A DNA stretch of 64,000 nt from Microbacteriaceae bacterium (lineage in GTDB: Bacteria; Actinomycetota; Actinomycetes; Actinomycetales; Microbacteriaceae): the NCBI GenBank assembly GCA_947452675.1, contig CANGDL010000001.1:1-64000 (forward strand), read 5' to 3'. This document shows, one piece after another, positions 1 to 64,000 of this stretch. The position numbers were made by a program, and so were the translations under genes. Under the pieces are notes generated by a model, which was not told the origin of the DNA, did no database searches, and saw nothing but the letters and a program-made list of their open reading frames with translations. Numbering within the stretch: the first letter of the stretch is position 1; every line of letters begins with the position of its first letter.

Positions 1-13
1 ACACCGCCGGACT
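1..13 (+). rRNA. rrf: 3' end of 5S rRNA (partial)
   Basis: The first bases, ACACCGCCGGAC, match the 3' strand of the terminal helix of actinobacterial 5S rRNA as I remember it. A strong hairpin follows within ten bases, as at the end of an rRNA operon. The rest of the gene and presumably 23S and 16S lie left of the window. The exact 3' end is uncertain by a base or two, and the call rests on a very short stretch plus context. Confidence 0.75.
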
Positions 14-22
14 TAATTTAAC

Positions 23-53
23 AAAATGGCCACCTTTTTAAGGTGGCCATTTT
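23..53 (+). terminator. rRNA-operon terminator hairpin
   Basis: A perfect 14-bp inverted repeat (AAAATGGCCACCTT with AAGGTGGCCATTTT) has a 3-nt loop and lies ten bases after the 5S end. The run of T at the end of the right arm and the following GGTTTAA give a weak U-tract. Its position and strength fit an rRNA transcript terminator. Confidence 0.85.
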
Positions 54-90
54 GGTTTAACATGGATATTTGTATGCCTAGGAGAGTCAA

Positions 91-1296
91 ATGAGCGAAC
101 GAGAGTTCGAAAATCGTCCAAAACGAGCCTTTTCCGGCGAGCGTAGCTCGGGAACTGGCGCCGGACGCGGCGGTGTTGACCGTCGTCAAGACGCTCCTAG
201 CGGTCGTGCACGCCGCAACGACGATCCAAACGCTGCTCGTCCCGATTGGCAGCAGCGCGTTGCCCGTCCTGTGGATTACGACAAGCCGAAAAGTCCGTTA
301 ATCCCGGATGAAATCACTGAAAAAGACCTCGAGCTGGGTCTACGCGTGCAACTTAAGACACTCACCCCAGAAAATGCGGAGATGGTGGCGCGCCATTTAG
401 CTATGGTCGGTCTTCTCATTGACCAGGATCCAGAACTAGCCCACCAACACGCTCTCGCCGCTGCGGGGCGCGCGGCGAGAATCGCTCTGGTTCGCGAAAC
501 AGTGGGCATCACTGCCTACACGGTTGGCGACTTCGCCGTTGCCTTGCGCGAACTGCTTACATTCAGACGCATTTCGGGTTCTAACGACCAGCTTCCGCTC
601 ATGGTCGACTGCGAACGCGGCCTTGGCCGCCCGGATCGAGCCCTTGAGCTTGGTCGCTCGGTTGACCGTGCGACTCTAGCGCCTGGTGTTCGTGTCAATC
701 TTGCAATTGCTATGTCTGGGGCGAGGCTTGACCGTGGTGAAAACGACCTCGCTCTTGCCGAGCTACAGATTCCTGAACTAAATCCTGAGAAGGTGTTCCC
801 TTACTCGGTCCCACTTTTCTTCGCTTATGCAGACACCCTCGAGATTCTCGGCAAAGACGCGGAGGCGAAGCGTTGGGCGAATTTGGCTGAGCGCGCTGAC
901 ATCGCTCTAAGCGGTAACCCTGGTCCTGAGGATGAAGTTTTCCAGGTGTTGGAGGAGTTTGAAATTCCGGTGCGCGCCGAGCGCAAGGAGTGGGAGCCGC
1001 GGGACGACCGCGGTTCAGGCGATGAACGTCCGCGCAACTTTGCGCCCCGCAACTCGGAACGACCAGTCCGCGGATATGGTGAGCGTTCTGATCGTCCGGC
1101 TCGTCCTTATGGTGAGCGTTCTGATCGTCCGGCTCGTCCTTATGGTGAGCGTTCTGATCGTCCGGCTCGTCCAAACTCCGATTCAGAGCGCCCTGCACGT
1201 CCGGCCCGTGACAACGATGCTCCACGTCCACAGCGCGATCGCGCACCTCGTGAAGGTGCTCGAGACCGCAAGTTCGGTGAAGACCGTGACCGCTAA
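91..1296 (+). CDS. TPR-like conserved actinobacterial protein with arginine-rich repeat tail
   Basis: 401 aa, start ATG with AGGAGAG ten bases upstream. Residues 1-60 are basic and low-complexity. Residues 70-280 look helical with Ala/Leu/Arg-rich pairs that resemble degenerate tetratricopeptide repeats. From about residue 295 the chain is rich in Arg, Asp, Pro and Gly, and it holds three identical 11-residue units (YGERSDRPARP) encoded by a 33-bp DNA tandem repeat. I recognise it only as the conserved protein that sits upstream of the HAD phosphatase and tlyA in actinobacteria. No catalytic motif is visible. The RGG/RPARP-like ends could bind RNA or a partner protein, but this is inference. 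Its 3' end overlaps the next gene. Confidence 0.8.
   Translation: MSEREFENRPKRAFSGERSSGTGAGRGGVDRRQDAPSGRARRNDDPNAARPDWQQRVARPVDYDKPKSPLIPDEITEKDLELGLRVQLKTLTPENAEMVARHLAMVGLLIDQDPELAHQHALAAAGRAARIALVRETVGITAYTVGDFAVALRELLTFRRISGSNDQLPLMVDCERGLGRPDRALELGRSVDRATLAPGVRVNLAIAMSGARLDRGENDLALAELQIPELNPEKVFPYSVPLFFAYADTLEILGKDAEAKRWANLAERADIALSGNPGPEDEVFQVLEEFEIPVRAERKEWEPRDDRGSGDERPRNFAPRNSERPVRGYGERSDRPARPYGERSDRPARPYGERSDRPARPNSDSERPARPARDNDAPRPQRDRAPREGARDRKFGEDRDR
1075..1173 (+). repeat. 33-bp tandem repeat, three copies
   Basis: Three consecutive units of TATGGTGAGCGTTCTGATCG... lie inside the preceding gene at 1075-1107, 1108-1140 and 1141-1173. They differ at one base at the end of the last unit. 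The unit length is a multiple of three, so copy-number change keeps the reading frame and lengthens or shortens the YGERSDRPARP protein repeat. Confidence 0.95.
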
Positions 1297-2269
1297 ACTC
1301 TGGTCACAATACGACGTCCTCCTCGCAGATTTGGACGGAGTGGTCTACGAGGGAAGTGCGGCAATCAAGGGTGCGCCGGAGGCCATCCGTGCTCTTCAGG
1401 AGCAAGGTTTGCCGATTGGTTATGTGACCAACAACTCATCCAGGAAGCCGGAAGCAATCGCCGACCAATTGGCCGGTTTTGGTGTCTATTGTTCACCTGA
1501 TGACATAATCGGCTCGGGTAAAACCGGTGTTGACATCTTGAAGACGTTGGTGCCTTCTGGTTCCAAAGTTCTGGTCGTCGGCGGTGAAGGGTTGCGCGCA
1601 CGAGTGACCGAAGGTGGTTTCCAACTCGCAACCGATTCTGGTGACAAACCTGACGCCGTGATTCAAGGCTTTGCCCCTGACGTGTCTTGGCGGGATCTTG
1701 CGGAGGCTGCTTTTTCAATCCAAAACGGCGCCAAGTGGGTGGCCACAAATCAGGATTGGACGTTACCCCAGGAGAAAGGTCTAGCTCCTGGCAACGGAAC
1801 GCTGGTTTCTGCGGTGCATACCGCCGTTGGTCAGTTACCGATAGTCGCTGGAAAGCCTGAACCGGCAATTTTTCGCACCGCAGTGGAACACTTTGCCGCA
1901 AAAAAGGCCTTGTTTATCGGTGACCGCATCGACACTGACATCACCGGCGCGAACCGCGCAGAAATAGACTCTGTTTTAGTGCTCACTGGGGTCAGCACTC
2001 GCAAGGAAGTTCTCGGTATCAAGCCGGAAGGGCGTCCAACCTACATCATCGGTTCGATGGCCGAGCTCTTGAAACCATACAAGGTTCCAAGGAAAACCAA
2101 GCGCGGATATTCTTGCGATGGTGCTGAAGTGGAGTTGTTAGAAAACAAAGTAGTCGTTACCATCGGTGACCCAAAGAGCCTTGGCGCCTTGCGGGCAGCG
2201 TGTGCAGTGATTTATGGCAGCGAACTACCAATTTATGCTCTCGACGTTGAGGCCGCTCTCTACGAATAG
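1286..2269 (+). CDS. HAD-superfamily phosphatase, NagD/PGP-like
   Basis: About 327 aa from the GTG at 1286. The ORF track extends much further upstream, but that part is an out-of-frame reading of the tandem-repeat gene. A GTG at 1277 is the alternative start. HAD motif I is LLADLDGVVYEG (Asp15 nucleophile, Asp17), and the acidic motif IGDRIDTDI lies near residues 211-219. The cap-containing NagD/4-nitrophenylphosphatase layout suggests dephosphorylation of a small phosphorylated metabolite, perhaps a glycerol or glycolate phosphate, but the substrate cannot be read. The gene overlaps its upstream neighbour by about ten bases, suggesting translational coupling. Confidence 0.85.
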   Translation: MTAKLWSQYDVLLADLDGVVYEGSAAIKGAPEAIRALQEQGLPIGYVTNNSSRKPEAIADQLAGFGVYCSPDDIIGSGKTGVDILKTLVPSGSKVLVVGGEGLRARVTEGGFQLATDSGDKPDAVIQGFAPDVSWRDLAEAAFSIQNGAKWVATNQDWTLPQEKGLAPGNGTLVSAVHTAVGQLPIVAGKPEPAIFRTAVEHFAAKKALFIGDRIDTDITGANRAEIDSVLVLTGVSTRKEVLGIKPEGRPTYIIGSMAELLKPYKVPRKTKRGYSCDGAEVELLENKVVVTIGDPKSLGALRAACAVIYGSELPIYALDVEAALYE

Positions 2270-2289
2270 GTTGCGGGCCAACTAACGAA

Positions 2290-2301
2290 TAGGCTTGAGG
2301 T
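2290..2301 (+). promoter_or_regulatory. -10 element six bases before a start codon (leaderless-type promoter)
   Basis: TAGGCT at 2290-2295 is followed by six bases and the ATG at 2302. An actinobacterial sigma-A -10 at this distance would start transcription at or next to the A of ATG, giving a leaderless mRNA for the small protein and tlyA. No clear -35 is seen. Confidence 0.5.
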
Positions 2302-2442
2302 ATGTCAGAAGATCTTGTTTCACAGGTAAAGACCGAGGTTGAGCGCATTGCCGCGTTGCCATTGGACCAACAGGTCAATGATTTTGCGGCTCTCCGCGAA
2401 GAGCTTGAATCGGCTCTAAACGGTTCAGATTCGAACCGGTAG
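2302..2442 (+). CDS. small conserved protein between HAD phosphatase and TlyA (46 aa)
   Basis: Too short for the ORF track. The ATG at 2302 reads MSEDLVSQVKTEVERIAALP and ends in a TAG at 2442, four bases before tlyA. The composition is acidic and helical with no Cys or membrane segment. Small proteins of this size occur at the same place in other actinobacteria, which supports reality, but I know of no assigned function. The tight spacing to tlyA suggests one transcript. It could act as a small helical partner of a neighbour, which is a guess. Confidence 0.7.
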   Translation: MSEDLVSQVKTEVERIAALPLDQQVNDFAALREELESALNGSDSNR

Positions 2443-2446
2443 TCAC

Positions 2447-3256
2447 TTGCGCATAGACGTTGCACTCGTTGAGCTTGGCCTCGCCAGATCTAGAAATCAC
2501 GCCTCTACTCTTATCGACGCCGACCGCGTTTTGATTAATGGTCGAGCGGCCAGAAAGTCCTCCCAGCCTGTGGTTGATGGCGCCGAAATTGTTGTTCTTG
2601 AAGCCGTTGATTATGTGAGCCGAGCCGGTCACAAACTTGCCAAAGCCCTTGATGTGTTTGCCGAAATTGATCCGGTAAACAAGACAGCTTTAGATGTCGG
2701 TGCCTCTACCGGAGGTTTCACCGATGTCTTATTGCGCCGTGGAATAGCCCGGGTATTCGCCATTGATGTCGGGCACGATCAGATGGCACTCGAGCTTATT
2801 GACAACCCCAAGGTGATCAATATTGAAGGCTTCAACGCTCGAGATCTATCGCTAGATAGCCTTGCCGAAGCCAGCGGGGTTTCCTCAGACAAGATTGACA
2901 TTGATCTTGTGGTTGGTGACCTTTCGTTTATTTCGCTGACGCTTGTTCTCGAACAAATTTTGTCGGTTGCTCCCAAGGCCGATTACGTGCTGTTGATCAA
3001 GCCACAATTTGAAGTTGGTAAACAGTCCTTGCACGCCTCTGGGATAGTTACCGATCACCGCCTTCGTGCGGGTGCTATCAAGCAGGTCATCGATGCAGCT
3101 CACGACCTTGGGCTCGGGGTTCGAGGTCTGACTCATTCGGAGCTGCCTGGAACTCACGGAAACATCGAATATGTTGTGTGGATAAGCCCACTTGAGCCGG
3201 TTAATCGGTCAAAATGGACAGACAGGATCGAAGCTTTAGCCAAGGAGGGCAAATGA
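2447..3256 (+). CDS. tlyA: TlyA-family 16S/23S rRNA 2'-O-methyltransferase
   Basis: 269 aa, the usual family length, from a TTG start. Residues 1-60 form an S4 RNA-binding domain (RIDVALVELGLARSR...). Residues 75-260 form an FtsJ/RrmJ-like Rossmann methyltransferase with the SAM loop DVGASTGGFTD at 83-93 and a KPQFEVG motif. TlyA proteins methylate the 2'-OH of cytidines in 16S and 23S rRNA and influence capreomycin sensitivity; some homologues are also called hemolysins. The stop overlaps the nadK ATG (ATGA), so the two are probably translationally coupled. Confidence 0.93.
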   Translation: MRIDVALVELGLARSRNHASTLIDADRVLINGRAARKSSQPVVDGAEIVVLEAVDYVSRAGHKLAKALDVFAEIDPVNKTALDVGASTGGFTDVLLRRGIARVFAIDVGHDQMALELIDNPKVINIEGFNARDLSLDSLAEASGVSSDKIDIDLVVGDLSFISLTLVLEQILSVAPKADYVLLIKPQFEVGKQSLHASGIVTDHRLRAGAIKQVIDAAHDLGLGVRGLTHSELPGTHGNIEYVVWISPLEPVNRSKWTDRIEALAKEGK

Positions 3257-4206
3257 GTGCAACTCGCAAGGTGTTGCTAGTAACTCACACGCGTCGTCCG
3301 GAGGCTTTGGCGGCGGCACTAGAAACCTGTCAAAAGTTGGTTAGTGCCGGGATAGTTCCGGTCATGTCTGAGGCTGACCACAACGAGCTTGCTTCATTTG
3401 CGTCAGACGCCGGAGGTGGTCAAAGCGGCTCAACGCTGCCTTCTCAAATTGAATATCTAGACCGTGACTGTGCGGTATCCGATATCGAGGTTGCCATGGT
3501 TCTTGGCGGAGACGGTACCATTCTGAAGGCCGCCGAGGTCGTTCGCGATGCTCGAGTTCCACTTGTTGGTATCAATTTGGGGCACGTCGGTTTCTTGGCC
3601 GAGAGCGAAAGAGATGGGCTTGCCGAAGCCGTAGACCGCGTTGTAGCCAAAGACTATGTCGTCAAAGAGCGTATGACGCTGGATGTGCGAGTGTTTGTCG
3701 AAGGCCAAGAGGTTTATCGCACGTGGGCGTTGAACGAGGCAACCGTTGAGAAGAGTGAGCGTGAACGCATGCTCGAGGTTGTCGTTGAGGTTGAAGAACA
3801 CCCCCTTTCAAGTTTTGGTTGCGACGGCATCGTGATCGCAACTCCTACCGGCTCAACCGCCTATGCATTTTCGGCTGGCGGCCCGGTGGTTTGGCCATCC
3901 GTGCAGGCTCTTCTTCTCGTTCCACTAAGCGCACATGCACTATTCGCTCGTCCGCTCGTGATCAAGCCAGACGCTCTAGTTGCCGTCGAAGTTTTGCAGC
4001 GAAGCGCTGGGCATGGAGTGCTTTGGTGCGATGGTCGCCGCACCTGGCAACTGCCTCCCGGCGCCCGCGTTGAAGTAGTTAAATCCGATAAGCCCGTAAT
4101 GCTCGCACGTTTGCGCAACAGTACCTTCACCGATCGACTGGTGAAGAAGTTTTCGCTTCCGGTGGCTGGCTGGCGCGGGGCAGACGAAGTTCACAAGGCC
4201 GAATAG
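3253..4206 (+). CDS. nadK: NAD kinase
   Basis: 317 aa from the ATG at 3253, which has an excellent AAGGAGGG four bases upstream. The track start at 3214 lies inside tlyA and is rejected. The kinase signature GGDGT is at residues 85-89 and the TPTGSTAYAFSAGGP motif lies near residue 200. The enzyme phosphorylates NAD to NADP in the cytosol. Position between tlyA and recN is the standard actinobacterial arrangement. A short Ala/Gly-rich stretch around residues 50-62 is probably a loop. Confidence 0.95.
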   Translation: MSATRKVLLVTHTRRPEALAAALETCQKLVSAGIVPVMSEADHNELASFASDAGGGQSGSTLPSQIEYLDRDCAVSDIEVAMVLGGDGTILKAAEVVRDARVPLVGINLGHVGFLAESERDGLAEAVDRVVAKDYVVKERMTLDVRVFVEGQEVYRTWALNEATVEKSERERMLEVVVEVEEHPLSSFGCDGIVIATPTGSTAYAFSAGGPVVWPSVQALLLVPLSAHALFARPLVIKPDALVAVEVLQRSAGHGVLWCDGRRTWQLPPGARVEVVKSDKPVMLARLRNSTFTDRLVKKFSLPVAGWRGADEVHKAE

Positions 4207-4213
4207 TTACTAA

Positions 4214-5911
4214 ATGATCGAAGAGATTTACATCTGTGATCTTGGAGTGATTCAAGAGGCGCGTTTGCCCTTTGGCCAAGGGCTGACCGTCATAACCGGC
4301 GAGACCGGCGCCGGCAAAACCATGGTGCTCTCGGCGCTTGGGCTTTTGCTTGGTGAACGTGCCGATTCGGCAAGCATCCGTCGAGGCCAAGACCAGGCGT
4401 TCGTTGAAGGTAGATGGCTGATCGCAGACTCTTCACCGGTAATAGACCGCGTGCGAGATGCAGGGTCAGATGTAGAGCATGGCGAGTTGATTCTAAATCG
4501 TTCGATTTCCGCTGAGGGACGCAGCCGCGCATCAGTCTCAGGGCGTTCGACACCGGTTGGTCTTTTGACCGAACTTGGTGAGATGCTCGTGGTAGTTCAC
4601 GGCCAATCCGACCAGATTCGCTTGAAGTCGGCGGTGGCACAGCGCGAGGCTCTTGACCAATTCGGCGGCCTCGAACTAGCCGCGGCTCTAAACAGATATC
4701 AGTCGACTTATAAGGCTTGGCGTGAGCTAACCCAGCGTCTTGCAGACCTGAAGGCTTCGCTGGCCGCACGTCAGTCGGAAGCCGAGGAACTTCGACAGGC
4801 GGTAGCCGAACTCGAGAAGCTTGAAGCCCGCTCGGGTGAAGATGTCGAACTTGCCGAAAAGGCCGAGCGCTTAAACAATCTTGAAATCCTCAGAGCGGCT
4901 GCGGCTCTAGCTCACGAGGCCCTTTCGGCTGAGGGTTTCAGCGACTCGCCAGACGCGTTGGGATTGATTGGGCAGGCTAGGCGCTCACTCGAGCAGGTTG
5001 CCAATCATGATCCTGAACTTGGCCGCCTGGCAGAACAGCTAAAGGAAGTCAGTGTTCAGCTCGCCGACGCCTCTGGGGAGATTTCGAGCTATTTGGCGTC
5101 TCTAGATCTAGAAGGCGCCGGTGAAATCAATCTAATCCAGGAGCGCAGGGCTGCTTTGACAGCTGCTATGCGAAAGTATGGCCCAACGGTAGATGATGTC
5201 GTTGCCTACCTGGGCACGGCATCTGACCGATTGCTCGAACTCGACTCTTCTTCGGAGACAATTGATCAGCTGGGTGTCGAGTATGAAACCCTATCTGAAT
5301 CGTTGCGGGTTCGAGCCGACGAACTGACTAGCATCCGAAGAATCTCTGCAACAAAATTGGCAGAACTGGTAACCGCAGAGCTCAAAGAGTTGGCTATGGG
5401 CGGAGCAAGCCTTGTAGTCGATGTTTCCTATGCCGACGCCTATGGGCCTCACGGGCAGGATGCTGTTTCCATCCAACTAAGTTCATACCCCGGTGCTGAA
5501 CCGCGCCCACTTGGCAAAGGCGCCAGCGGTGGCGAGCTGTCGCGCATCATGTTGGCTATAGAAGTTGTGCTAGCTGAGACCCAGCAGGCGCCCACCTTCA
5601 TCTTTGATGAGGTTGACGCTGGGGTTGGAGGCGCAGCCGCTATCGAAGTTGGCCGCAGACTCGCAATGCTGGCTCAACGTGCTCAGGTTATTGTCGTAAC
5701 GCACCTGGCTCAAGTGGCAGCTTATGCCAACGCGCATTTGCGAGTGCTAAAAACAAGTTCAACAGAGTTCACTGCGACCGATGTCGTGTTGCTGGATAAT
5801 AGCGCCCGCATCGAGGAGCTCGCTCGAATGCTATCGGGTTTGAGTGACTCCGAATCGGGTCTCGCACACGCAGCGGAACTGCGCGAACGCGCGCTCGCCG
5901 AATTTTCTTAA
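4214..5911 (+). CDS. recN: DNA repair ATPase RecN
   Basis: 565 aa, normal for RecN. An N-terminal SMC-like ATPase half has Walker A GETGAGKT at 29-36. A long coiled-coil region (about 150-370, rich in Glu, Ala, Leu and Arg) follows. The C-terminal half has the ABC signature ASGGELSR near 436-444 and Walker B FIFDEVDAGVGG near 463. RecN gathers double-strand break ends for recombination. It starts seven bases after nadK. In many actinobacteria steA/steB-type genes lie between recN and pyrG; here pyrG follows directly. Confidence 0.95.
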   Translation: MIEEIYICDLGVIQEARLPFGQGLTVITGETGAGKTMVLSALGLLLGERADSASIRRGQDQAFVEGRWLIADSSPVIDRVRDAGSDVEHGELILNRSISAEGRSRASVSGRSTPVGLLTELGEMLVVVHGQSDQIRLKSAVAQREALDQFGGLELAAALNRYQSTYKAWRELTQRLADLKASLAARQSEAEELRQAVAELEKLEARSGEDVELAEKAERLNNLEILRAAAALAHEALSAEGFSDSPDALGLIGQARRSLEQVANHDPELGRLAEQLKEVSVQLADASGEISSYLASLDLEGAGEINLIQERRAALTAAMRKYGPTVDDVVAYLGTASDRLLELDSSSETIDQLGVEYETLSESLRVRADELTSIRRISATKLAELVTAELKELAMGGASLVVDVSYADAYGPHGQDAVSIQLSSYPGAEPRPLGKGASGGELSRIMLAIEVVLAETQQAPTFIFDEVDAGVGGAAAIEVGRRLAMLAQRAQVIVVTHLAQVAAYANAHLRVLKTSSTEFTATDVVLLDNSARIEELARMLSGLSDSESGLAHAAELRERALAEFS

Positions 5912-6004
5912 AATCTTTCGGCCAAGTTCTCTAATTTGGTCAGAAACACCGTAAATTTCTTCTCCAATATCCATGTCGAGCGATATTGCTGGTCTTGTAA
6001 TTGG

Positions 6005-6018
6005 TAGGCTGTAATTCC
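6005..6018 (+). promoter_or_regulatory. putative pyrG -10 close to the start codon
   Basis: TAGGCT at 6005-6010 is eight bases before the ATG at 6019. No Shine-Dalgarno-like sequence lies between, so the pyrG mRNA could be leaderless or nearly so. No convincing -35 is visible. Confidence 0.4.
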
Positions 6019-7695
6019 ATGGCAGAAGCAATGGAATCCGGTAGAACACGTCACATTTTCGTCACCGGAGGTGTTGCATCATCACTCGGTAAGGGCCTAA
6101 CCGCCTCGAGTCTTGGCAACCTACTGCGTGCACGCGGCCTCAAGGTCGTGATGCAGAAACTAGACCCGTATCTAAACGTTGACCCGGGCACAATGAACCC
6201 ATTCCAACACGGTGAAGTATTCGTCACCGATGATGGTGCCGAGACCGACCTAGACATTGGTCACTACGAGCGCTTCCTAGACATCAACCTCGGCCAGTCA
6301 GCCAACGTAACCACTGGTCAGATCTACTCGACCGTAATTGCTCGTGAGCGCCGTGGTGAGTACCTTGGCGACACCGTTCAGGTCATCCCTCACATCACCG
6401 ATGAAATCAAGCGTCGCATGCGTCTGCAGGCGCACGAGACACCTGCCCCGGACGTCATCATCACCGAAATCGGTGGAACCGTCGGTGACATCGAGTCACA
6501 ACCATTCCTTGAGGCCGCCCGCCAGGTTCGCCACGAAGTCGGTCGCGACAATGTTTTCTATGTTCACGTTTCTTTGGTTCCATACTTGGCAGCATCTGGC
6601 GAGCTGAAGACGAAGCCAACCCAGCATTCGGTCTCGACCCTGCGCTCAATTGGAATTCAGCCAGACGCAGTAGTTTGCCGAAGTGACCGCGAGTTGCCTG
6701 AGGGAATCAAGAACAAGATCGCTCTGATGTGTGACATTGAGAAGAGCGCGGTTGTCACAGCCGCTGACGCGGCAAGCATCTATGACATTCCAAAGGTGCT
6801 AAACCGTCAGGGCCTTGACTCATACATCGTTAAGAAGTTCGGCTTCCCAGAGACTCCAGTTGACTGGAGCCGTTGGCAGGGCGTTCTTGACGCCGTGCAC
6901 AACCCGAAGCACGAGGTTCGCATTGGTTTGGTTGGTAAGTACATCGACCTACCAGACGCCTACCTTTCGGTCACCGAAGCGCTTCGCGCCGGTGGTTTCG
7001 CCAACATGACCAAGGTCCACATCAAGTGGATTGCCTCAGACTCTTGTGAGACTCCTGAGGGCGCGGAGGCACAACTGTCTGATGTTGACGCAATCTGTAT
7101 CCCTGGTGGTTTCGGCGTTCGCGGCATCGAGGGAAAGCTAGGCGCGCTGACCTTTGCGCGCGAAAACAAGATTCCAACCCTTGGGCTTTGCCTGGGTCTC
7201 CAGTGCATGGTCATCGAGTATGCCCGCAGCAAGGCAGGCCTTGCCGGTGCATCTTCAACCGAGTTTGACCCAGAAGCCAAATACCCGGTAATCGCCACGA
7301 TGGCTGAGCAGGTCGACATCCTTGCCTCTGGCGACATGGGAGGAACCATGCGTCTAGGTCTATACGAAGCCAAGCTGAAGCCGGGTTCAATTGTTGCCGA
7401 GGTCTACGGCGCCGACTCAATCGAAGAGCGTCACCGTCACCGCTATGAAGTCAACAACAACTACCGCGCGCAGATCGCTGAAGCGGGGCTTGTCTTTTCA
7501 GGAACCTCACCTGATGACCACCTAGTGGAGTTTGTTGAGTTGCCTCGTGAGGTTCACCCTTACTACGTAGCCACTCAGGCACACCCTGAATTCCGATCGC
7601 GACCAACTAACGCCCACCCGCTCTTCCGCGGTTTGGTTGCCGCTGCAATCAAGCGCCAAGAGTCGAACAAGCTGTTTGAGGTAAAAGATGCCTAA
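6019..7695 (+). CDS. pyrG: CTP synthase
   Basis: 558 aa from the ATG at 6019; an upstream in-frame TTG at 6001 would add six residues and overlap the -10-like element. Residues 10-280 are the amidoligase/synthetase domain starting [16 protein letters not shown] with its nucleotide P-loop. Residues 295-555 are a class I glutamine amidotransferase with the nucleophile elbow LGLCLGLQ (Cys about 391) and a HPEF-containing C-terminal part. It converts UTP plus glutamine to CTP. The last bases overlap the Nudix gene by eight, suggesting co-translation. Confidence 0.97.
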
Positions 7696-8245
7696 AGACC
7701 GCCCTGCGTCTCTTGCGATAAGCAAGAGCGAGGTCGTCTTCACAGGCAAAATTTGGGACATCAAGCGAGAGTCCTTTGACTATAACGGTGCCACTATCGT
7801 GCGCGAGTTTGTCGCCCATCCGGGTGCTGTTGCTGTGATCGCGCTCAATGCCGCTAACCAGGTGTTGTTGATCAACCAATATCGCCATCCGGTTCGCGAA
7901 TACCTCTGGGAGATCCCGGCTGGGCTGCTGGATGTGCCGGGGGAGTCAAAACTGGAAGCAGCCAAGCGAGAGTTGCTTGAAGAAACTGGCTACATCGCCG
8001 AATCATGGAGCGATCTCATTGAGTTCCACACCACCCCCGGTGGCAATAACGAAACCATTGCAATCTACTTGGCCCGTGAACTGCGTCACCAAGGGCACGA
8101 ACTTGAACTCGAAGGCGAAGAGACCGACATGGAGGTCGCCTGGGTCCCAATCGACGAGGCGTTAGCGAGTGTGCTTGCCTCTGAGATGCGAAGCCCAAGT
8201 GCCGCGGTGGGAGTCATGGCTGCCGCCCACAAACTAGGGATATAG
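7688..8245 (+). CDS. Nudix hydrolase, ADP-ribose pyrophosphatase-like
   Basis: 185 aa. The Nudix helix is visible as [18 protein letters not shown], preceded by the AGLLD strand typical of ADP-ribose pyrophosphatases; acidic residues for metal binding are intact. The likely reaction is cleavage of ADP-ribose to AMP and ribose 5-phosphate. This gene stands between pyrG and xerD in Mycobacterium and relatives as well, which supports the call. Other nucleoside-diphosphate sugars are possible substrates. Confidence 0.85.
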
Positions 8246-8249
8246 GCAC

Positions 8250-9155
8250 ATGTCGGGTTTCGAATCACTCGTCGATGCCTACATTCGGCACCTCACCATC
8301 GAACGAGGCGTTGCTAAGAACACTATTGCCGCCTATCGTCGCGATTTGCGTCGATATCTAGAATTTCTTGAATTGCAAAAAATTGACAACATCGAGCTCA
8401 TAACGGAAGTTCAGGTGCAAGATTTTGCCGAGCAACTAGTGGTAGTTGGAGGTTTGTCGGCAACCTCGGTCGCGCGCGTATTAGCCGGTGTCCGAGGCAT
8501 CCATAAATACTGGTTGTTTGAAAATCTGACTAATAGCGACCCAGCATCTTCAGTCAAACCCCCAAAAGCGCCTAGAAGACTTCCCAAAGCCATCACCGTC
8601 ACTCAAGTTGAGGCACTTTTAAATTCGGTCAGCGGTGACGATGTCGTGCAGGTTCGCGACCGTGCAATCCTCGAGCTTTTGTATGCAACTGGTGCTCGAA
8701 TCACGGAAATAGTCTCGCTTGACCTCGACGATCTGGTCGATCCAACCCTACTTAGGGTCCTAGGAAAGGGATCCAAGGAGCGACTAATTCCGGTTGGGCG
8801 TTTTGCGCAGGCAGCATTAGAGGCCTACCTAGTTCGGACCAGGCCGCTTCTAGCAAGGAATGGAAAAGGAACCCCGGCCCTATTTCTAAACCAGCGCGGC
8901 GGTCGTCTGAGTCGACAAAGCGCGTGGCAGATCATCCATGATTCTGCACAGTCAGCCAAGCTTCCCGGTGAGATCTCACCACACACGCTGCGCCACTCGT
9001 TTGCAACTCACCTTCTCGAGGGCGGGGCAGACGTCAGAGTGGTCCAAGAGCTGCTCGGCCACTCATCCGTGGCGACCACGCAGATTTATACACTCGTTAC
9101 AGTAGACGCGCTTCGCGAGGTCTATGCGACCGCACATCCCCGCGCGCGACGGTAG
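8250..9155 (+). CDS. xerD: tyrosine site-specific recombinase XerD
   Basis: 301 aa. Residues 1-90 form the SAM-like core-binding domain; residues 110-300 form the catalytic domain. The catalytic set is visible: Arg in [15 protein letters not shown] with His and Arg, the second His in LLGHSS, and the Tyr nucleophile in TTQIYT. XerD acts with XerC at dif to resolve chromosome dimers. Adjacent ParA-like and ScpAB genes make this a chromosome-maintenance block. Nothing here suggests an integrase of a mobile element. Confidence 0.93.
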
Positions 9156-9193
9156 GCTAGTAGTCAACAGGTTGCATCGTAATTTCGGGAGGA
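9153..9193 (+). promoter_or_regulatory. promoter and strong RBS before the ParA-like gene
   Basis: TAGGCT at 9153-9158 overlaps the xerD stop codon and could be a -10. A leader of about 30 bases then carries GGGAGGA at 9188-9194, placed correctly for the ATG at 9197. The gene therefore has its own initiation signals. Confidence 0.4.
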
Positions 9194-9196
9194 ATC

Positions 9197-10036
9197 ATGG
9201 CAAAGGCAAACAAGGCCGCAACGGATTCGCGTTTCGCGAAGCCAAAGCCGCTGAGCTCGCATGGGCCGGCGCGCATTATCGCCATGTGTAACCAAAAGGG
9301 TGGCGTTGGAAAGACCACCACGAGCATCAACATGTCTGCAGCGCTCGCCGAGTACGGTCGCAAGGTTTTGCTTATCGACTATGACCCACAGGGCGCCTTG
9401 TCTGCAGGTCTAGGCGTGAATGCTCATGACGCAATCACCATATATGACCTGATGCTAGATCGAAAAATCGACCCGAAGACTGCCATCCAGCACACTGCCG
9501 TGCAAAACTTGGATGTCATCCCGGCGAACATTGAGCTTTCCGCTGCTGAGATGAAATTGGTTAACGAAATTGCCCGTGAGCAGATCTTGGCCAATATCCT
9601 CAGGAAGGTAGCCGACGATTACGACGTAATTGTCATTGACTGCCAGCCGTCACTCGGTCTACTTACCGTAAACGCACTTACGGCTGCGCACGGTGTAATC
9701 ATTCCACTTGCAAGCGAATTCTTTGCCCTTCGCGGCGTAGCAATCCTCGAGGACATCATCGGGAAGGTTCAGGAGGGGTTGAACCCTGCCCTTCAACTCG
9801 ACGGCATCCTTGCGACCATGTATGACGCTCGCACGCTTCACTCTCGTGAAGTGCTTGATCGCTTGCACGAAGCCTTTGGTCAAAAAGTATTCCGCAGCGT
9901 AATCAACCGAACTGTTAAGTTTCCAGATGCGACTGTGGCTCAGGCCCCGATTACTTCCTATGCGCCAGATTCTGATGCGGCCGAGGCCTACCGCACCGTC
10001 GCCCGTGAACTAGTGGATCGTGGCTGCGCCCCATAA
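9197..10036 (+). CDS. ParA-family ATPase next to scpAB
   Basis: 279 aa. A basic N-terminal tail of about 25 residues precedes the deviant Walker A motif [12 protein letters not shown] near 33-44, the DYDPQG motif and VIDCQPSLG. This is the ParA/Soj type that dimerises on ATP and binds DNA non-specifically. The scpA-linked paralogue (Rv1708 position) lacks an adjacent ParB, so it is probably not the oriC partition ATPase. A role with condensin-type ScpAB in chromosome organisation is inferred from the neighbours only. It overlaps scpA by 17 bases. Confidence 0.88.
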   Translation: MAKANKAATDSRFAKPKPLSSHGPARIIAMCNQKGGVGKTTTSINMSAALAEYGRKVLLIDYDPQGALSAGLGVNAHDAITIYDLMLDRKIDPKTAIQHTAVQNLDVIPANIELSAAEMKLVNEIAREQILANILRKVADDYDVIVIDCQPSLGLLTVNALTAAHGVIIPLASEFFALRGVAILEDIIGKVQEGLNPALQLDGILATMYDARTLHSREVLDRLHEAFGQKVFRSVINRTVKFPDATVAQAPITSYAPDSDAAEAYRTVARELVDRGCAP

Positions 10037-10847
10037 CCAAGACCTGGCTGAGGCGACCGAAAAAGCCAGCGGTTTCGCAGTCAGCCTAGGTAATTTTGAG
10101 GGGCCATTCGACCTGCTGCTTTCATTAATTTCGAAGCATGAAATGGACATTACCGAGATTTCGCTTAGCAAGGTAACCGATGAATTCATCTCGTACCTGA
10201 AGAGCCTCGACGATGACGAAGAGCTAGACCAAGCCAGTGAATTCCTGGTTATTGCAGCAACATTGCTTGACCTCAAGATTGCCGGTCTATTGCCGAAGGG
10301 CGAAGTAGTTGACGCGGAGGATGTGGCGCTTCTAGAGGCCCGTGACCTGTTGTTCGCGCGTTTGCTGCAATATCGCGCCTTCAAGGAAATCTCGAGCTGG
10401 TTCTCGACGGCACTTCAGATTGAAAGCAACCGCATCCCTCGCGAAGTGCAGATGGAAGAACGATTCCGCAAGCAAAAGCCGGAACTCGTCTGGACTCTTA
10501 GCCTTGCCGAGTTTTACCAGTTGTCCCAAGAGGTGCTGACACCGCGCGAGATTCCATCCGTAGGCTTGACTCACTTGCACGCGCCTAGGGTATCGATTCG
10601 CGAGCAGGCAGCCGAAGTGATTTCGCTTCTCAGAAAGGTCAGTCACCTGACTTTCAGGGATTTGATCGGGTCGGTTAAAGATCGAGGCATTGTCGTTGCT
10701 CGATTCCTGGCTGTTCTGGAACTCTATCGCTTAGCCGCAATCAGCTTCGAGCAGGTATCACCGCTTGGTGACCTGACATTAGCCTGGCGCGCCGAAAACT
10801 TTGATGATGAACAACTAGCCACACTTGGAGCAGACTATGACTCTTGA
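10020..10847 (+). CDS. scpA: segregation and condensation protein A (kleisin)
   Basis: 275 aa from a GTG that lies inside the end of the ParA-like gene. The N-terminal FEGPFDLLLSLISKHEMDI segment is the ScpA signature, followed by helices with acidic patches. The C-terminal winged-helix part, which binds the SMC ATPase head, spans about 200-260. ScpA bridges SMC heads and recruits ScpB. The overlaps on both sides indicate tight coupling of ParA-like, scpA and scpB. Confidence 0.93.
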   Translation: MAAPHNQDLAEATEKASGFAVSLGNFEGPFDLLLSLISKHEMDITEISLSKVTDEFISYLKSLDDDEELDQASEFLVIAATLLDLKIAGLLPKGEVVDAEDVALLEARDLLFARLLQYRAFKEISSWFSTALQIESNRIPREVQMEERFRKQKPELVWTLSLAEFYQLSQEVLTPREIPSVGLTHLHAPRVSIREQAAEVISLLRKVSHLTFRDLIGSVKDRGIVVARFLAVLELYRLAAISFEQVSPLGDLTLAWRAENFDDEQLATLGADYDS

Positions 10848-11397
10848 TGCCAACACCAGGGGAGCCCTCGAGGCAATCCTGATGATTACCGACGCGCCGG
10901 TTTCACTTGTGGCACTTGCCACTGCACTTGAATGCCCGGTGAAGGAAGTGCGCGACTCAGTATTAGCGCTGAAAGCCGAGTACGAGGGGCAGGATGGCTC
11001 TGCGCCGCGTGGCTTTGAACTTCGCGAAGTTGGTGGCGGGTGGCGAATTTTTGTGCGACAAGAATTCGATTGGGCCGTGCGCATGTTTATCTCAAACGAG
11101 AATCCAACGAAGCTGAGTCAAGCAGCCTTGGAGACTCTTGCTGTGATTGCCTATAAGCAGCCAATTTCTCGAGGTCAGATTGCCTCAATCCGTGCAGTAA
11201 ATGTTGATTCGGTTGTGCGCACGTTGCTCAGCCGCGGTCTCATCACGGAGCTTTACACCGATTCAGAAACCGGTGCCATTAATTACGGAACGAGCGAGCT
11301 CTTGCTAGAACTACTCGGCATCAACTCATTGGATGAGATGCCACTAATTAGCCCATACCTGCCAGATGCGAATAGCAACTTCGATGTCGAACTCTAA
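10837..11397 (+). CDS. scpB: segregation and condensation protein B
   Basis: 186 aa from the ATG at 10837, which has TTGGAG about six bases upstream; the track start (TTG 10825) is less likely. Two winged-helix domains are present, with the characteristic KLSQAALETLAVIAYKQPISR segment in the second. ScpB dimerises and binds ScpA in the SMC complex. The gene overlaps scpA by 11 bases and the pseudouridine synthase downstream by a few. Confidence 0.93.
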   Translation: MTLDANTRGALEAILMITDAPVSLVALATALECPVKEVRDSVLALKAEYEGQDGSAPRGFELREVGGGWRIFVRQEFDWAVRMFISNENPTKLSQAALETLAVIAYKQPISRGQIASIRAVNVDSVVRTLLSRGLITELYTDSETGAINYGTSELLLELLGINSLDEMPLISPYLPDANSNFDVEL

Positions 11398-12202
11398 CGA
11401 TGAAAACGCCTCAGGCGTAAGACTTCAGAAGGTCATGGCTGCAGCTGGCGTGGCATCTCGCCGCGTTTGTGAGGATTACATTACTCAGGGACGCGTGAAG
11501 GTTAATGGAAAACTTGTCACCGAACTTGGCACCCGAATTAACCCGGATGTGGATAAGGTCACAGTCGGTGGCACTCCTATTCAGCTGGACGCCTCCCGCG
11601 TCTACTTAGCCCTTAATAAGCCGTATGGTGTGGTCAGCTCGATGGCCGATGAAAATGGTCGCGGCGACCTAAGTCAGTTTGTGGTGGGCTACGACCGTGT
11701 ATTCAACGTTGGTCGCCTCGATGCAGAAACAACCGGGCTGATCATTATGACCAATGATGGTGAACTGGCACACAAGCTAGCTCACCCAAAGTTCGGTGTC
11801 ACAAAGACATACGTTGCGCGGGTCGAGGGAATCGTTACTCCGGCAACAATTCATAAGCTGCTAAGTGGCTTTGAGCTCGAAGATGGGCTCATCAAGGCTG
11901 ACAAAGCGCACATCGTGGACGTTTCGGGCAATGAGAGTCTGGTTGAGGTTGTCCTGCACTCTGGTCGCAATCGCATTGTGCGCCGCATGTTCGACTTCGT
12001 TGGACACCCGGTGCTAGGCCTGGTACGCCGCCAGTTTGGCCCGATTCAACTTGGTCCACTAAAAGAGGGTCGAGTTCGTGAACTCAGTAAAATAGAGGTT
12101 GGTGCGCTTCTTAAAGCCGCCGAAGGTGGAGTAGAAAGAGCTCCTCGTCCACGAGTCAAGCCAGGTAAGGCGGCTCCGGCAAAGAACAGTAAAAGGCGGT
12201 AG
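11384..12202 (+). CDS. rluB: 23S rRNA pseudouridine synthase, RluB/RsuA type
   Basis: 272 aa from the ATG at 11384; the ATG at 11366 is equally open and would add six residues, and neither has a good RBS. An S4 RNA-binding domain covers about 10-65 (VRLQKVMAAAGVASRR). The catalytic domain has NVGRLDAETTGLIIMTNDG with the catalytic Asp in RLDAETTG, and the late GRNRIVRRMF motif. It isomerises a uridine in 23S rRNA. A basic Lys/Arg/Pro tail ends the protein. The place after scpB is standard across Gram-positives. Confidence 0.9.
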   Translation: MSNSNDENASGVRLQKVMAAAGVASRRVCEDYITQGRVKVNGKLVTELGTRINPDVDKVTVGGTPIQLDASRVYLALNKPYGVVSSMADENGRGDLSQFVVGYDRVFNVGRLDAETTGLIIMTNDGELAHKLAHPKFGVTKTYVARVEGIVTPATIHKLLSGFELEDGLIKADKAHIVDVSGNESLVEVVLHSGRNRIVRRMFDFVGHPVLGLVRRQFGPIQLGPLKEGRVRELSKIEVGALLKAAEGGVERAPRPRVKPGKAAPAKNSKRR

Positions 12203-12204
12203 TC

Positions 12205-12567
12205 ATGACTCTAAGAGCGATTCGAGGCGCGATCCAACTTGACGTTGATGAGCGCGAGCACCTGCTGAAGTCAACTGCCGAGCTGTTGACGAAGATGTTG
12301 CATGCCAATGACATTGCAAATGGTCAGCTGATTAATATGTTTTTCACTGCAACCCCGGATCTTGTAAGCGAGTTTCCAGCCGTGGCCGCACGCGAACTTG
12401 GATTAGGTGACGTTCCGTTGATGTGTTTTGTCGAGATGGACGTAGCTAAGGCTCTTCCGCGAGTGATTCGCATCATGATCCAGGCGGACCTCGATGTTGC
12501 TCGGGCAGAAGTGCAGCACGTCTACTTGCGCGGAGCTACCGCGCTTCGTCAGGACATCGCACAGTGA
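12205..12567 (+). CDS. aroH: monofunctional chorismate mutase, AroH class
   Basis: 120 aa, the size of the Bacillus-type trimeric AroH fold. It begins with LRAIRGAI, where the first Arg of the active site lies, then shows ELLTKMLHAND and the late QHVYLRGATALR stretch with a Tyr and Arg typical of the family. It converts chorismate to prephenate. It sits three bases after the pseudouridine synthase and its TGA overlaps the tyrA GTG, so prephenate made here is next to the enzyme that uses it. Confidence 0.88.
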   Translation: MTLRAIRGAIQLDVDEREHLLKSTAELLTKMLHANDIANGQLINMFFTATPDLVSEFPAVAARELGLGDVPLMCFVEMDVAKALPRVIRIMIQADLDVARAEVQHVYLRGATALRQDIAQ

Positions 12568-13658
12568 CCTCAGAGGCCGTTGCACGCACAAAAGGACCTG
12601 TTCGAATTGTCGGCACAGGGCTACTTGGCACGAGCATCGGCCTAGCGCTAACCAAACTTGGAGTTGAGGTTCTTCTCGAGGACGCCTCACCCGCGAACCT
12701 CAAATTGGCTGCAGATTATGGTGCTGGTCGACCAGCGGAAGCCAGCGACCAACCGAAGGTAATTGTTGTTTGTGTTCCGCCAGACGTCACCTCGGCCGTC
12801 GTTCAAAGAGAGCTTGATGAATTTCCTAAAGCAGTAGTCACGGATGTCGCGAGCGTGAAATCGCAAGTGCTCGAAGAGCTTCGAGATTGCTCCGCTGATT
12901 TAACTCGCTATGTTGGCTCTCACCCGATGGCGGGTCGAGAACGCGGGGGAGCCATATCTGGCCGCGCAGATCTATTTGTCGGCCGCCCTTGGGTCATTTC
13001 GGCTGCCCCAGAAAGCTCTCTTGCCGCTATCGCCGCCGTCGAGGACCTAGCGATTGATCTCGGTTCAGCACCGCTCAAGGTGTCAGCTAACGAGCATGAT
13101 CGTGCTGTGGCACTTGTTTCACACGTGCCGCAACTCGTCGCAAGCCTTCTTGCGGCGCGCTTGATTGCTGCTGAGGGGTCAGATGTGTCGCTTGCCGGCC
13201 AGGGGCTTCGCGATACCACTCGCATCGCTGCAAGCGACCCAAAACTTTGGACTCAAATCTTGGCGGCGAATTCCTCTGAAGTAGCGCCTGTGCTTAAGGC
13301 TTTCGAAGCAGATGTGCATGCTGTAGTTGAATCACTTGAGAACCTTGGCATGCCAGGTTCGCTGGCTCAGATAAGCCGAGCGCTTGAAGCCGGAAACCGT
13401 GGGATCGAGCGAATCCCCGGAAAACATGGCACCAAGCAGACGACTTATGCGCAGGTCATCGTAATGATTGCCGACAAGCCAGGAGAGCTGGGTCGTCTTT
13501 TCAACGAGGTCGGCGATGTGGGCGTAAACATCGAAGAGCTAAAACTTGAACATTCGCCAAGCTCGCCGATCGGTTTAGTTGAGCTCTATGTCCTCCCTGC
13601 GGTTGAAAAGAAATTAATCACCGACCTTGAATCTCGTGGCTGGAAAATTGCCGGATGA
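12564..13658 (+). CDS. tyrA: prephenate dehydrogenase with C-terminal ACT domain
   Basis: 364 aa, GTG start overlapping the aroH stop (GTGA). NAD(P)-binding residues GTGLLGTSIGLAL lie near 17-29. The SHPMAGRERGG motif with the catalytic His lies near 119. A helical dimerisation region follows. The last 75 residues (from about 290, AQVIVMIADKPGELGRLF) form an ACT domain, the usual site for feedback by tyrosine. The product is 4-hydroxyphenylpyruvate. Linkage to AroH gives a tyrosine branch module. Confidence 0.93.
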   Translation: MTSEAVARTKGPVRIVGTGLLGTSIGLALTKLGVEVLLEDASPANLKLAADYGAGRPAEASDQPKVIVVCVPPDVTSAVVQRELDEFPKAVVTDVASVKSQVLEELRDCSADLTRYVGSHPMAGRERGGAISGRADLFVGRPWVISAAPESSLAAIAAVEDLAIDLGSAPLKVSANEHDRAVALVSHVPQLVASLLAARLIAAEGSDVSLAGQGLRDTTRIAASDPKLWTQILAANSSEVAPVLKAFEADVHAVVESLENLGMPGSLAQISRALEAGNRGIERIPGKHGTKQTTYAQVIVMIADKPGELGRLFNEVGDVGVNIEELKLEHSPSSPIGLVELYVLPAVEKKLITDLESRGWKIAG

Positions 13659-14335
13659 GTCAATTTCTCGTTGCGATTGATGGTCCCGCAGGATCGGGTA
13701 AATCGAGTGTCTCCAAGCAGGTTGCTCGTGAACTGGGTTTTGGTTACCTCGACACCGGAGCTGCCTATCGAGCACTAGCTTGGTCCGTGCAGAATCTTGA
13801 AAACTTTGGTCTGGAGCTTCTGCCTGCAAAAGACTTGGCGGCAGATTTCGACTACAAGATATCGCTGGACCCAGATGATTATTGGGTTCGTGTTGGAAAC
13901 CACGAACTAACCGCCGCCATTCGCACGAGCGAAGTTGCCGAATCCGTTTCTTCCGTTGCCCGCATCCCAGAGGTTCGAGTCTTCATGAAAGATTTGACCC
14001 GTGACCTCGTTGCCAAGTCTTCCTATCCGGGAGTTGTGGTCGAGGGGCGAGACATCACGACCGTCGTTGCACCTGACGCAGAAATAAAAATTCTCCTAAC
14101 TGCCAGTGAAGCGGTTAGACTTAAGAGACGCTCAGCGGAGCTTTCCGAAGCCACCGCTGCAAGCGTCAAGCGTCAAGTTTCAGAACGTGACGCCAGCGAC
14201 TCAAAGGTCGTTGACTTTATGACTCCCGCACCGGGTGTCCAACTCGTGGATTCTTCTGATCTCAATTTTGAACAGACAGTTAATGCTGTCGTTTCATTGA
14301 TTGAGCAGTCTGGGTCTACTAAGGAATCCAAATGA
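13655..14335 (+). CDS. cmk: cytidylate kinase
   Basis: 226 aa. P-loop [14 protein letters not shown] at 9-22, then the [13 protein letters not shown] segment that binds CMP, and [12 protein letters not shown]. The enzyme phosphorylates CMP/dCMP. Start ATG overlaps the tyrA TGA and the stop overlaps the der ATG, both as ATGA, so tyrA-cmk-der look like one translationally coupled unit. Confidence 0.95.
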
Positions 14336-15882
14336 TTGAAGAAGAATTCGACGACCTAGATGGCGACGAAGTCGAAGTTGAGTACGTAGCCATTGATCCG
14401 GCTGATAAAGACTTCATTGAGCGACTCAAGAACATGAGCACCGATGAAGAAGAGAACCGCGCTCGAATTTTGCGCTCGGGTCTTGAAGACTATGACCTCG
14501 AAGACGATGACTTTGAACTCATCGAGAGTGAACTCGACTTCTCAGATGGCCCCGTCTACCTACCGGCGTTGCCAGTTTTGGCGATCGTGGGGCGACCAAA
14601 CGTTGGAAAGTCAGCGCTGGTAAACCGAATTCTCGGACGACGTGAAGCCGTAGTCGAAGATAAGCCTGGTGTAACCCGCGACAGAGTGTCATACAAGGCC
14701 GAATGGAATGAACGAAAATTCACTCTCGTAGACACTGGTGGCTGGGAGCCCGACGCCAAAGGCATTGATAAGTCGGTTGCTCTGCAGGCTGAAATCGCCA
14801 TTGAGCTTTCGGATGCTGTGCTTTTCGTTGTAGACGCTATGGTTGGTGCCACAGGATCCGATGAGCGAGTCGTAAAGTTGCTTCGCGCTTCAGGCAAGCC
14901 CGTGATCCTTGTTGCCAACAAGATCGATGACGCGCGCCAGGAACCAGAAGCCGCAGCTCTTTGGTCGCTTGGTCTAGGTGAACCTCACCCGGTCTCAGCG
15001 GTGCACGGTAGGGGCGTAGCCGACCTGTTGGATGCAGCAATGGCTGTATTACCAAAGGTCTCTGGTGTCGCCAAGGAAGAATTCGGCGGACCTCGTCGAG
15101 TGGCGCTAATTGGGCGTCCTAACGTCGGTAAGTCTTCACTCTTGAACAAGGCTGTTGGCTCGGAACGTGCCGTGGTCAACGACCTCGCCGGTACAACCCG
15201 CGATCCAATTGATGAGCAGGTAGAACTTGGCGGTAAGGTTTGGCGCTTCGTCGATACCGCAGGAATTCGCCGCCGTCTTCACCTGGCCCAAGGCGCGGAC
15301 TTCTATGCTTCTCTCCGCACCGCTGCAGCGCTCGAACGCGCCGAAGTTGCCGTCGTTCTGTTTGACGTTACTCAGCCTATTAGCGAGGCAGACATTCGAA
15401 TTGTTGACATGGCTCTTGAATCGGGCCGAGCGCTCGTGCTTGCATTCAACAAGTGGGATGAACTTGATGACGAACGTCGTCGCTACCTTGAGCGTGAGAT
15501 CGAGCAGGACCTAGCGCACGTCGACTGGGCGCCTAGGGTAAACATCTCGGCAAAGACCGGCCGCCACCTTGAAAAACTCGTACCTGCATTGGAAGTTGCC
15601 CTCGACTCATGGGATCAGAGAATTCCAACTGGAAAGCTGAATGCCTTCATCCAGGAACTGACCATGGAGACACCTCACCCGGTTCGCGGCGGAAAGCAGC
15701 CTCGAATCCTGTTTGCAACTCAGGCCGGTAGCCGACCACCTAAGTTTGTTCTTTTCACTACCGGTTTCCTAGATCCTGGTTACCGTCGTTTCATTCAACG
15801 TCGCCTTCGTGAGACTTACGGTTTCGAAGGAACCCCGATTGAGGTTGGAATGCGTGTGCGCGAAAAGCGCAAGCGCACCTAA
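14332..15882 (+). CDS. der: ribosome-assembly GTPase Der (EngA)
   Basis: 516 aa. A strongly acidic N-terminal extension of about 80 residues, typical of actinobacterial Der, precedes two GTPase domains, each with GRPNVGKS (about 86 and 260), a DTGGW or DTAGI switch and an NK(I/W)D base-recognition motif. A KH-like domain closes the chain. Der acts in 50S subunit maturation. Length exceeds the E. coli protein because of the acidic extension, whose role is unknown. Confidence 0.95.
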
Positions 15883-15887
15883 GCCAG

Positions 15888-15900
15888 TAGTATCAGCAAT
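15888..15900 (+). promoter_or_regulatory. -10 element seven bases before the phosphatidyltransferase ATG
   Basis: TAGTAT at 15888-15893 is followed by seven bases and the ATG at 15901. No Shine-Dalgarno lies upstream of that ATG. This fits a leaderless transcript starting at the ATG. Confidence 0.45.
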
Positions 15901-16497
15901 ATGGCCACCCAAATGAACCTGAGCATCAGGCAGCAGTTTTTCACTGTGCCTAACTTGCTCAGCATGCTTCGCCTGGCCCTGGTTCCGGTGTTCCTGGTTC
16001 TGCTAATCAACGAGAAGTTCATTCTGGCTATTTGCACATTGGCGCTGGCTAGCTTGACCGATTTTCTTGACGGCTACTTGGCTCGCAGGTGGAATCAAAT
16101 TACTCGACTTGGGCAACTTTTGGATCCTGCCGCCGATCGACTCTACATATTCTCGACCTTGGTTGGTTTGGCCTTCATCGGCCAGATTCCTACCTGGATT
16201 GTTGTCGTGATTTTCGCCAGGGACGCCATGCTCGCGGTTGCGTATGTGGTGTTGGCCAATTTTGGTTTTGGGCCGCTGCCGGTGCATTATTTGGGCAAAA
16301 CAGCTACGTTTGCATTGCTTTACTCCTTCCCGTTGCTTCTGATGGCGAAAATTTGGACCACGGCAGCGCCAGCACTCATGCCATTGGCCTGGGCATTTGC
16401 TTTATGGGGTGTAGGCCTGTATTGGTGGGCAGGTTTCGTTTATTTACGTCAGGTTCGTGAAGTGGTTAAAAACAACCCTCAGGATTCACTAGGCTAG
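15901..16497 (+). CDS. CDP-alcohol phosphatidyltransferase (PgsA/cardiolipin synthase type)
   Basis: 198 aa membrane protein with several hydrophobic segments. The family signature is complete: DFLDGYLARRWNQITRLGQ followed by LLDPAADR, i.e. D-x2-DG-x2-AR-x8-G-x3-D-x3-D. The active site transfers a phosphatidyl group from CDP-diacylglycerol to an alcohol, most likely glycerol 3-phosphate or phosphatidylglycerol. The next gene upstream of garA in mycobacteria is also a phosphatidyltransferase-like protein. The exact acceptor cannot be read. Confidence 0.88.
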   Translation: MATQMNLSIRQQFFTVPNLLSMLRLALVPVFLVLLINEKFILAICTLALASLTDFLDGYLARRWNQITRLGQLLDPAADRLYIFSTLVGLAFIGQIPTWIVVVIFARDAMLAVAYVVLANFGFGPLPVHYLGKTATFALLYSFPLLLMAKIWTTAAPALMPLAWAFALWGVGLYWWAGFVYLRQVREVVKNNPQDSLG

Positions 16498-16517
16498 AAG
16501 TCTAAATAGGAGTGGGG
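16490..16517 (+). promoter_or_regulatory. putative garA promoter -10 and RBS
   Basis: TAGGCT at 16490-16495 overlaps the end of the upstream gene and precedes a leader of about 20-25 bases with a G-rich AGGAGTGGGG ahead of the ATG pair at 16521/16524. This would give garA-ftsR their own start in addition to read-through. Confidence 0.35.
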
Positions 16518-16520
16518 TGA

Positions 16521-16976
16521 ATGATGGATTTTGCAGATTCGAACGCAGCTGGGGCGCCAGATGAGGTTCAATCAACCTTGCGTTTTAGCGAAGACTTGCT
16601 TGCTGAATTCGGCTCAGACCTGAGCCGCGAAGAGCAGCTCGCCATTGAAGCACTTCCGTCGGGAAGCGCACTCCTGATCGTAAAGAGAGGCCCAAACGCA
16701 GGGGCCAGATTCTTGCTTGACCAAGACTTGACATCTGTTGGGCGACACCCAAATGCCGACATTTTCTTGGATGATGTGACTGTTTCGCGTCGTCACGCAG
16801 AGTTTGCTCGAGAGGGCAGCAAATTCACCGTTCGTGACTTGGCATCGCTAAACGGAACGTATTTCGACGGAGCCCGCATCGACGTGGTTCACGTCACAGA
16901 TGGCTCTGAGGTTCAGATTGGCAAGTTTCGCCTAACTTTCTTCGCGTCGCGCGCCGATTCGCCGCAGGGGGCCTAA
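16521..16976 (+). CDS. garA: FHA-domain regulator GarA/OdhI homologue
   Basis: 151 aa. A disordered N-terminal tail (1-50) precedes a FHA domain (about 52-145) with SVGRHPNADI, VSRRHAEF and LNGTY, the Arg, Ser and Asn contacts for phosphothreonine. In mycobacteria and corynebacteria the protein inhibits 2-oxoglutarate dehydrogenase and switches off when a kinase phosphorylates the N-terminal ETT motif. Here the corresponding stretch reads VQSTLRFSEDLL, so only one Thr (about residue 19) remains and the first Thr is Ser. Start could be either of two adjacent ATGs. It overlaps ftsR by one base. Confidence 0.9.
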   Translation: MMDFADSNAAGAPDEVQSTLRFSEDLLAEFGSDLSREEQLAIEALPSGSALLIVKRGPNAGARFLLDQDLTSVGRHPNADIFLDDVTVSRRHAEFAREGSKFTVRDLASLNGTYFDGARIDVVHVTDGSEVQIGKFRLTFFASRADSPQGA

Positions 16977-17680
16977 TGGCCGCGGCAACAGCAGCGAACC
17001 TCTTTGAGGCGCGCCAATCAAAGCTTTTCAATATCGGCCATGTGCTAGCCGAACTTAACAAGGATTTCCAAGACCTAAGCCCATCGAAGCTTCGTTTTCT
17101 TGAAGAGCAGGGCCTTGTCTCTCCGCAGAGAACTACGTCAGGCTACCGAAAGTTCACTCAGCTTGACATTGAGCGAATTCGCATCGTCCTCGAATTGCAG
17201 CGCGACCAGTACCTCCCTTTGAAGGTGATTCGGGCATACCTGGCCGACCTAGATGAGGGCAAGCAACCGAGTTTGCCAAGCGGCGCCTCGGTAAACCCTC
17301 AACATTTGCGCCAGGCTCGAACCAAATCATTCAGCAAGATTGAGCTAACTGCGGAAACTGCAATCACGGATGCCCTGATTGCCGAAGCTCAAGATGTGAA
17401 CCTCATCGGTTCGGAACCATTCGATTCAAAGGATGTGGAAATCGCTCGCGCGATTGTTCACTTGCAGCGATTTGGCATCGCACCGCGTCACCTGCGTGGC
17501 TTGAAAGCCTCGGCGGATCGAGAGATTGGGATCATTGAGGGTGTCGTAGCGCCGGTCTTGAGCAAGAATGACACAGCAAACCGCTCGAGAGCCGCTCATT
17601 ACGCCGCTGAAATTGAGAATCAATTTGCCAGCATCCGCGCCGAGCTCATTCGCTCGGTTATTGGCAAAATCGACGCTTAA
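16976..17680 (+). CDS. ftsR: MerR-family regulator FtsR
   Basis: 234 aa. The N-terminal helix-turn-helix reads FNIGHVLAELNKDFQDLSPSKLRFLEEQGLVSPQRTTSGYRKF, i.e. the MerR fold with a longer first turn. A dimerisation coil and a C-terminal effector-like region follow. The homologue in Corynebacterium glutamicum, FtsR, activates ftsZ; Rv1828 is the mycobacterial counterpart next to garA. ftsZ lies 29 kb downstream in this window, so regulation in trans is plausible but not shown. No metal-binding Cys cluster is visible. Confidence 0.85.
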   Translation: MAAATAANLFEARQSKLFNIGHVLAELNKDFQDLSPSKLRFLEEQGLVSPQRTTSGYRKFTQLDIERIRIVLELQRDQYLPLKVIRAYLADLDEGKQPSLPSGASVNPQHLRQARTKSFSKIELTAETAITDALIAEAQDVNLIGSEPFDSKDVEIARAIVHLQRFGIAPRHLRGLKASADREIGIIEGVVAPVLSKNDTANRSRAAHYAAEIENQFASIRAELIRSVIGKIDA

Positions 17681-17795
17681 AAACCGCTTCAGGCGGCGCG
17701 ACACGCCGTAACCGAAAATTAACCTTGATAAGTGCTCTTTAGCTACAACAATTAAACCTGTACTTGAACGTTGGACTTAGCTGAAAGGAGCCGAC

Positions 17796-18344
17796 ATGGA
17801 CACCCCTCGTGACGGCGACGAAGCCAGCTATTCTCGCGGAATGTTGTTCACCGATGGTTTGCCATCGAACGACCCTAATGTTGGTTACCGCGGAACGTCA
17901 GCGGCAACTGCCTGCGGCATTACCTACCGCCAACTAGATTATTGGGACCGCACCGGGCTAGTTCAACCAAGCGTCCGTGGAGCTCATGGTTCAGGCTCAC
18001 AGCGCCTCTATGCATTCCGAGACATCTTGGTTCTAAAACTTGTCAAGCGACTTCTCGACACCGGCGTATCGCTCCAGCAGATTCGCATCGCCGTAGATCA
18101 GCTACGAGCCGCCGGCATCAACGATTTGGCATCAATCACGCTTATGTCTGATGGCGCTCGCGTTTACCTCTGCACCACCCAGGATGAAGTCATGGACCTC
18201 CTAGGTCGCGGGCAAGGTGTCTTCGGAATTGCAATCGGTCGTGTTCTGCGCGAAGTCGAGGCAAGTTTGGTCAACATGAAGGAAAGTCACGTTGACGACA
18301 TGGATGAACTGGCCGCTCGCCGCATCAATCGCAAGGCCGTCTAA
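17796..18344 (+). CDS. second MerR-family regulator (Rv1830-like)
   Basis: 182 aa. RBS AAAGGAG precedes the ATG by a few bases. The N-terminal MerR helix-turn-helix reads GITYRQLDYWDRTGLVQPSVRGAHGSGSQRLYAFRDILVLKLVKRLLDTGVSLQQI. The C-terminal 80 residues are a conserved actinobacterial extension without known ligand. In mycobacteria the order is garA, MerR, bifunctional nuclease, MerR; here the nuclease gene is absent and only 115 bases separate the two regulators. Confidence 0.85.
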   Translation: MDTPRDGDEASYSRGMLFTDGLPSNDPNVGYRGTSAATACGITYRQLDYWDRTGLVQPSVRGAHGSGSQRLYAFRDILVLKLVKRLLDTGVSLQQIRIAVDQLRAAGINDLASITLMSDGARVYLCTTQDEVMDLLGRGQGVFGIAIGRVLREVEASLVNMKESHVDDMDELAARRINRKAV

Positions 18345-18410
18345 CCACGCCCAAAGCGTAACCCCGCGTTACATCTATGTTTCCGACCCGTCCCCGAAGC
18401 ATTTTTTCGG

Positions 18411-18422
18411 TAGAATTACCTA
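18411..18422 (+). promoter_or_regulatory. -10 element six bases before the pyc start codon
   Basis: TAGAAT at 18411-18416, six bases, then ATG at 18423. No Shine-Dalgarno sequence lies between, so pyc mRNA is probably leaderless. TAGAAT is a near-consensus sigma-A -10. Confidence 0.55.
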
Positions 18423-21400
18423 ATGTTCAAGAAGATTCTGGTTGCAAACCGTGGGGAAATTGCTGTTCGTGCTTTTCGAGCAGCTTACGAACTCGGAGCA
18501 AAGACAGTTGCTGTATTTCCTTATGAAGACCGCAACTCTACCCACCGGCTGAAAGCCGACGAGGCATACCAGATTGGCGAAATTGGCCACCCGGTTCGTG
18601 CGTATCTCGACGTTTCTGAGATCATCCGAGTCGCCCTTGAGAGCGGCGCGGATGCGATTTACCCTGGTTACGGATTCCTTTCAGAGAATCCAGAGTTGGC
18701 CGAGGCTGCCCGAGCTAACGGGATTGCCTTTATCGGACCGAGTTCTGAAGTTCTTGAAATGGCAGGCAATAAGGTCACGGCTAAAGAGTCTGCGATTCGT
18801 GCTGGAGTTCCTGTATTGGCTTCTTCGCCACAGTCAGCCGATGTTGATGAATTAATTGGTTACGCCGAAAAGATCGGTTTCCCGATTTTCGTCAAGGCAG
18901 TTGCAGGTGGCGGTGGCCGCGGAATGCGTCGCGTAGCCGAAGCAAAGGACCTTCGCGCGGCTCTCATTGAGGCTTCTCGTGAAGCCGACAGCGCCTTTGG
19001 TGATCCACGAGTGTTCTTGGAGCAGGCCGTATTGCGGCCTCGTCACATTGAAGTCCAAATCCTTGCCGACACTCAAGGAAACGTCGTACATCTTTTTGAG
19101 CGCGACTGCTCAATTCAACGTCGAAACCAAAAGGTCGTTGAGATCGCTCCAGCTCCGAAGATCACGGATGAACTTCGAGAGACTCTTTATCGCGACGCCG
19201 TTGCCTTTGCGTCTCAGATCGGTTATCAGAACGCTGGAACCGTCGAGTTCCTAATCGATACGGTTGGGCCGAATGCCGGCAAACACGTTTTCATCGAGAT
19301 GAACCCGCGCATTCAGGTTGAGCACACCGTCACGGAAGAGATCTCGGATGTCGATCTTGTGCAGAGCCAGATGCGAATCGCGTCGGGGGAGAGTCTGTTT
19401 GACCTTGGTCTGACGCAGGACAAAATTCAGATGCACGGTTTTGCAATTCAGTGCCGCATCACCACCGAAGACCCAGCAGCAAACTTCCGCCCAGACACCG
19501 GCAAAATCACGACCTACCGCTCACCTGGTGGCGCAGGAATTCGCTTGGATGGTGGAACCGTCTCGACGGGTGCCGAAGTTAGCCCATACTTCGACTCGAT
19601 GTTGGTCAAGTTGATTGCCACGGGTCGCGACTTCAAGACTGCGGTAACCCGTGCGAAGCGAGGACTTGCCGAGTTCCGCATCCGCGGTGTTTCAACGAAC
19701 ATCGCTTTTTTGCAGGCGGTTCTAGCCGACGAAATCTTCGCGACGGGCGACCTAAGCACCTCGTTTATCGATGAACACCCGGAGCTTTTCACTGCAAAAC
19801 CTTCGCAAGACCGCGGCAGCAAGATAATTTCTTGGCTTGCCGATGTCACGGTAAACCAGCCAAACGGGCCGCGTGGTCACCAGTTGACTCCGGCTGCAAA
19901 GCTTCCTTCAATTGACATCAGTGCGCCTGCCCCTTCTGGTTCGCGTCAGCGCCTTCTCGAGCTTGGGCCAGCCGGTTTTGCCAAGGCGCTCCGCGCTCAG
20001 ACTCAGGTGGCGGTCACCGACACCACCTTCCGTGATGCCCACCAATCACTCTTGGCGACAAGAGTGCGCGGGCGTGACCTCATCCAGGTTGCTCCTTATG
20101 TTTCTCGCCTAACTCCACAACTTCTATCGGTTGAAGGATGGGGCGGCGCTACCTACGATGTTGCGCTTCGATTCCTAGGAGAAGACCCTTGGGAGCGTCT
20201 GGCCGCACTTCGTCAGGCAATGCCAAACCTTTGCATTCAGATGCTGCTCCGCGGCCGAAACACCGTGGGCTACACGCCGTACCCAACCGAGGTGACCGAG
20301 GCCTTCGTGGCCGAGGCAGCCGCAACCGGTGTAGACATCTTCCGTATCTTTGACGCCCTAAACGACGTCGACCAGATGAAGCCTGCCATCGACGCCGTTT
20401 TGAAGACTGGTACCGCAGTGGCAGAGGTCGCACTTTGTTACACCGCAGATCTCCTAGACCCAGACGAGAAGCTCTACACTCTGGACTACTACTTGAACCT
20501 CGCTCAGCAAATTGTTGATGCAGGCGCGCACATTATCGCCATCAAGGACATGGCTGGACTCCTGCGTCCGGCAGCCGCTGAGAGGCTTGTGAAGGCTCTG
20601 CGGGAGCGATTTGACCTTCCAGTTCACCTTCACACTCACGATACTGCCGGTGGCCAATTGGCAACCCTTATGGCTGCCATCGGTGCCGGCGTGGATGCGG
20701 TCGATGTTGCAAGCGCACCAATGGCCGGAACCACGAGCCAGCCATCGGCCTCGGCATTGGTTGCGGCACTTGCTCACACAGAGCGTGACAGTGGCATTCC
20801 ATTGTCGGCGGTAGCCGAGCTCGAGCCATACTGGGAGGCCGTTCGCAAGGTTTACCACCCATTCGAGTCTGGTCTTCCTGGGCCAACCGGTCGGGTTTAT
20901 CACCACGAAATCCCGGGAGGGCAGCTCTCGAACCTTCGCCAGCAAGCAATTGCACTTGGTCTCGGTGACCAGTTCGAAAAGGTCGAGAACATGTATGCCT
21001 CGGCAAACGAAATCCTGGGCCGTCCGACTAAGGTGACACCTTCATCTAAGGTGGTTGGCGACCTTGCTTTGCACCTAGTCGCGGTGAACGCAGATCCAGC
21101 CGATTTCGCTTTGAACCCTCAGAACTACGACGTGCCTGACTCGGTTGTCGGCTTCATGGCTGGTGAACTTGGTGACCTTCCTGGCGGTTGGCCGGAACCA
21201 TTCCGCACCAAGGTGCTCCAGGGTAAGAATCCTAAATTCGGAGTTACTCCAGTCTCGGCTGAAGACCTGGCGTCACTTGTTGGTAGCGACTCGGCTATCC
21301 GTCGTTCGACCCTTAATCGTCTTTTGTTCCCAGGCCCAACCGCAGATTTCTTGAAATCTCAGGAAACCTATGGAAATCTTGACCAAATTGACACCGTTGA

Positions 21401-21830
21401 TTATCTCTATGGTCTCGAGCAGGGCCGCGAACACGTAGTTGAAATCGCTAAGGGCGTTCGACTCTATGTAGGTCTGGAGGCCATCGGAACGCCGGATGCC
21501 AAGGGCTACCGAACGGTTATGGCCACCCTTAATGGTCAGCTAAGGCCAATCAACGTGCGCGACCGAAAGATTGCGGTTGACACTGTGCAGGCGGAGAAGG
21601 CCGACACCGGCAACCTTGGTCATGTGGCAGCACCGTTCTCAGGTGTCGTGACCCTTCAGACTGTTGAAGGTGCGCACGTCGAGGTTGGCCAGCCAATCGC
21701 AACCATTGAGGCCATGAAGATGGAAGCAACCATAACTTCAAATATTGCTGGTGTGGTGCGCCGCCTAGCAGTTTCCAAGACCCAGGCGGTGGACGCCGGT
21801 GACCTGATTGTGGTCGTCGTCGCCGAATAA
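18423..21830 (+). CDS. pyc: pyruvate carboxylase
   Basis: 1135 aa single-chain enzyme. Residues 1-460 are biotin carboxylase (ATP-grasp, AVAGGGGRGMRRV loop, EMNPRIQVEHTVTEE). Residues 530-800 are the carboxyltransferase TIM barrel beginning VAVTDTTFRDAHQSLLATR and carrying the HLHTHDTAGG metal site. A linker domain follows and residues 1060-1135 are a biotinyl carrier domain with EAMKMEA (Lys about 1099). It makes oxaloacetate from pyruvate and bicarbonate. The single-gene location with its own promoter fits an independent anaplerotic enzyme. A strong hairpin follows. Confidence 0.97.
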   Translation: MFKKILVANRGEIAVRAFRAAYELGAKTVAVFPYEDRNSTHRLKADEAYQIGEIGHPVRAYLDVSEIIRVALESGADAIYPGYGFLSENPELAEAARANGIAFIGPSSEVLEMAGNKVTAKESAIRAGVPVLASSPQSADVDELIGYAEKIGFPIFVKAVAGGGGRGMRRVAEAKDLRAALIEASREADSAFGDPRVFLEQAVLRPRHIEVQILADTQGNVVHLFERDCSIQRRNQKVVEIAPAPKITDELRETLYRDAVAFASQIGYQNAGTVEFLIDTVGPNAGKHVFIEMNPRIQVEHTVTEEISDVDLVQSQMRIASGESLFDLGLTQDKIQMHGFAIQCRITTEDPAANFRPDTGKITTYRSPGGAGIRLDGGTVSTGAEVSPYFDSMLVKLIATGRDFKTAVTRAKRGLAEFRIRGVSTNIAFLQAVLADEIFATGDLSTSFIDEHPELFTAKPSQDRGSKIISWLADVTVNQPNGPRGHQLTPAAKLPSIDISAPAPSGSRQRLLELGPAGFAKALRAQTQVAVTDTTFRDAHQSLLATRVRGRDLIQVAPYVSRLTPQLLSVEGWGGATYDVALRFLGEDPWERLAALRQAMPNLCIQMLLRGRNTVGYTPYPTEVTEAFVAEAAATGVDIFRIFDALNDVDQMKPAIDAVLKTGTAVAEVALCYTADLLDPDEKLYTLDYYLNLAQQIVDAGAHIIAIKDMAGLLRPAAAERLVKALRERFDLPVHLHTHDTAGGQLATLMAAIGAGVDAVDVASAPMAGTTSQPSASALVAALAHTERDSGIPLSAVAELEPYWEAVRKVYHPFESGLPGPTGRVYHHEIPGGQLSNLRQQAIALGLGDQFEKVENMYASANEILGRPTKVTPSSKVVGDLALHLVAVNADPADFALNPQNYDVPDSVVGFMAGELGDLPGGWPEPFRTKVLQGKNPKFGVTPVSAEDLASLVGSDSAIRRSTLNRLLFPGPTADFLKSQETYGNLDQIDTVDYLYGLEQGREHVVEIAKGVRLYVGLEAIGTPDAKGYRTVMATLNGQLRPINVRDRKIAVDTVQAEKADTGNLGHVAAPFSGVVTLQTVEGAHVEVGQPIATIEAMKMEATITSNIAGVVRRLAVSKTQAVDAGDLIVVVVAE

Positions 21831-21836
21831 GTTCTA

Positions 21837-21884
21837 AAACGTTTACACGCCGGTCAGCTAGACTTGACCGGCGTGTAAACGTTT
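21837..21884. terminator. perfect 20-bp inverted repeat after pyc
   Basis: AAACGTTTACACGCCGGTCA at 21837-21856 pairs perfectly with 21865-21884, separated by an 8-nt loop. It starts seven bases after the pyc stop. No U-tract follows (GTGAATATTC), so termination may depend on the hairpin alone, as in many actinobacteria. Each arm also ends in the palindrome AAACGTTT, so an operator role is an alternative. Confidence 0.75.
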
Positions 21885-21944
21885 GTGAATATTCACACGC
21901 GCTCTCATAGGCGCTGATACGTTACGAGATTAAAGGAGATCGGT

Positions 21945-23150
21945 TTGGCTATTTGGGGTAAGAAACCAGAAGATGAGTCAACTGACTTTTTGGCACCACG
22001 CCCGGCAACCGACATCACAGTCCAGAAGAGCCATTCGCTCGCTGAGATTGCTGTTGATGCCGGTGCAGTTGATGTGACCCCGAGCACCTCATCAATCGAA
22101 ATCATCGCGGAAGAGCCTCGTTTCCAAGCTCAACCGGAGACCTCTCTAGAGCCCGTCCGTAGAAGTAACTATTCTCGACGCGACAGCCTTCGAGGCGAGA
22201 ACTTCGACCAACCTGAACCTGCTGCAATGCTCACAGCAGATCGACTTATCGATGTGTCCGCAAGAAACCGCCCAGCACCCGAATCTGGCTTCCGTCGTTT
22301 CCTTTACTTCTTGTCCCTCAAGACAATCAACCTGGGTGACTCCCTAAAGGTTCGCGAGCAAAAGGCGATCGATGCTCGCATAGGCGCGGCACTCGAAGGT
22401 GGAGCAAAGTTCCTTCCTGTGCTCACCCGAAAAGGCGGTGTTGGAAAGACCACTGTCAGCACCTTGCTTGGTATGGCGCTGGCCCTTTCTCGTGAAGATC
22501 GCATCATCGCGATTGACGCGAACCCAGACCGTGGAACACTTGCTGAACGCGTAAGTAAATCAACGCGCTTCACAGTCCGAGACGTGGTTAACCGTGCAGC
22601 AGCGATAGACGGTTTCACTGATTTCTCGACAATGGTTTCTCGTGACGTTACTCGACTCGACGTGCTTGCTTCTGACAGTGACCCAATGCTTTCGGAGGCT
22701 TTCGATGAGGGTGACTACAACGTCGTGGCCGACATGGCAGCCCGCTATTATTCAATCGTTCTAACCGACTGCGGCACAGGAATTGTCCACTCGGTAATGC
22801 GCCCAACACTTCAGCGCGCTAATGGTTTGGTTATCGTTTCCGGTGGTTCAGTTGATGAGGCTCGTTTGGCCTCTGAAACTCTAACTTGGCTTGAGGCAAA
22901 CGGCTACGGCGACCTTGTTCGAAACTCAATTGTGGCGCTAAACACTGCTACTCAGGCAACTCAGCTGGTCAAACTTGATGAGATTGAGCAACACTTCAAG
23001 ACTCGCGTTCGTCACGTAGTTCGAATCCCTTATGACCCAGCCCTTGCGGCGGGTTCTGTGATCAAGTTCAAGGACCTGCGCAAAGGAACCCGCGATGCTG
23101 CTCGCGAGCTTGCCGCTCTTGTGGTCGACGGTTTAAACAGCCCTCTATAA
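21945..23150 (+). CDS. MinD/ParA-like ATPase of the ESX-associated type
   Basis: 401 aa from a TTG start with AAAGGAG upstream. Residues 1-100 are disordered and polar. A basic segment near 105-120 ([20 protein letters not shown]) resembles the region before the ATPase in MinD-like proteins of mycobacterial ESX loci. The ATPase has [11 protein letters not shown] near 163-173, [15 protein letters not shown] and IVLTDCGTG. The ANPDRGTL motif is characteristic of that group rather than of Soj/ParA or MinD proper. No type VII secretion gene is visible nearby, so it is an orphan here. The partner and function are unknown. It ends five bases before def. Confidence 0.8.
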
Positions 23151-23154
23151 GCAG

Positions 23155-23652
23155 ATGACCGTACGAGAAATTCGCCTCTATGGCGACCCCGTTTTGCGCA
23201 CCACTTGCGACCCAATAAAGTCCATTGATGACAAGGTTAGGTCTCTGGTCGAGGATTTGATTGACACCACAATGCTTCCCGGTCGTGCTGGCGTCGCGGC
23301 TCCGCAAATTGGGGTGAGCCTTCGCGCATTCAGCTTTAATGTCGATGGCAAAGTTGGCTACCTAATCAATCCAGAGATTGTGGAACTAAGCGGCGAGAAG
23401 ATTTTGGTCGATGAAGGATGCCTATCGGTTCCTGGTCTTTGGCACAAAACCCCTAGATATCAAACTGCTCGTGCTCGAGGCATCGACTTGGACGGAAACG
23501 AAATCGAGCTGGTTGGCAGTGGCCTTATGGCTCAAGCGCTCCAGCATGAATGCGATCACTTAGACGGCATGGTTTATCTTGGTCGCCTTGAGCCTGAGGA
23601 GCGCAAACTTGCAATGAAGCGTCTTCGCGACACAGATTGGTTTCTGAACTAA
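23155..23652 (+). CDS. def: peptide deformylase
   Basis: 165 aa. Motif 1 reads [12 protein letters not shown], motif 2 EGCLSV with the metal-binding Cys, and motif 3 QHECDHLDG with the two metal His and catalytic Glu. It removes the formyl group from nascent N-termini. The ATG at 23155 lies four bases past the ATPase stop, suggesting co-transcription. Length is typical. Confidence 0.95.
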
Positions 23653-23668
23653 GCCCGTCGGGGTAGAA

Positions 23669-25489
23669 CTAAATAACTTCCGCAGCTTCGGTGGTCTCGC
23701 CATAAATTTCATTCACTGCGGAGGCAAAGTCACGAAGGACTGCATCGCGCTTGATTTTCAGCGAAGGGGTAAGGTGGCCAGATTCCTCTGTCAGTTCTTT
23801 ATCAATAATTACAAATTTCCGAATTGACTCGGCGCGAGAGAAGTGACGATTTACGCGGTCGATAGCCTTCTGAATCTCGGCGAGGACAATTGGTGATTTT
23901 GCAGCCTGCGCGAGGGTCATGCCCTTGTCTGCGCCGTTGTTGGCCAGCCAAATTGGCAGCATCTCAGAGTCCAAAGAAATCAAGGCGGCGACGAACGGTC
24001 GTTTGTCACCAATCACAACGGCTTGCCCAACCAGTGGGTCCGCTCGCAGGGGATCCTCGAGCGGAGCGGGCGCAACATTCTTTCCACCGGCGGTGACCAA
24101 GAGTTCCTTCTTCCGACCGGTGATGCTCAGGAAGCCATCGTCGTCTAATTCGCCGATGTCGCCGGTTTTAAACCATTCGCCTTCCATCGCTTCAGCTGTG
24201 GCCGCCGGATTGCGCCAGTAACCGCGCAAAATGTTGTTTCCGCGCAACCAGATTTCACCATCATCCGCAATCTTGATGCCTGTGCCTGGCAGGACACGAC
24301 CAACCTTCCCGATTCGAAGTGAATCAGGGCGCCCGATCATGGCGGGCGCCGTGGTTTCGGTGAGACCATAACCTTCGAGGACGATAAGCCCAATTGCTCG
24401 ATAGAAATGACCGAGGCGAGCGCCCAGGGGAGCGCCTCCGGACACAGCGTACTTGACCTGCCCACCCATCGCAGCGCGCAACTTTTTGTAGACCAGCAGA
24501 TCAAAGAGCTTGTGGCGGGCCTTCTGAACGAGTGTCGGGCCACTCGGCGTATCAAGCGCCTTTGAATATGCGATGGCCGCGTAGGCGGCCGTGCGGAAAA
24601 TCTTGCCCTTGCCGGCTGCTTCTGCTTTTTGTTCAGCCGAGTTATAAACCTTCTCGAATACTCGAGGAACCGCTAGCAAGAAGGTTGGTCGAAACGACAC
24701 CATCGCTGGCCCTACATTCTTTGAGTCAGGCTGATGCCCAACCTTCACTCCGCCATGCACGCAGAGCACCTCAATGAACCGTGCGAACACGTGCGCCAAT
24801 GGCAGGAACAACAATGTGCTGGCGCCCTCTGCGACCACCTGGGGCAACTCAAGGGTTGCATTCTTACTCAGTTCGACAAAACCGCGGTGAGTTAGCTCAC
24901 AACCCTTTGGTTTTCCTGTCGTGCCCGACGTATAGATGATGGTTGCCAAATCACGTAACTTTGAGCTCTTGCGTTTCGATTCAATTGATTCGTTCGAGAC
25001 TTCGCGACCATTCTTGATTAGCTGCTGGATGGCGTCAGATTCAATTTTCCAAACCTGGCGCACTAATGGAGCGCCAGCCTTGATTTGCTCAAATCTATTT
25101 AGGTGTTCGTCCGTTTCGAGGAACAAGGCCACGGCGTCCGAGTCAGAGAGAATCCATTCCATTTGCGATGGTGCTGAACTCTCGTAAATTGGCACCGGAA
25201 CTGCACCGGCATACCAAAGTGCAAAATCGATCAGGGTCCACTCAAAACGAGTTCGACTCATGATGGCAACAGCTTGACCGGGCTGAATTCCTGAGGCTAC
25301 AAGCCCTTTAGCAAGTGAGATGACCTGTGATTTAAAGTCCTTTGCCGAAAGATCAACCCATCGCCCATCCGCCTGCTCAACGGCGAACAGGGGGAGATTG
25401 GGAGTGCGTTTTACTCGCTCTTCAAGCAAGTCGGTAATGTTCTCGGTGTCTGCAGACACGACTAGCGGCTCGATGTCATAAGACTTCAT
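23669..25489 (-). CDS. long-chain fatty-acid CoA ligase (AMP-forming)
   Basis: 606 aa from the ATG at 25489 on the minus strand, with GAGGAG five bases upstream; the track start two codons earlier (GTG) sits on that RBS and is unlikely. The AMP-binding motif TIIYTSGTTGKPKG lies near 188-201, the EGYGLTETTAP motif near 374, and the adenylation hinge GDIGELDDDGFL and GRKKELLVTAGGKN near 430. It activates fatty acids to acyl-CoA, the FadD15-like group in actinobacteria. It converges with def with only 16 bases between and no obvious terminator. Confidence 0.92.
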   Translation of the reverse strand: MKSYDIEPLVVSADTENITDLLEERVKRTPNLPLFAVEQADGRWVDLSAKDFKSQVISLAKGLVASGIQPGQAVAIMSRTRFEWTLIDFALWYAGAVPVPIYESSAPSQMEWILSDSDAVALFLETDEHLNRFEQIKAGAPLVRQVWKIESDAIQQLIKNGREVSNESIESKRKSSKLRDLATIIYTSGTTGKPKGCELTHRGFVELSKNATLELPQVVAEGASTLLFLPLAHVFARFIEVLCVHGGVKVGHQPDSKNVGPAMVSFRPTFLLAVPRVFEKVYNSAEQKAEAAGKGKIFRTAAYAAIAYSKALDTPSGPTLVQKARHKLFDLLVYKKLRAAMGGQVKYAVSGGAPLGARLGHFYRAIGLIVLEGYGLTETTAPAMIGRPDSLRIGKVGRVLPGTGIKIADDGEIWLRGNNILRGYWRNPAATAEAMEGEWFKTGDIGELDDDGFLSITGRKKELLVTAGGKNVAPAPLEDPLRADPLVGQAVVIGDKRPFVAALISLDSEMLPIWLANNGADKGMTLAQAAKSPIVLAEIQKAIDRVNRHFSRAESIRKFVIIDKELTEESGHLTPSLKIKRDAVLRDFASAVNEIYGETTEAAEVI

Positions 25490-25590
25490 CGTCACTCCTC
25501 AGCGCAGTTCGTTTCCACAACTCTAGCGGTCTTGTGGTCGCTAAACTTTGAGTTGCGAACGCAAGTTTCTTATTGAGTTAGAGGTCAGGC

Positions 25591-26541
25591 ATGCACGCAA
25601 TCGGAATCGATATCGGTGGAACAAAGATCGCCGGTGCGCTCGTCGATGCTCAGGGAAAAATCGTTTTTGAGGAACGCGTTCCTTCGCCTGCGGGTGACCC
25701 CGAAGCCATGGTCGATGCTGTCGTTGGGCTTATTAAGCGACTGTCTGAGAATCATGAGGTTATCGGAGCAGGTGTTGCCGCCGCCGGTTTCATCGATGCC
25801 GAACAGTCGACAATCATCTATGCACCAAACATCAGCTGGAGAAATGAGCCATTCAAAGCGAAACTGGAAGCGAAACTAGACATCCCGGTAATCATCGAAA
25901 ACGATGCAAATGCCGCTGGATGGGCTGAGTATCGCTATGGAGCGGGTCGTGGCTACAAGCACATGATTATGCTCACGATCGGCACTGGAGTCGGCGGTGC
26001 GGTCATTGCCGATTCACACATGCTTCGTGGAGGATTCGGTATCGCCGGCGAACTAGGGCACCTCCGCATGGTTCCGGACGGCCTACTTTGCGGTTGTGGG
26101 CAGCACGGCTGCCTGGAGTCTTATGCTTCTGGGTCGGCTTTGCTTCGCTCGGCGAAGGAGCTCGCCGCCTCTGGCGACCCAGATGGAAAGCGCCTTCGTG
26201 AGATCGAAGCTGAGGCTGGTCAGATGACGGGGCTTGAGGTCTACAAAGCTATCCTCGAACTAGACCCGGGTGCACTTCGAATTTTGAATGAGCTTGGAGC
26301 TTGGTTGGGTCAGGCGATTGGAAGCCTGGTGGCCGTGCTCGACCCTGAGGTTGTCGTGATCGGTGGTGGAGTAAGTGCCGCCGGTGATTTACTGCTAAAC
26401 CCAATTCGTGAGGCCTACCTGGCTCACCTCCCCGCTCGCGGCTATCGACCTGAGCTCAAAATAACCGCAGCGGAATTTGTGAATGACGCCGGCGTCGTTG
26501 GCGCGGCCGACCTAGTTCGGGTCGCTTTCCGCGACCGATAA
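25591..26541 (+). CDS. ROK-family glucokinase
   Basis: 316 aa. The ATP-binding start is IGIDIGGTKIAGALVDA. The catalytic Asp lies in ENDANAAGWAEY, and the ROK zinc signature is complete (LCGCGQHGCLESYASG). A second phosphate-binding stretch, VVIGGGVSAAGD, lies near 255. It phosphorylates glucose at O-6. It starts a short + strand run with the acyltransferase and DAHP synthase. The gap of about 100 bases to the divergent ligase gene should hold promoters for both, but no clear pair is visible. Confidence 0.92.
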   Translation: MHAIGIDIGGTKIAGALVDAQGKIVFEERVPSPAGDPEAMVDAVVGLIKRLSENHEVIGAGVAAAGFIDAEQSTIIYAPNISWRNEPFKAKLEAKLDIPVIIENDANAAGWAEYRYGAGRGYKHMIMLTIGTGVGGAVIADSHMLRGGFGIAGELGHLRMVPDGLLCGCGQHGCLESYASGSALLRSAKELAASGDPDGKRLREIEAEAGQMTGLEVYKAILELDPGALRILNELGAWLGQAIGSLVAVLDPEVVVIGGGVSAAGDLLLNPIREAYLAHLPARGYRPELKITAAEFVNDAGVVGAADLVRVAFRDR

Positions 26542-26578
26542 ACTAGAAGTTCGAGTCGAATCAGCGGAGGGAGGCGAA

Positions 26579-27268
26579 TTGGCTTACTTTATTTTGAAGA
26601 CTTTCGTCCTCGGCCCACTGCTTCGCGTGCTTTTTCGCCCTTGGGTTCGCGGGATGGAGAACATCCCATCCTCTGGTGCGGTCATCTTGGCCAGCAACCA
26701 TCTTTCTTTCTCAGATTCAATTTTTCTGCCGCTGATGAGCCGCCGCCCGGTTGTGTTTCTTGCGAAAAGTGAATATTTCACCGGTAAAGGAATTAAGGGT
26801 GCGTTGACCCGTTGGTTCTTCAAAGCTACTGGCCAACTTCCTATTGACCGATCTGGCGGTAAGGCTTCCGAAGCGTCGCTGAACACAGGTTTAGGTGTTT
26901 TGGCTCAGGGGCAAGTTCTGGGAATCTATCCCGAGGGCACAAGAAGCCCGGACGGCCGCCTCTACCGCGGCCGAACCGGAATCGCACGAATGGTGCTCGA
27001 GGCAAAAGTTCCAGTCATTCCGGTTGCGATGATTGACACTGAAAAGGTGCAGCCAATTGGTCAGAGGCTCCCGAAAATTCGTCGGATTGGCATAGTTGTG
27101 GGCGAGCCTTTGGATTTTTCTCGCTTCGACGGCATGGAGGGTGACCGCATCGTTCTTCGCGCGGTTACAGACGAGATCATGTACGAACTCAAGCAATTGA
27201 GTGGTCAAGAATACGTGGATGCATACGCGTCATCGGTAAAAGAAAAACGAGCTCGTCTAGCGCGCTAG
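26579..27268 (+). CDS. 1-acyl-sn-glycerol-3-phosphate acyltransferase (PlsC family)
   Basis: 229 aa from a TTG with GGAGGG upstream. The acyltransferase blocks are NHLSFSDSIF (His and Asp catalytic dyad, near 41), GQLPIDRSGG, and YPEGTRSPDGRLYRGRTG near 120. It acylates lysophosphatidic acid or a related glycolipid at the inner membrane face. In actinobacteria this gene often stands before the class II DAHP synthase. The acceptor specificity cannot be read. Confidence 0.9.
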   Translation: MAYFILKTFVLGPLLRVLFRPWVRGMENIPSSGAVILASNHLSFSDSIFLPLMSRRPVVFLAKSEYFTGKGIKGALTRWFFKATGQLPIDRSGGKASEASLNTGLGVLAQGQVLGIYPEGTRSPDGRLYRGRTGIARMVLEAKVPVIPVAMIDTEKVQPIGQRLPKIRRIGIVVGEPLDFSRFDGMEGDRIVLRAVTDEIMYELKQLSGQEYVDAYASSVKEKRARLAR

Positions 27269-27290
27269 GTGAGTCAGGCAGGAAATCATA

Positions 27291-28652
27291 ATGAATGAAC
27301 CAATAGTGAACGCGGACCCGACAGTCATCGCCGGCCTCGACAACTATTTGAACCTGCCTGCCAAACAGCAGCCAACATGGCCGGACGCCGACGAAGTAGC
27401 AGCTGTCCGAGCAGAACTCGCTGTTCAGCCTCCTCTAGTTTTCGCCGGTGAAGTCGACATTCTTCGCGCCCGCTTGGCAGAAGCCGCCTCTGGCAAGGCT
27501 TTCTTGCTTCAAGGTGGCGACTGTGCCGAAACCTTTGCCGATGCAACCGCTGATCGAATCCGTAACCGGGTGAAGACTCTTTTGCAAATGGCGGTTGTGC
27601 TTACCTACGGCGCATCAATGCCTGTAATCAAGATGGGGCGCATGGCTGGTCAATTCGCCAAGCCTCGCTCAAGCGATTCTGAGACTCGGGGGGACGTAAC
27701 TCTGCCGGCCTACCGTGGTGACATCGTGAACGGCTATGACTTCACGGAAGAGGCGCGAGTTCCAGACCCAAAGCGCATGCTGAAGGCGTACCACACGAGC
27801 GCCTCAACACTAAACCTTATTCGCGCGTTCACGCAGGGCGGCTTCGCCGATCTTCGTTCGGTGCACGAATGGAACCGCGGTTTTGCCGACAACCCAGCCA
27901 ATGCCCGTTACCAGTCGTTGGCTCAGGAAATCGACCGAGCAATCAAATTCATGGCAGCGTGCGGCGCAGACTTCAATGAGCTTCGAACCACCGAGTTCTA
28001 TGTCAGCCATGAAGGTCTGCTCATGGACTACGAACGTCCACTAACTCGCATTGACTCGCGCACCGGTAACCCATATTTGACCTCTGGTCACTTCATTTGG
28101 ATTGGTGAGCGCACGCGTCAGATGGATCACGCACATGTTGATTACCTGTCTCGAGTTAGGAACCCAATCGGTGTGAAACTCGGCCCGACCACTCAAGTGG
28201 AGGACGTTGTCGAGCTCATTGAAAAACTGGACCCCAACCGCGAACCGGGCCGATTAACTTTCATCACTCGCATGGGCGCTAGCAAGATCCGCGAAGAACT
28301 TCCAAAGCTCGTCGAAGCAGTTCGCGATTCAGAAGCGAACCCGCTTTGGATCACTGACCCAATGCACGGTAACGGAATAACCACGAAGAATGGCTACAAG
28401 TCGCGCCGCTTTGACGACGTCATGGATGAGGTTAGAGGTTTCTTCGAAGTCCACAAGAACGCCGGTACATTCCCTGGCGGAGTTCACGTTGAACTAACAG
28501 GAGATGACGTTGCCGAGTGCCTCGGCGGTTCAGACGAGATCGATGAGGCGGCACTTGAAGAGCGCTATGAGTCATTGTGTGACCCACGTTTGAACCATAT
28601 GCAGTCACTTGAACTTGCGTTCCTTGTCGCTGAGCAGCTTTCAAAGCGATAA
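27291..28652 (+). CDS. aroG: class II 3-deoxy-D-arabino-heptulosonate 7-phosphate synthase
   Basis: 453 aa, the plant/mycobacterial class II type. Typical motifs are the metal-binding Cys in LLQGGDCAETF, the KMGRMAGQFAKPRS phosphate loop, YHTSASTLN, WIGERTRQMDHAH and ITDPMHGNG. It condenses erythrose 4-phosphate and PEP, the first step of the shikimate pathway. Mycobacterial enzymes of this class bind an AroQ chorismate mutase; the mutase in this window is AroH type instead. It ends in a shared bidirectional terminator. Confidence 0.96.
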   Translation: MNEPIVNADPTVIAGLDNYLNLPAKQQPTWPDADEVAAVRAELAVQPPLVFAGEVDILRARLAEAASGKAFLLQGGDCAETFADATADRIRNRVKTLLQMAVVLTYGASMPVIKMGRMAGQFAKPRSSDSETRGDVTLPAYRGDIVNGYDFTEEARVPDPKRMLKAYHTSASTLNLIRAFTQGGFADLRSVHEWNRGFADNPANARYQSLAQEIDRAIKFMAACGADFNELRTTEFYVSHEGLLMDYERPLTRIDSRTGNPYLTSGHFIWIGERTRQMDHAHVDYLSRVRNPIGVKLGPTTQVEDVVELIEKLDPNREPGRLTFITRMGASKIREELPKLVEAVRDSEANPLWITDPMHGNGITTKNGYKSRRFDDVMDEVRGFFEVHKNAGTFPGGVHVELTGDDVAECLGGSDEIDEAALEERYESLCDPRLNHMQSLELAFLVAEQLSKR

Positions 28653-28659
28653 AAATTTC

Positions 28660-28702
28660 AAATAAAAAAAGGGCGACCCAATCGGGTCGTCCTTTTTTAT
28701 TT
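28660..28702. terminator. bidirectional terminator between aroG and the kinase gene
   Basis: A-rich arm plus AGGGCGACCC pairs with GGGTCGTCCT plus a T-run across a 4-nt loop, with one G-T pair. T-runs exist on both strands, so it can stop both convergent genes. The TAA of the minus-strand kinase gene (28699-28697) lies inside the right arm. Confidence 0.92.
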
Positions 28703-30616
28703 GGTTGAAACGGTTACTGAGTCTCCGGCCTTCAGTTTGGCGCCCGCTGCCTCGCTGGAACGCTTAACTTTCACGATTCCCCAGTTGCTTTGAATTTGGT
28801 CTGTGTTCACGATTACGGTGAGCCCCACGCCTTCCAGAAGAGCTTTAGCCGCAAGCACGGTTTCGCCGATAACCTTTGGCATAATCACGACATTTGGCCC
28901 CTTCGAGACCAACAGTTTTACTGAACCTCCGGATCCAAGAGGTTTGGTTTGTGGCACTAATCCGATTGCCTTGCCCGGGGTAACTGTGTCGCTAAATTCT
29001 TCCTGAATAGAAGAAATCTTGAGTCCAGTTGCTTCGATGGCGGTTACCGCGATTGCTTGATCGATACCAGATACTACGGGAATAGAACCAAGTGAAACGT
29101 TCAGATCTATCGATGTGCCCTCGGGGATGGGTGTTCCATCCGCGCCCAAGTAATCGTAAATTTGGCCGATTGGATGAATATCGAACCAAGAGTTGACCGC
29201 ACCCAATTTGAACCCAGCGGAAAGCAGTTTCGCTGTGGCTTCAGCCACATTCAGGTTCAATAAATTTGGCGCCGAAACCATTTTTGGGCCGAGTGAAACA
29301 AAGAGTTTGAGATCTGTTCCCTTAGCAATGTATGAGCCAGCTGCCGGTTCGGTTCGGATTACCAATCCTTGGCTCACAGTGAGACTGTTCTCGTTTACCA
29401 GCGTGATGTGTGGCTCCAACAGGCTAAGTTGACCCTCCGCGGCAGTCACAGTTCGGCTTGTGAGATTCGGAATCGCGGCAAGGGCGCCTGGACCAGATCC
29501 AAACCACCAGCCTAGCCCGCTTCCAAGAATAACCACAAGGAAACTGGCAACCAGAAGTTTGAGCCCGACCCGGTGTTGACCAAGCGTAACGTCTAATCCC
29601 TGGCTCTTTACTGAAAGTGGTTGAAGGACCTGAGTGGATGAGGAGTCGAAAATATACTCCACCTCGGAGTTTGGGCTCAAAATCGCCTGAGTTTCGCCGT
29701 GGCGAATAATCTCGGTTGCATTGGCGGTAGATGTCAATTCAGTTTTATTGATCTCAAAGTCCATGACCGAAGTTTTGTCACCTTTGCCAGATTTCAGATC
29801 AGTGATCAGAAGGTTCACTTTGCCGAGCATTTCTCCAGCATCGTTTGGTCGATCGCTAGGAAGTTTCGAGGTGGCCCAAGCAACCAATTTATCCACGGCA
29901 GGTGGTGTCGCCGGTGCCAAGTTCGAAGGTGCAGGAACCGTTGAATTGGCATGTTGGTAGGCGATTTGAACCGCCTGCTCTCCTTCGAAAGGTTGTTTTC
30001 CAGTGAGGAGCTCGAACAGCAAAATACCGGCGGCGTAGACGTCGCTGCGCGCATCGGCCAGGCCTCTGGTCACCAACTCGGGGGATAGGTAGGCAATCGT
30101 GCCAACAAGGTCACTGCCGCTGGTGTGCTCAGTTATCGCTCTTGCCAAGCCGAAGTCGCCAAGTTTGACTCGGCCATCATCGGCGAGCAGAACGTTCTCT
30201 GGCTTTAAATCACGATGCAGGATACCGGCGCTATGAGCAGCCGAAAGGCCGGACAAAATCTGAGCCAACATCTCCAGAGCACGAACTGCGGGAAGTGGCC
30301 CATACTCGCTAAGTGCGTCTCTCAGAGTTATGCCAGAAACGTATTCCATGACCAAGTAGGTAGTTTGGCCATCGGTTCCTTGGTCGAAAACATTTACCAA
30401 GTTTGGGTGCGAAAGCCGCGCCGCCGTTTTTGCCTCTAGTACAAATTTTTCCTGGAAACCTGGATTGTTTGCGAGGTGGGGGTGGATAACCTTGACGGCA
30501 ACTTCACGATCGAGTCTTTGATCGGTTGCAAGGTAAACGGTGGCCATGCCTCCGCTGGCTACTTGTCGCTGAATTTGATAGCGATTGCCAACCACTTGGC
30601 CAATGAGATTAGACAT
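28697..30616 (-). CDS. pknL: membrane Ser/Thr protein kinase with PASTA repeats (PknL-like)
   Basis: 639 aa. Kinase domain 10-270 with glycine loop VASGGMATVY, Lys42, HRDLKPEN (134-141) and DFG (154-156). A juxtamembrane linker precedes one membrane helix near 350-370 (LLVASFLVVILGSGLGWW). The outside part carries about four PASTA repeats, ending in KLKAGDSVTVSTK. PASTA domains bind muropeptides or lipid II, so the kinase probably senses wall synthesis. Neighbours (aroG, Rv2175c-like, polyprenyl synthase) match the pknL locus of corynebacteria, whose PknL also has PASTA repeats; PknB is the alternative name. Confidence 0.9.
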   Translation of the reverse strand: MSNLIGQVVGNRYQIQRQVASGGMATVYLATDQRLDREVAVKVIHPHLANNPGFQEKFVLEAKTAARLSHPNLVNVFDQGTDGQTTYLVMEYVSGITLRDALSEYGPLPAVRALEMLAQILSGLSAAHSAGILHRDLKPENVLLADDGRVKLGDFGLARAITEHTSGSDLVGTIAYLSPELVTRGLADARSDVYAAGILLFELLTGKQPFEGEQAVQIAYQHANSTVPAPSNLAPATPPAVDKLVAWATSKLPSDRPNDAGEMLGKVNLLITDLKSGKGDKTSVMDFEINKTELTSTANATEIIRHGETQAILSPNSEVEYIFDSSSTQVLQPLSVKSQGLDVTLGQHRVGLKLLVASFLVVILGSGLGWWFGSGPGALAAIPNLTSRTVTAAEGQLSLLEPHITLVNENSLTVSQGLVIRTEPAAGSYIAKGTDLKLFVSLGPKMVSAPNLLNLNVAEATAKLLSAGFKLGAVNSWFDIHPIGQIYDYLGADGTPIPEGTSIDLNVSLGSIPVVSGIDQAIAVTAIEATGLKISSIQEEFSDTVTPGKAIGLVPQTKPLGSGGSVKLLVSKGPNVVIMPKVIGETVLAAKALLEGVGLTVIVNTDQIQSNWGIVKVKRSSEAAGAKLKAGDSVTVSTK

Positions 30617-30688
30617 TTGCCACTGATCGCTTCATGTCAATATCGTGCCACAGTCCGCGTTTGTTTAGGCACAGGCAAAAAGGTGTGG

Positions 30689-30700
30689 CAATCTTGAGGT
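30689..30700 (+). promoter_or_regulatory. -10-like element six bases before the GTG of the Rv2175c homologue
   Basis: CAATCT at 30689-30694, then TGAGGT, then GTG at 30701. The same CTTGAGGT stretch precedes the small gene at 2302. It can be read as a leaderless promoter or as a weak RBS (TTGAGG). Confidence 0.35.
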
Positions 30701-31048
30701 GTGAGTGACGTATTAGCCTCTGTGGCATCTTGGATTACCGTTCCCGACGCGGCCGAACTTATGGGCGTGCCTCTGGGGCGAGTTCGACGATTCATCGAAG
30801 AACATCAACTGGTGGCTGTGAAGCGCGACGGCGTGGTGAGCATCCCAGCAGAAACCATTGTGGATGGCGAGCCGCTCGCAAGCCTTCACGGAACAATCAT
30901 CGTGTTGCTTGACTCGGGGTATTCGCTAGATCAGGCAGTGGAGTGGCTTTATACCCACGACAACCAGTTGCCTGGAACCCCAATGGAGTTTCTCCTCAAG
31001 GGGCACAAGTCGGCTGTTCGTCGCTTGGCCATGGTTCAGGCTCTCTAA
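30701..31048 (+). CDS. Rv2175c-family helix-turn-helix DNA-binding protein
   Basis: 115 aa from GTG. The N-terminal winged HTH reads WITVPDAAELMGVPLGRVRRFIEEHQLVAVKRDG and the C-terminal part holds the family's LLDSGYSLDQAVEWLYT stretch. In mycobacteria Rv2175c binds DNA and is phosphorylated by PknL on a Thr in a long N-terminal tail. That tail is nearly absent here, because only about ten residues precede the HTH. Divergent from the kinase gene. Its stop overlaps the stop of the convergent prenyl synthase gene by three bases. Confidence 0.85.
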   Translation: MSDVLASVASWITVPDAAELMGVPLGRVRRFIEEHQLVAVKRDGVVSIPAETIVDGEPLASLHGTIIVLLDSGYSLDQAVEWLYTHDNQLPGTPMEFLLKGHKSAVRRLAMVQAL

Positions 31049-32160
31049 GCCGCTCGGTTAATTACCTTTAGCGCTAAAGCGCGTAACTGCTCCTTGGCGC
31101 GAGGGTCAATTTCTAGACTCTCAAGCGCATTCAGGCTTTCAGCCGCGAGTTCTTCCATCATTCTCTCGGTTTTCGATAGCGCACCAGATTCAGTGATGGT
31201 TTGCTGCATAAAAGCTATTTGCTCTGGCTCGAGTTCGCGGCTGGCTAGTAGCTCTTCAAAAATGCGACCAATTGAAGATTGCAAATTTTGCAGGGTAAGG
31301 GCCACCAAAACAGTCCGCTTTCCCTCTCTCAGGTCGTCGCCAGCGGGTTTTCCAGTTACTGCCGGTTCGCCAAACACCCCAAGGATGTCGTCGCGAAGCT
31401 GAAACGCCATGCCAAGTGGGATTGCAAAGGCCGAGAGGCCGCGAAGTAAGCCGGCCTCTGCGCCAGCAAACGCAGCGCCGATGAGCAGAGGAGCCTCGAT
31501 CGTGTATTTCGCCGTCTTATAAAGCATTACTCGGTTAGCTCGGCCAAAAGCTTCGTCAACCGACCTCGTGGAAGCAGAGTTTTCTTCGAGAACATCTAGG
31601 TATTGACCCGCCATGACCTCTACGCGCATTTTGCTGAACTCATTCCGACAGGCTGTTTCGATGTCGTTGTTTGGAGCCGCCAACAGGGCATTGCCGAAAA
31701 TTTCGCTGCTCCAGCCGAGCATCAGGTCTCCGACCAGGACCGATCCGGCGACGCCGAATCTCTCTGGGCTTCCCGCCCAACCGGAGGCCTTGTGCAAGGC
31801 TTCGAATCTTTTGTGAACCGCAGGTGCGCCACGTCGCGTGTCCGATTGGTCGAGCAAGTCATCATGCACGAGAGCCGCAGCATGGAACATCTCGAGCGCC
31901 GCAGTTACGCCAACCATCGCCGCAGCCGAAGCCTGGCGTTCACTTTCAGATTGGCGAACTGGAGCACTCGCTAGCGCTCCAACCCAAGACCAATAGCAGA
32001 ATAAAGCTCTAAATCTTTTGCCGCCCGCGAGGAGGCTCTGCGTGTAGTCAACTACTGGGATTAGATCGGGCGAGATGCTGTTGAAGTCATCTCTCCGTGC
32101 GACGCAGAATTCGTCCAGGTTTTCTTGAATTAGGTCAAGTAGGGTTGCAGATTCACTCAC
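31045..32160 (-). CDS. polyprenyl (geranylgeranyl-type) diphosphate synthase
   Basis: 371 aa from a GTG. First aspartate-rich motif DDLLD at 100-104 followed by TRRG; second motif QLRDDILGVFGE. KRFRALF supplies the Lys/Arg that bind diphosphate. This is the trans-prenyl synthase fold, close to IdsA/GrcC types. Chain length cannot be told with confidence; geranylgeranyl diphosphate for carotenoids or a menaquinone side chain would fit. The convergent HTH gene overlaps its stop codon. Confidence 0.9.
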   Translation of the reverse strand: MSESATLLDLIQENLDEFCVARRDDFNSISPDLIPVVDYTQSLLAGGKRFRALFCYWSWVGALASAPVRQSESERQASAAAMVGVTAALEMFHAAALVHDDLLDQSDTRRGAPAVHKRFEALHKASGWAGSPERFGVAGSVLVGDLMLGWSSEIFGNALLAAPNNDIETACRNEFSKMRVEVMAGQYLDVLEENSASTRSVDEAFGRANRVMLYKTAKYTIEAPLLIGAAFAGAEAGLLRGLSAFAIPLGMAFQLRDDILGVFGEPAVTGKPAGDDLREGKRTVLVALTLQNLQSSIGRIFEELLASRELEPEQIAFMQQTITESGALSKTERMMEELAAESLNALESLEIDPRAKEQLRALALKVINRAA

Positions 32161-32172
32161 AGGAATAGCCTA
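32161..32172 (-). promoter_or_regulatory. -10 element six bases before the prenyl synthase GTG
   Basis: On the minus strand TAGGCT (32172-32167) is followed by ATTCCT and the GTG at 32160. No Shine-Dalgarno is present. This is the clearest copy of the TAGGCT-N6-start pattern on the other strand and suggests a leaderless mRNA. Confidence 0.5.
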
Positions 32173-32237
32173 ACTCTCCGTTTCGTTTACATAAGTGGCG
32201 CGGAAGCGTAGTGTTGAACTATCGGCGGAGGACACCA

Positions 32238-32588
32238 ATGGCACTTTCAGATCGCGAACAAAGACTTCTTGATGAACTCGAACGCGGCCTGTATGCCTCA
32301 GATCCAAATCTTGCCCACAAAATTAGCAGCTCGGGAGCCAGAACACCGGCGAGATTGATTGCCGGCCTTGTTATTAGCCTTATCGGCGTCTCATTAATCG
32401 TTTTCGCGGTGATGATTCAGGTCGCATTCTTCGGCGTGTTCGCGTTTCTCGTAATGCTAACGGGTCTGATTGTTGCAAGCTCGAACCTCACAGCAAGCGC
32501 AGAGCGAGGCGCAAAATCATCGGCCGGCCCGAAATCTCAGTCGCGAAATGTATTTGAGGAACGCTGGAACAGGCGCCAGGGAGAATAG
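32238..32588 (+). CDS. DUF3040 membrane protein
   Basis: 116 aa from the ATG at 32238 with GGAGGA upstream; the track start (TTG 32211) is rejected because of that RBS. The protein begins MALSDREQRLLDELERGLYASDPNLA, the DUF3040 signature. Two adjacent hydrophobic segments follow (about 38-82), then a polar tail ending FEERWNRRQGE. This family occurs next to mraZ in actinobacteria. Function is unknown; a division or wall role is inferred from location only. A strong terminator follows, so it is not in the mraZ transcript. Confidence 0.88.
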   Translation: MALSDREQRLLDELERGLYASDPNLAHKISSSGARTPARLIAGLVISLIGVSLIVFAVMIQVAFFGVFAFLVMLTGLIVASSNLTASAERGAKSSAGPKSQSRNVFEERWNRRQGE

Positions 32589-32608
32589 CTTCATTTACCT
32601 CCACCAAC

Positions 32609-32640
32609 ACTCTCGAACTTAGGTTTGAGAGTATTTTTTT
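32609..32640 (+). terminator. intrinsic terminator after the DUF3040 gene
   Basis: ACTCTCGAAC pairs with GTTTGAGAGT (one G-T pair) across a TTAG loop and is followed by A and seven Ts. This is the most classical intrinsic terminator in the window and isolates the dcw cluster from upstream transcription. Confidence 0.93.
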
Positions 32641-32653
32641 GCCCATTTTTGGT

Positions 32654-32680
32654 CCACTTCGAACCATTTTCCTCCACTCG
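32654..32680 (-). promoter_or_regulatory. reverse-oriented array of three MraZ-like boxes
   Basis: Read on the minus strand, CGAGTGG, AAAATGG and GAAGTGG recur at exact 10-bp intervals (+ strand 32674-32680, 32664-32670, 32654-32660), each separated by three bases. They resemble the forward array upstream of mraZ. Established MraZ sites are direct repeats with this spacing, but a second inverted array is not something I know from other genomes. Confidence 0.5.
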
Positions 32681-32720
32681 TTATATCCCTGTTACTTATT
32701 GGTAATTACGACACGCCGGG

Positions 32721-32748
32721 TGTGAAAACAAGGTAAAAATATTAGGTT
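32721..32748 (+). promoter_or_regulatory. putative mraZ promoter
   Basis: TGTGAA (32721-32726) and TAGGTT (32743-32748) with a 16-bp spacer are a plausible -35/-10 pair in an AT-rich stretch between the two box arrays. Transcription would begin near 32755, inside the forward boxes, which suits repression by MraZ. The hexamers are weak matches. Confidence 0.4.
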
Positions 32749-32783
32749 TGTGGAACAAAGTGGGGTAAAGTGGAGTAAAGCGG
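32747..32783 (+). promoter_or_regulatory. MraZ operator: four boxes at 10-bp spacing
   Basis: TTTGTGG, AAAGTGG, AAAGTGG and AAAGCGG lie at 32747, 32757, 32767 and 32777, each followed by three spacer bases. This equals the known MraZ recognition pattern (AAAGTG[G/T] repeated with 3-base spacers) and lies just upstream of mraZ. The first and last boxes are degenerate. Confidence 0.85.
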
Positions 32784-32808
32784 AATTTCAAAGAAACGAA
32801 AGGGGGAA

Positions 32809-33243
32809 ATGATGCTTCTAGGTCAGCACTCACCAAAGTTGGACGAGAAAGGGCGCGTCATTCTCCCTGCCAAATTCCGCGAGGAGCTTCAGGGCGGTTT
32901 GGTTATCACTCGCGGTCAAGATCGCTGCCTGTTCGTTTTTAGCGCCGCAGAGTTCGCTCTGGTCAACGACAAGATTCGTCAGGCTCCAGTAACCAATGCG
33001 GAAGCGCGCAACTACCTACGAGTTTTTCTGTCCGGAGCTTCCGATGAACAGCCAGACAAGCAAGGTCGAGTAACAATCCCGGCCACGTTGCGTCAGTATG
33101 CGGGCCTTGACAAAGACCTCGTAGTTGTCGGTGTCGGCAACCGTGCCGAGATCTGGGACGCCAAGGCCTGGAGCGAATTCCTGAATACTCACGAAGCCTC
33201 ATTCTCGAATGTTTCGGAGGAGGTGATTCCTGGACTCTTCTAG
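32809..33243 (+). CDS. mraZ: MraZ, transcriptional regulator of the dcw cluster
   Basis: 143-144 aa; two adjacent ATGs (32809, 32812) follow AGGGGG. Two SpoVT/AbrB-like swapped-hairpin halves are visible, each with a DxKGRVxxPA(K/T) core: [13 protein letters not shown] near 13-25 and [13 protein letters not shown] near 83-95. MraZ forms a ring that binds direct repeats at its own promoter and represses the cluster. The matching operator lies directly upstream. Confidence 0.95.
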
Positions 33244-33335
33244 CCTGTTTCTAGATCTCCACCCGTTCATAACCGCTAAAAACCAAGCTGGCGGCGAATG
33301 GATGGGGTTCTGGACACAGGAACTTCCGGGAAAAC

Positions 33336-34298
33336 ATGTCGAAGAAGATTTCTGAACTACACGCTCCTGTAACTCTGGAACGAACCATCGAACTTCTAGC
33401 CCCCGCTCTCGAGGTCGAAGGTGCAGTTTTCGTCGACGGCACGCTGGGTCTAGGCGGTCACAGCGAAGCTTTTCTGGAGCGTTTCCCAAAGCTAATCCTC
33501 ATAGGAATCGACCGAGACACCAACGCGTTGGAGCTTGCTGGGGAACGCCTTGCCCGTTTCAGCGATCGCATTCACCTCGTTCACGCCGTCTATGAAGAAA
33601 TCGAAGATGTCCTTGATGAACTAGACATCGATGAGGTGCAGGGGATCCTGCTCGACCTAGGCGTTTCATCGATGCAGCTGGATGAGGCCGACCGCGGTTT
33701 TGCCTATTCCTACGAAGCTCCACTAGACATGCGCATGGATGCAACTCAGGGTAAGACCGCAGCTGACATTGTGAACTCCTACTCGGAGCAGGAATTAGCT
33801 CGAATCTTCAAGGAATTCGGTGAGGAACGCTACGCCAAGGGTGTTGCCAAGGCCATCGTCGAAGCGCGAAAGACCATCCAGTTCAGCACCAGTACTCAGC
33901 TTGCCGGTCTGATCGCCAAGGTGATCCCATTCATACCAGGCAAGAGTAGTGGCCACCCAGCAAAGCGAGTTTTCCAGGCTCTACGCATCGAGGTAAACGG
34001 GGAACTTGAGGTGCTTGAGCGAACCATGCCAGCTTCAATTCGCGCGCTTGCCGTCGGCGGGAGAATCGTCGTCTTGTCTTACCACTCGCTCGAAGATCGA
34101 ATCGTAAAGCAGGCGCTTGTCGCCGCAGCGAATTCATCTGCTCCGCTAGAGCTCCCATTTGAACTTCCAGAGCACGCTCCGGTCCTGCGCCTTTTGGTGA
34201 AGGGTGCCGAAGCTGCCACCGCCGAAGAAATCGCCACAAACCCACGAGCCGCATCGGTGCGACTGCGTGCAGCAGAAAAGATCCGGAGAGCAGCATGA
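33336..34298 (+). CDS. rsmH: 16S rRNA C1402 N4-methyltransferase RsmH
   Basis: 320 aa. [16 protein letters not shown] at the start and the SAM loop [12 protein letters not shown] near 32-43; later [14 protein letters not shown] and the [10 protein letters not shown] motif. It methylates N4 of C1402 of 16S rRNA. Second gene of the dcw cluster as usual. A gap of 92 bases separates it from mraZ and holds no recognisable signal beyond a weak RBS. Its stop overlaps the next ATG (ATGA). Confidence 0.95.
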
Positions 34299-34921
34299 GC
34301 ACAGCACGTTTGACCCAGGCACCGACAGCAGTCCGTCAGCTGCCTGCGCGCGCAAGCCTTCGCTCTATCAACCTCTCGGGTCTCACGAACTCTTCCTCGA
34401 GTCGCGTCATCGTGGCAACAATCACGCTTGGTGCCGTAGCAATCGCCATCCTCCAGCTCTTGCTTCACATCGCAACCTCAAGTTCGGTTTATGAGCTTTC
34501 TCACCTTCAGACCGAAAAGCGCGAGCTAAGCACCACCACTCAGATTCTTGGTCAGCAGGTGGATTCTCTCGCTTCACAGCAGAACCTGGCTAACGCGGCC
34601 GAGAAGCTTGGAATGATTTCGAACGCCAACCCAGTGTTCCTGCGCTTGGCTGACGAGAAGGTTTTTGGAAAGCCAAAGGCTGCATTGACTGCAGACGGGC
34701 GAGTATCAAGAAACCTTGTTCCAAACTCGGCAATGACCAGCAGTTCGATCATCGCGGCACCCACGGCCATCCAAGCGGCGGATGGGTCAACCTCAACTAT
34801 CGCTGGCGCACCTCAGGCAGCCGCCTTCATCCCTGTGAACGCGAATGTCGCTAACCCTTCAACGGCAGTTCATTCGGTAGTTTCTACTAGTGGCGGTATC
34901 CCAGCGTCACCAACTCACTAG
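34295..34921 (+). CDS. ftsL: FtsL-like septum protein
   Basis: 208 aa. A short basic N-terminal cytoplasmic part is followed by one membrane helix near 45-68 ([20 protein letters not shown]). A coiled coil follows (about 75-110, [22 protein letters not shown]), ending at LGM as in FtsL/DivIC-type proteins. The last 90 residues are low-complexity Ala/Thr/Ser/Pro outside the cell. Function is assigned from place between rsmH and ftsI plus topology, since FtsL sequences are poorly conserved. Tail length exceeds that of classical FtsL. Confidence 0.8.
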
Positions 34922-34939
34922 TTCAAGGCAGGTCGGCGG

Positions 34940-36718
34940 ATGGCATATCTGACGCCTGGCGACCCTAGGAGCAGGCTTCGCAAGATTCAGATCTTGGTCG
35001 TAGCGATCGCCGTGCTTTTTGGTGCTCGACTAATTGATCTTCAAATCGTTGAGGCAGATGCAATCAACGCTAAATCGTATGCAAATCGAGCGGTCTCCCG
35101 AGTTCTGCCTTCGATTCGCGGTGATATCACCGACGGCACCGGCGCGGTGCTTGCTCACACAGTCTTCAAATACGACATCAATGCCGCGCCCGACATCGTT
35201 GCTCCGTTCAACCGAAAGGTAAACGGCCAGGATGTGCAAATTAGCGTTCAACAGGCTGCCACCGAAATTTCTACCCTGGTCGGTCAGACGCAACCCGAGG
35301 TTCTCGCAAAACTTGTCGGAACCGGAAAATATTCTCAGGTTGCCAAGGCTGTCGATGCCGAGGTTTACCGACAAATTAAAAATCTGGATATCCCATGGCT
35401 ATTTTTTGACCCACGCCCAGCGCGCGTTTATCCCAACGGTGCAGTTGCCGGAGGAATCCTCGGTTTCCTTGACCCAGACGGAAAGCCCCTTGAAGGAATT
35501 GAGCTCGCACAAAATGCCTGCCTAGCGGGCAAGGATGGCGAAGAGACTTATGAAAAGGGCGTCGATGGCATTCGAATTCCATCAAGCGCTGTCACATCTA
35601 AGGCAGCCGTACCTGGCAAAAGCATCAAGCTGACAATCAATGCGGATCTCCAATATTTCGCTCAGCAGGTTCTAACTGCTAACGTTGCCAAACTTCAGGC
35701 CGATTGGGGCACGGCTGTGGTTATCGAAGTGAAGACCGGCAAGATCCTGGTTGCCGCGGATGCGCCTAGCTATGACCCAAACCAGCCGGGCAAGTCATCC
35801 GTAGATAATCGAGGATCTCGAGTTTTTAGAACATCGTTCGAGCCTGGTTCAACTATGAAAATGGTTACAGCTGCCACAGCGATAGACACCGGCAAGGTCA
35901 CGCCAGAAACTCACTTCATCGCACCATTTGGTTTGACCATTCCGAATTCGAACGGATATCGCGTTACGGACAGCCACGTGCACGGCAATGATCGCCTTAC
36001 GGTGGCCGGTGTGCTTCGAGACTCTTCAAACACCGGTGCGATGCAGATCGGCAATCGCGTTCCTTGGCAAACCCGCTACACCTACATGCAGCGATTCGGA
36101 GTAGGTTCCATGCCTGGCTCAGGTTTTCCGGGTGAGAGTGCCGGACTTCTCAACACGCAAAGCACTTGGGCTAATGACGTTGTGAAGCGTTACGTATCTA
36201 CCTTTGGTCAAGGTGTCTCGGTCACACCATTGCAATCAGCGATGATGTATCAAGCGGTTGCGAACAAGGGAATCAGACTTCAGCCTCAGCTGATTGAAGG
36301 ATGTGTTGACGCTTCAGGCAACATGACCAAGGTCACTAAGGACAAAGCTCCGGTTCGGGTGGTTAGCGAGGCAACCGCAAAATCTACTCTCGATATTCTT
36401 GAGAAGGTCGTTGAGCAGGGTGGCATCGGAAAGCACGCCGCAGTGCCAGGCTATCGCGTCGGTGGTAAGACTGGAACCGCGCAAATTATCGACCCGAACA
36501 CGGGCCGTTATGGCAACCTACATGCCATTTCCTTTATTGGTTTAGCGCCGGTGGACGACCCTCAATATGTGGTTGCGGTAACAGCCTATAAATCTCGCAC
36601 GGTGAGCAATTCACTCGGAGCGACCCCGATTTTCAAGGCCATCATGTCGCAGGTGTTGCGCACCTATCGCGTCCCACCTTCAACTACAAAATCAGCGAAC
36701 ATTAAGACACAGTGGTAG
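34940..36718 (+). CDS. ftsI: division transpeptidase FtsI (PBP3-type)
   Basis: 592 aa. An N-terminal membrane anchor near 15-33 (IQILVVAIAVLFGARLIDLQIV) is followed by the PBP dimerisation domain, and the transpeptidase domain starts near 245. SxxK is GSTMK (Ser304, Lys307), SxN is in DSSNTG, and KTGTAQ lies near 514. Class B PBPs cross-link septal peptidoglycan with FtsW, encoded downstream in this cluster. No PASTA repeat is seen. Confidence 0.94.
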   Translation: MAYLTPGDPRSRLRKIQILVVAIAVLFGARLIDLQIVEADAINAKSYANRAVSRVLPSIRGDITDGTGAVLAHTVFKYDINAAPDIVAPFNRKVNGQDVQISVQQAATEISTLVGQTQPEVLAKLVGTGKYSQVAKAVDAEVYRQIKNLDIPWLFFDPRPARVYPNGAVAGGILGFLDPDGKPLEGIELAQNACLAGKDGEETYEKGVDGIRIPSSAVTSKAAVPGKSIKLTINADLQYFAQQVLTANVAKLQADWGTAVVIEVKTGKILVAADAPSYDPNQPGKSSVDNRGSRVFRTSFEPGSTMKMVTAATAIDTGKVTPETHFIAPFGLTIPNSNGYRVTDSHVHGNDRLTVAGVLRDSSNTGAMQIGNRVPWQTRYTYMQRFGVGSMPGSGFPGESAGLLNTQSTWANDVVKRYVSTFGQGVSVTPLQSAMMYQAVANKGIRLQPQLIEGCVDASGNMTKVTKDKAPVRVVSEATAKSTLDILEKVVEQGGIGKHAAVPGYRVGGKTGTAQIIDPNTGRYGNLHAISFIGLAPVDDPQYVVAVTAYKSRTVSNSLGATPIFKAIMSQVLRTYRVPPSTTKSANIKTQW

Positions 36719-36725
36719 TGAGGTT

Positions 36726-38270
36726 ATGGTGAAAGAATCAATCCCGCCGATCCTTCGACCTGAGTCGGTCGAACCGGTTAAACTTGTCGATTTTGCAGCA
36801 AGGTTTGGGCTCGAGTCGGTGGGCTCCATCGATAACGTGTGGCTAACAGGCATAAGCATGAACACTGGCGACCTCCGCCCGGGCGACCTCTTCGTTGCAA
36901 TGCCCGGCAAGAAAACCCACGGGGCGAACTTTGCGCCGAAAGCGGTCGAACTAGGCGCCGTCGCCATTGTGACTGACCGAACCGGCCTAGAAATTCTCGA
37001 GTCGCCTGCACTGCCTGTCCTGCTGCTCGAGAACCCTCGCGCGCAGTTGGGTGACTTAGCAGCTTTCGTCTATGGCAACGTTCCAGGCAACATGCCGAAG
37101 TTATTTGCCACCACCGGAACCAACGGAAAGACCTCGACTAGCTACCTAATTGAGGGCATCCTGCGTCAGTTGGGTGAAGTTACCGGCTTGACTTCAACTG
37201 CTGAGCGCCACATCGCCGGCGAAATTATTGTGAGTCGCCTCACCACTCCGGAATCACCTGAAATGCAGGCTTTGATAGCTCGAATGCGTGAAAAGGGTGT
37301 GACATCGGTGGCCGTTGAAGTTTCAGCGCAGGCGCTCTCGCAGTTGCGGGTAGACGGGATGCACTTTGACGTCGTCGGCTTCACAAACCTGAGTCACGAC
37401 CACCTCGATGACTATGCCGACATGCAGGCCTACCTCGAAGCCAAATTGCCTCTATTCACCAAGAAACGCGCGGAACGTGGTGTCGTGTGCCTTGATTCCG
37501 TATTTGGCAAAGCGTTCGTTAGGCAAAGCGAAATTCCCGTGGTCACAATAACAAGCCAGATGGGTGTCGACGCCGATTGGCACGTGGGCATCACCGCTGA
37601 AACGCCGTCATATACCTCGTTCGTTCTTGCTGGCCCGGATGGCGTCAACATCCGTTCGCGTGTGCCGCTTCTGGGTGCTCACATGGCCGCAAATGCCGGC
37701 TTAGCCATCGTTATGTTGATTGAAGCTGGTTTTAGTGCCGAAAAAATTCAAGCGGCAATCCTAAATGGCATCGAAGCCTATTTACCAGGTCGAACAGAAC
37801 GTGTCACCGGTGCAACGGGACCTGATGTTTATGTGGATTTCGGCCACAGTCCAGATGCTTTTTTGAACACGCTTTCGGCAGTTAGAAAGGTGACCGAGGG
37901 GCGAGTATTTATGGTCTTTGGCGCCGATGGTGATCGCGATGCGAGCAAGCGTCCTGATATGGCTCGCGTTGCCGCAGAAGGCTGCGATGTTTTGGTTATC
38001 ACCGATCACCATCCTCGCTTTGAGGACCCTGCATCGATTCGAAAAACCCTGGTTGATGCGGCGCAGGCGGCGCGACCAGAACTTGAAATTTATGAAGTAA
38101 GCCCACCTGAAGCGGCAATTCGTAAGGCTGTTTCGCTTGCTAAGCCGGGCGACGCAATTCTCTGGGCGGGGCCGGGACACCAGGACTACCGTGACATTAG
38201 GGGAGTGCGAACTCCGTATTCGGCGCGCGCCGAAGCGCGCGCGGCACTTAAGGAAAACGGCTGGGTATGA
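36726..38270 (+). CDS. murE: UDP-MurNAc-tripeptide ligase MurE
   Basis: 514 aa with ATP-binding TTGTNGKTSTSY near 129-140. The motif that normally contacts the third amino acid is DNPR in meso-DAP ligases; here it reads DHHPR at 427-431, followed by FEDP. The Arg is kept and the Asn is His. Residue 3 could be meso-DAP or another diamino acid, as in the B-type walls common in Microbacteriaceae. Its stop overlaps the murF ATG. Confidence 0.92.
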   Translation: MVKESIPPILRPESVEPVKLVDFAARFGLESVGSIDNVWLTGISMNTGDLRPGDLFVAMPGKKTHGANFAPKAVELGAVAIVTDRTGLEILESPALPVLLLENPRAQLGDLAAFVYGNVPGNMPKLFATTGTNGKTSTSYLIEGILRQLGEVTGLTSTAERHIAGEIIVSRLTTPESPEMQALIARMREKGVTSVAVEVSAQALSQLRVDGMHFDVVGFTNLSHDHLDDYADMQAYLEAKLPLFTKKRAERGVVCLDSVFGKAFVRQSEIPVVTITSQMGVDADWHVGITAETPSYTSFVLAGPDGVNIRSRVPLLGAHMAANAGLAIVMLIEAGFSAEKIQAAILNGIEAYLPGRTERVTGATGPDVYVDFGHSPDAFLNTLSAVRKVTEGRVFMVFGADGDRDASKRPDMARVAAEGCDVLVITDHHPRFEDPASIRKTLVDAAQAARPELEIYEVSPPEAAIRKAVSLAKPGDAILWAGPGHQDYRDIRGVRTPYSARAEARAALKENGWV

Positions 38271-39673
38271 TTTCACTTTCGCTGGCTGAAATCGCCGAGG
38301 CTATTGGCGGCCAAATCTCGAGTAAAACTGCACTTGCCACGGATGACCTTTTCGTTACGGGCTCAGTTGAAACCGATTCGCGCCAAGTTAAACCAGGGAG
38401 TCTCTTCTTCGCCCGCCCCGGTGAAGTCACGGACGGGCACCTTTTTATCGGTTCTGCACTTGAAAATGGAGCCATTGCCGCGGTCGTTGACCACGTTGTT
38501 GCTGAAGACATGCCTCAGATTCTGGTAGACGACGTAACTGTAGCCCTAGGTAAATTGGCGAAATACGTTTTGGAACGCATCCGTGAGGTTAGCGAACTCG
38601 AGGTCATCGGCATTACTGGCTCTAACGGCAAGACAACGACGAAAAACATGCTTCGCGCGATTCTTAGCGAGAGCGGCCCAACGATTGCTCCAATCGAGTC
38701 ATACAACAATGAAGTTGGCGCGCCGATTTCGATCTTGAAAGCTACGTTCGAAACCAGATTTTTGGTGGTCGAACTCGGCGCCGGTGGCCCTGGCAGCATT
38801 GCCTATCTGACCGATATCGCTAAACCAAATATCGGAGTTTTGCTAAAAGTTGGGCTGGCCCATGTCGGCGAATTCGGAGGCATTGAAGGCACAGCAAAAA
38901 TTAAGGGTGAGTTGGCCGCGGGGCTAAGCGCCAAAGACCTATTTATTGGCAATGCCGATGATGGTTACGTTCGAGACATGGAGACACTAGCCAAACCCGT
39001 ATGGTTTGGAACAGCGCCCGATGCCGCCTATCGAGCCACTGACCTTCAGCTCGATATCACAGGCACAAGCTTCGCCATGCATTGGCCTGACGAGGAAACT
39101 AAAAAGGTTACTCTTCAAATTTTGGGCGAGCACCACGTGATGAACGCTCTCGCTTCCCTGGCTGTTTCCGATCAACTGCACATTCCTAGAGCACAGGCAG
39201 TTGCCGCATTGGAAGCCATGCCGCTTGCCGAGCGTTGGCGAATGCAACTTTCCACGCGCGAAGATGGCGTATCAATCATCAATGATGCGTATAACGCCAG
39301 CCCGGACTCGATGAAAGCTGCTTTGCAAACTTTGGCCCAGCTTGGCAAGTCGGGTCGCCGAACCATCGCCATCCTCGGAGAAATGGCAGAGCTCGGTACT
39401 TTCTCGCGAGAGCAACACGACGCGATAGGTCGAATCGTGGTTCGGTTAAATATTGATCAACTCGTGGTCGTTGGCGAGGCTGCGAAGTTAATTCACATGG
39501 GTGCGGAACAAGAGGGATCTTGGGGTGGTGAATCGAAATATTTCGATTCGATTGCCGAGGCTTTGGCCTATGTTCGTGGAATGCTAGTTGCTGGTGACAT
39601 CGTGTTGGTTAAATCATCGAAGTCGGCCAATCTCAGACATCTGGGAGACGATCTAATGGAGGTTAAACCGTGA
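38267..39673 (+). CDS. murF: UDP-MurNAc-tripeptide:D-Ala-D-Ala ligase MurF
   Basis: 468 aa. [14 protein letters not shown] is the Mur-ligase P-loop near 115; the N-terminal part carries the [13 protein letters not shown] uridine-binding signature. [15 protein letters not shown] lies near 341. It adds the D-Ala-D-Ala dipeptide, finishing the UDP-muramyl pentapeptide. Start and stop both overlap neighbours (ATGA with murE, GTGA with mraY). Confidence 0.94.
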
Positions 39674-40770
39674 GAGCGATTCTGCTCGCCGGCGCAGTAG
39701 CAATGGCGTTTACCCTTCTGGTCACACCGGGCTTTATCTGGCTATTCCGCCGGCTAAAGTGGGGCCAATTCATCCGAGAAGATGGGCCGCAGAGCCACAA
39801 GACTAAGCACGGAACGCCAACTATGGGTGGCGTGGTCATCATCGTGGCAGTTGTTCTCGGTTACTTTGTCGGCAAACTGGCAAACTTCGAAGCCCCTACC
39901 GCATCGGCATTATTGGTTTTGTTCATGCTGGTTGGCCTCGGATTGGTCGGCTTCATCGATGACTTCATAAAGACTCATAAGCAAAGAAGCTTGGGACTAA
40001 CCGGTTGGGCGAAAATTGCACTCCAAGGCGTTGTGGCCACCGCCTTCGCAATCATGGCTTTGCAATTTCCCAACGATCGCAATCTGACACCAGCGTCTAC
40101 AAAAATATCCTTCACTCGAGACCTGCCAATCGATCTGATGTTCTTCGGTTCGGTAATCGGAGTGATCCTCTTCATTGTGTGGATCTACTTCCTCGTTGCC
40201 GGAACCTCAAATGGTGTGAACATAGCAGACGGCCTAGACGGCTTGGCGACCGGTTCTAGCATCATGGCAATTGGCGCGTATGCAATCATCGGGTTCTGGG
40301 AATTTAACCAGAGCTGCGGTTCCGTCGCAGAGAATCTCTCCTCTTGCTACAACGTTCGCGACCCGCTTGACTTAGCCGTAGTAGCTTCGGCGCTAGTCGG
40401 GGCGCTGGCCGGTTTCCTTTGGTGGAATACTTCACCCGCCCAAATCTTCATGGGAGACACAGGTTCCCTCGGTCTCGGCGGAGCACTGGCGTCATTAGCG
40501 ATTCTTTCGAGAACTGAACTTCTCCTCGTCCTAATCGGCGGCATCTTTGTTATTGTCACCGGTTCAGTAATCATTCAGCGAGGTTGGTTCAAACTCACCA
40601 AGTGGCGCACGGGAACTGGGCGCAGGGTTTTCTTGATGAGTCCGCTTCATCATCACTTTGAGCTCAAAGGTTGGGCACAAATTACGGTGGTCATTCGCTT
40701 CTGGATTATTTGCGGGCTATCCGTGCTCACTGGCATTGGGATCTTCTACATCAACTGGATCTATGGTTAG
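39670..40770 (+). CDS. mraY: phospho-MurNAc-pentapeptide transferase MraY
   Basis: 366 aa integral membrane protein with about ten hydrophobic segments, from a GTG overlapping the murF stop. [29 protein letters not shown], the catalytic [12 protein letters not shown] and [13 protein letters not shown] are all present. It moves phospho-MurNAc-pentapeptide from UDP to undecaprenyl phosphate, making lipid I. Location in mid-dcw is standard. Confidence 0.96.
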
Positions 40771-40775
40771 TTTGA

Positions 40776-42248
40776 ATGGCTGACCTTGACCAATTAACCA
40801 GTTGGCATTCCAACTGGGACGAAATTCACGCACTTGTCTTCGGGCTTGGCGTATCCGGATTTTCAGCCGCAGACACGCTGGCGGAACTCGGCGCAAAGAC
40901 CCTCGTGGTCGCCAAAAATGCCGAACCTGATTTGCTCGACATCCTTGACGTCATCGGAGTCCCTCATATCACCGGCGATGCCGCAAATGGTGTGCCAGCG
41001 GCTGTTGTGGAATTCAAACCAGATCTCGTAATCGTCTCGCCCGGAATTCGCCCAGACAACGAACTCCTGCGATGGGCTGCTGAACAAGGCGTTGCAATTT
41101 GGGTCGACATTGATCTCGCCTGGCGTTTACGAGATAAAACCGACCGTCTGGCTCACTGGTTTACAGTGACGGGAACGAACGGCAAAACCACGACCGTGCA
41201 ATTGTTGACCGCGATGCTTAATCAGGGCGGCATCAAGGCCGAAGCCTGCGGAAACATAGGAAAGCCAATACTGGACGTGATTCGAGACCCCGAGGGGTTC
41301 GATGCGATTGTCGTTGAACTTTCAAGTTTTCAACTGCACTATCTCGGCGAGATTTTTCCATTCTCGAGCGCCGCACTCAACCTCGCCGATGATCACCTCG
41401 ACTGGCATGGTGGCTTTGAGGAATACAAGGCGGCTAAGGCAAAGGTATATGAGAATACTGTTGCCGCCTGTGTTTACAACGTCATGGATAAGGCAACCGA
41501 ATCAATGGTTGAAGACGCCGATGTCGTTGATGGTGCTCGAGCGATTGGCTTCACTCTTGGCATCCCGTCTAGGAGTCAAATCGGTTTCGTGGAGGACATA
41601 CTTTGCGACCGGGCCTTTCTAGATGATCGAGCCAATAACGCCGTCGAAATCGCGACCCTTGAAGATTTAAGTGAAATTGGCCTGCTTACTCCGCACCTCA
41701 TGGCTAACACCGCTGCTGCAGCGGCGATGGCACGTTCGGCCGGAGTGGACCCAGGTGACATCAGAGACGCCATTCGAAACTTCAGACTTGATGCACACCG
41801 AATTGAACTGGTTGCTGAGGCGAATGGAGTCCGATGGATTGATGATTCCAAGGCAACGAACCCACATGCGGCAGCTGCTTCACTCGCTTCGTTTGATCGA
41901 GTGATTTGGATAGTTGGCGGCCTTTTAAAGGGAGTGGACATCAGCCCACTTGTGAAGAAGAATGCCCAAAAACTTGCAGCAGCGATAATCATTGGCAAAG
42001 ACCGTCAACTGGTTGTGGCTGCACTGAAAGAACAGGCGCCGGAGGTTCCCGTCGTAGAGATTCTTGCCGAAACGGGTCAGGCTGTCATGGATGAGGCCGT
42101 TGCCGCGGCCGCCAAATTTGCCCACGATGGCGATGTTGTGCTCTTGGCGCCAGCAGCGGCATCGATGGATCAATTTAAGGATTACGCCGATCGAGGAAAT
42201 AGTTTTTCCATCGCCGCCAGGGCGCTGATCGGGGGAGCGCATGGCTAA
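40776..42248 (+). CDS. murD: UDP-MurNAc-L-Ala:D-Glu ligase MurD
   Basis: 490 aa, slightly longer than E. coli MurD. N-terminal UDP-binding Rossmann half with LVFGLGVSGFSAADTLAELG; P-loop TVTGTNGKTTTVQL near 131; DDSKATNPHAA near 354 in the C-terminal part. It adds D-glutamate to UDP-MurNAc-L-Ala. Its end overlaps ftsW by eight bases. Confidence 0.95.
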   Translation: MADLDQLTSWHSNWDEIHALVFGLGVSGFSAADTLAELGAKTLVVAKNAEPDLLDILDVIGVPHITGDAANGVPAAVVEFKPDLVIVSPGIRPDNELLRWAAEQGVAIWVDIDLAWRLRDKTDRLAHWFTVTGTNGKTTTVQLLTAMLNQGGIKAEACGNIGKPILDVIRDPEGFDAIVVELSSFQLHYLGEIFPFSSAALNLADDHLDWHGGFEEYKAAKAKVYENTVAACVYNVMDKATESMVEDADVVDGARAIGFTLGIPSRSQIGFVEDILCDRAFLDDRANNAVEIATLEDLSEIGLLTPHLMANTAAAAAMARSAGVDPGDIRDAIRNFRLDAHRIELVAEANGVRWIDDSKATNPHAAAASLASFDRVIWIVGGLLKGVDISPLVKKNAQKLAAAIIIGKDRQLVVAALKEQAPEVPVVEILAETGQAVMDEAVAAAAKFAHDGDVVLLAPAAASMDQFKDYADRGNSFSIAARALIGGAHG

Positions 42249-43476
42249 GAACAAGCCACGCATCGGGCGAGTCAATTTGGCGCAATCGGGCGCGGGTTTG
42301 CAAGAGCTTTTTGGTCGCGTGTTTCGCGCACAGTCGATTTATTTCTACCAACTACTCGGAGTGACCCTTTTCTTGGTCGCCTTTGGCTTGGTTATGGTGC
42401 TTTCGGCTTCCTCGATTGACGCTTTGAAGGCCTCTAATAATTCCTTCGCCATCTTCAGTAAACAGGCAATATTTGCTCTGCTCGGATTGATAGGCATGTC
42501 GCTCGCCTCACTTATGTCGATGAACTGGTGGCGAGGTAAGGCCAAGCTCTTTTACATCGCCTTCATGGCTTTGCAGCTAGCGGTTTTATTTATCGGTAAG
42601 GATATCAACGGAAACCGAAATTGGATCAGCATCTTCGGTATCGCTGTTCAGCCTTCCGAGTTCCTAAAAGTTGCGGTTGTGTTGCATGTAGCCGTCTTTC
42701 TTTCGGCTCGAACTCGTGAATTGGATGACGTAACTACGTGGCGAAAAGCGGGAGTGATGATGGGTGCCGCCATGATTCTCGTGTTTGGCGGTAAAGACCT
42801 CGGAACGATGCTGATTATGCTCATCATGTTCGTCGGTCTATTGGCACTGGCTGGAATGCCGATGAAGTTATTGCGCCTGATTGGATTGGCTACCGTTGTC
42901 ATCATTCCGCTCTTGCTAACCTTCGGTTCGGGTTCCCGCGTAGGTCGAATCACGGCATGGCTCAACCCGAGTGCTCCAGATCCAAATGGTTACAACTGGC
43001 AATCGGAGCACGGCATGTGGGCTATCTCGGCCGGCCGAATCTTCGGTGCCGGTCTCGGGGAATCAAAAATGAAATGGTCTTGGATTCCCGAGGTTGAAAA
43101 CGACTTTATTTTTGCAGTTATATCCGAAGAACTTGGCCTAATTGGCGCGCTGGTAGTGGTGGCTCTATTCGTGGCTCTCGCGGTTTCTTTCTTCAGAATT
43201 TGGAAGCGAACCTCGGATGATTTCAGCAGGTACGTAGTTTCTGGGATCATGATTTGGATAGTCTTCCAGGCATTGATCAATATGGCGGTTGTGCTTCGTC
43301 TGTTGCCAGTGCTCGGTGTTCCATTGCCATTGATTTCGGCCGGTGGCTCGTCGCTCATTGCGACGCTTGGGGCAATTGGCATTGTTCTCGCAGTTGAACG
43401 TGAGAATCACGCAAATCCGCTCTCCGGGCGTCAAGGTCGCATGCCTCAGACTCGACAACTAAGGCGAGTGCGATGA
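42241..43476 (+). CDS. ftsW: peptidoglycan polymerase FtsW (SEDS family)
   Basis: 411 aa, about ten membrane segments. GNRNWISIFGIAVQPSEFLK, the SEDS signature region near 125-145, and the late PLPLISAGGSSL near 360 are conserved. A basic cytosolic N-terminal part of 35 residues precedes the first helix. It polymerises lipid II at the septum with FtsI. The C-terminus is short and basic. The murG ATG overlaps its TGA. Confidence 0.95.
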   Translation: MAKNKPRIGRVNLAQSGAGLQELFGRVFRAQSIYFYQLLGVTLFLVAFGLVMVLSASSIDALKASNNSFAIFSKQAIFALLGLIGMSLASLMSMNWWRGKAKLFYIAFMALQLAVLFIGKDINGNRNWISIFGIAVQPSEFLKVAVVLHVAVFLSARTRELDDVTTWRKAGVMMGAAMILVFGGKDLGTMLIMLIMFVGLLALAGMPMKLLRLIGLATVVIIPLLLTFGSGSRVGRITAWLNPSAPDPNGYNWQSEHGMWAISAGRIFGAGLGESKMKWSWIPEVENDFIFAVISEELGLIGALVVVALFVALAVSFFRIWKRTSDDFSRYVVSGIMIWIVFQALINMAVVLRLLPVLGVPLPLISAGGSSLIATLGAIGIVLAVERENHANPLSGRQGRMPQTRQLRRVR

Positions 43477-44540
43477 CCAATTTTCTACTCGCTGGCGGCG
43501 GCACGGCCGGCCATGTGAACCCGCTTTTATCACTAGCTGATGCGATTATGAGCGACGACACTGGCAACCGAGTTTGGGCTCTTGGAACTCGGGAGGGGCT
43601 AGAAGCCACCTTGGTTCCTGAGCGAGGATATGAGCTTTTGATTGTGGACCGCTTGCCTTTTCCTCGAAAGCCTTCGCTTTATGCGCTCAGTTTTCCAATC
43701 CGATTCCGTAATGCTGTGAACCAGGTTAAGAAATACCTGAGAAATCACAATATCGACGTGGTCGTTGGTTTCGGTGGTTATGCATCCGCACCTGCCTACC
43801 TTGCGGCTAAGAGCCTTGGCATCCCTGTGGTGGTTCACGAAGCAAACGCACTGCCGGGGTGGGCTAATAAGCTCGGTTCGAAATCAGCAAAAGCTGTTGG
43901 CGTTGCTTTCCATTCAACGCCGCTGCCAAAGGCTACGTTCGTGGGAATGCCACTTCGTAAAGAAATTGAAGAACTCGCTCAAGGCACTGACCAAGAGGCA
44001 GCGCGAATACACTTTGGTCTAGATCCAGACACCGTGACCCTTCTGGTCACCGGCGGCTCGCTTGGTGCAAAGCGCATCAATGAGACCATCGAAAAGTCTC
44101 GCAAAGTGCTTTCAGCGGCAGGGATCCAGGTGCTCCACATCGTTGGTGGTCGTTCGGACCTTCCCGAAATTCACTCAAAAGATTATGTGAGATTGGCTTA
44201 CTGTGATCGCATGGATTTGGCTATTTCTGCAAGCAACGCTGCGGTTTCGCGTGCTGGCGCATCTACCGTAAGCGAGTTTGCGGCGGTTGGGCTTCCGGCT
44301 GTTTATGTGCCTTATCCGGTTGGCAATGGGGAACAGAAACTCAACGTCGCCGAACTGGTTTCCGCGGATGGCGGCATCCTGGTTCCAGACGTTGATTTCA
44401 CTCCTGACTATGTCTCGAATTTTGTGGTTCCACTTGTATCCAATTCGAGAGCTCTCGCCGATATGGCTGCCAAAGCTCGCAAAGTTGGCGTCGCAGATGG
44501 CACCGCAAGGCTGCTACGCCTTGTAAAAGGCGTGTTGTAG
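43473..44540 (+). CDS. murG: lipid II synthase MurG
   Basis: 355 aa GT-B glycosyltransferase. LLAGGGTAGHVNPLL at 4-18 is the first glycine-rich loop, GFGGYASAPAYLAAK the second, VTGGSLGAKRIN the start of the C-terminal half, and SRAGASTVSEFAAVGLPAVYVP binds UDP-GlcNAc. It adds GlcNAc to lipid I at the inner leaflet. A 52-base gap to murC contains TAGTCT, a possible extra promoter. Confidence 0.95.
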   Translation: MTNFLLAGGGTAGHVNPLLSLADAIMSDDTGNRVWALGTREGLEATLVPERGYELLIVDRLPFPRKPSLYALSFPIRFRNAVNQVKKYLRNHNIDVVVGFGGYASAPAYLAAKSLGIPVVVHEANALPGWANKLGSKSAKAVGVAFHSTPLPKATFVGMPLRKEIEELAQGTDQEAARIHFGLDPDTVTLLVTGGSLGAKRINETIEKSRKVLSAAGIQVLHIVGGRSDLPEIHSKDYVRLAYCDRMDLAISASNAAVSRAGASTVSEFAAVGLPAVYVPYPVGNGEQKLNVAELVSADGGILVPDVDFTPDYVSNFVVPLVSNSRALADMAAKARKVGVADGTARLLRLVKGVL

Positions 44541-44592
44541 AGCCCAAAACTAGATCACTCAACCTAGTCTTTAGGGGATAGTTAGGAACGCC

Positions 44593-45981
44593 ATGATCAA
44601 GCCAGATTTCACCCAGAGAGTCCCCGACGACTTGGGAACCGTGCACTTCGTTGGAATCGGCGGATCGGGCATGAGTGGCATAGCCCGCATCCTACTTGGC
44701 ATGGGCCATAGGGTGACCGGAAGTGACCTTCGTGACACCGATGCGGTTGCATCGTTGCGTGCCTTAGGCGCGGAAATCTTCATCGGGCATGATGAAAAAC
44801 ACCTCGGAAACCCTGACACCGTGGTTGTGACGTCGGCATTGTGGCCGACGAACCCGGAATATTTGCTTGCCAAGGAGCGCGGGATTCCTGTCATTCACCG
44901 CTCTCAGGCGCTTGCATACCTAACCTCAAAGCGGCGCGTCATCGCGGTCGCTGGAGCTCACGGCAAGACGACAAGCACGGGCATGATCATCACAGGTCTG
45001 TTGGGGTTGGGAGAAGACCCATCTTTCGTAAACGGTGGAGTGATTGCATCTTTGAACGCTTCATCTGCAAGCGGTTCGGGCAACCTTTTTGTCATCGAGG
45101 CAGATGAATCTGATGGTTCATTCCTGCATTACGACACTGCCATCGCTCTGATAACTAACGTGGATGCCGATCACCTTGACCACTACGGGAGCGAGGAGGC
45201 TTTTGAATCTGAATTTGGCCGATTTGCTCAAGGGGCTAAGGAGTTTGTTGCAATTAGTTCGGATGATCCTGGTGCTGTTCGGGTTAGCAAGCTAATCAAG
45301 GAAAAGCGGGTTCTCGGCTTTGGTCGAGCGGAGGGTTCAGCAGTTCGCCTAATTGACGTGGATGCCTCTGGCGCGCGGGTGTCTTTTGGGCTGGTTTATG
45401 AAGGCAAAACCTACCGGGCCGAATTAAACGTTCCTGGTGAGCACAACGCAGTAAACGCCGCTGGCGCATTCGCAGTCTTGGTCGGTCTCGGTTTTGACCC
45501 GGCCAAATCGCTTGCGGAAATAAGTGAGTTTGGCGGAACCGAAAGACGCTTTGAACTCCACGGCGAAGAACGTGGCGTCAAGGTTTATGACGATTTTGCT
45601 CACCACCCGACCGAAGTAGCGGCAGCCATCAAGGCTGCTCGCGCTGTGGTTGGCAAAGGTCGGATTATTACAGTGTTTCAGCCGCATCTCTACAGCCGAA
45701 CTCGTTTAATGGCCAAAGAATTCGCGCAAGCTCTTTCGGCTAGCGATGAAGTCGTCGTACTCGACATTTACGCAGCGCGTGAAGATCCGGAACCGGGAGT
45801 TACGGGTGCGCTTGTGAGTGACGCCTTCACCGACCAGTCACAGGTTCACTATGTCCCAGTCTGGGATGACGTCCCCGCCGTAGCCGCCGCGTTGGCGCAT
45901 GAAGGCGACTTTATTATGACGATGGGTTGCGGTGACATCTATCGCATGGTTCCGGCGCTTCTCGAGGCCCTAGAAGGTTAA
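44593..45981 (+). CDS. murC: UDP-MurNAc:L-Ala ligase MurC
   Basis: 462 aa. Starts with [18 protein letters not shown] (UDP-MurNAc Rossmann), P-loop [13 protein letters not shown] near 119, [10 protein letters not shown], and [11 protein letters not shown] near 333 as in MurC. It adds L-alanine, the first amino acid of the stem peptide. ftsQ begins one base after its stop. Confidence 0.95.
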
Positions 45982-45982
45982 A

Positions 45983-46897
45983 TTGAAGCGTCCAGGCCCA
46001 GCTAAGAAAGGCGATGTCAAGGGGCTTCCCAAAACCCCAGCATCTGTGACGCCGCTCGCGCCTAAGCGCGTGCAAAAAGTAGCTACGGCTAGGGTGAGGA
46101 ACAAGCCGGTTCGAGACTCTAAGCCGATTAAGGCTTCTAAAGCTGGAAAAGTCGGCTTATTTACAAAGCTGTCACCCGAGGCAAGGCGCTTTGTTGCGGC
46201 TTCGAGGCGTAGAAAAATTATTGCGCTTCTCATTTCAAGTTCCTTTGCATTGCTCACAATGTTGATTCTGGCAACCATGTTCACCCCGATGTTAGCCGTT
46301 GAAAATCTCGAAGTCACTGGAACGCATCGAATCGATCACGCGACCATCCTCAAGGCTCTAGGAAAGCAGGTTGGAGTGCCGTTGCCGATGGTGAATACGC
46401 ATGCCATCGCCGACAGCCTTGCACCTTTTGCGCTCGTCGATAGCTTTGCGGTCGTGAGCTTGCCTCCTCACACGCTCCGCATTGCAATCACCGAACGTCA
46501 ACCGATCTGCATAGTGACCGTCGCTGGCATTGACTACCTGTATGACCCTGCCGGAGTTCGGATCGGCACCGCGAGCCAATCAGATAATTACCCGAGGATC
46601 GCAATTGTCGGCGACCCGAGGGGGAGCGTAGAGTTTGGTGCCGCAATAGACGTCTTGCTGGCCCTCCCAGCGGATCTTCTCGGACAGATTGCCACTGTGG
46701 ATGCCAAGAGCAAGGATGATGTTTCTATGCGTCTTCGCGGGAACGCTGGGCAACGAATAGTTTGGGGTGATGGTTCACAATCGGTACTGAAATCCAAGGT
46801 GTTAGCGGCCCTGATAAAGAACCAGCAAAAGACCGATTATGTGACCTTCGATGTGTCTTCACCGACGGCCCCCGTGGTTCGCTACGGAAACTTTTAG
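45983..46897 (+). CDS. ftsQ: division protein FtsQ
   Basis: 304 aa from a TTG. A basic cytoplasmic tail of about 70 residues precedes one membrane helix near 76-98 (ALLISSSFALLTMLILATMF). The POTRA domain starts at VENLEVTGTHRIDHATILKAL, and the FtsQ beta domain includes ITERQPICIV. FtsQ joins the early and late division proteins, probably with the FtsL-like protein in this cluster. The TTG is the only plausible start near the end of murC. Confidence 0.92.
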   Translation: MKRPGPAKKGDVKGLPKTPASVTPLAPKRVQKVATARVRNKPVRDSKPIKASKAGKVGLFTKLSPEARRFVAASRRRKIIALLISSSFALLTMLILATMFTPMLAVENLEVTGTHRIDHATILKALGKQVGVPLPMVNTHAIADSLAPFALVDSFAVVSLPPHTLRIAITERQPICIVTVAGIDYLYDPAGVRIGTASQSDNYPRIAIVGDPRGSVEFGAAIDVLLALPADLLGQIATVDAKSKDDVSMRLRGNAGQRIVWGDGSQSVLKSKVLAALIKNQQKTDYVTFDVSSPTAPVVRYGNF

Positions 46898-46915
46898 ACA
46901 CGCCAAGCAACCTCC

Positions 46916-46927
46916 GACCTTAAGGTC
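46916..46927. promoter_or_regulatory. 12-bp palindrome upstream of ftsZ
   Basis: GACCTTAAGGTC is a perfect palindrome 19 bases after the ftsQ stop and about 70 bases upstream of a possible ftsZ -10. It could be an operator. No protein can be assigned from the sequence. Confidence 0.35.
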
Positions 46928-46994
46928 CAAAATACGTTTACTTTCTTCGCGCAGGAGAATAAATTCGCCGAACTATCAGCCTTTGGTTGAAGCT

Positions 46995-47039
46995 TAGGGT
47001 TATTCGATTGCCAAGCTCACTGAGCAGAAGCGGAGGAAT
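46995..47039 (+). promoter_or_regulatory. putative ftsZ promoter and RBS
   Basis: TAGGGT at 46995-47000 is a candidate -10 in the 145-base ftsQ-ftsZ gap. A leader of about 35 bases carries GGAGGA at 47032-47037 ahead of the ATG at 47043. The long gap by local standards suggests ftsZ has its own control. Confidence 0.4.
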
Positions 47040-47042
47040 ATC

Positions 47043-48284
47043 ATGGGTCTAAACCAGAACTATCTGGCAGTCATCAAGGTCGTTGGCGTTGGTGGCGGTG
47101 GCGTTAATGCGCTGAACCGAATGATTGACGCGGGTTTACGTGGCGTAGAGTTCGTCGCGATTAACACCGATGCTCAGGCGCTTCTTATGAGCGAAGCACA
47201 CGTGAAACTTGACATCGGCCGTGAGCTAACGCGAGGCCTCGGTGCAGGTGCAGACCCAGAAATCGGTCGCCGAGCCGCTGAAGATCACACAGACGAGATT
47301 GAGGCCGCGCTGAAGGGCGCGGATATGGTTTTCGTCACCGCTGGTGAAGGTGGCGGCACGGGAACCGGTGCGGCTCCAGTAGTCGCAAGAATTGCGAAGA
47401 ACCTAGAAGCCTTGACTGTCGGTGTCGTAACCCGACCATTTGGCTTCGAGGGCAAGCGCCGATCTCAGCAGGCAGACCAAGGAATCGACGTCCTTCGTGG
47501 CGAAGTGGATACCTTGATTGTGGTTCCAAACCAACGCTTGCTTGAGCTTGTGAATAAGTCTGTTTCGGTTGTAGAAGCCTTTGCGACGGCTGACGACGTT
47601 TTACGCGCCGGTGTTCAGGGCATCACTGACCTAATCACCACCCCGGGTCTCATCAACCTCGACTTTGCTGACGTCAAGTCGGTCATGAAGGGTGCGGGTT
47701 CGGCGCTAATGGGAATCGGTACAGCAAAGGGCGAAGACCGAGCAGTCCGCGCCGCCGAAATTGCTGTCTCAAGCCCACTTCTAGAAGCCAGCATCGATGG
47801 CGCACACGGCGTTTTGTTGCTCATCCAAGGTGCTTCTGATCTTGGATTGCACGAAATTGACGAAGCAGCTCGCCTGGTGCAGGAGGCGGTTAGCCCAGAG
47901 GCCAACATCATTTATGGCACGACAATCGACGACACGCTTGGTGATGAAGTTAGAATCACCGTCATCGCGGCTGGTTTTGATGGTGGGACACCGCAACCGC
48001 GCAAGGTCGAGCGCACTCCTTACTCGAACCCACTGAGCGCACCGGCTGCACCTGCAGCTCCTGCTGCCGCGTCATCATCGGCAGCTAACGGTTGGTTTAC
48101 TACTTCAAGTGAAGTTTCAAGCAACACGGCATCGGTGCCAGTTGTACCTGCAATCGAACCAGAGGAAGCCTCTCCGGCGTCTGAATCGGCTATCAGTAGC
48201 CTGTTCTCGCCATCAACTCCTAAACCTCAAACCGAGGATGGAACCTTTGGCGACGATCTGGATATCCCTGACTTCCTGAAGTAA
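47043..48284 (+). CDS. ftsZ: cell-division tubulin FtsZ
   Basis: 413 aa. [17 protein letters not shown], the tubulin signature GGGTGTG at 103-109, NTDAQAL and the catalytic T7 loop [11 protein letters not shown] near 207 are intact. Residues 315-395 are a linker with Ala/Pro and Ser runs. The C-terminal peptide [10 protein letters not shown] is the conserved tail that binds SepF (and other partners) in actinobacteria, which lack FtsA. sepF lies just downstream. Confidence 0.98.
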
Positions 48285-48290
48285 TCGCGC

Positions 48291-48974
48291 GTGTCTTTAG
48301 CTGAGCGCCTGGCTGATGCCCAGCAGAGGATCTCTGCTGCGGCCGCTTCAGCAAACCGAGAGCCTGGGGCAATTCAACTTATCGTTGTAACAAAGAATCA
48401 CCCGACTCAACTAGTTTTTGATTTACTGGACCTCGGCGTTCGCGATTTTGGTGAAAACCGTGACCAAGAGGCCTCCCCAAAGGCTGTTGAGGTCCGATCG
48501 GTTACGAAGATTGAACATCGCTGGCACTTCATCGGTCAGTTGCAGAGCAACAAGGTAAAGTCCGTAATATCCTATGCAAGTTCGATTCACTCGCTCGATC
48601 GCCAGTCGCTCCTCGACGCGCTGGGTAAAGCCACCACCGAACGAGAACAACCCCTCGATGTGTTCATTCAACTAAACCTCACGGATGACCCTGGACGCGG
48701 GGGAATCCAACCCGTTGATCTCTTGCCTTTTGCCGAAAGTGTGCTTGCACATCCGGGTTTGAGGTTGGTTGGGGTTATGGGTGTTGCATCACTCGACAAT
48801 GAGCTGGAGCGCGATTTCAGCGCCATCCAAAAGGCAAGCGAAAGCATTAGAACTGTAGCTCCCGACGCGCAGCTTATTTCTGCCGGAATGTCGGAGGATT
48901 TCGAAACGGCCATTGCCTATGGTGCGACACACTTGCGCATTGGTAGCGCAATCACGGGAAAACGTCAGTACTAG
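48291..48974 (+). CDS. YggS-family PLP-binding protein
   Basis: 227 aa from a GTG six bases after ftsZ. The fold-III PLP barrel is indicated by IVVTKNHPTQLVFDLLDLGVRDFGENR (PLP Lys in TKNHP), WHFIGQLQSNKV and LSAGMSEDFETAIAYGATHLRIGSAI-type end motifs. PLPBP/YggS proteins keep PLP homeostasis and have no known catalysis. The usual actinobacterial order is ftsZ-pgeF-yggS-sepF; no pgeF-like gene lies between here. Confidence 0.92.
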   Translation: MSLAERLADAQQRISAAAASANREPGAIQLIVVTKNHPTQLVFDLLDLGVRDFGENRDQEASPKAVEVRSVTKIEHRWHFIGQLQSNKVKSVISYASSIHSLDRQSLLDALGKATTEREQPLDVFIQLNLTDDPGRGGIQPVDLLPFAESVLAHPGLRLVGVMGVASLDNELERDFSAIQKASESIRTVAPDAQLISAGMSEDFETAIAYGATHLRIGSAITGKRQY

Positions 48975-49014
48975 CCATATTCTGGGGATGTAACAATCCT
49001 CAGGAGGATAAATC

Positions 49015-49446
49015 ATGGCTGGAATTATTTCGCAGGTAACCGGTTGGCTAGGCCTATCCGATGAAGTTGAAGCGGTGCCTTCACGCCCAGCGACTTCAAC
49101 CGTTGGCGAGCAGCGTCCGGCTGCACGCGTGACCCAGATGCGCCCGCGTCGCGGCACTTCAGATGTGAACGAGATTTACACCATCGAGCCACGCAGCTAT
49201 GAGGACGCCAAGGAGGTTGCGGCCAACTACCGCCTCGGTATCCCAGTAATCGTAAACATGGGCGACATGTCAGAGGTTGACTCACGCCGCATGCTCGACT
49301 TCATGCTTGGTCTTAAGGAAGGCCTTGAAGGGCACATGAAGCGTGTGACTCTAAAGGTTTACCTTCTCACCCCGAACCACGTTGCTGTAAACAATGAAGA
49401 CGATGAAGACGGCGAAGCTGCCGACGATCTTCTAGTTCGTCCGTAA
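49015..49446 (+). CDS. sepF: division protein SepF
   Basis: 143 aa with AGGAGG upstream. The N-terminal amphipathic segment AGIISQVTGWLGLSD can lie on the membrane. The globular part from about 55 (EIYTIEPRSYEDAKEVAANYR) ends VAVNNEDDEDGE. SepF links FtsZ tails to the membrane in bacteria without FtsA. The linker between these parts is basic and Pro/Arg-rich. Confidence 0.94.
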   Translation: MAGIISQVTGWLGLSDEVEAVPSRPATSTVGEQRPAARVTQMRPRRGTSDVNEIYTIEPRSYEDAKEVAANYRLGIPVIVNMGDMSEVDSRRMLDFMLGLKEGLEGHMKRVTLKVYLLTPNHVAVNNEDDEDGEAADDLLVRP

Positions 49447-49464
49447 TTTAGGGTTTCGAAAGGC

Positions 49465-49752
49465 ATGGGCCTGATTGCGCTAGTTCTTTACTGGCTGCTT
49501 CAGGTCTATTTCTTTGCCCTTGTCGCCCGCTTCATCATCGATTTGATTCTGTCTCTTAATCGAGGCTGGCGACCAACTGGCATCCTCGTCATTATCGTGG
49601 AATCGGTCTACACAGTCACAGATCCACCACTGAAATTGGTGCGAAAAATAGTTCCACCATTGCGACTTGGTTCGATTCAGTTGGATTTTGGCTGGACAAT
49701 TCTGGTGGCTGCAATTTTCTTTGTGCAAAACCTGGTCCGTGCACTAATTTGA
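49465..49752 (+). CDS. YggT-family membrane protein
   Basis: 95 aa with two hydrophobic segments (about 4-30 and 75-95) flanking DPPLKLVRKIVPPLRLG, the YggT repeat-like motif. It is in the standard sepF-yggT-divIVA order. Function is not established; linkage to the division cluster suggests an envelope role. Confidence 0.9.
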   Translation: MGLIALVLYWLLQVYFFALVARFIIDLILSLNRGWRPTGILVIIVESVYTVTDPPLKLVRKIVPPLRLGSIQLDFGWTILVAAIFFVQNLVRALI

Positions 49753-49822
49753 TGCATTGCGGTTCTGAACAGGTTCCGCTACAAGTTAGCGCGTTTTGCG
49801 CGCCTAGGGTAACCTTTTAGAC

Positions 49823-50542
49823 ATGCCTTTAACACCCGAAGATGTAGTAAATAAGCGGTTTCAGCCCACCAAGTTTCGCGAGGGCTATGACCAGGATGAA
49901 GTCGACGACTTTCTTGATGAGATAGTTGTCGAGCTGCGCCGCCTCGGCCAAGAAAACGAAGATCTTCGTCAGCGACTGCTGGCATCAGAGTCTCGAATCG
50001 CCGAACTTCAGCGCAGTGGCGCGGGTCTAGCCGATCAACTCAACAACCCAACCGCCGAGTCGGCCTTGAGCCCAATCGTATCCAACGCCCCGAGCGCTTT
50101 CCCAGAGGCAACTCAGGACCCTTCAACTCTTGACTCAAACAACACCAATAACTTGCTCCAGTTGGCGCGAAAGCTTCACGAAGAGCACGTTCGCGATGGC
50201 CTTGCCAAGCGCGATGCACTCATCGCAGAAGGTCACGCAACCGCGGCACGCGTTGTCCGTGAGGCCGAAGCTCAGCAGCGAGCAGACATGAGCCGCCTAG
50301 AACAAGAAAAGGCCCTCATCGAGCACAGCATTCAGGAGCTGCGCAGTTTCGAGCGAGAGTACCGAATGAAGCTGAAGAGCTACATCGAGAGCCAACTCGA
50401 GGAGTTGGAGCACTCAGACGCTCCAACCACCAACACCGGTTCGACTCCAGCGATTGAGCAGAATGTATTCAATCCGAGCTACACAGCAGAGCCGGCTGCG
50501 CCGAGCAACCCATTCTCGGGTGACTTTGGTTTTGGCAACTAA
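49823..50542 (+). CDS. divIVA: polar growth organiser DivIVA/Wag31
   Basis: 239 aa. The N-terminal DivIVA domain PLTPEDVVNKRFQPTKFREGYDQDEVDDFLDEI binds membrane at negative curvature and heads a coiled coil. A Pro/Ser/Asn/Thr linker (about 80-115) separates it from a long second coil (about 115-195, with EAEAQQRADMSRLEQEKALI). The C-terminal tail is Gly/Pro/Asn-rich. The protein marks poles and septa and recruits wall synthesis in actinobacteria. TAGGGT at 49805-49810 lies 12 bases before the ATG, a possible near-leaderless promoter. Confidence 0.94.
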   Translation: MPLTPEDVVNKRFQPTKFREGYDQDEVDDFLDEIVVELRRLGQENEDLRQRLLASESRIAELQRSGAGLADQLNNPTAESALSPIVSNAPSAFPEATQDPSTLDSNNTNNLLQLARKLHEEHVRDGLAKRDALIAEGHATAARVVREAEAQQRADMSRLEQEKALIEHSIQELRSFEREYRMKLKSYIESQLEELEHSDAPTTNTGSTPAIEQNVFNPSYTAEPAAPSNPFSGDFGFGN

Positions 50543-51041
50543 GAACTCAAAACGCGCTCGACTATTCGGTTTCTTGCTAACCGCTTGGTTCGTCATTGCG
50601 ATCGACCAATTCACCAAGTTTTGGGCAATCGAAAGCCTGCATCCTGGTGTGGCTAAGCCGCTTGTCGGCGACCTGGTCAGGCTTGTCTTGGTCTACAACG
50701 ATTCAGCTGCCTTTTCGATTGGCTACGGCGTGACTTGGATTTTTGCAATCGTTTCGACTCTTGCGACCCTAGCGATCCTCTGGTTCGCGCCGAAACTAGA
50801 AACTGTAGGCTGGTCAGTGGCTGGTGGCTTGGCTCTTGGCGGAGTTGTCGGCAATCTCATCGATCGCCTTACTCGTCCTCCTGGCTTTGGTCAGGGGCAG
50901 GTCGTAGATTTCATCTCGATCCCGCTTAACTTCCCAATTTTTAACGTTGCCGACATGGCCATCGTTTCGGTGGCAGTGATTGTCGTTCTTCGAATCATGA
51001 GCGGTACTGCACTCGGAAAATCTCCAAGCAAGAACGTATGA
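50520..51041 (+). CDS. lspA: lipoprotein signal peptidase LspA
   Basis: 173 aa from a GTG at 50520 overlapping the end of divIVA; TTG at 50532 is an alternative, and the track start at 50454 would give an implausible soluble extension. Four membrane segments; catalytic Asp pair in NDSAAFSIG and FNVADMAI, plus GNLIDRL. It cleaves the signal peptide of prolipoproteins such as CtaC encoded downstream. The rluD-like ATG overlaps its stop. Confidence 0.9.
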   Translation: MTLVLATKNSKRARLFGFLLTAWFVIAIDQFTKFWAIESLHPGVAKPLVGDLVRLVLVYNDSAAFSIGYGVTWIFAIVSTLATLAILWFAPKLETVGWSVAGGLALGGVVGNLIDRLTRPPGFGQGQVVDFISIPLNFPIFNVADMAIVSVAVIVVLRIMSGTALGKSPSKNV

Positions 51042-51964
51042 GCGAATCTCGAATACTCCCGGTTCCTGAGGGGCTTGCCGGCGAGCGTGTGGATGCTGGT
51101 TTAGCTAAGTTGCTGGGGCTCTCACGCTCTGTATGTGCTGAAATGATCACCGATGGTTTGGTCTCACAAAACGGAAAAATCGTTTCAAAGTCTGATCGAT
51201 TAATGCACGATTCCTATCTCGAGGTCACTCTTCCCGAACCAAAAAACCGTCTCGAAATCGTTCCCGTTGAGGTCGCTGATTTCAAAATCATTTACCAGGA
51301 TGAAGACATCATCGTCATTGATAAGCCTGCTGGTGTTGCCTCGCATCCATCAGTTGGCTGGGATGGGCCAACGGTGCCCGGTGCACTTCTTGCCCTTGGC
51401 ATCCAAATTGCCACTTCGGGAGCCCAGGAGCGCCAAGGAATCGTTCAGCGGCTTGATGTTGGAACCAGCGGCCTGATGACGCTTGCGAAGTCAGAAGTCG
51501 CTTACTCGCGCCTCAAGCAGGCGTTTCGCGATCGCACGGTTCACAAGGTTTATCATGCCGTCATCCAAGGATTGGCTGATCCTTTGGCCGGCACCTTCGA
51601 TGCTCCCATCGGGCGCCACCCAAAGGCCGAATTCAAATTTGCGGTGATGAACGATGGCAAACATTCGGTGACACACTACGAAACGTTGGAGGCTTTTCCA
51701 TCGGCGTCACTAGTCGAGGTGGTTCTTGAGACGGGGCGCACGCATCAAATCCGAGTCCATTTCTCGGCATTCCGTCACCCGCTGGTTGGTGACACCATGT
51801 ATGGGGCAGACCCAAAGCTAGCGGTTAAGGTAAATCTTGACCGCCAGTGGTTGCATGCCAAGAAGCTGAGTTTCATCCATCCAACAAAAGGCGAAAGCGT
51901 CGAATTCGAGAGCGAATATCCAACTGATTTGGTTAAGGCGCTCGACATACTGCGAGGCTACTAA
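51038..51964 (+). CDS. RluD-type pseudouridine synthase
   Basis: 308 aa. S4 domain about 14-70 (GERVDAGLAKLLGLSRS), catalytic domain with VQRLDVGTSGLM holding the catalytic Asp and VEVVLETGRTHQIRVH near 230. The motif has Gln in place of the usual His before RLD. It isomerises uridine in rRNA, most likely helix 69 of 23S. Coupled to lspA as in most Gram-positives. Confidence 0.9.
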   Translation: MSESRILPVPEGLAGERVDAGLAKLLGLSRSVCAEMITDGLVSQNGKIVSKSDRLMHDSYLEVTLPEPKNRLEIVPVEVADFKIIYQDEDIIVIDKPAGVASHPSVGWDGPTVPGALLALGIQIATSGAQERQGIVQRLDVGTSGLMTLAKSEVAYSRLKQAFRDRTVHKVYHAVIQGLADPLAGTFDAPIGRHPKAEFKFAVMNDGKHSVTHYETLEAFPSASLVEVVLETGRTHQIRVHFSAFRHPLVGDTMYGADPKLAVKVNLDRQWLHAKKLSFIHPTKGESVEFESEYPTDLVKALDILRGY

Positions 51965-52021
51965 GCGCGACCCAATTCTTGGGTTACAGTTGCCATCCGG
52001 CAGTGAGAAAAAGGAGGATAA

Positions 52022-55000
52022 ATGAGCACCGAAAAAGACTCATTCGTCCACCTCCACGTACACACCGAATATTCGATGCTCGATGGTGCGGCTCGCATCA
52101 AACCGCTAATCAATGAAGTTGCAGCACAAGGCATGCCTGCAATCGGAATCAGCGACCACGGCAACAACCACGGCGCCTTTGATTTTTACAAGACGGCCAA
52201 GTCTTCGGGCGTAAAGCCAATCATCGGCATAGAGGCGTACCTTTCACCCGGAACGGCCCGCCAGGATAGAACGCGCGTTCGCTGGGGCAACGGAGGAGAT
52301 GTCGACGGAGACGTTTCAGGTGGTGGCGCCTACACTCACATGACCATGTTCGCTGAGAACACCCCGGGCATGTACAACCTTTTCCGCATGTCATCTAAGG
52401 CATGGTTGGACGGTTATTACTTCAAACCTCGAATGGACCGCGAGCTCTTAAATACTTACGGCAAGGGCATCATCGCGACTACCGGTTGCGTGTCTGGCGA
52501 AGTGCAAACCAGACTCCGCCTAGGTCAGTATGAAGAGGCTAGAAAGGCAGCCGCCGAATTCCAGGATATTTTCGGCAAAGAGAATTACTTTGCCGAGATC
52601 ATGGATCACGGGATTGACATTGAGCGTCGAACCATGAGCGACTTAATTCGCCTTGCCAAAGACCTTGACATGCCGCTTTTAGCGACAAATGATCTCCATT
52701 ACACGCACGCGTCCGATGCCGTCGCTCACGAGGCTCTCCTCTGCGTTCAATCGGGTTCAACCTTGATGGACCCAAACCGTTTCAAGTTTGAAGGAACTGA
52801 GTTTTATCTAAAGTCAGCCAAACAGATGCGTGAGATTTTCTCCGACCATCCCGAAGCTTGCGATAACACGCTTCTTATCGCCGAGCGATGCAACGTTGAG
52901 TTTGTGGAACGCGAGCTTATGCCGCGTTTTCCAGTGCCAGAAGGCCATACAGAGGCATCATGGTTTGAGCAGGAAGTTGCTGCAGGCATGGACCGCCGAT
53001 ACAAGGGGCAAATCCCCGAGGCGCAGGCGAAACAGGTTTCTTATGAGGTTGAAGTCATCAAGCAGATGGGCTTCCCAGGTTACTTCCTTGTAGTTGCTGA
53101 CTTTATCGCCTGGGCGCGGGCACAGGGAATCCGCGTGGGCCCTGGTCGTGGTTCGGCAGCTGGATCAATCGTTGCCTACGCGCTTGGAATCACCGAGCTT
53201 GACCCGGTAAAGCATGGTCTAATCTTCGAGCGCTTCCTAAACCCAGAGCGCGTTTCAATGCCAGATATCGATGTCGACTTTGATGACCGTCGTCGTGGTG
53301 AAGTGATTCGCTACGTTTCAGACAAGTATGGTGACGATCGTGTCGCGCAGATTGTGACTTTTGGAACCATCAAGGCAAAACAGGCACTCAAGGATGCCGG
53401 TCGAGTTTTAGCAATGCCGTATTCGGTGGGGGAGAAGCTCACAAAAGCAATGCCTCCGATGGTTTTAGGGCGCGATATTGCTCTCAATGACATGATCGAC
53501 AAGACCTCGGAGCGCTATAAAGAAGCGCAGGATTTCCGCGATCTGATTGAAGGTGACGACGATTCTGCGAAGGTGTTCGAACTCGCCCAAGGGCTAGAGA
53601 ACCTCAAGCGTCAGTGGGGTGTGCACGCGGCAGGTGTGATCATGTCGGCCGAGCCTCTTCTCGATGTAATCCCGATTATGAAGCGCGAAGATGATGGCGT
53701 AATCATCACTCAGTTCGATCAACCGCCTTGTGAAAAACTCGGCTTGTTGAAGATGGACTTCTTGGGGCTACGAAACCTCACTGTCCTTGATGACACGCTT
53801 GCGAACATCAAGTCGAACCGCGGCGAAACGGTTGTGCTTGAAGAGCTCGATCTCGATTCCGACCAGGCAACTTTCGATTTGCTTTCTAGGGGAGACACAT
53901 TAGGCGTATTCCAGCTCGATGGAACCGCGATGCGTTCTTTGCTTCGCCTGTTGAAACCAAGTCTGTTCGAGCATATTTCAGCTGTTATTGCTCTCTACCG
54001 CCCAGGCCCGATGGGCATGAACTCTCACACGAACTATGCGCTTCGAAAAAACGGTCTTCAAGAAGTGGACTCTGTTCACCCCGAATTGTCGGAGTCGCTT
54101 TCGGAAGTCTTGGACCCAACCTATGGGCTTATCGTTTATCAGGAGCAGGTGATGGCAGCCGCGCAGAAGGCCGCTGGCTTCACCCTTGGTAAGGCGGATT
54201 TGCTTCGCCGAGCGATGGGTAAGAAAAATAAGGAAGAGCTGGACAAGCAATACGAGGGCTTCTCGGATGGCATGAAGGCAAACGATTACTCAGAGGAAGC
54301 CATCAAGGCACTCTGGGATACGCTGCTGCCATTTGCCGACTACGCATTCAACCGTGCACACTCTGCAGCCTACGGAGTGCTTTCATACTGGACTGCTTAC
54401 CTCAAAGCCAACTATCCGGCCGAGTATATGGCTGCCTTGTTGACCTCGGTAGGAGATTCGAAGGACAAGCTTGGGCTCTACTTGAGCGAATGTCGCCGCA
54501 TGGGAATCAATGTTTTAGCCCCAGATGTGAATGAATCTATTGCAGCATTCTCTGCTGTCGGCATGGACATCCGATTTGGGCTTGGTGCGGTTCGAAATGT
54601 AGGCCTCAACGTGGTTGAGGGAATCGCCTCTGCTCGTCAAGAAAAGGGTAGATTCACTACCTTCCATGACTTCCTGCGCAAAGTACCATCCGTGGTTTGT
54701 AGCAAACGTGTCATAGAATCGTTGATCAAGGCCGGCGCCTTCGACACGCTAGGCAACACCCGTCGCGCACTAGTTGAGATTCACGAGGAAGCTGTCGACG
54801 AGCAAGCCTCGTTGAAAAAGAATGAGGCAGTTGGTCAAGTTGACCTTTTCGGCTCACTTTTCGATTCTGACCCAGCCGTTGGCGACACTTTCGGCGGATC
54901 TGTTCCTGATCGTCCCGAGTGGCCAAAGAAAGAGAAGCTTGCCTATGAGCGAGACATGCTCGGCTTGTATGTCAGCGACCACCCCCTAGCTGGCCGTGAA

Positions 55001-55558
55001 GCCCAACTAGCTCGTCATGGACAAATGACGATTTCTGACCTCCAGGCAAGCGAAACTATTGCAGATGGCGAAACGGTGACTATCGCTGGATTAGTCACCT
55101 CGGTTCAACATCGAGTTGCACGAGCATCGGGAAACCCATATGGTGCAGTAACTCTCGAAGACTTCGAGGGCGAGCTCAACGTGATGCTAATGGGCAAAAC
55201 TTATCAAGAGTATGGTCGCAACCTTGAAGCCGATCAGGTGGTTGTAATTCGGGGCCGCGTGAGCCAACGAGACGATGGCAAGAGCCTCAATGCTTATTCG
55301 ATTGAGACCATTGAAGGCGGCGGCGATGGCCCGAGTGGTCCGTTAATGCTCAAGCTTCAAGAAGCAGAGGCGACCCGCGAGGTATTGGAAGAGCTCGACC
55401 GAATTTTGCGCACGAATTCTGGCACGGATGAAGTTCAGGTTCGTTTAATTAGCGGTGAACAGGAGCGACTCTTCAAGCTCCAACCGACGGTAAGAATCAG
55501 CAGTGAACTTATTGGTGAGTTAAAGGTGCTCCTTGGCGCCTCGTGCTTGAGCGCCTAA
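52022..55558 (+). CDS. dnaE: DNA polymerase III alpha subunit
   Basis: 1178 aa with AAAGGAGG upstream. N-terminal PHP domain begins VHLHVHTEYSMLDGAARI, with His and Asp metal ligands kept (GISDHGNNHG). Palm Asp residues lie in PDIDVDFDDRRR near 414-425. The fingers and tau-binding segments follow. An OB-fold near 1000-1070 (VTIAGLVTSV) is typical. This is the DnaE1-type replicative enzyme. It ends 15 bases from the convergent flavin reductase-like gene. Confidence 0.97.
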   Translation: MSTEKDSFVHLHVHTEYSMLDGAARIKPLINEVAAQGMPAIGISDHGNNHGAFDFYKTAKSSGVKPIIGIEAYLSPGTARQDRTRVRWGNGGDVDGDVSGGGAYTHMTMFAENTPGMYNLFRMSSKAWLDGYYFKPRMDRELLNTYGKGIIATTGCVSGEVQTRLRLGQYEEARKAAAEFQDIFGKENYFAEIMDHGIDIERRTMSDLIRLAKDLDMPLLATNDLHYTHASDAVAHEALLCVQSGSTLMDPNRFKFEGTEFYLKSAKQMREIFSDHPEACDNTLLIAERCNVEFVERELMPRFPVPEGHTEASWFEQEVAAGMDRRYKGQIPEAQAKQVSYEVEVIKQMGFPGYFLVVADFIAWARAQGIRVGPGRGSAAGSIVAYALGITELDPVKHGLIFERFLNPERVSMPDIDVDFDDRRRGEVIRYVSDKYGDDRVAQIVTFGTIKAKQALKDAGRVLAMPYSVGEKLTKAMPPMVLGRDIALNDMIDKTSERYKEAQDFRDLIEGDDDSAKVFELAQGLENLKRQWGVHAAGVIMSAEPLLDVIPIMKREDDGVIITQFDQPPCEKLGLLKMDFLGLRNLTVLDDTLANIKSNRGETVVLEELDLDSDQATFDLLSRGDTLGVFQLDGTAMRSLLRLLKPSLFEHISAVIALYRPGPMGMNSHTNYALRKNGLQEVDSVHPELSESLSEVLDPTYGLIVYQEQVMAAAQKAAGFTLGKADLLRRAMGKKNKEELDKQYEGFSDGMKANDYSEEAIKALWDTLLPFADYAFNRAHSAAYGVLSYWTAYLKANYPAEYMAALLTSVGDSKDKLGLYLSECRRMGINVLAPDVNESIAAFSAVGMDIRFGLGAVRNVGLNVVEGIASARQEKGRFTTFHDFLRKVPSVVCSKRVIESLIKAGAFDTLGNTRRALVEIHEEAVDEQASLKKNEAVGQVDLFGSLFDSDPAVGDTFGGSVPDRPEWPKKEKLAYERDMLGLYVSDHPLAGREAQLARHGQMTISDLQASETIADGETVTIAGLVTSVQHRVARASGNPYGAVTLEDFEGELNVMLMGKTYQEYGRNLEADQVVVIRGRVSQRDDGKSLNAYSIETIEGGGDGPSGPLMLKLQEAEATREVLEELDRILRTNSGTDEVQVRLISGEQERLFKLQPTVRISSELIGELKVLLGASCLSA

Positions 55559-55562
55559 ACGC

Positions 55563-55574
55563 AGCGGATCCGCT
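55563..55574. terminator. short palindrome in the convergent dnaE gap
   Basis: AGCGGATCCGCT sits in the 15-base gap between dnaE and the minus-strand gene. It could be a weak bidirectional stop. With a 4-bp stem and GATC loop it is weak and has no T-run. Confidence 0.3.
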
Positions 55575-56077
55575 TAGAGTTTCTCGCCAGGCTTCATGTA
55601 GCTGCGCTGGTAGTAGAGCAAGGCCTCATCTTCGTTGCCGGCCAGGCCTTCAACAACGTCAACGATGACCACCGCGTTATTTTCGATGTTATGGATGTCG
55701 CGAATCTTGGCAATCAAAATTGAAGTTGCAGCCGGGAAAACCGGAACCTGATATGGGCCTTCGTGCCAATCCTGTGGCACGAATCGCTGAGTGTGGTCGG
55801 CAGCCATTCGCTGAGCGAGTTCTACTGTGCCCGCACCCAGGGTGTGAATGCCAACATATTTGCCAACCTCGAGACTTGGAAACGTGCTCGAGCCCTGTGA
55901 AACGTTGAAACTTGCCAGCGGCGGATTCGCACCGAGCGAAGTCATCGAAGTTGCGGTGAAACCAATTGGGTTTTTGGAACTGTCAAGCAAGGTGATCACC
56001 GAGACGCCAGACGCGTGGCGGCGAAAACTCGCGCGAAGCGCTTCAACTGGATCTTTTTCTGGAATTAGATTTTGCAT
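55574..56077 (-). CDS. flavin reductase-like FMN-binding protein
   Basis: 167 aa. The split-barrel flavin reductase domain is shown by FRRHASGVSVITLL, GFTATSMTSLGANPPLASFNVS (flavin-binding) and a late YYQRSYM stretch. Such proteins reduce FMN/FAD with NAD(P)H for a partner monooxygenase; no partner is seen here. It runs against dnaE, with hisD divergent upstream. Substrate unknown. Confidence 0.88.
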   Translation of the reverse strand: MQNLIPEKDPVEALRASFRRHASGVSVITLLDSSKNPIGFTATSMTSLGANPPLASFNVSQGSSTFPSLEVGKYVGIHTLGAGTVELAQRMAADHTQRFVPQDWHEGPYQVPVFPAATSILIAKIRDIHNIENNAVVIVDVVEGLAGNEDEALLYYQRSYMKPGEKL

Positions 56078-56140
56078 TTTCTACCTTTATCTCAACGGCT
56101 TCAACAATAGTCAACCGGGGATTGTTTCCGTTTCAACGCC

Positions 56141-56167
56141 TAGAATTACCAAGAACCATTACGGAGG
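56141..56167 (+). promoter_or_regulatory. putative hisD promoter and RBS
   Basis: TAGAAT at 56141-56146 is a good -10. GGAGGA at 56163-56168 serves the TTG at 56172. The leader is about 20 bases. Confidence 0.5.
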
Positions 56168-56171
56168 AAAT

Positions 56172-57500
56172 TTGACCGAGTCTCAAAAGGTGAACTTGCG
56201 TCTTGTCGACATGCGAGGCAAACGTCTAGATTCTCGCGCAGTCAACACTGCGGTTCCCCGTGCCACGGTTGACATCAACATTGCAATTGGGCAAATATCT
56301 GGGCTTTTAGAAGACGTAAGGCTTCGTGGTGTGGAAGCAGTGGTCGATGTCACAGTCGAGCGCGACGGGGTGGATCCGCGTCCGATTAGGGTTTCTAAGG
56401 CAGAGCTGGTCAAGGCCTTGGCAGAGTTAAACCCAAAGTTGCGCAGTGCCATCGAAGAATCAATCGCGCGAGTGCGAAAAGTTTCTCTGGCAACCATGCC
56501 CAAGTCGGTAGAAATTGATTTAGCCAATGGAGCCAAAGTTCACCAACGCTACCAGCCGGTAGATTCGGTAGGTCTTTATGTGCCCGGCGGTAAAGCCGTC
56601 TATCCGTCTTCGGTGATTATGAATGTCGTTCCGGCTCAGATTGCAGGCGTCCGACGACTCGTTGTCGCTTCGCCGGCCCAGCAGGAATTTGGTGGCCGGC
56701 CGCACCCGACCGTTCTAGCAACCGCCGAATTGCTTGGCGTCGACGAGGTGTTGTGCGTTGGTGGCCCGGCCGCTATTGCAAGCTTCGCGCATGGATTGCC
56801 ACAGATTGAATTCGAAGGCGTGAACCTTGTCACTGGGCCCGGCAATATTTATGTAGCCGCCGCTAAACGTGCCCTTCGCGGCACCATAGGCATCGACTCA
56901 GAAGCTGGCACGACGGAGATTCTTGTGCTTGCCGACGCGAGTGCCAATGCCGAATTCATCGCCTATGACTTAGTCAGCCAAGCCGAACACGACGAGGCTG
57001 CAGCATCGGTATTGGTTACCGATTCGGAGGCACTTGCCAAGGAAGTTCTCGATCGTATTTCTGTAGTCGCGAACTCAACGACGCACGCCGAAAGAGTTCG
57101 GATAGCTTTGGAAGGCCAACAGTCGGCTGTGGTTCTGGTGGATGACCTCGCCGCTGGCATTGCTTTTGCTAACGCCTACGCAACTGAACACCTCGAAATT
57201 CAGACTTCAAACAATCAGCAGGTGCTTAGCGAAATCAGTAATGCTGGCGCGATCTTTGTTGGTGATTACTCGCCGGTTAGCCTGGGAGACTACATGGCCG
57301 GGTCGAACCACGTTTTACCAACCGGGCAGCAGGCTAAGTTTGGTGCGGGCCTCGGCGTGCTTAGCTTCTTGAGAGCGCAACAGATAATCGACTACAACGA
57401 GGTAGGGCTGACTGAAATTGGTCTTATGGTTGATGAATTCGCAAAATCCGAAGGTTTGCCCGCCCACGGGGAAGCCATCCTCGCGAGAATGAAACTTTAG
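56172..57500 (+). CDS. hisD: histidinol dehydrogenase
   Basis: 442 aa from the TTG with strong RBS. The track start at 55848 runs through the divergent gene and is rejected. The zinc ligands are Gln270 and His273 (SQAEHDEAA), with a later His in EHLEIQT. GLYVPGGKAVYPSSV and GDYMAGSNHVLPTG are conserved. It performs the last two steps of histidine synthesis. The rest of the his pathway is not next to it. nrdR and pyrD follow. Confidence 0.95.
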   Translation: MTESQKVNLRLVDMRGKRLDSRAVNTAVPRATVDINIAIGQISGLLEDVRLRGVEAVVDVTVERDGVDPRPIRVSKAELVKALAELNPKLRSAIEESIARVRKVSLATMPKSVEIDLANGAKVHQRYQPVDSVGLYVPGGKAVYPSSVIMNVVPAQIAGVRRLVVASPAQQEFGGRPHPTVLATAELLGVDEVLCVGGPAAIASFAHGLPQIEFEGVNLVTGPGNIYVAAAKRALRGTIGIDSEAGTTEILVLADASANAEFIAYDLVSQAEHDEAAASVLVTDSEALAKEVLDRISVVANSTTHAERVRIALEGQQSAVVLVDDLAAGIAFANAYATEHLEIQTSNNQQVLSEISNAGAIFVGDYSPVSLGDYMAGSNHVLPTGQQAKFGAGLGVLSFLRAQQIIDYNEVGLTEIGLMVDEFAKSEGLPAHGEAILARMKL

Positions 57501-57515
57501 GCAAGGGAGCAATAA

Positions 57516-57986
57516 ATGCATTGTCCGTTCTGTCGCTACCCCGACTCTCGAGTTACAGACTCACGCACCTCTGACGATGGCTCCTCCATCCGCCGCCGCC
57601 GTCAATGCCCAGAGTGCAATATGCGTTTTAGCACCACGGAAACAGCCAGTCTCCTGGTGGTGAAGCGAAGTGGGGTGACCGAGCCCTTCCGTCGAGACAA
57701 GATTGTGAACGGCGTTCGTAAAGCCTGCCAGGGTCGCCCAGTTTCCGATGCTGACCTTGCCTTGCTCGCTCAAGAAGTTGAAGAGAGTGTTCGCTCGAGC
57801 GGTGTCGCTCAGATCGATGCCTTCGACGTCGGGTTAGCAACACTCGAACCACTGCGCAAACTTGACGAAGTCGCTTTCATGCGTTTTGCGAGCGTCTACC
57901 AAGGATGGGAAACTCTTGAAGACTTCGAAGCGGCAATTGGGGTTTTGAAGCAAAATCGTGGCCATCTCGAGAAACAGGCCGAATAG
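57516..57986 (+). CDS. nrdR: ribonucleotide reductase repressor NrdR
   Basis: 156 aa. The zinc ribbon has CPFC at 3-6 and CPEC near 31-34. The ATP-cone follows ([24 protein letters not shown]). NrdR senses dATP/ATP and represses nrd genes through paired NrdR boxes. No nrd gene is in the window, so its targets lie elsewhere. Start 15 bases after hisD. Confidence 0.96.
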
Positions 57987-57991
57987 TAAAT

Positions 57992-59014
57992 ATGTTTTAT
58001 CAATTCATTTTCAAAAATGTCTTCGCCAAGATGGATCCAGAGCAAGCCCATCATCTGGTGATGTTCGCCATCCGTTTAGCAGGTGCGGTCGGACTAACCC
58101 GGCTGGCAAGGCTTCGCCCAACGGGCAGGGGAGCCGTTCAGGCATTCGGACTTCACTTCGACGCCCCATTCGGCCTAGCCGCAGGTTTCGATAAGAATGC
58201 GATAGCCATAAAAGCTCTCGGTGATCTCGGTTTCTCGCACGTAGAGATTGGAACGGTAACGGCTGTTGCTCAATCTGGCAACGAAAAACCGCGACTATTC
58301 CGACTGATTGACGATCGAGCCTTGATAAATCGAATGGGCTTCAATAACCAGGGTGCCGAAGTGGTTGCAGCGCGACTGGCCAAATTACGCGCCAAGCACG
58401 GCAGTAAACTGCCCATCATTGGCGTGAACATCGGTAAATCTCGAGTGGTTGAGGTTGAAAATGCAGTAGATGACTACCGGACCAGCGCCAGACTACTTTC
58501 GAAGCATGCTGACTATGTGGCGGTAAACGTCTCATCGCCAAACACTCCTGGCCTCCGTTCACTTCAGTCCGTTGAAGCTTTGCGGCCAATTCTCACCGCT
58601 GTTCAAGATGAAGCGGCGGGTAAACCAATCCTGGTAAAGATTGCACCGGACCTAGCTGACGAGGATGTCCTCGCGGTGGCTGATTTGGCACTTGAACTGG
58701 GTCTAGACGGTGTGATTGCCACCAACACCACGATTTCACGCGAAGGGCTCTCGACTGATTCGAGCAAGGTGGCACAAATCGGTGCCGGTGGGCTTTCTGG
58801 AGCTCCTCTTAAGCTGCGTTCGATCGAAGTTCTCAAAATCTTGGCAGATCGCCTCAATGGACGAGTTGCAATCATCTCAGTCGGTGGCATTGAAACCGGC
58901 GAAGAGGCGGCTGCGAGACTTGCTGCTGGAGCAACATTGGTTCAGGGTTACAGCGGTTACATCTATGCGGGCCCATTTTGGGCTCGAACCTTGAATAAGT
59001 TTCTCACCAGATAA
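57992..59014 (+). CDS. pyrD: dihydroorotate dehydrogenase (class 2, quinone-linked)
   Basis: 340 aa. N-terminal amphipathic helix FYQFIFKNVFAKMDPEQAHHL for membrane contact is the class 2 mark. GLAAGFDKNA, NRMGFNNQGA, VNVSSPNTPGLRSLQ (catalytic Ser) and VGGIETGEEAAARLAAGATLVQGYSG bind FMN and substrate. It oxidises dihydroorotate to orotate. Ends in a shared terminator. Confidence 0.96.
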   Translation: MFYQFIFKNVFAKMDPEQAHHLVMFAIRLAGAVGLTRLARLRPTGRGAVQAFGLHFDAPFGLAAGFDKNAIAIKALGDLGFSHVEIGTVTAVAQSGNEKPRLFRLIDDRALINRMGFNNQGAEVVAARLAKLRAKHGSKLPIIGVNIGKSRVVEVENAVDDYRTSARLLSKHADYVAVNVSSPNTPGLRSLQSVEALRPILTAVQDEAAGKPILVKIAPDLADEDVLAVADLALELGLDGVIATNTTISREGLSTDSSKVAQIGAGGLSGAPLKLRSIEVLKILADRLNGRVAIISVGGIETGEEAAARLAAGATLVQGYSGYIYAGPFWARTLNKFLTR

Positions 59015-59030
59015 CTTTAAGGAACCTAAT

Positions 59031-59066
59031 AAAAAAGGGTGACCGCCGAGGCGATCACCCTTTCAT
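59031..59066. terminator. bidirectional terminator after pyrD
   Basis: AAAGGGTGACCGCC pairs with GGCGATCACCCTTT except one A-C mismatch, with a very short loop. An A-run precedes and a T-rich stretch follows. It lies between convergent genes and can serve both. Confidence 0.88.
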
Positions 59067-59075
59067 TTGAAGCTT

Positions 59076-59612
59076 CTAGCTCACCTTGTCACCACGTCGA
59101 ACCTGAGGCTTAGGCAAGCGCATTGGGCGCATCTGAATCGAGCGCATTGCCGCATACCAGCGAACGCCCTTTTCAGTCTTTCCCTTACCGAACTTGTTAT
59201 CGATCGCTTTTTCAACTCGACGTCCGATTAAGAACGCGTCTACCGCGATTACAAAAAAAAGAATCCACATGCCAAGCAAGGTGTAAACCTGAACCGCAGT
59301 GTTGCCCGCGTAGGAAATGATGATCATGATGAACAACGCTGGCATAACAAGTTGCCCTGCCGTGAATCGAGCATCGACAACGTCTCGCGCCATGCGGCGC
59401 TGAGGGCCCTTGTCACGCGCGGTCAGATATCTTTCTTCGCCGCGTGCCATGCCGTCACGAGCCTTGCGGCGCTCAGCTACTGCCTGCGCTTTGGCGACCT
59501 TGATCGCTTCAGGTGACTTATCGCCAATAAGTGGTTTGCGGTTTGCGGCTTCCTGCTGCTTGCGAGCCGGAGTCGGGCGGCCCTTGCCGGTAGCTGGGGT
59601 TTTTTCAGGCAT
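59076..59612 (-). CDS. DUF3043 membrane protein
   Basis: 178 aa. A long basic, Ala-rich cytoplasmic N-terminus of about 85 residues (KGRPTPARKQQEAANRKPL is the DUF3043 start) precedes two adjacent membrane helices near 86-130 (LVMPALFIMIIISYAGN and LLGMWILFFVIAVDAFL). A basic C-terminal part ends with RWYAAMRSIQMRPMRLPKPQVRRG. It is a conserved actinobacterial protein of unknown function. The next gene is divergent. Confidence 0.88.
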   Translation of the reverse strand: MPEKTPATGKGRPTPARKQQEAANRKPLIGDKSPEAIKVAKAQAVAERRKARDGMARGEERYLTARDKGPQRRMARDVVDARFTAGQLVMPALFIMIIISYAGNTAVQVYTLLGMWILFFVIAVDAFLIGRRVEKAIDNKFGKGKTEKGVRWYAAMRSIQMRPMRLPKPQVRRGDKVS

Positions 59613-59640
59613 AGATGTTCCTCAAATCCAAGTTGGACTT

Positions 59641-59653
59641 TAAGATTACTCTC
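59641..59653 (+). promoter_or_regulatory. -10 element seven bases before the M20 peptidase ATG
   Basis: TAAGAT at 59641-59646, seven bases, ATG at 59654. No RBS lies between. A leaderless start is likely. Confidence 0.5.
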
Positions 59654-61057
59654 ATGACGACATCTCCGATTTCAATCGACCCAACTCATCTTGCAAGAGC
59701 AAAGTCGCTCGTGGACGCAAGTCTTGAGGCAGCCACCACCGAACTCGCATCACTGGTGCGAATACCAGGCATTGCCTGGGAGGCCTTTGAACCAAAGAAT
59801 CTTGAACTGAGTGCCGACACCATCGCCCAACTCTTCCGCGAAACAGGTGTGTTTGAGACAGTTGAAGTTCGCCGAGCGTCAATCGACGGCAAGCCAGGCT
59901 CTCCAGCAGTTGTTGCCCGTCGTGCCGCAAGAAACGGTAAACCGCAAATCTTGCTCTACGCACACCATGACGTTCAACCTCCGGGTGATGAGTCAGCATG
60001 GCTCTCGTCTCCATTTGAGCCGGAAATCAAGGATGGTCGCATGTATGGCCGCGGTGCCGCCGATGACAAAGCCGGCATCGTTTCGCACCTAGCCGCTATC
60101 CGCACCTTGAAGGAAATCTGCGGCCCAGATTTTGAGGTTGGCATCAGCGTGTTCATCGAGGGCGAGGAGGAGGCCGGTTCACCAACCTTCCGCCCTTTCC
60201 TTGAGCAAAATCAGGACATTTTGAGGGCTGATTGCATCGTCGTCGCCGACTCGGGAAACTGGTCGGAAACCATCCCGGCACTGACAGCGACGCTTCGAGG
60301 TTTAGTTTCTCAGGTAATCGAAATCAAGACTCTCGATCACGCTCTTCATTCCGGCATGTATGGGGGAGCGGTGCCAGACGCAATGACCGCAACGATTCGT
60401 TTGCTTGCGACACTTCACGATTCTGAGGGAAATGTCGCCGTCGAGGGGCTGCATCATGGCAAAGCAGCAGATTTGCCTTATAGCGACGCAGATCTTCGCC
60501 GCGACTCGGGCTTGCTAGATGGCGTCAGTCAAATTGGAGACGGAACCATCCTCGATCGAATTTGGAACAAACCCTCGATCACGGTGATCGGAATTGACGG
60601 TCAATCGGTCGCATTGTCTTCGAACACAATGCTGCCGGCCGTAAATTCTAAGATATCGATGCGAATCGCGCCGGGTCAGAAGCCAGAAGAAGCACTTGCA
60701 GCGCTGCGCGCGCACCTCGAAAAGCATGTTCCTTTTGGTGCAAAGTTAACTTACGGCGAAACGGAAATGGGCAAGCCGTTTGCCGTCGATGACACGGGTT
60801 GGGCATCTGAACTTGCCCGAATCTCGCTTAAGGCCGCCTGGGATGAAACTGCCGTGGACATTGGCGTCGGTGGCTCGATTCCATTCATCGCGGATCTAAT
60901 CGAGGTTTTCCCTGGTGCCCAAATCTTGGTGACCGGTGTCGAAGATCCAGATTCGCGAGCACACAGCCCGAATGAGTCCGTTCACCTCGAATCTCTTCGA
61001 AAGACCATGCTTGCCGAGAGCTTAATGCTGCTCGGCGGGAATGCTTTTTCGATCTGA
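59654..61057 (+). CDS. M20-family dipeptidase/peptidase
   Basis: 467 aa from the ATG at 59654; the track start would add 13 residues that overlap the divergent promoter. Metal-site motifs are LLYAHHDVQPPGD (His and Asp, near 100) and YGRGAADDKAG with the bridging Asp near 139; FIEGEEEAGSPTF carries the catalytic Glu. A lid domain spans about 200-320. It hydrolyses dipeptides or N-acyl amino acids. Substrate unknown. Confidence 0.9.
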   Translation: MTTSPISIDPTHLARAKSLVDASLEAATTELASLVRIPGIAWEAFEPKNLELSADTIAQLFRETGVFETVEVRRASIDGKPGSPAVVARRAARNGKPQILLYAHHDVQPPGDESAWLSSPFEPEIKDGRMYGRGAADDKAGIVSHLAAIRTLKEICGPDFEVGISVFIEGEEEAGSPTFRPFLEQNQDILRADCIVVADSGNWSETIPALTATLRGLVSQVIEIKTLDHALHSGMYGGAVPDAMTATIRLLATLHDSEGNVAVEGLHHGKAADLPYSDADLRRDSGLLDGVSQIGDGTILDRIWNKPSITVIGIDGQSVALSSNTMLPAVNSKISMRIAPGQKPEEALAALRAHLEKHVPFGAKLTYGETEMGKPFAVDDTGWASELARISLKAAWDETAVDIGVGGSIPFIADLIEVFPGAQILVTGVEDPDSRAHSPNESVHLESLRKTMLAESLMLLGGNAFSI

Positions 61058-61104
61058 GCTGTTTTAGACTAGGCAAAGGCAGTAAATCAGCGAATGGAGC
61101 CAAA

Positions 61105-61446
61105 ATGACTGACACTCTTACTCACGGTGTAGAGCTAACCGAACAAGCAAAGGGCAAGGTTCGTGCACTCATCTCAGCAGAGGGGCGCGATGACCTGCGC
61201 TTGCGTGTCGCCGTCCAGCCTGGCGGTTGTTCTGGTTTGATTTACCAGCTCTACTTCGATGAGCTTCTCGAAGAGACAGATTTAGTCAAGGATTTTGACG
61301 GCGTGGAGGTCGTTGTCGACAAGATGAGCGTTCCTTACCTAGACGGCGCATCGATCGACTTCGAAGACACAATCCAGAAGCAGGGTTTCACGATCGACAA
61401 CCCAAACGCTGAGGGGTCTTGCGCCTGTGGAGACTCATTCAGCTAG
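61105..61446 (+). CDS. erpA: A-type iron-sulfur carrier (ErpA/HesB family)
   Basis: 113 aa. The three ligand Cys are in QPGGCSGLIY and GSCACGDSF. A-type carriers pass Fe-S clusters to apoproteins. Position directly before ctaC is usual in actinobacteria. An intrinsic terminator follows, so it is not in the ctaC transcript. Confidence 0.93.
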   Translation: MTDTLTHGVELTEQAKGKVRALISAEGRDDLRLRVAVQPGGCSGLIYQLYFDELLEETDLVKDFDGVEVVVDKMSVPYLDGASIDFEDTIQKQGFTIDNPNAEGSCACGDSFS

Positions 61447-61461
61447 GAAACACTTCGAAAT

Positions 61462-61494
61462 ACCCGACCGTCCCCGTGGCGAGTCGGGTTTTTT
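61462..61494 (+). terminator. intrinsic terminator after erpA
   Basis: ACCCGAC (61462-61468) pairs with GTCGGGT (61483-61489), followed by a run of six Ts. The 14-base loop could pair internally. Confidence 0.82.
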
Positions 61495-61590
61495 GATAAA
61501 TTGGGGCAATTTTCGAGCGTTTTTGGGGCTTTGGTGCCAGCTCGAGGCTTAGACTTGTGTGGTAACGATTCGATATCCGAAGGGTCGATT

Positions 61591-62445
61591 GTGCTTTCTA
61601 AGCGTAGTTTGAAGTGGGCCGCAGTGCCCGCAATTGCATCTCTGTCTTTACTCCTATCTGGATGTTCAACGGAGGAGCTTCGCGGTTATTTGCCAGGAAC
61701 GCCCGGTATAACCAACCACACTGACCGAATCACGGGTCTTTGGACCACAAGCTGGACGGTATTGTTGGCTGTCGGTCTTGTCTCCTGGGGCCTGATGGTT
61801 TGGGCTATTATCGCCTACCGACGCCGCAAGGGTGAGACCGGTCTTCCAGCGCAGCTTCGTTATAACAACCCGATTGAAACCTTGTTCACCGTTGTTCCAC
61901 TAATCCTCGTCGTCGGATTCTTTGCGTTTACAGCCCGAGATGTTCAAGCAATTGAGACTCCGACAGTGAACCCTGATGTCAAAATTCAGGTTATCGGCAA
62001 GCAGTGGAGCTGGGACTTCAACTACGTCAAGCAGAACGTTTACGAGTCTGGCATCCAATCGCAGTTTGCTGGCAAGGTCGGCAGCGAAGCCACTCTCCCA
62101 GTTCTTTATCTACCGGTCAACAAGACGGTCGAACTAGACCTGACATCTCGCGACGTTATTCACTCTTTCTGGGTCGTCGACTTCCTTTACAAGAAGGACA
62201 TGTTCCCTGCGCGCACAAACCACATGTATTTCACCCCAGAAAAGGTTGGAACCTACAAGGGTAAGTGTGCTGAGCTTTGCGGAGAGTTCCATTCGATGAT
62301 GCTTTTCGAGGTCAAGGTGGTTCCTCAGGCTGAATACGACGCACACATTGCTCAACTAGCCGCGGCAGGAAACGTCGGCCAGCTCGACGCAACCTACTCA
62401 CGCAACCAGAATCTTCCAGCAGACAACCCAGGAATCCGAGGCTAA
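61591..62445 (+). CDS. ctaC: cytochrome c oxidase subunit II
   Basis: 284 aa from the GTG at 61591 with AGGG upstream. The track start at 61501 precedes the signal peptide and is unlikely. LLSGC at 21-25 is a lipobox, so the mature protein is a lipoprotein beginning at Cys25. Two membrane helices follow near 50-75 and 95-115. The CuA site is intact: His in DVIHSFWV and CAELCGEFHSMM. It receives electrons from cytochrome bc1 or c. ctaD starts six bases on. Confidence 0.94.
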   Translation: MLSKRSLKWAAVPAIASLSLLLSGCSTEELRGYLPGTPGITNHTDRITGLWTTSWTVLLAVGLVSWGLMVWAIIAYRRRKGETGLPAQLRYNNPIETLFTVVPLILVVGFFAFTARDVQAIETPTVNPDVKIQVIGKQWSWDFNYVKQNVYESGIQSQFAGKVGSEATLPVLYLPVNKTVELDLTSRDVIHSFWVVDFLYKKDMFPARTNHMYFTPEKVGTYKGKCAELCGEFHSMMLFEVKVVPQAEYDAHIAQLAAAGNVGQLDATYSRNQNLPADNPGIRG

Positions 62446-62451
62446 CGAAGA

Positions 62452-64000
62452 ATGGCTACTGCAACCAAGACAAACGTAGGTAACGTAAAGAAGACTAAGG
62501 GTCAAATCCTTGTCGACTGGCTCACTACGACCGATCACAAAAAGATCGGCTACCTATACCTGATCACCTCATTCTTATACTTCCTCCTCGGCGGCGTGAT
62601 GGCACTAGTCATCCGCGCTCAGCTGGCAGCCCCTGGCCTCAACGTCGTCGCTACCAAGGAGCAATACAACCAGCTGTTCACAATGCACGGCACCATCATG
62701 TTGCTCATGTTTGCAACACCTTTGTTCGCCGCGTTCGCAAACATCTTGATGCCGGTTCAGATTGGCGCCCCTGACGTTGCCTTCCCGCGGTTAAACGCAA
62801 TCGCTTACTGGTTTTACTTCTTCGGCTCACTAGTTGCTGTCGCTGGGTTCTTCACGCCTCAGGGTGCAGCGAGCTTCGGTTGGTTTGCCTATGCGCCACT
62901 TTCAAGCACCACTTTCTCTCCGGGATTGGGTGGAGACCTGTGGGTATTCGGCCTAGCCCTGGGTGGTTTCGGAACGATCATGGGTGGCGTCAACTTCATC
63001 ACCACCGTTCTGACTATGCGTGCACCCGGCATGACCATGTGGCGTCTGCCAATCTTCACCTGGAACACCTTGGTTACTTCGATTCTGGTAATCATGTGTT
63101 TCCCTCCTTTGGCAGCGGCGTTGTTCGCTCTTGGTGCTGACCGCCGCTTTGGCGCTCACATCTTCGACCCAGCCAACGGTGGCCCGATGCTTTGGGAACA
63201 CCTGTTCTGGTTCTTTGGTCACCCAGAGGTTTACATCATTGCTCTTCCTTTCTTCGGCATTGTTTCTGAAATCTTCCCGGTATTCAGCCGAAAGCCAATC
63301 TTTGGTTATAAGACTCTGGTCTACGCAACCATCGCTATTGCAGCGCTTTCGATGACCGTTTGGGCTCACCACATGTATGTAACTGGAACCGTTTTGCTTC
63401 CGTTCTTCGCGTTCACCACAATGCTCATCGCAGTACCTACCGGCGTGAAGGTGTTCAACTGGATCGGTACCATGTGGAGGGGTTCTTTGACCTTCGAAAC
63501 CCCGATGCTCTGGTCTTTGGGATTCCTAGTTACTTTCATCTTTGGCGGTTTGACGGGTGTCATCCTGGCTTCGCCAGTTCTTGACTTCCACTTGTCAGAC
63601 AGCTATTTCGTGGTTGCCCACTTCCACTACGTAGTCTTCGGTACGGTCGTATTCGCGATGTTCGCAGGAATCTACTTCTGGTATCCAAAGATGACCGGAA
63701 AGATGCTGAACGAACGTCTCGGAAAGATTCACTTCTGGATGCTTTTCTTTGGTTTCCACATGACCTTCCTAATTCAGCACTGGTTGGGTGTCATGGGTAT
63801 GCCTCGTCGCTACGCAACCTACCTACCAGAAGACGGATTCACTTGGATGAACCAGTTGTCAACTTCCGGTTCTGCGCTTCTTGCACTGTCATTCATCCCA
63901 TTCCTATGGAACGTTTACATCACAGCTCGCAAGGGCACCTTGACCACGCTAAACGATCCTTGGGGCTACGGACGGTCACTAGAGTGGGCAACCGCTTCAC
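62452..64000 (+). CDS. ctaD: cytochrome c oxidase subunit I (3' end cut by window)
   Basis: 516 residues are visible and the frame is open to the end. It is missing from the ORF track because no stop is inside the window. His79 (MHGTIM) and His392 are heme a ligands and His390 the heme a3 ligand (HFHYVVFG). His257 and Tyr261 in HPEVY form the crosslinked pair, and His306-His307 are CuB ligands. The KPIFGYK and PTGVKVFNW stretches are standard. About twelve membrane segments are expected. It is coupled to ctaC by a six-base gap. Typical actinobacterial length is about 560-580, so a few tens of residues are missing. Confidence 0.96.

Follow-up and report, generated by a model that had tools for sequence, protein, structure and literature searches.

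A MinD-like ATPase encoded between pyc and def in Microbacteriaceae, a member of the ESX/EspI/Rv0530-type family

Work on MinD-like ATPases of the ESX type has been carried out mainly at mycobacterial ESX loci. ParA/MinD ATPases usually have one dedicated cargo, which they serve via a partner protein, and those whose partner is unknown have been termed orphans (PMC10241942). The ATPase described here is encoded in a stretch of 64,000 nucleotides of Microbacteriaceae DNA (the window). It has family and motif layout in common with the EspI-type ATPases of ESX loci; those are encoded among EccB/C/D and MycP, unlike the window protein, whose genus is without EccC over the curated cut-off. A further relative is encoded in the hemL-gpmB-trx-resB-ccsA (cytochrome-c maturation) cluster of Mycobacteriaceae and is a protein that we take to be Rv0530. 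This Rv0530-type protein is ~41-45% identical to the window protein, has the same GWRRxxY...NLG...KGGVGKTT...DANPDRGTL layout and is also free-standing, outside ESX loci, but it has another neighbourhood and belongs to a separate clade. The MinD-like ATPase of the conjugation locus on Clavibacter plasmid pCM2 is of the same family (35% identity), but lies in a plasmid transfer neighbourhood (TraM-like, MobF, SCO6880). FleN/FlhG, Soj/ParA and MinD share the fold and the deviant Walker motif with the window protein at 16-22% identity, but ParA and MinD fall far outside in profile score and in the tree. A literature search found no paper on the member encoded between pyc and def, and found Rv0530 in one unrelated trial paper.

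The ATPase and its family

The open reading frame at 21945-23150 is a real gene, with a start codon, a ribosome-binding site and intact deviant-Walker motifs. The features of the locus, by window position, were as follows.

18345-18422, strand not assigned: site, empty in the window, at which most relatives carry an opposite-strand ParA-like gene (region comparison)
18423-21830, + strand: pyc, pyruvate carboxylase, the conserved upstream neighbour (Pfam, region comparison)
21837-21884, strand not assigned: perfect hairpin of 21 bp in the stretch separating pyc from the ATPase gene, a possible pyc terminator (folding)
21932-21938, + strand: ribosome-binding site aaaggag, six bases 5' of the TTG (read in the sequence)
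21945-23150, + strand: MinD-like ATPase gene, 401 aa, TTG start (ORF reading, Pfam, alignment)
21945-22262, + strand: N-terminal leader, residues 1-106, predicted to be disordered (AlphaFold2 pLDDT <50) and the fastest-evolving part
22290-22343, + strand: family motif of 18 residues (116-133), with a predicted helix at 115-123 (alignment, AlphaFold2 model)
22431-22454, + strand: deviant Walker A KGGVGKTT, residues 163-170 (invariant in the alignment)
22515-22541, + strand: DANPDRGTL, residues 191-199 (alignment)
22767-22781, + strand: DCGTG, Walker B/switch II, residues 275-279 (alignment)
23155-23652, + strand: def, peptide deformylase, starting 4 bases past the ATPase stop (Pfam, spacing)

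The earlier note had described a 401-aa ATPase with KGGVGKTT, ANPDRGTL and a leader motif, lying between pyc and def; the coordinates, motifs and neighbours were all borne out. The protein matched two Pfam models over their cut-offs (CbiA, E 2e-8; AAA_31, E 4e-7). When the window protein was aligned with 15 relatives, K163-T170 and D191-D195 were invariant, as were D275, G277, T278 and G279, and the relatives read GWRRxxY..NLGxS at the position of residues 116-133. Purifying selection on the ATPase domain was strong within the genus (dN/dS 0.004-0.046 where dS was estimable, values that are rough because dS is near saturation), and was weaker on the leader. The ATPase motifs are not due to chance, given their invariance in the aligned relatives and these dN/dS values. 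Averaged over the genus, identity to the window was 88% for pyc, 86% for the ATPase and 73% for def, so that the ATPase is better conserved than peptide deformylase. In one orthologue in the pyc slot (L121; region 40500-59500 of G180:C2), the Walker A lysine is replaced (KGGVGQTT).

In the AlphaFold2 model, residues 1-106 form the disordered leader, 115-123 and 134-146 are helical, and a P-loop ATPase fold follows. The closest solved folds, with 16-21% identity, were FleN/FlhG and ParA/Soj; FleN/FlhG was the best match, yet no flagellar gene was found among the neighbours of the ATPase gene. The chain ends 4 residues after the last helix (380-397), and a C-terminal membrane-targeting helix of the MinD kind was absent from both the alignment and the predicted structure. 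A strongly amphipathic N-terminal membrane anchor was considered and rejected: the conserved helical segment had a moment of 0.30, well under the best windows of composition-shuffled copies, so that membrane binding is unsupported by that measure.

The window protein is a member of the ESX/EspI/Rv0530-type family of actinobacterial MinD-like ATPases. A profile built from four sequences gave at least 169 bits for family members and 20-47 bits for ParA proteins and E. coli MinD. The Actinomycetes relatives share the ATPase motifs and the preceding segment WRR..Y..(N)LG.S, and the window protein has both the motif ending (R)GTL and the upstream helix motif WRR..Y..NLG.S. In the profile and in the tree, for which ParA and MinD served as outgroups, it grouped with the family rows, apart from the outgroups. 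The kinship with ESX-type MinD-like ATPases that had been suggested from the motifs is therefore correct, because the motifs and upstream segment are shared and the profile scores agree, and the tree is in accord with it. No curated NCBIfam model fitted the ATPase, the best being bacterial MinD (TIGR01968, minD_bact) with 34.8 bits, where the cut-off is 212.9; assignments to MinD, ParA or Get3/BagA were all far below the cut-offs of the curated models. MinD proper was further rejected for the lack of the C-terminal membrane-targeting helix and a position outside MinD in the tree, and Soj/ParA for the lack of grouping with ParA in the tree and of parB among the identified neighbours. The tree that the earlier note had proposed as a check thus placed the protein outside both MinD proper and ParA.

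Within the family tree, the pyc-linked rows formed one clade with a support of 100 (99 once long branches were removed). The ESX-linked rows were scattered, and their constraint to a single clade was rejected (p-AU 6e-5). The deeper branch order was weakly supported, and no weight was put on it. One branch of the family (L024-L036, L038, L039, L148-L154, L157-L160) has an altered P-loop, KGGAHKTT, and WDNNETRGTLGWR replacing DANPDRGTL.

Distribution and relation to type VII secretion

The distribution of the gene was followed in a family sample of 150 Microbacteriaceae genomes, with presence called at 250 bits or more. It was present in 102 of the 150 (about two thirds) and in 57 of the 60 genomes sampled from the genus to which the window belongs, in which the genomes keeping it measure about 0.8-1.6 Mb as assembled. 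About one third of the sampled Microbacteriaceae do without the gene, which is therefore not universally essential. Among the 102 carriers, 14 had EccC over the curated cut-off, 45 had a long EccC-like protein and 43 had FtsK-level matches only; the corresponding numbers for the 48 non-carriers were 9, 26 and 13. Across the family, then, there was no positive link between the gene and EccC (EccC or EccC-like in 59/102 carriers versus 35/48 non-carriers; odds ratio 0.51, p 0.10). Moreover, EccC over the curated cut-off was found in none of the 60 genus genomes, including one-contig genomes of 99% completeness. Because the window genome is only 85% complete, it is the genus and not the window genome that carries this argument. 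Of the type VII components, the co-occurrence searches covered EccC and WXG100.

A link to ESX by co-occurrence was rejected on these two grounds, the absence of a positive association in the family and of EccC over cut-off in the genus, and the independence from ESX that the earlier note had raised was upheld. The other possibility it had named, secretion genes elsewhere that co-occur in all relatives, does not hold for EccC, as the carriers with FtsK-level matches only indicate. In the regions read, the gene had pyc/def surroundings and was not encoded in an ESX locus (EccB/C/D, MycP). We conclude that the window ATPase is not a part of type VII secretion.

Family members at ESX loci were found on one Mycolicibacterium plasmid and in several Mycobacteriaceae regions, and members at conjugation loci included that of the Clavibacter plasmid. 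Besides the members in the Mycobacteriaceae cytochrome-c maturation cluster, other relatives adjoin unrelated household genes (dnaE/bpa, hisA, leuA). A scan of named genomes gave few true relatives among the matches listed. Free-standing copies in housekeeping surroundings are common in other Actinomycetes, and being an orphan is therefore a normal state in this family; the idea that the window gene is special in this respect did not survive the comparison.

The pyc-ATPase-def locus

The gene order around the orthologues was FHA, MerR, MerR, (ParA-like), pyc, MinD-like, def, acyl-CoA ligase, in regions from Microbacteriaceae orthologues and one genome of another family. The pyc-linked order was common to all pyc-clade regions read. 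The def gene was ~1.4 kb distant from the ATPase gene in two genera and was not detected in the pyc-linked locus of the one other-family genome. The conservation of pyc-MinD-like-def, another check proposed earlier, is wide: about two thirds of the sampled Microbacteriaceae have an orthologue in this slot, with def set apart in those two genera. The distance from the ATPase stop to the def start was -11 to +36 bases in nearly all regions, and because the two lie within a few bases of each other, def is a probable operon partner, with the ATPase probably translated from one message with it.

The intergenic stretch between pyc and the ATPase gene folds at -49.9 kcal/mol. Its 21-bp hairpin was missed by the terminator scan because it has no T-run, and is stronger in the window than in most genus relatives. 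Sites for a sigma-70 promoter or a classical terminator around the ATPase gene were no more numerous than in shuffles, and Rfam gave no match in the window. In most relatives, the second MerR gene and pyc are separated by a ParA-like gene of ~270 aa on the opposite strand. This gene is missing at 18345-18422 in the window and in its three nearest relatives (L240-L242), an absence confirmed by neighbouring genomes, and this represents a loss within the genus.

Candidate roles of the ATPase

The window ATPase combines family membership, intact ATPase motifs, a fixed neighbourhood, purifying selection and independence from EccC. We lean, by a modest degree, towards a vertically inherited, free-standing MinD/ParA-type ATPase, whose pyc-linked branch comprises copies from Microbacteriaceae and from a single genome outside that family, and which would act as an ATP switch and not as part of a type VII system. 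By analogy, it would most likely be a ParA/MinD-type positioning or recruiting switch: ATP would drive formation of a sandwich dimer, in its ATP form the protein would bind either the membrane or the nucleoid as its surface, and contact with a partner would set off hydrolysis and, with it, release. The adaptor that binds the partner or the surface is proposed to be the disordered leader together with the conserved helical segment, because the protein has no C-terminal membrane-targeting helix. Envelope or growth-zone assembly would be the most likely cargo, given that relatives sit in type VII secretion, conjugation and cytochrome-c maturation loci. More tentatively, the ancestor of the ESX MinD-like ATPases might be an old actinobacterial ATPase, free-standing and with a positioning role, that was recruited on more than one occasion by type VII secretion and conjugation loci; the Microbacteriaceae copy would then retain a role outside secretion, in which it positions a core assembly of the envelope or of growth. 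As an ATPase the window protein is ordinary; it adds a new member to a known family, on a conserved branch not linked to ESX. Well conserved in organisms that lack EccC, and apparently unstudied, this member could reveal the ATPase's own role, and such genes should not be annotated as secretion parts.

The absence of EccC, EccB and WXG100 reported for the window was seen again in the stretches read, but for WXG100 it did not extend to the whole genome. The window genome encodes one WXG100 protein, its gene beside groEL (L001:1474-1761), and a protein of 342 aa that has a single FtsK/SpoIIIE domain and is hydrophobic at its N-terminus (L003:1120-2148; G000:C7:50579-51604), both far from the ATPase gene. 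The ATPase could therefore be imagined to serve a reduced type VII-like system made up of these two proteins, both of which are found across the genus: WXG100 occurs in 54 of 60 genus genomes, though EccC over cut-off in none, most genus genomes have the single-ATPase-domain FtsK/SpoIIIE protein (versions of 318-560 aa), and against EccC this small protein outscores the FtsK of the window genome (124.8 vs 97.4 bits). However, in genomes assembled as one contig the three genes are widely separated, and the small FtsK-type gene has its own conserved gene order, which, with the lack of a positive EccC association across the family, makes such a service improbable.

A role in chromosome or division positioning, in the manner of Soj or MinD, is unlikely: the fold class is the same (TM-scores by target length ~0.65-0.8 for ParA/Soj and MinD) and the switch motifs are intact, but the minD_bact score, the place in the tree outside ParA and MinD and the missing C-terminal targeting helix all speak against it, and no gene for ParB or MinC/MinE was found among the identified neighbours. 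The fixed place between pyc and def could also suggest a regulator of its neighbours, acting on carboxylation or deformylation rather than as a positioner; this is improbable, as relatives elsewhere adjoin unrelated genes (the ccs cluster, dnaE/bpa, hisA, leuA) and the link to def is broken in some genomes.

The window carries another ParA-like gene at 9197-10036, located after a tyrosine-recombinase gene and before a pair of genes resembling scpA and scpB (a sequence reading, unscored). This gene is of a lineage separate from that of the MinD-like gene.

Follow-up and report, generated by a model that had tools for sequence, protein, structure and literature searches.

The mraZ promoter region of this Microbacteriaceae bacterium carries two arrays of MraZ-type boxes in opposite orientations, and the second, inverted array is conserved with its 10-bp phase across the family and the order. 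The best explanation, which we rate somewhat better than an even bet, is that the inverted array serves as an auxiliary operator for MraZ; it would share a face of the DNA with the promoter operator, its partner, and MraZ could bridge the two. A sequence-only reading of the window (the whole stretch of DNA analyzed, 64,000 nucleotides) had noticed both arrays and knew of no described inverted double array. We likewise found no earlier description of an inverted MraZ array in the open-access papers searched, where the MraZ sites described are direct repeats only. The elements of the locus are as follows, in window positions.

32241–32588, plus strand: DUF3040 gene (PF11239), the co-directional upstream neighbor
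32589–32604, minus strand: possible distal inverted array of two boxes, GTGGAGGTAAATGAAG, immediately behind the stop codon of DUF3040
32609–32632, plus strand: intrinsic terminator of the DUF3040 gene, followed by a T run
32654–32680, minus strand: inverted (candidate auxiliary) MraZ array of three boxes, stepped by 10 bp and without a -10 (direct reading; family and order conservation)
32654–32660, 32664–32670 and 32674–32680, minus strand: the inverted boxes GAAGTGG, AAAATGG and CGAGTGG (direct reading)
32684–32705, no strand assigned: third conserved element, TATCCCTGTTACTTATTGGTAA, between the arrays, conserved in family, order and class
32747–32783, plus strand: main MraZ array, in forward orientation, of four boxes stepped by 10 bp (direct reading; position weight matrix of 224 loci)
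32747–32753, 32757–32763, 32767–32773 and 32777–32783, plus strand: the forward boxes TTTGTGG, AAAGTGG, AAAGTGG and AAAGCGG (direct reading)
32766–32771, plus strand: inferred mraZ -10, TAAAGT, within the forward array (alternative TAAAGC, 32776–32781)
32809–33243, plus strand: mraZ, dcw-cluster regulator of the AbrB/SpoVT fold (TIGR00242, 131 bits against a cut-off of 98; PF02381 in two stretches)
33336–34298, plus strand: rsmH (mraW), the next dcw gene (TIGR00006, PF01795)

Read base by base, the DNA bears out the layout first described: four forward and three minus-strand boxes, each set at exact 10-bp steps, with 66 bp between the arrays. The distance from the last forward box to the first mraZ ATG (32809) is 25 bp and had been given as 26. 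In minus-strand reading order the inverted boxes are CGAGTGG, AAAATGG and GAAGTGG, with cores GTGG, ATGG and GTGG. Both arrays have the makeup of MraZ operators. The forward array has four GTG-type 7-base boxes at the mraZ promoter, all in the same direction and separated by 3-base spacers (an operator of this kind has three or more), and the inverted array repeats GTG-type boxes with 3-base spacers. When the intergenic region was shuffled 3,000 times with dinucleotides preserved, a minus-strand triple of comparable quality turned up in a fraction of 3e-4. Across the 1.395-Mb genome, GTGG-N6-GTGG-N6-GTGG with at most one mismatch occurs at 10 sites, 3 of which are these arrays. The possible distal pair at 32589–32604, absent from the sequence-only reading, is weaker than the main inverted array; it has one mismatch to the family motif, of which it is the sole match in the genome, and a counterpart exists in 33 of the 91 other family loci.

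The gene downstream is identified as mraZ by its equivalog match, its two MraZ domains and its place as the first dcw gene, followed by rsmH and further dcw genes. It opens with ATGATG (32809–32814), and since alignments with most relatives begin at residue 2 or 3, the true start may be 32812.

Conservation was assessed in 224 mraZ upstream regions. Of these, 36 come from the window's genus and 91 from elsewhere in the family; the order contributes a further 23 from its other families, and the remaining 74 represent the class beyond the order. Among relatives with a name, those nearest to the window are freshwater Microbacteriaceae; one of them, Rhodoluna, has 80–82% MraZ identity. For the 250 bp that precede the forward array, GTGG pairs were tallied on both strands at steps of 5–30 bp and compared with dinucleotide shuffles. 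On the minus strand, pairs at step 10 numbered 62 in the family (0.5 expected), 30 in the order (0.6 expected) and 26 in the class (0.8 expected); the corresponding plus-strand counts were 0, 1 and 23, the last of which is ascribed to lineages with upstream-extended forward arrays. One family of the set (f40; loci L067–L073 and L075–L083) is without the inverted array and has plus-strand GTGG-type boxes reaching far upstream of its forward array. The spacing of a second inverted box from the proximal one is strict: of 81 family loci, 51 have such a box at offset 10, and almost none occur at any other offset. Two-box inverted arrays within 60–260 bp are common in the rest of the family (75 of 91 loci) and in the order (20 of 22), and less so in the class (18 of 73) and in the window's own genus (11 of 36). 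Their named carriers include Cellulomonas, Georgenia, Microbacterium, Gryllotalpicola and Bowdeniella. A few MAG contigs in the set (L235; L254, L255, L257, L258) are labeled Acidobacteria or Bifidobacterium breve, and these labels look doubtful; their mraZ is 65% and 56% identical to that of the window.

Loss of the minus-strand array or its phase in close relatives had been named as what would speak against the double array, and the genus gives a divided answer. A proximal inverted box of the GTGGnG type is kept in 32 of 36 relatives, in 31 of those at 83–89 bp from the anchor, whereas the second box is kept in only 9 of these 32 loci, always at exactly +10. The three inverted boxes of the window would be the rich end of a range in which two boxes are usual among relatives and one box is found in much of the genus. 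Because a single box is left in much of the genus, and none in several mraZ-bearing families of the class, the inverted array is evidently dispensable.

The inverted array also follows the presence of mraZ itself. When the box-pair motif GTGGAGGNAARTGGAG was searched with one mismatch in 60 whole genomes of the family, 87 of the 91 matches lay within ~300 bp upstream of mraZ, as judged by comparing motif-match coordinates with mraZ coordinates; at mraZ there is typically one match per strand, the two starts being separated by 97 bp. Nearly all matches to the three-box forward motif that includes the -10 were likewise at mraZ. Conversely, 18 large genomes of a single genus in family f35 (L276–L293) have rsmH and no mraZ match, and both arrays are missing from them (best inverted score 8.7, against a threshold of 18). 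The inverted array is therefore present at mraZ and missing where mraZ is missing. Upstream of rsmH these genomes still have a TTGACC...GTGGACTAAAGT promoter, with both MraZ arrays gone; in the six examples examined TTGACC...TAAAGT is kept, that is, a promoter without boxes. Escherichia coli K-12 has forward boxes only and no inverted array.

The promoter had been placed between the two arrays, and this is contradicted by the comparison. In the 224-locus matrix the TA before nnGT in the forward array is nearly invariant (0.96 and 0.98), and in the order and class TTGAC occurs ~16 bp upstream of TAnnGT. Because of these two features, and of the box-free promoter kept in the mraZ-less genomes, the -10 is assigned to the forward array; TTGAC is the putative -35, which in the order lies in or beside that array. 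A consensus promoter scan, minus strand included, gave no match at the threshold used, and the assignment of the -10 thus rests on conservation. The consensus of the inverted array, GTGGAGGGAAATGGAG, has no TA in its matrix, and the inverted array is therefore unfit to serve as the same type of promoter in reverse. Its composition is that of a putative bare operator, with no -10 of its own.

The two arrays keep a helical register. Measured from an anchor that is the same at all loci, the distance to the proximal inverted box is 87 ± 1.2 bp at 103 of 156 loci; among the rest, shifts of about −11, +11 or +22 bp are frequent. The distances of two-box arrays fall into narrow classes about 10.5–11 bp apart (69–73, 79–84, 91–95 and 102–104 bp), which hold 102 of 105 loci; the remainder lie at 116, 120 and 123 bp. 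When each of 19 families contributes a single value, R at 10.5 bp is 0.72 (Rayleigh p ~5e-5), and the phase is kept when two large clusters explicable by common descent are removed (n = 21 loci; 0.62, P ~5e-5), these statistics being approximate for loci that are related. The gain or loss of a single box also yields 10-bp steps. In the shifted loci L058 and L063, however, the neighboring third element moves together with the inverted array; the insertion there must therefore lie between the third element and the forward array, which counts against box gain or loss as the source of the steps. Two sites with helically phased spacing, as in a looping operator pair, are found here at the sequence level, and this suggests that the two arrays share one face of the helix.

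In the family Microbacteriaceae the third element takes the form TTCCGCGnnATTTCGCGG; order and class have TGACCTGCG, placed −65 or −75 relative to the anchor. It recurs in L030, L058, L059, L177 and others at a nearly fixed distance from the promoter anchor. The FtsR motif AACCCTAAAGTAAAGGTTGAGGGTA (PMC6683498) is dissimilar to it. The motif GACACGCC at 32710–32717, ~50 bp upstream of the promoter anchor, contains GACAC; in the genus it follows the third element in about half of the loci, and its ACACGC core is found in ~20 of 36. In Streptomyces, GACAC serves as the motif of WhiA (PMC3781837), and a WhiA connection at GACACGCC would be a lead only.

How might two such arrays work together? 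MraZ is an octamer that binds direct repeats of GTG boxes and represses its own cluster (PMC5282649, PMC8475190). On the forward boxes it would cover the -10 and its surroundings and so block RNA polymerase. Very probably it occupies the inverted boxes as well, some 90 bp further up. Since the two sites would face each other on the same side of the helix, the bound MraZ assemblies could touch or share subunits, and this contact would close a loop of roughly 80–100 bp. Such a loop would raise the occupancy of the promoter operator and sharpen autoregulation of the dcw cluster; we give the loop and its effect on expression about an even chance. The sequence-only reading had imagined the arrays bridged by one ring or by two. 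Joint use of the arrays is favored by their helical phasing, whereas a single closed ring is not the obvious geometry for it. DNA running round one closed ring is disfavored because it would need two arrays of the same polarity. On plane geometry only, the polarity argues for two assemblies meeting or for an opened ring. The papers behind PDB entries 9qlg, 9r4j, 9sx6, 9sz7 and 9qlr were not found, and ring–DNA geometry was taken from none of them.

It is useful to compare this arrangement with known systems. The operator pairs lac O1–O3 and gal OE–OI are DNA-looping pairs, each served by one oligomeric repressor, ~90–110 bp apart and helically phased. The mraZ arrays resemble them as two phased candidate operators of one oligomeric repressor, here known from sequence; in contrast to the lac and gal pairs, each is a polar array of several boxes, the two face each other, and the loop is a proposal. 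MraZ boxes of E. coli were reportedly treated by Eraso et al. in 2014. In E. coli and Burkholderia cenocepacia, MraZ-bound GTG repeats at 10-bp steps lie near the mraZ start site (PMC7761207); these boxes are downstream of the -10, whereas the -10 of the window would lie inside the forward array. The Mollicutes operator, (AAAGTGKN3)3, is known to us from Fisunov et al. 2016 as cited in PMC5282649 and PMC8475190. The window's forward array matches it: at the mraZ promoter, AAAGTG-type boxes are directly repeated, with spacers of 3 bases; an inverted second array is not mentioned in those citing accounts, whereas that of the window stands upstream and in phase. In Dietzia, an actinobacterium, the mraZ promoter is bound by a second regulator, MtrA (PMC9602371), a different protein from MraZ.

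The main rival to the loop is contact with RNA polymerase. The inverted array would then be a true MraZ site without a loop, from which MraZ, ~105 bp upstream of the inferred start, touches the polymerase in activation or modulation, unless the site acts as a local reservoir of MraZ; we consider such loop-free roles rather unlikely. A position fixed and phased relative to the promoter is also expected of an upstream site that contacts polymerase, and the third conserved element at −65/−75 would fit a reading without a loop. MraZ is reported as a repressor, however, which does not favor polymerase contact, and for a reservoir the phasing would be needless. Alternatively, the array could be the operator, or the relic of one, of a divergent or antisense promoter, which seems improbable. 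A MoxR-like gene does diverge upstream in several families (f5, f7, f9, f11, f14, f16, f17) and in Cellulomonas, and in the window a minus-strand TATAAC stands directly before the inverted array. But the array lacks the TAnnGT of the forward array, the scan detected no consensus promoter on the minus strand, no conserved -10 lies beside the array in the family, and the array is kept in family loci with a co-directional neighbor. DUF3040 is co-directional in the window and in the family loci where it was recognized; in L016, L019, L021–L025, L030 and L247–L249 a divergent MoxR-like AAA ATPase gene replaces it, and the inverted array is retained with either neighbor. A divergent MraZ-controlled promoter was rejected on the missing TA of the inverted matrix and the co-directional DUF3040 gene.

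Readings in which the array is not an MraZ site at all are more improbable still. It would then be a C-rich RNA signal, either for Rho loading or linked to the terminator, a hairpin formed by RNA or as a cruciform, one strand of a G-quadruplex, or a site bound by some other protein. Its place just behind an intrinsic terminator, the partial complementarity that inverted arrays have by construction, and a G-quadruplex reported downstream of the Staphylococcus aureus mraZ promoter all lend this some color, yet the 10-bp periodicity and phase to the promoter, the confinement of the motif to mraZ genome-wide, its co-absence with mraZ and the lack of any Rfam match speak against it. Within-genome spacer co-variation is absent in one register and slight in the other; a hairpin between the arrays was rejected because spacer identity within genomes barely exceeds that of shuffled sequence, with a small excess in one of the two registers. 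Least probable is that the array arose by chance, or that it is a leftover without function from the duplication and inversion of an array. The single box left in much of the window's genus is what a remnant might look like, but P is ~3e-4 for the window alone, and conservation runs through the order with position and phase fixed. Indeed, chance and relic are contradicted by the comparative data: the excess of step-10 pairs, the genome-wide matches and the order-wide phase.

Finally, MraZ is among the most widely conserved bacterial regulators, and a conserved, inverted, phase-locked candidate for a second operator lets one ask whether it bridges DNA. The question bears on what the MraZ ring gains from binding many boxes, in the setting of the gene cluster from which Actinobacteria build their cell wall and division machinery. 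As a tentative and rather doubtful generalization, MraZ in Actinobacteria may repress the division and cell-wall cluster through a short phased loop, held by two facing assemblies with the site of a third factor inside it.
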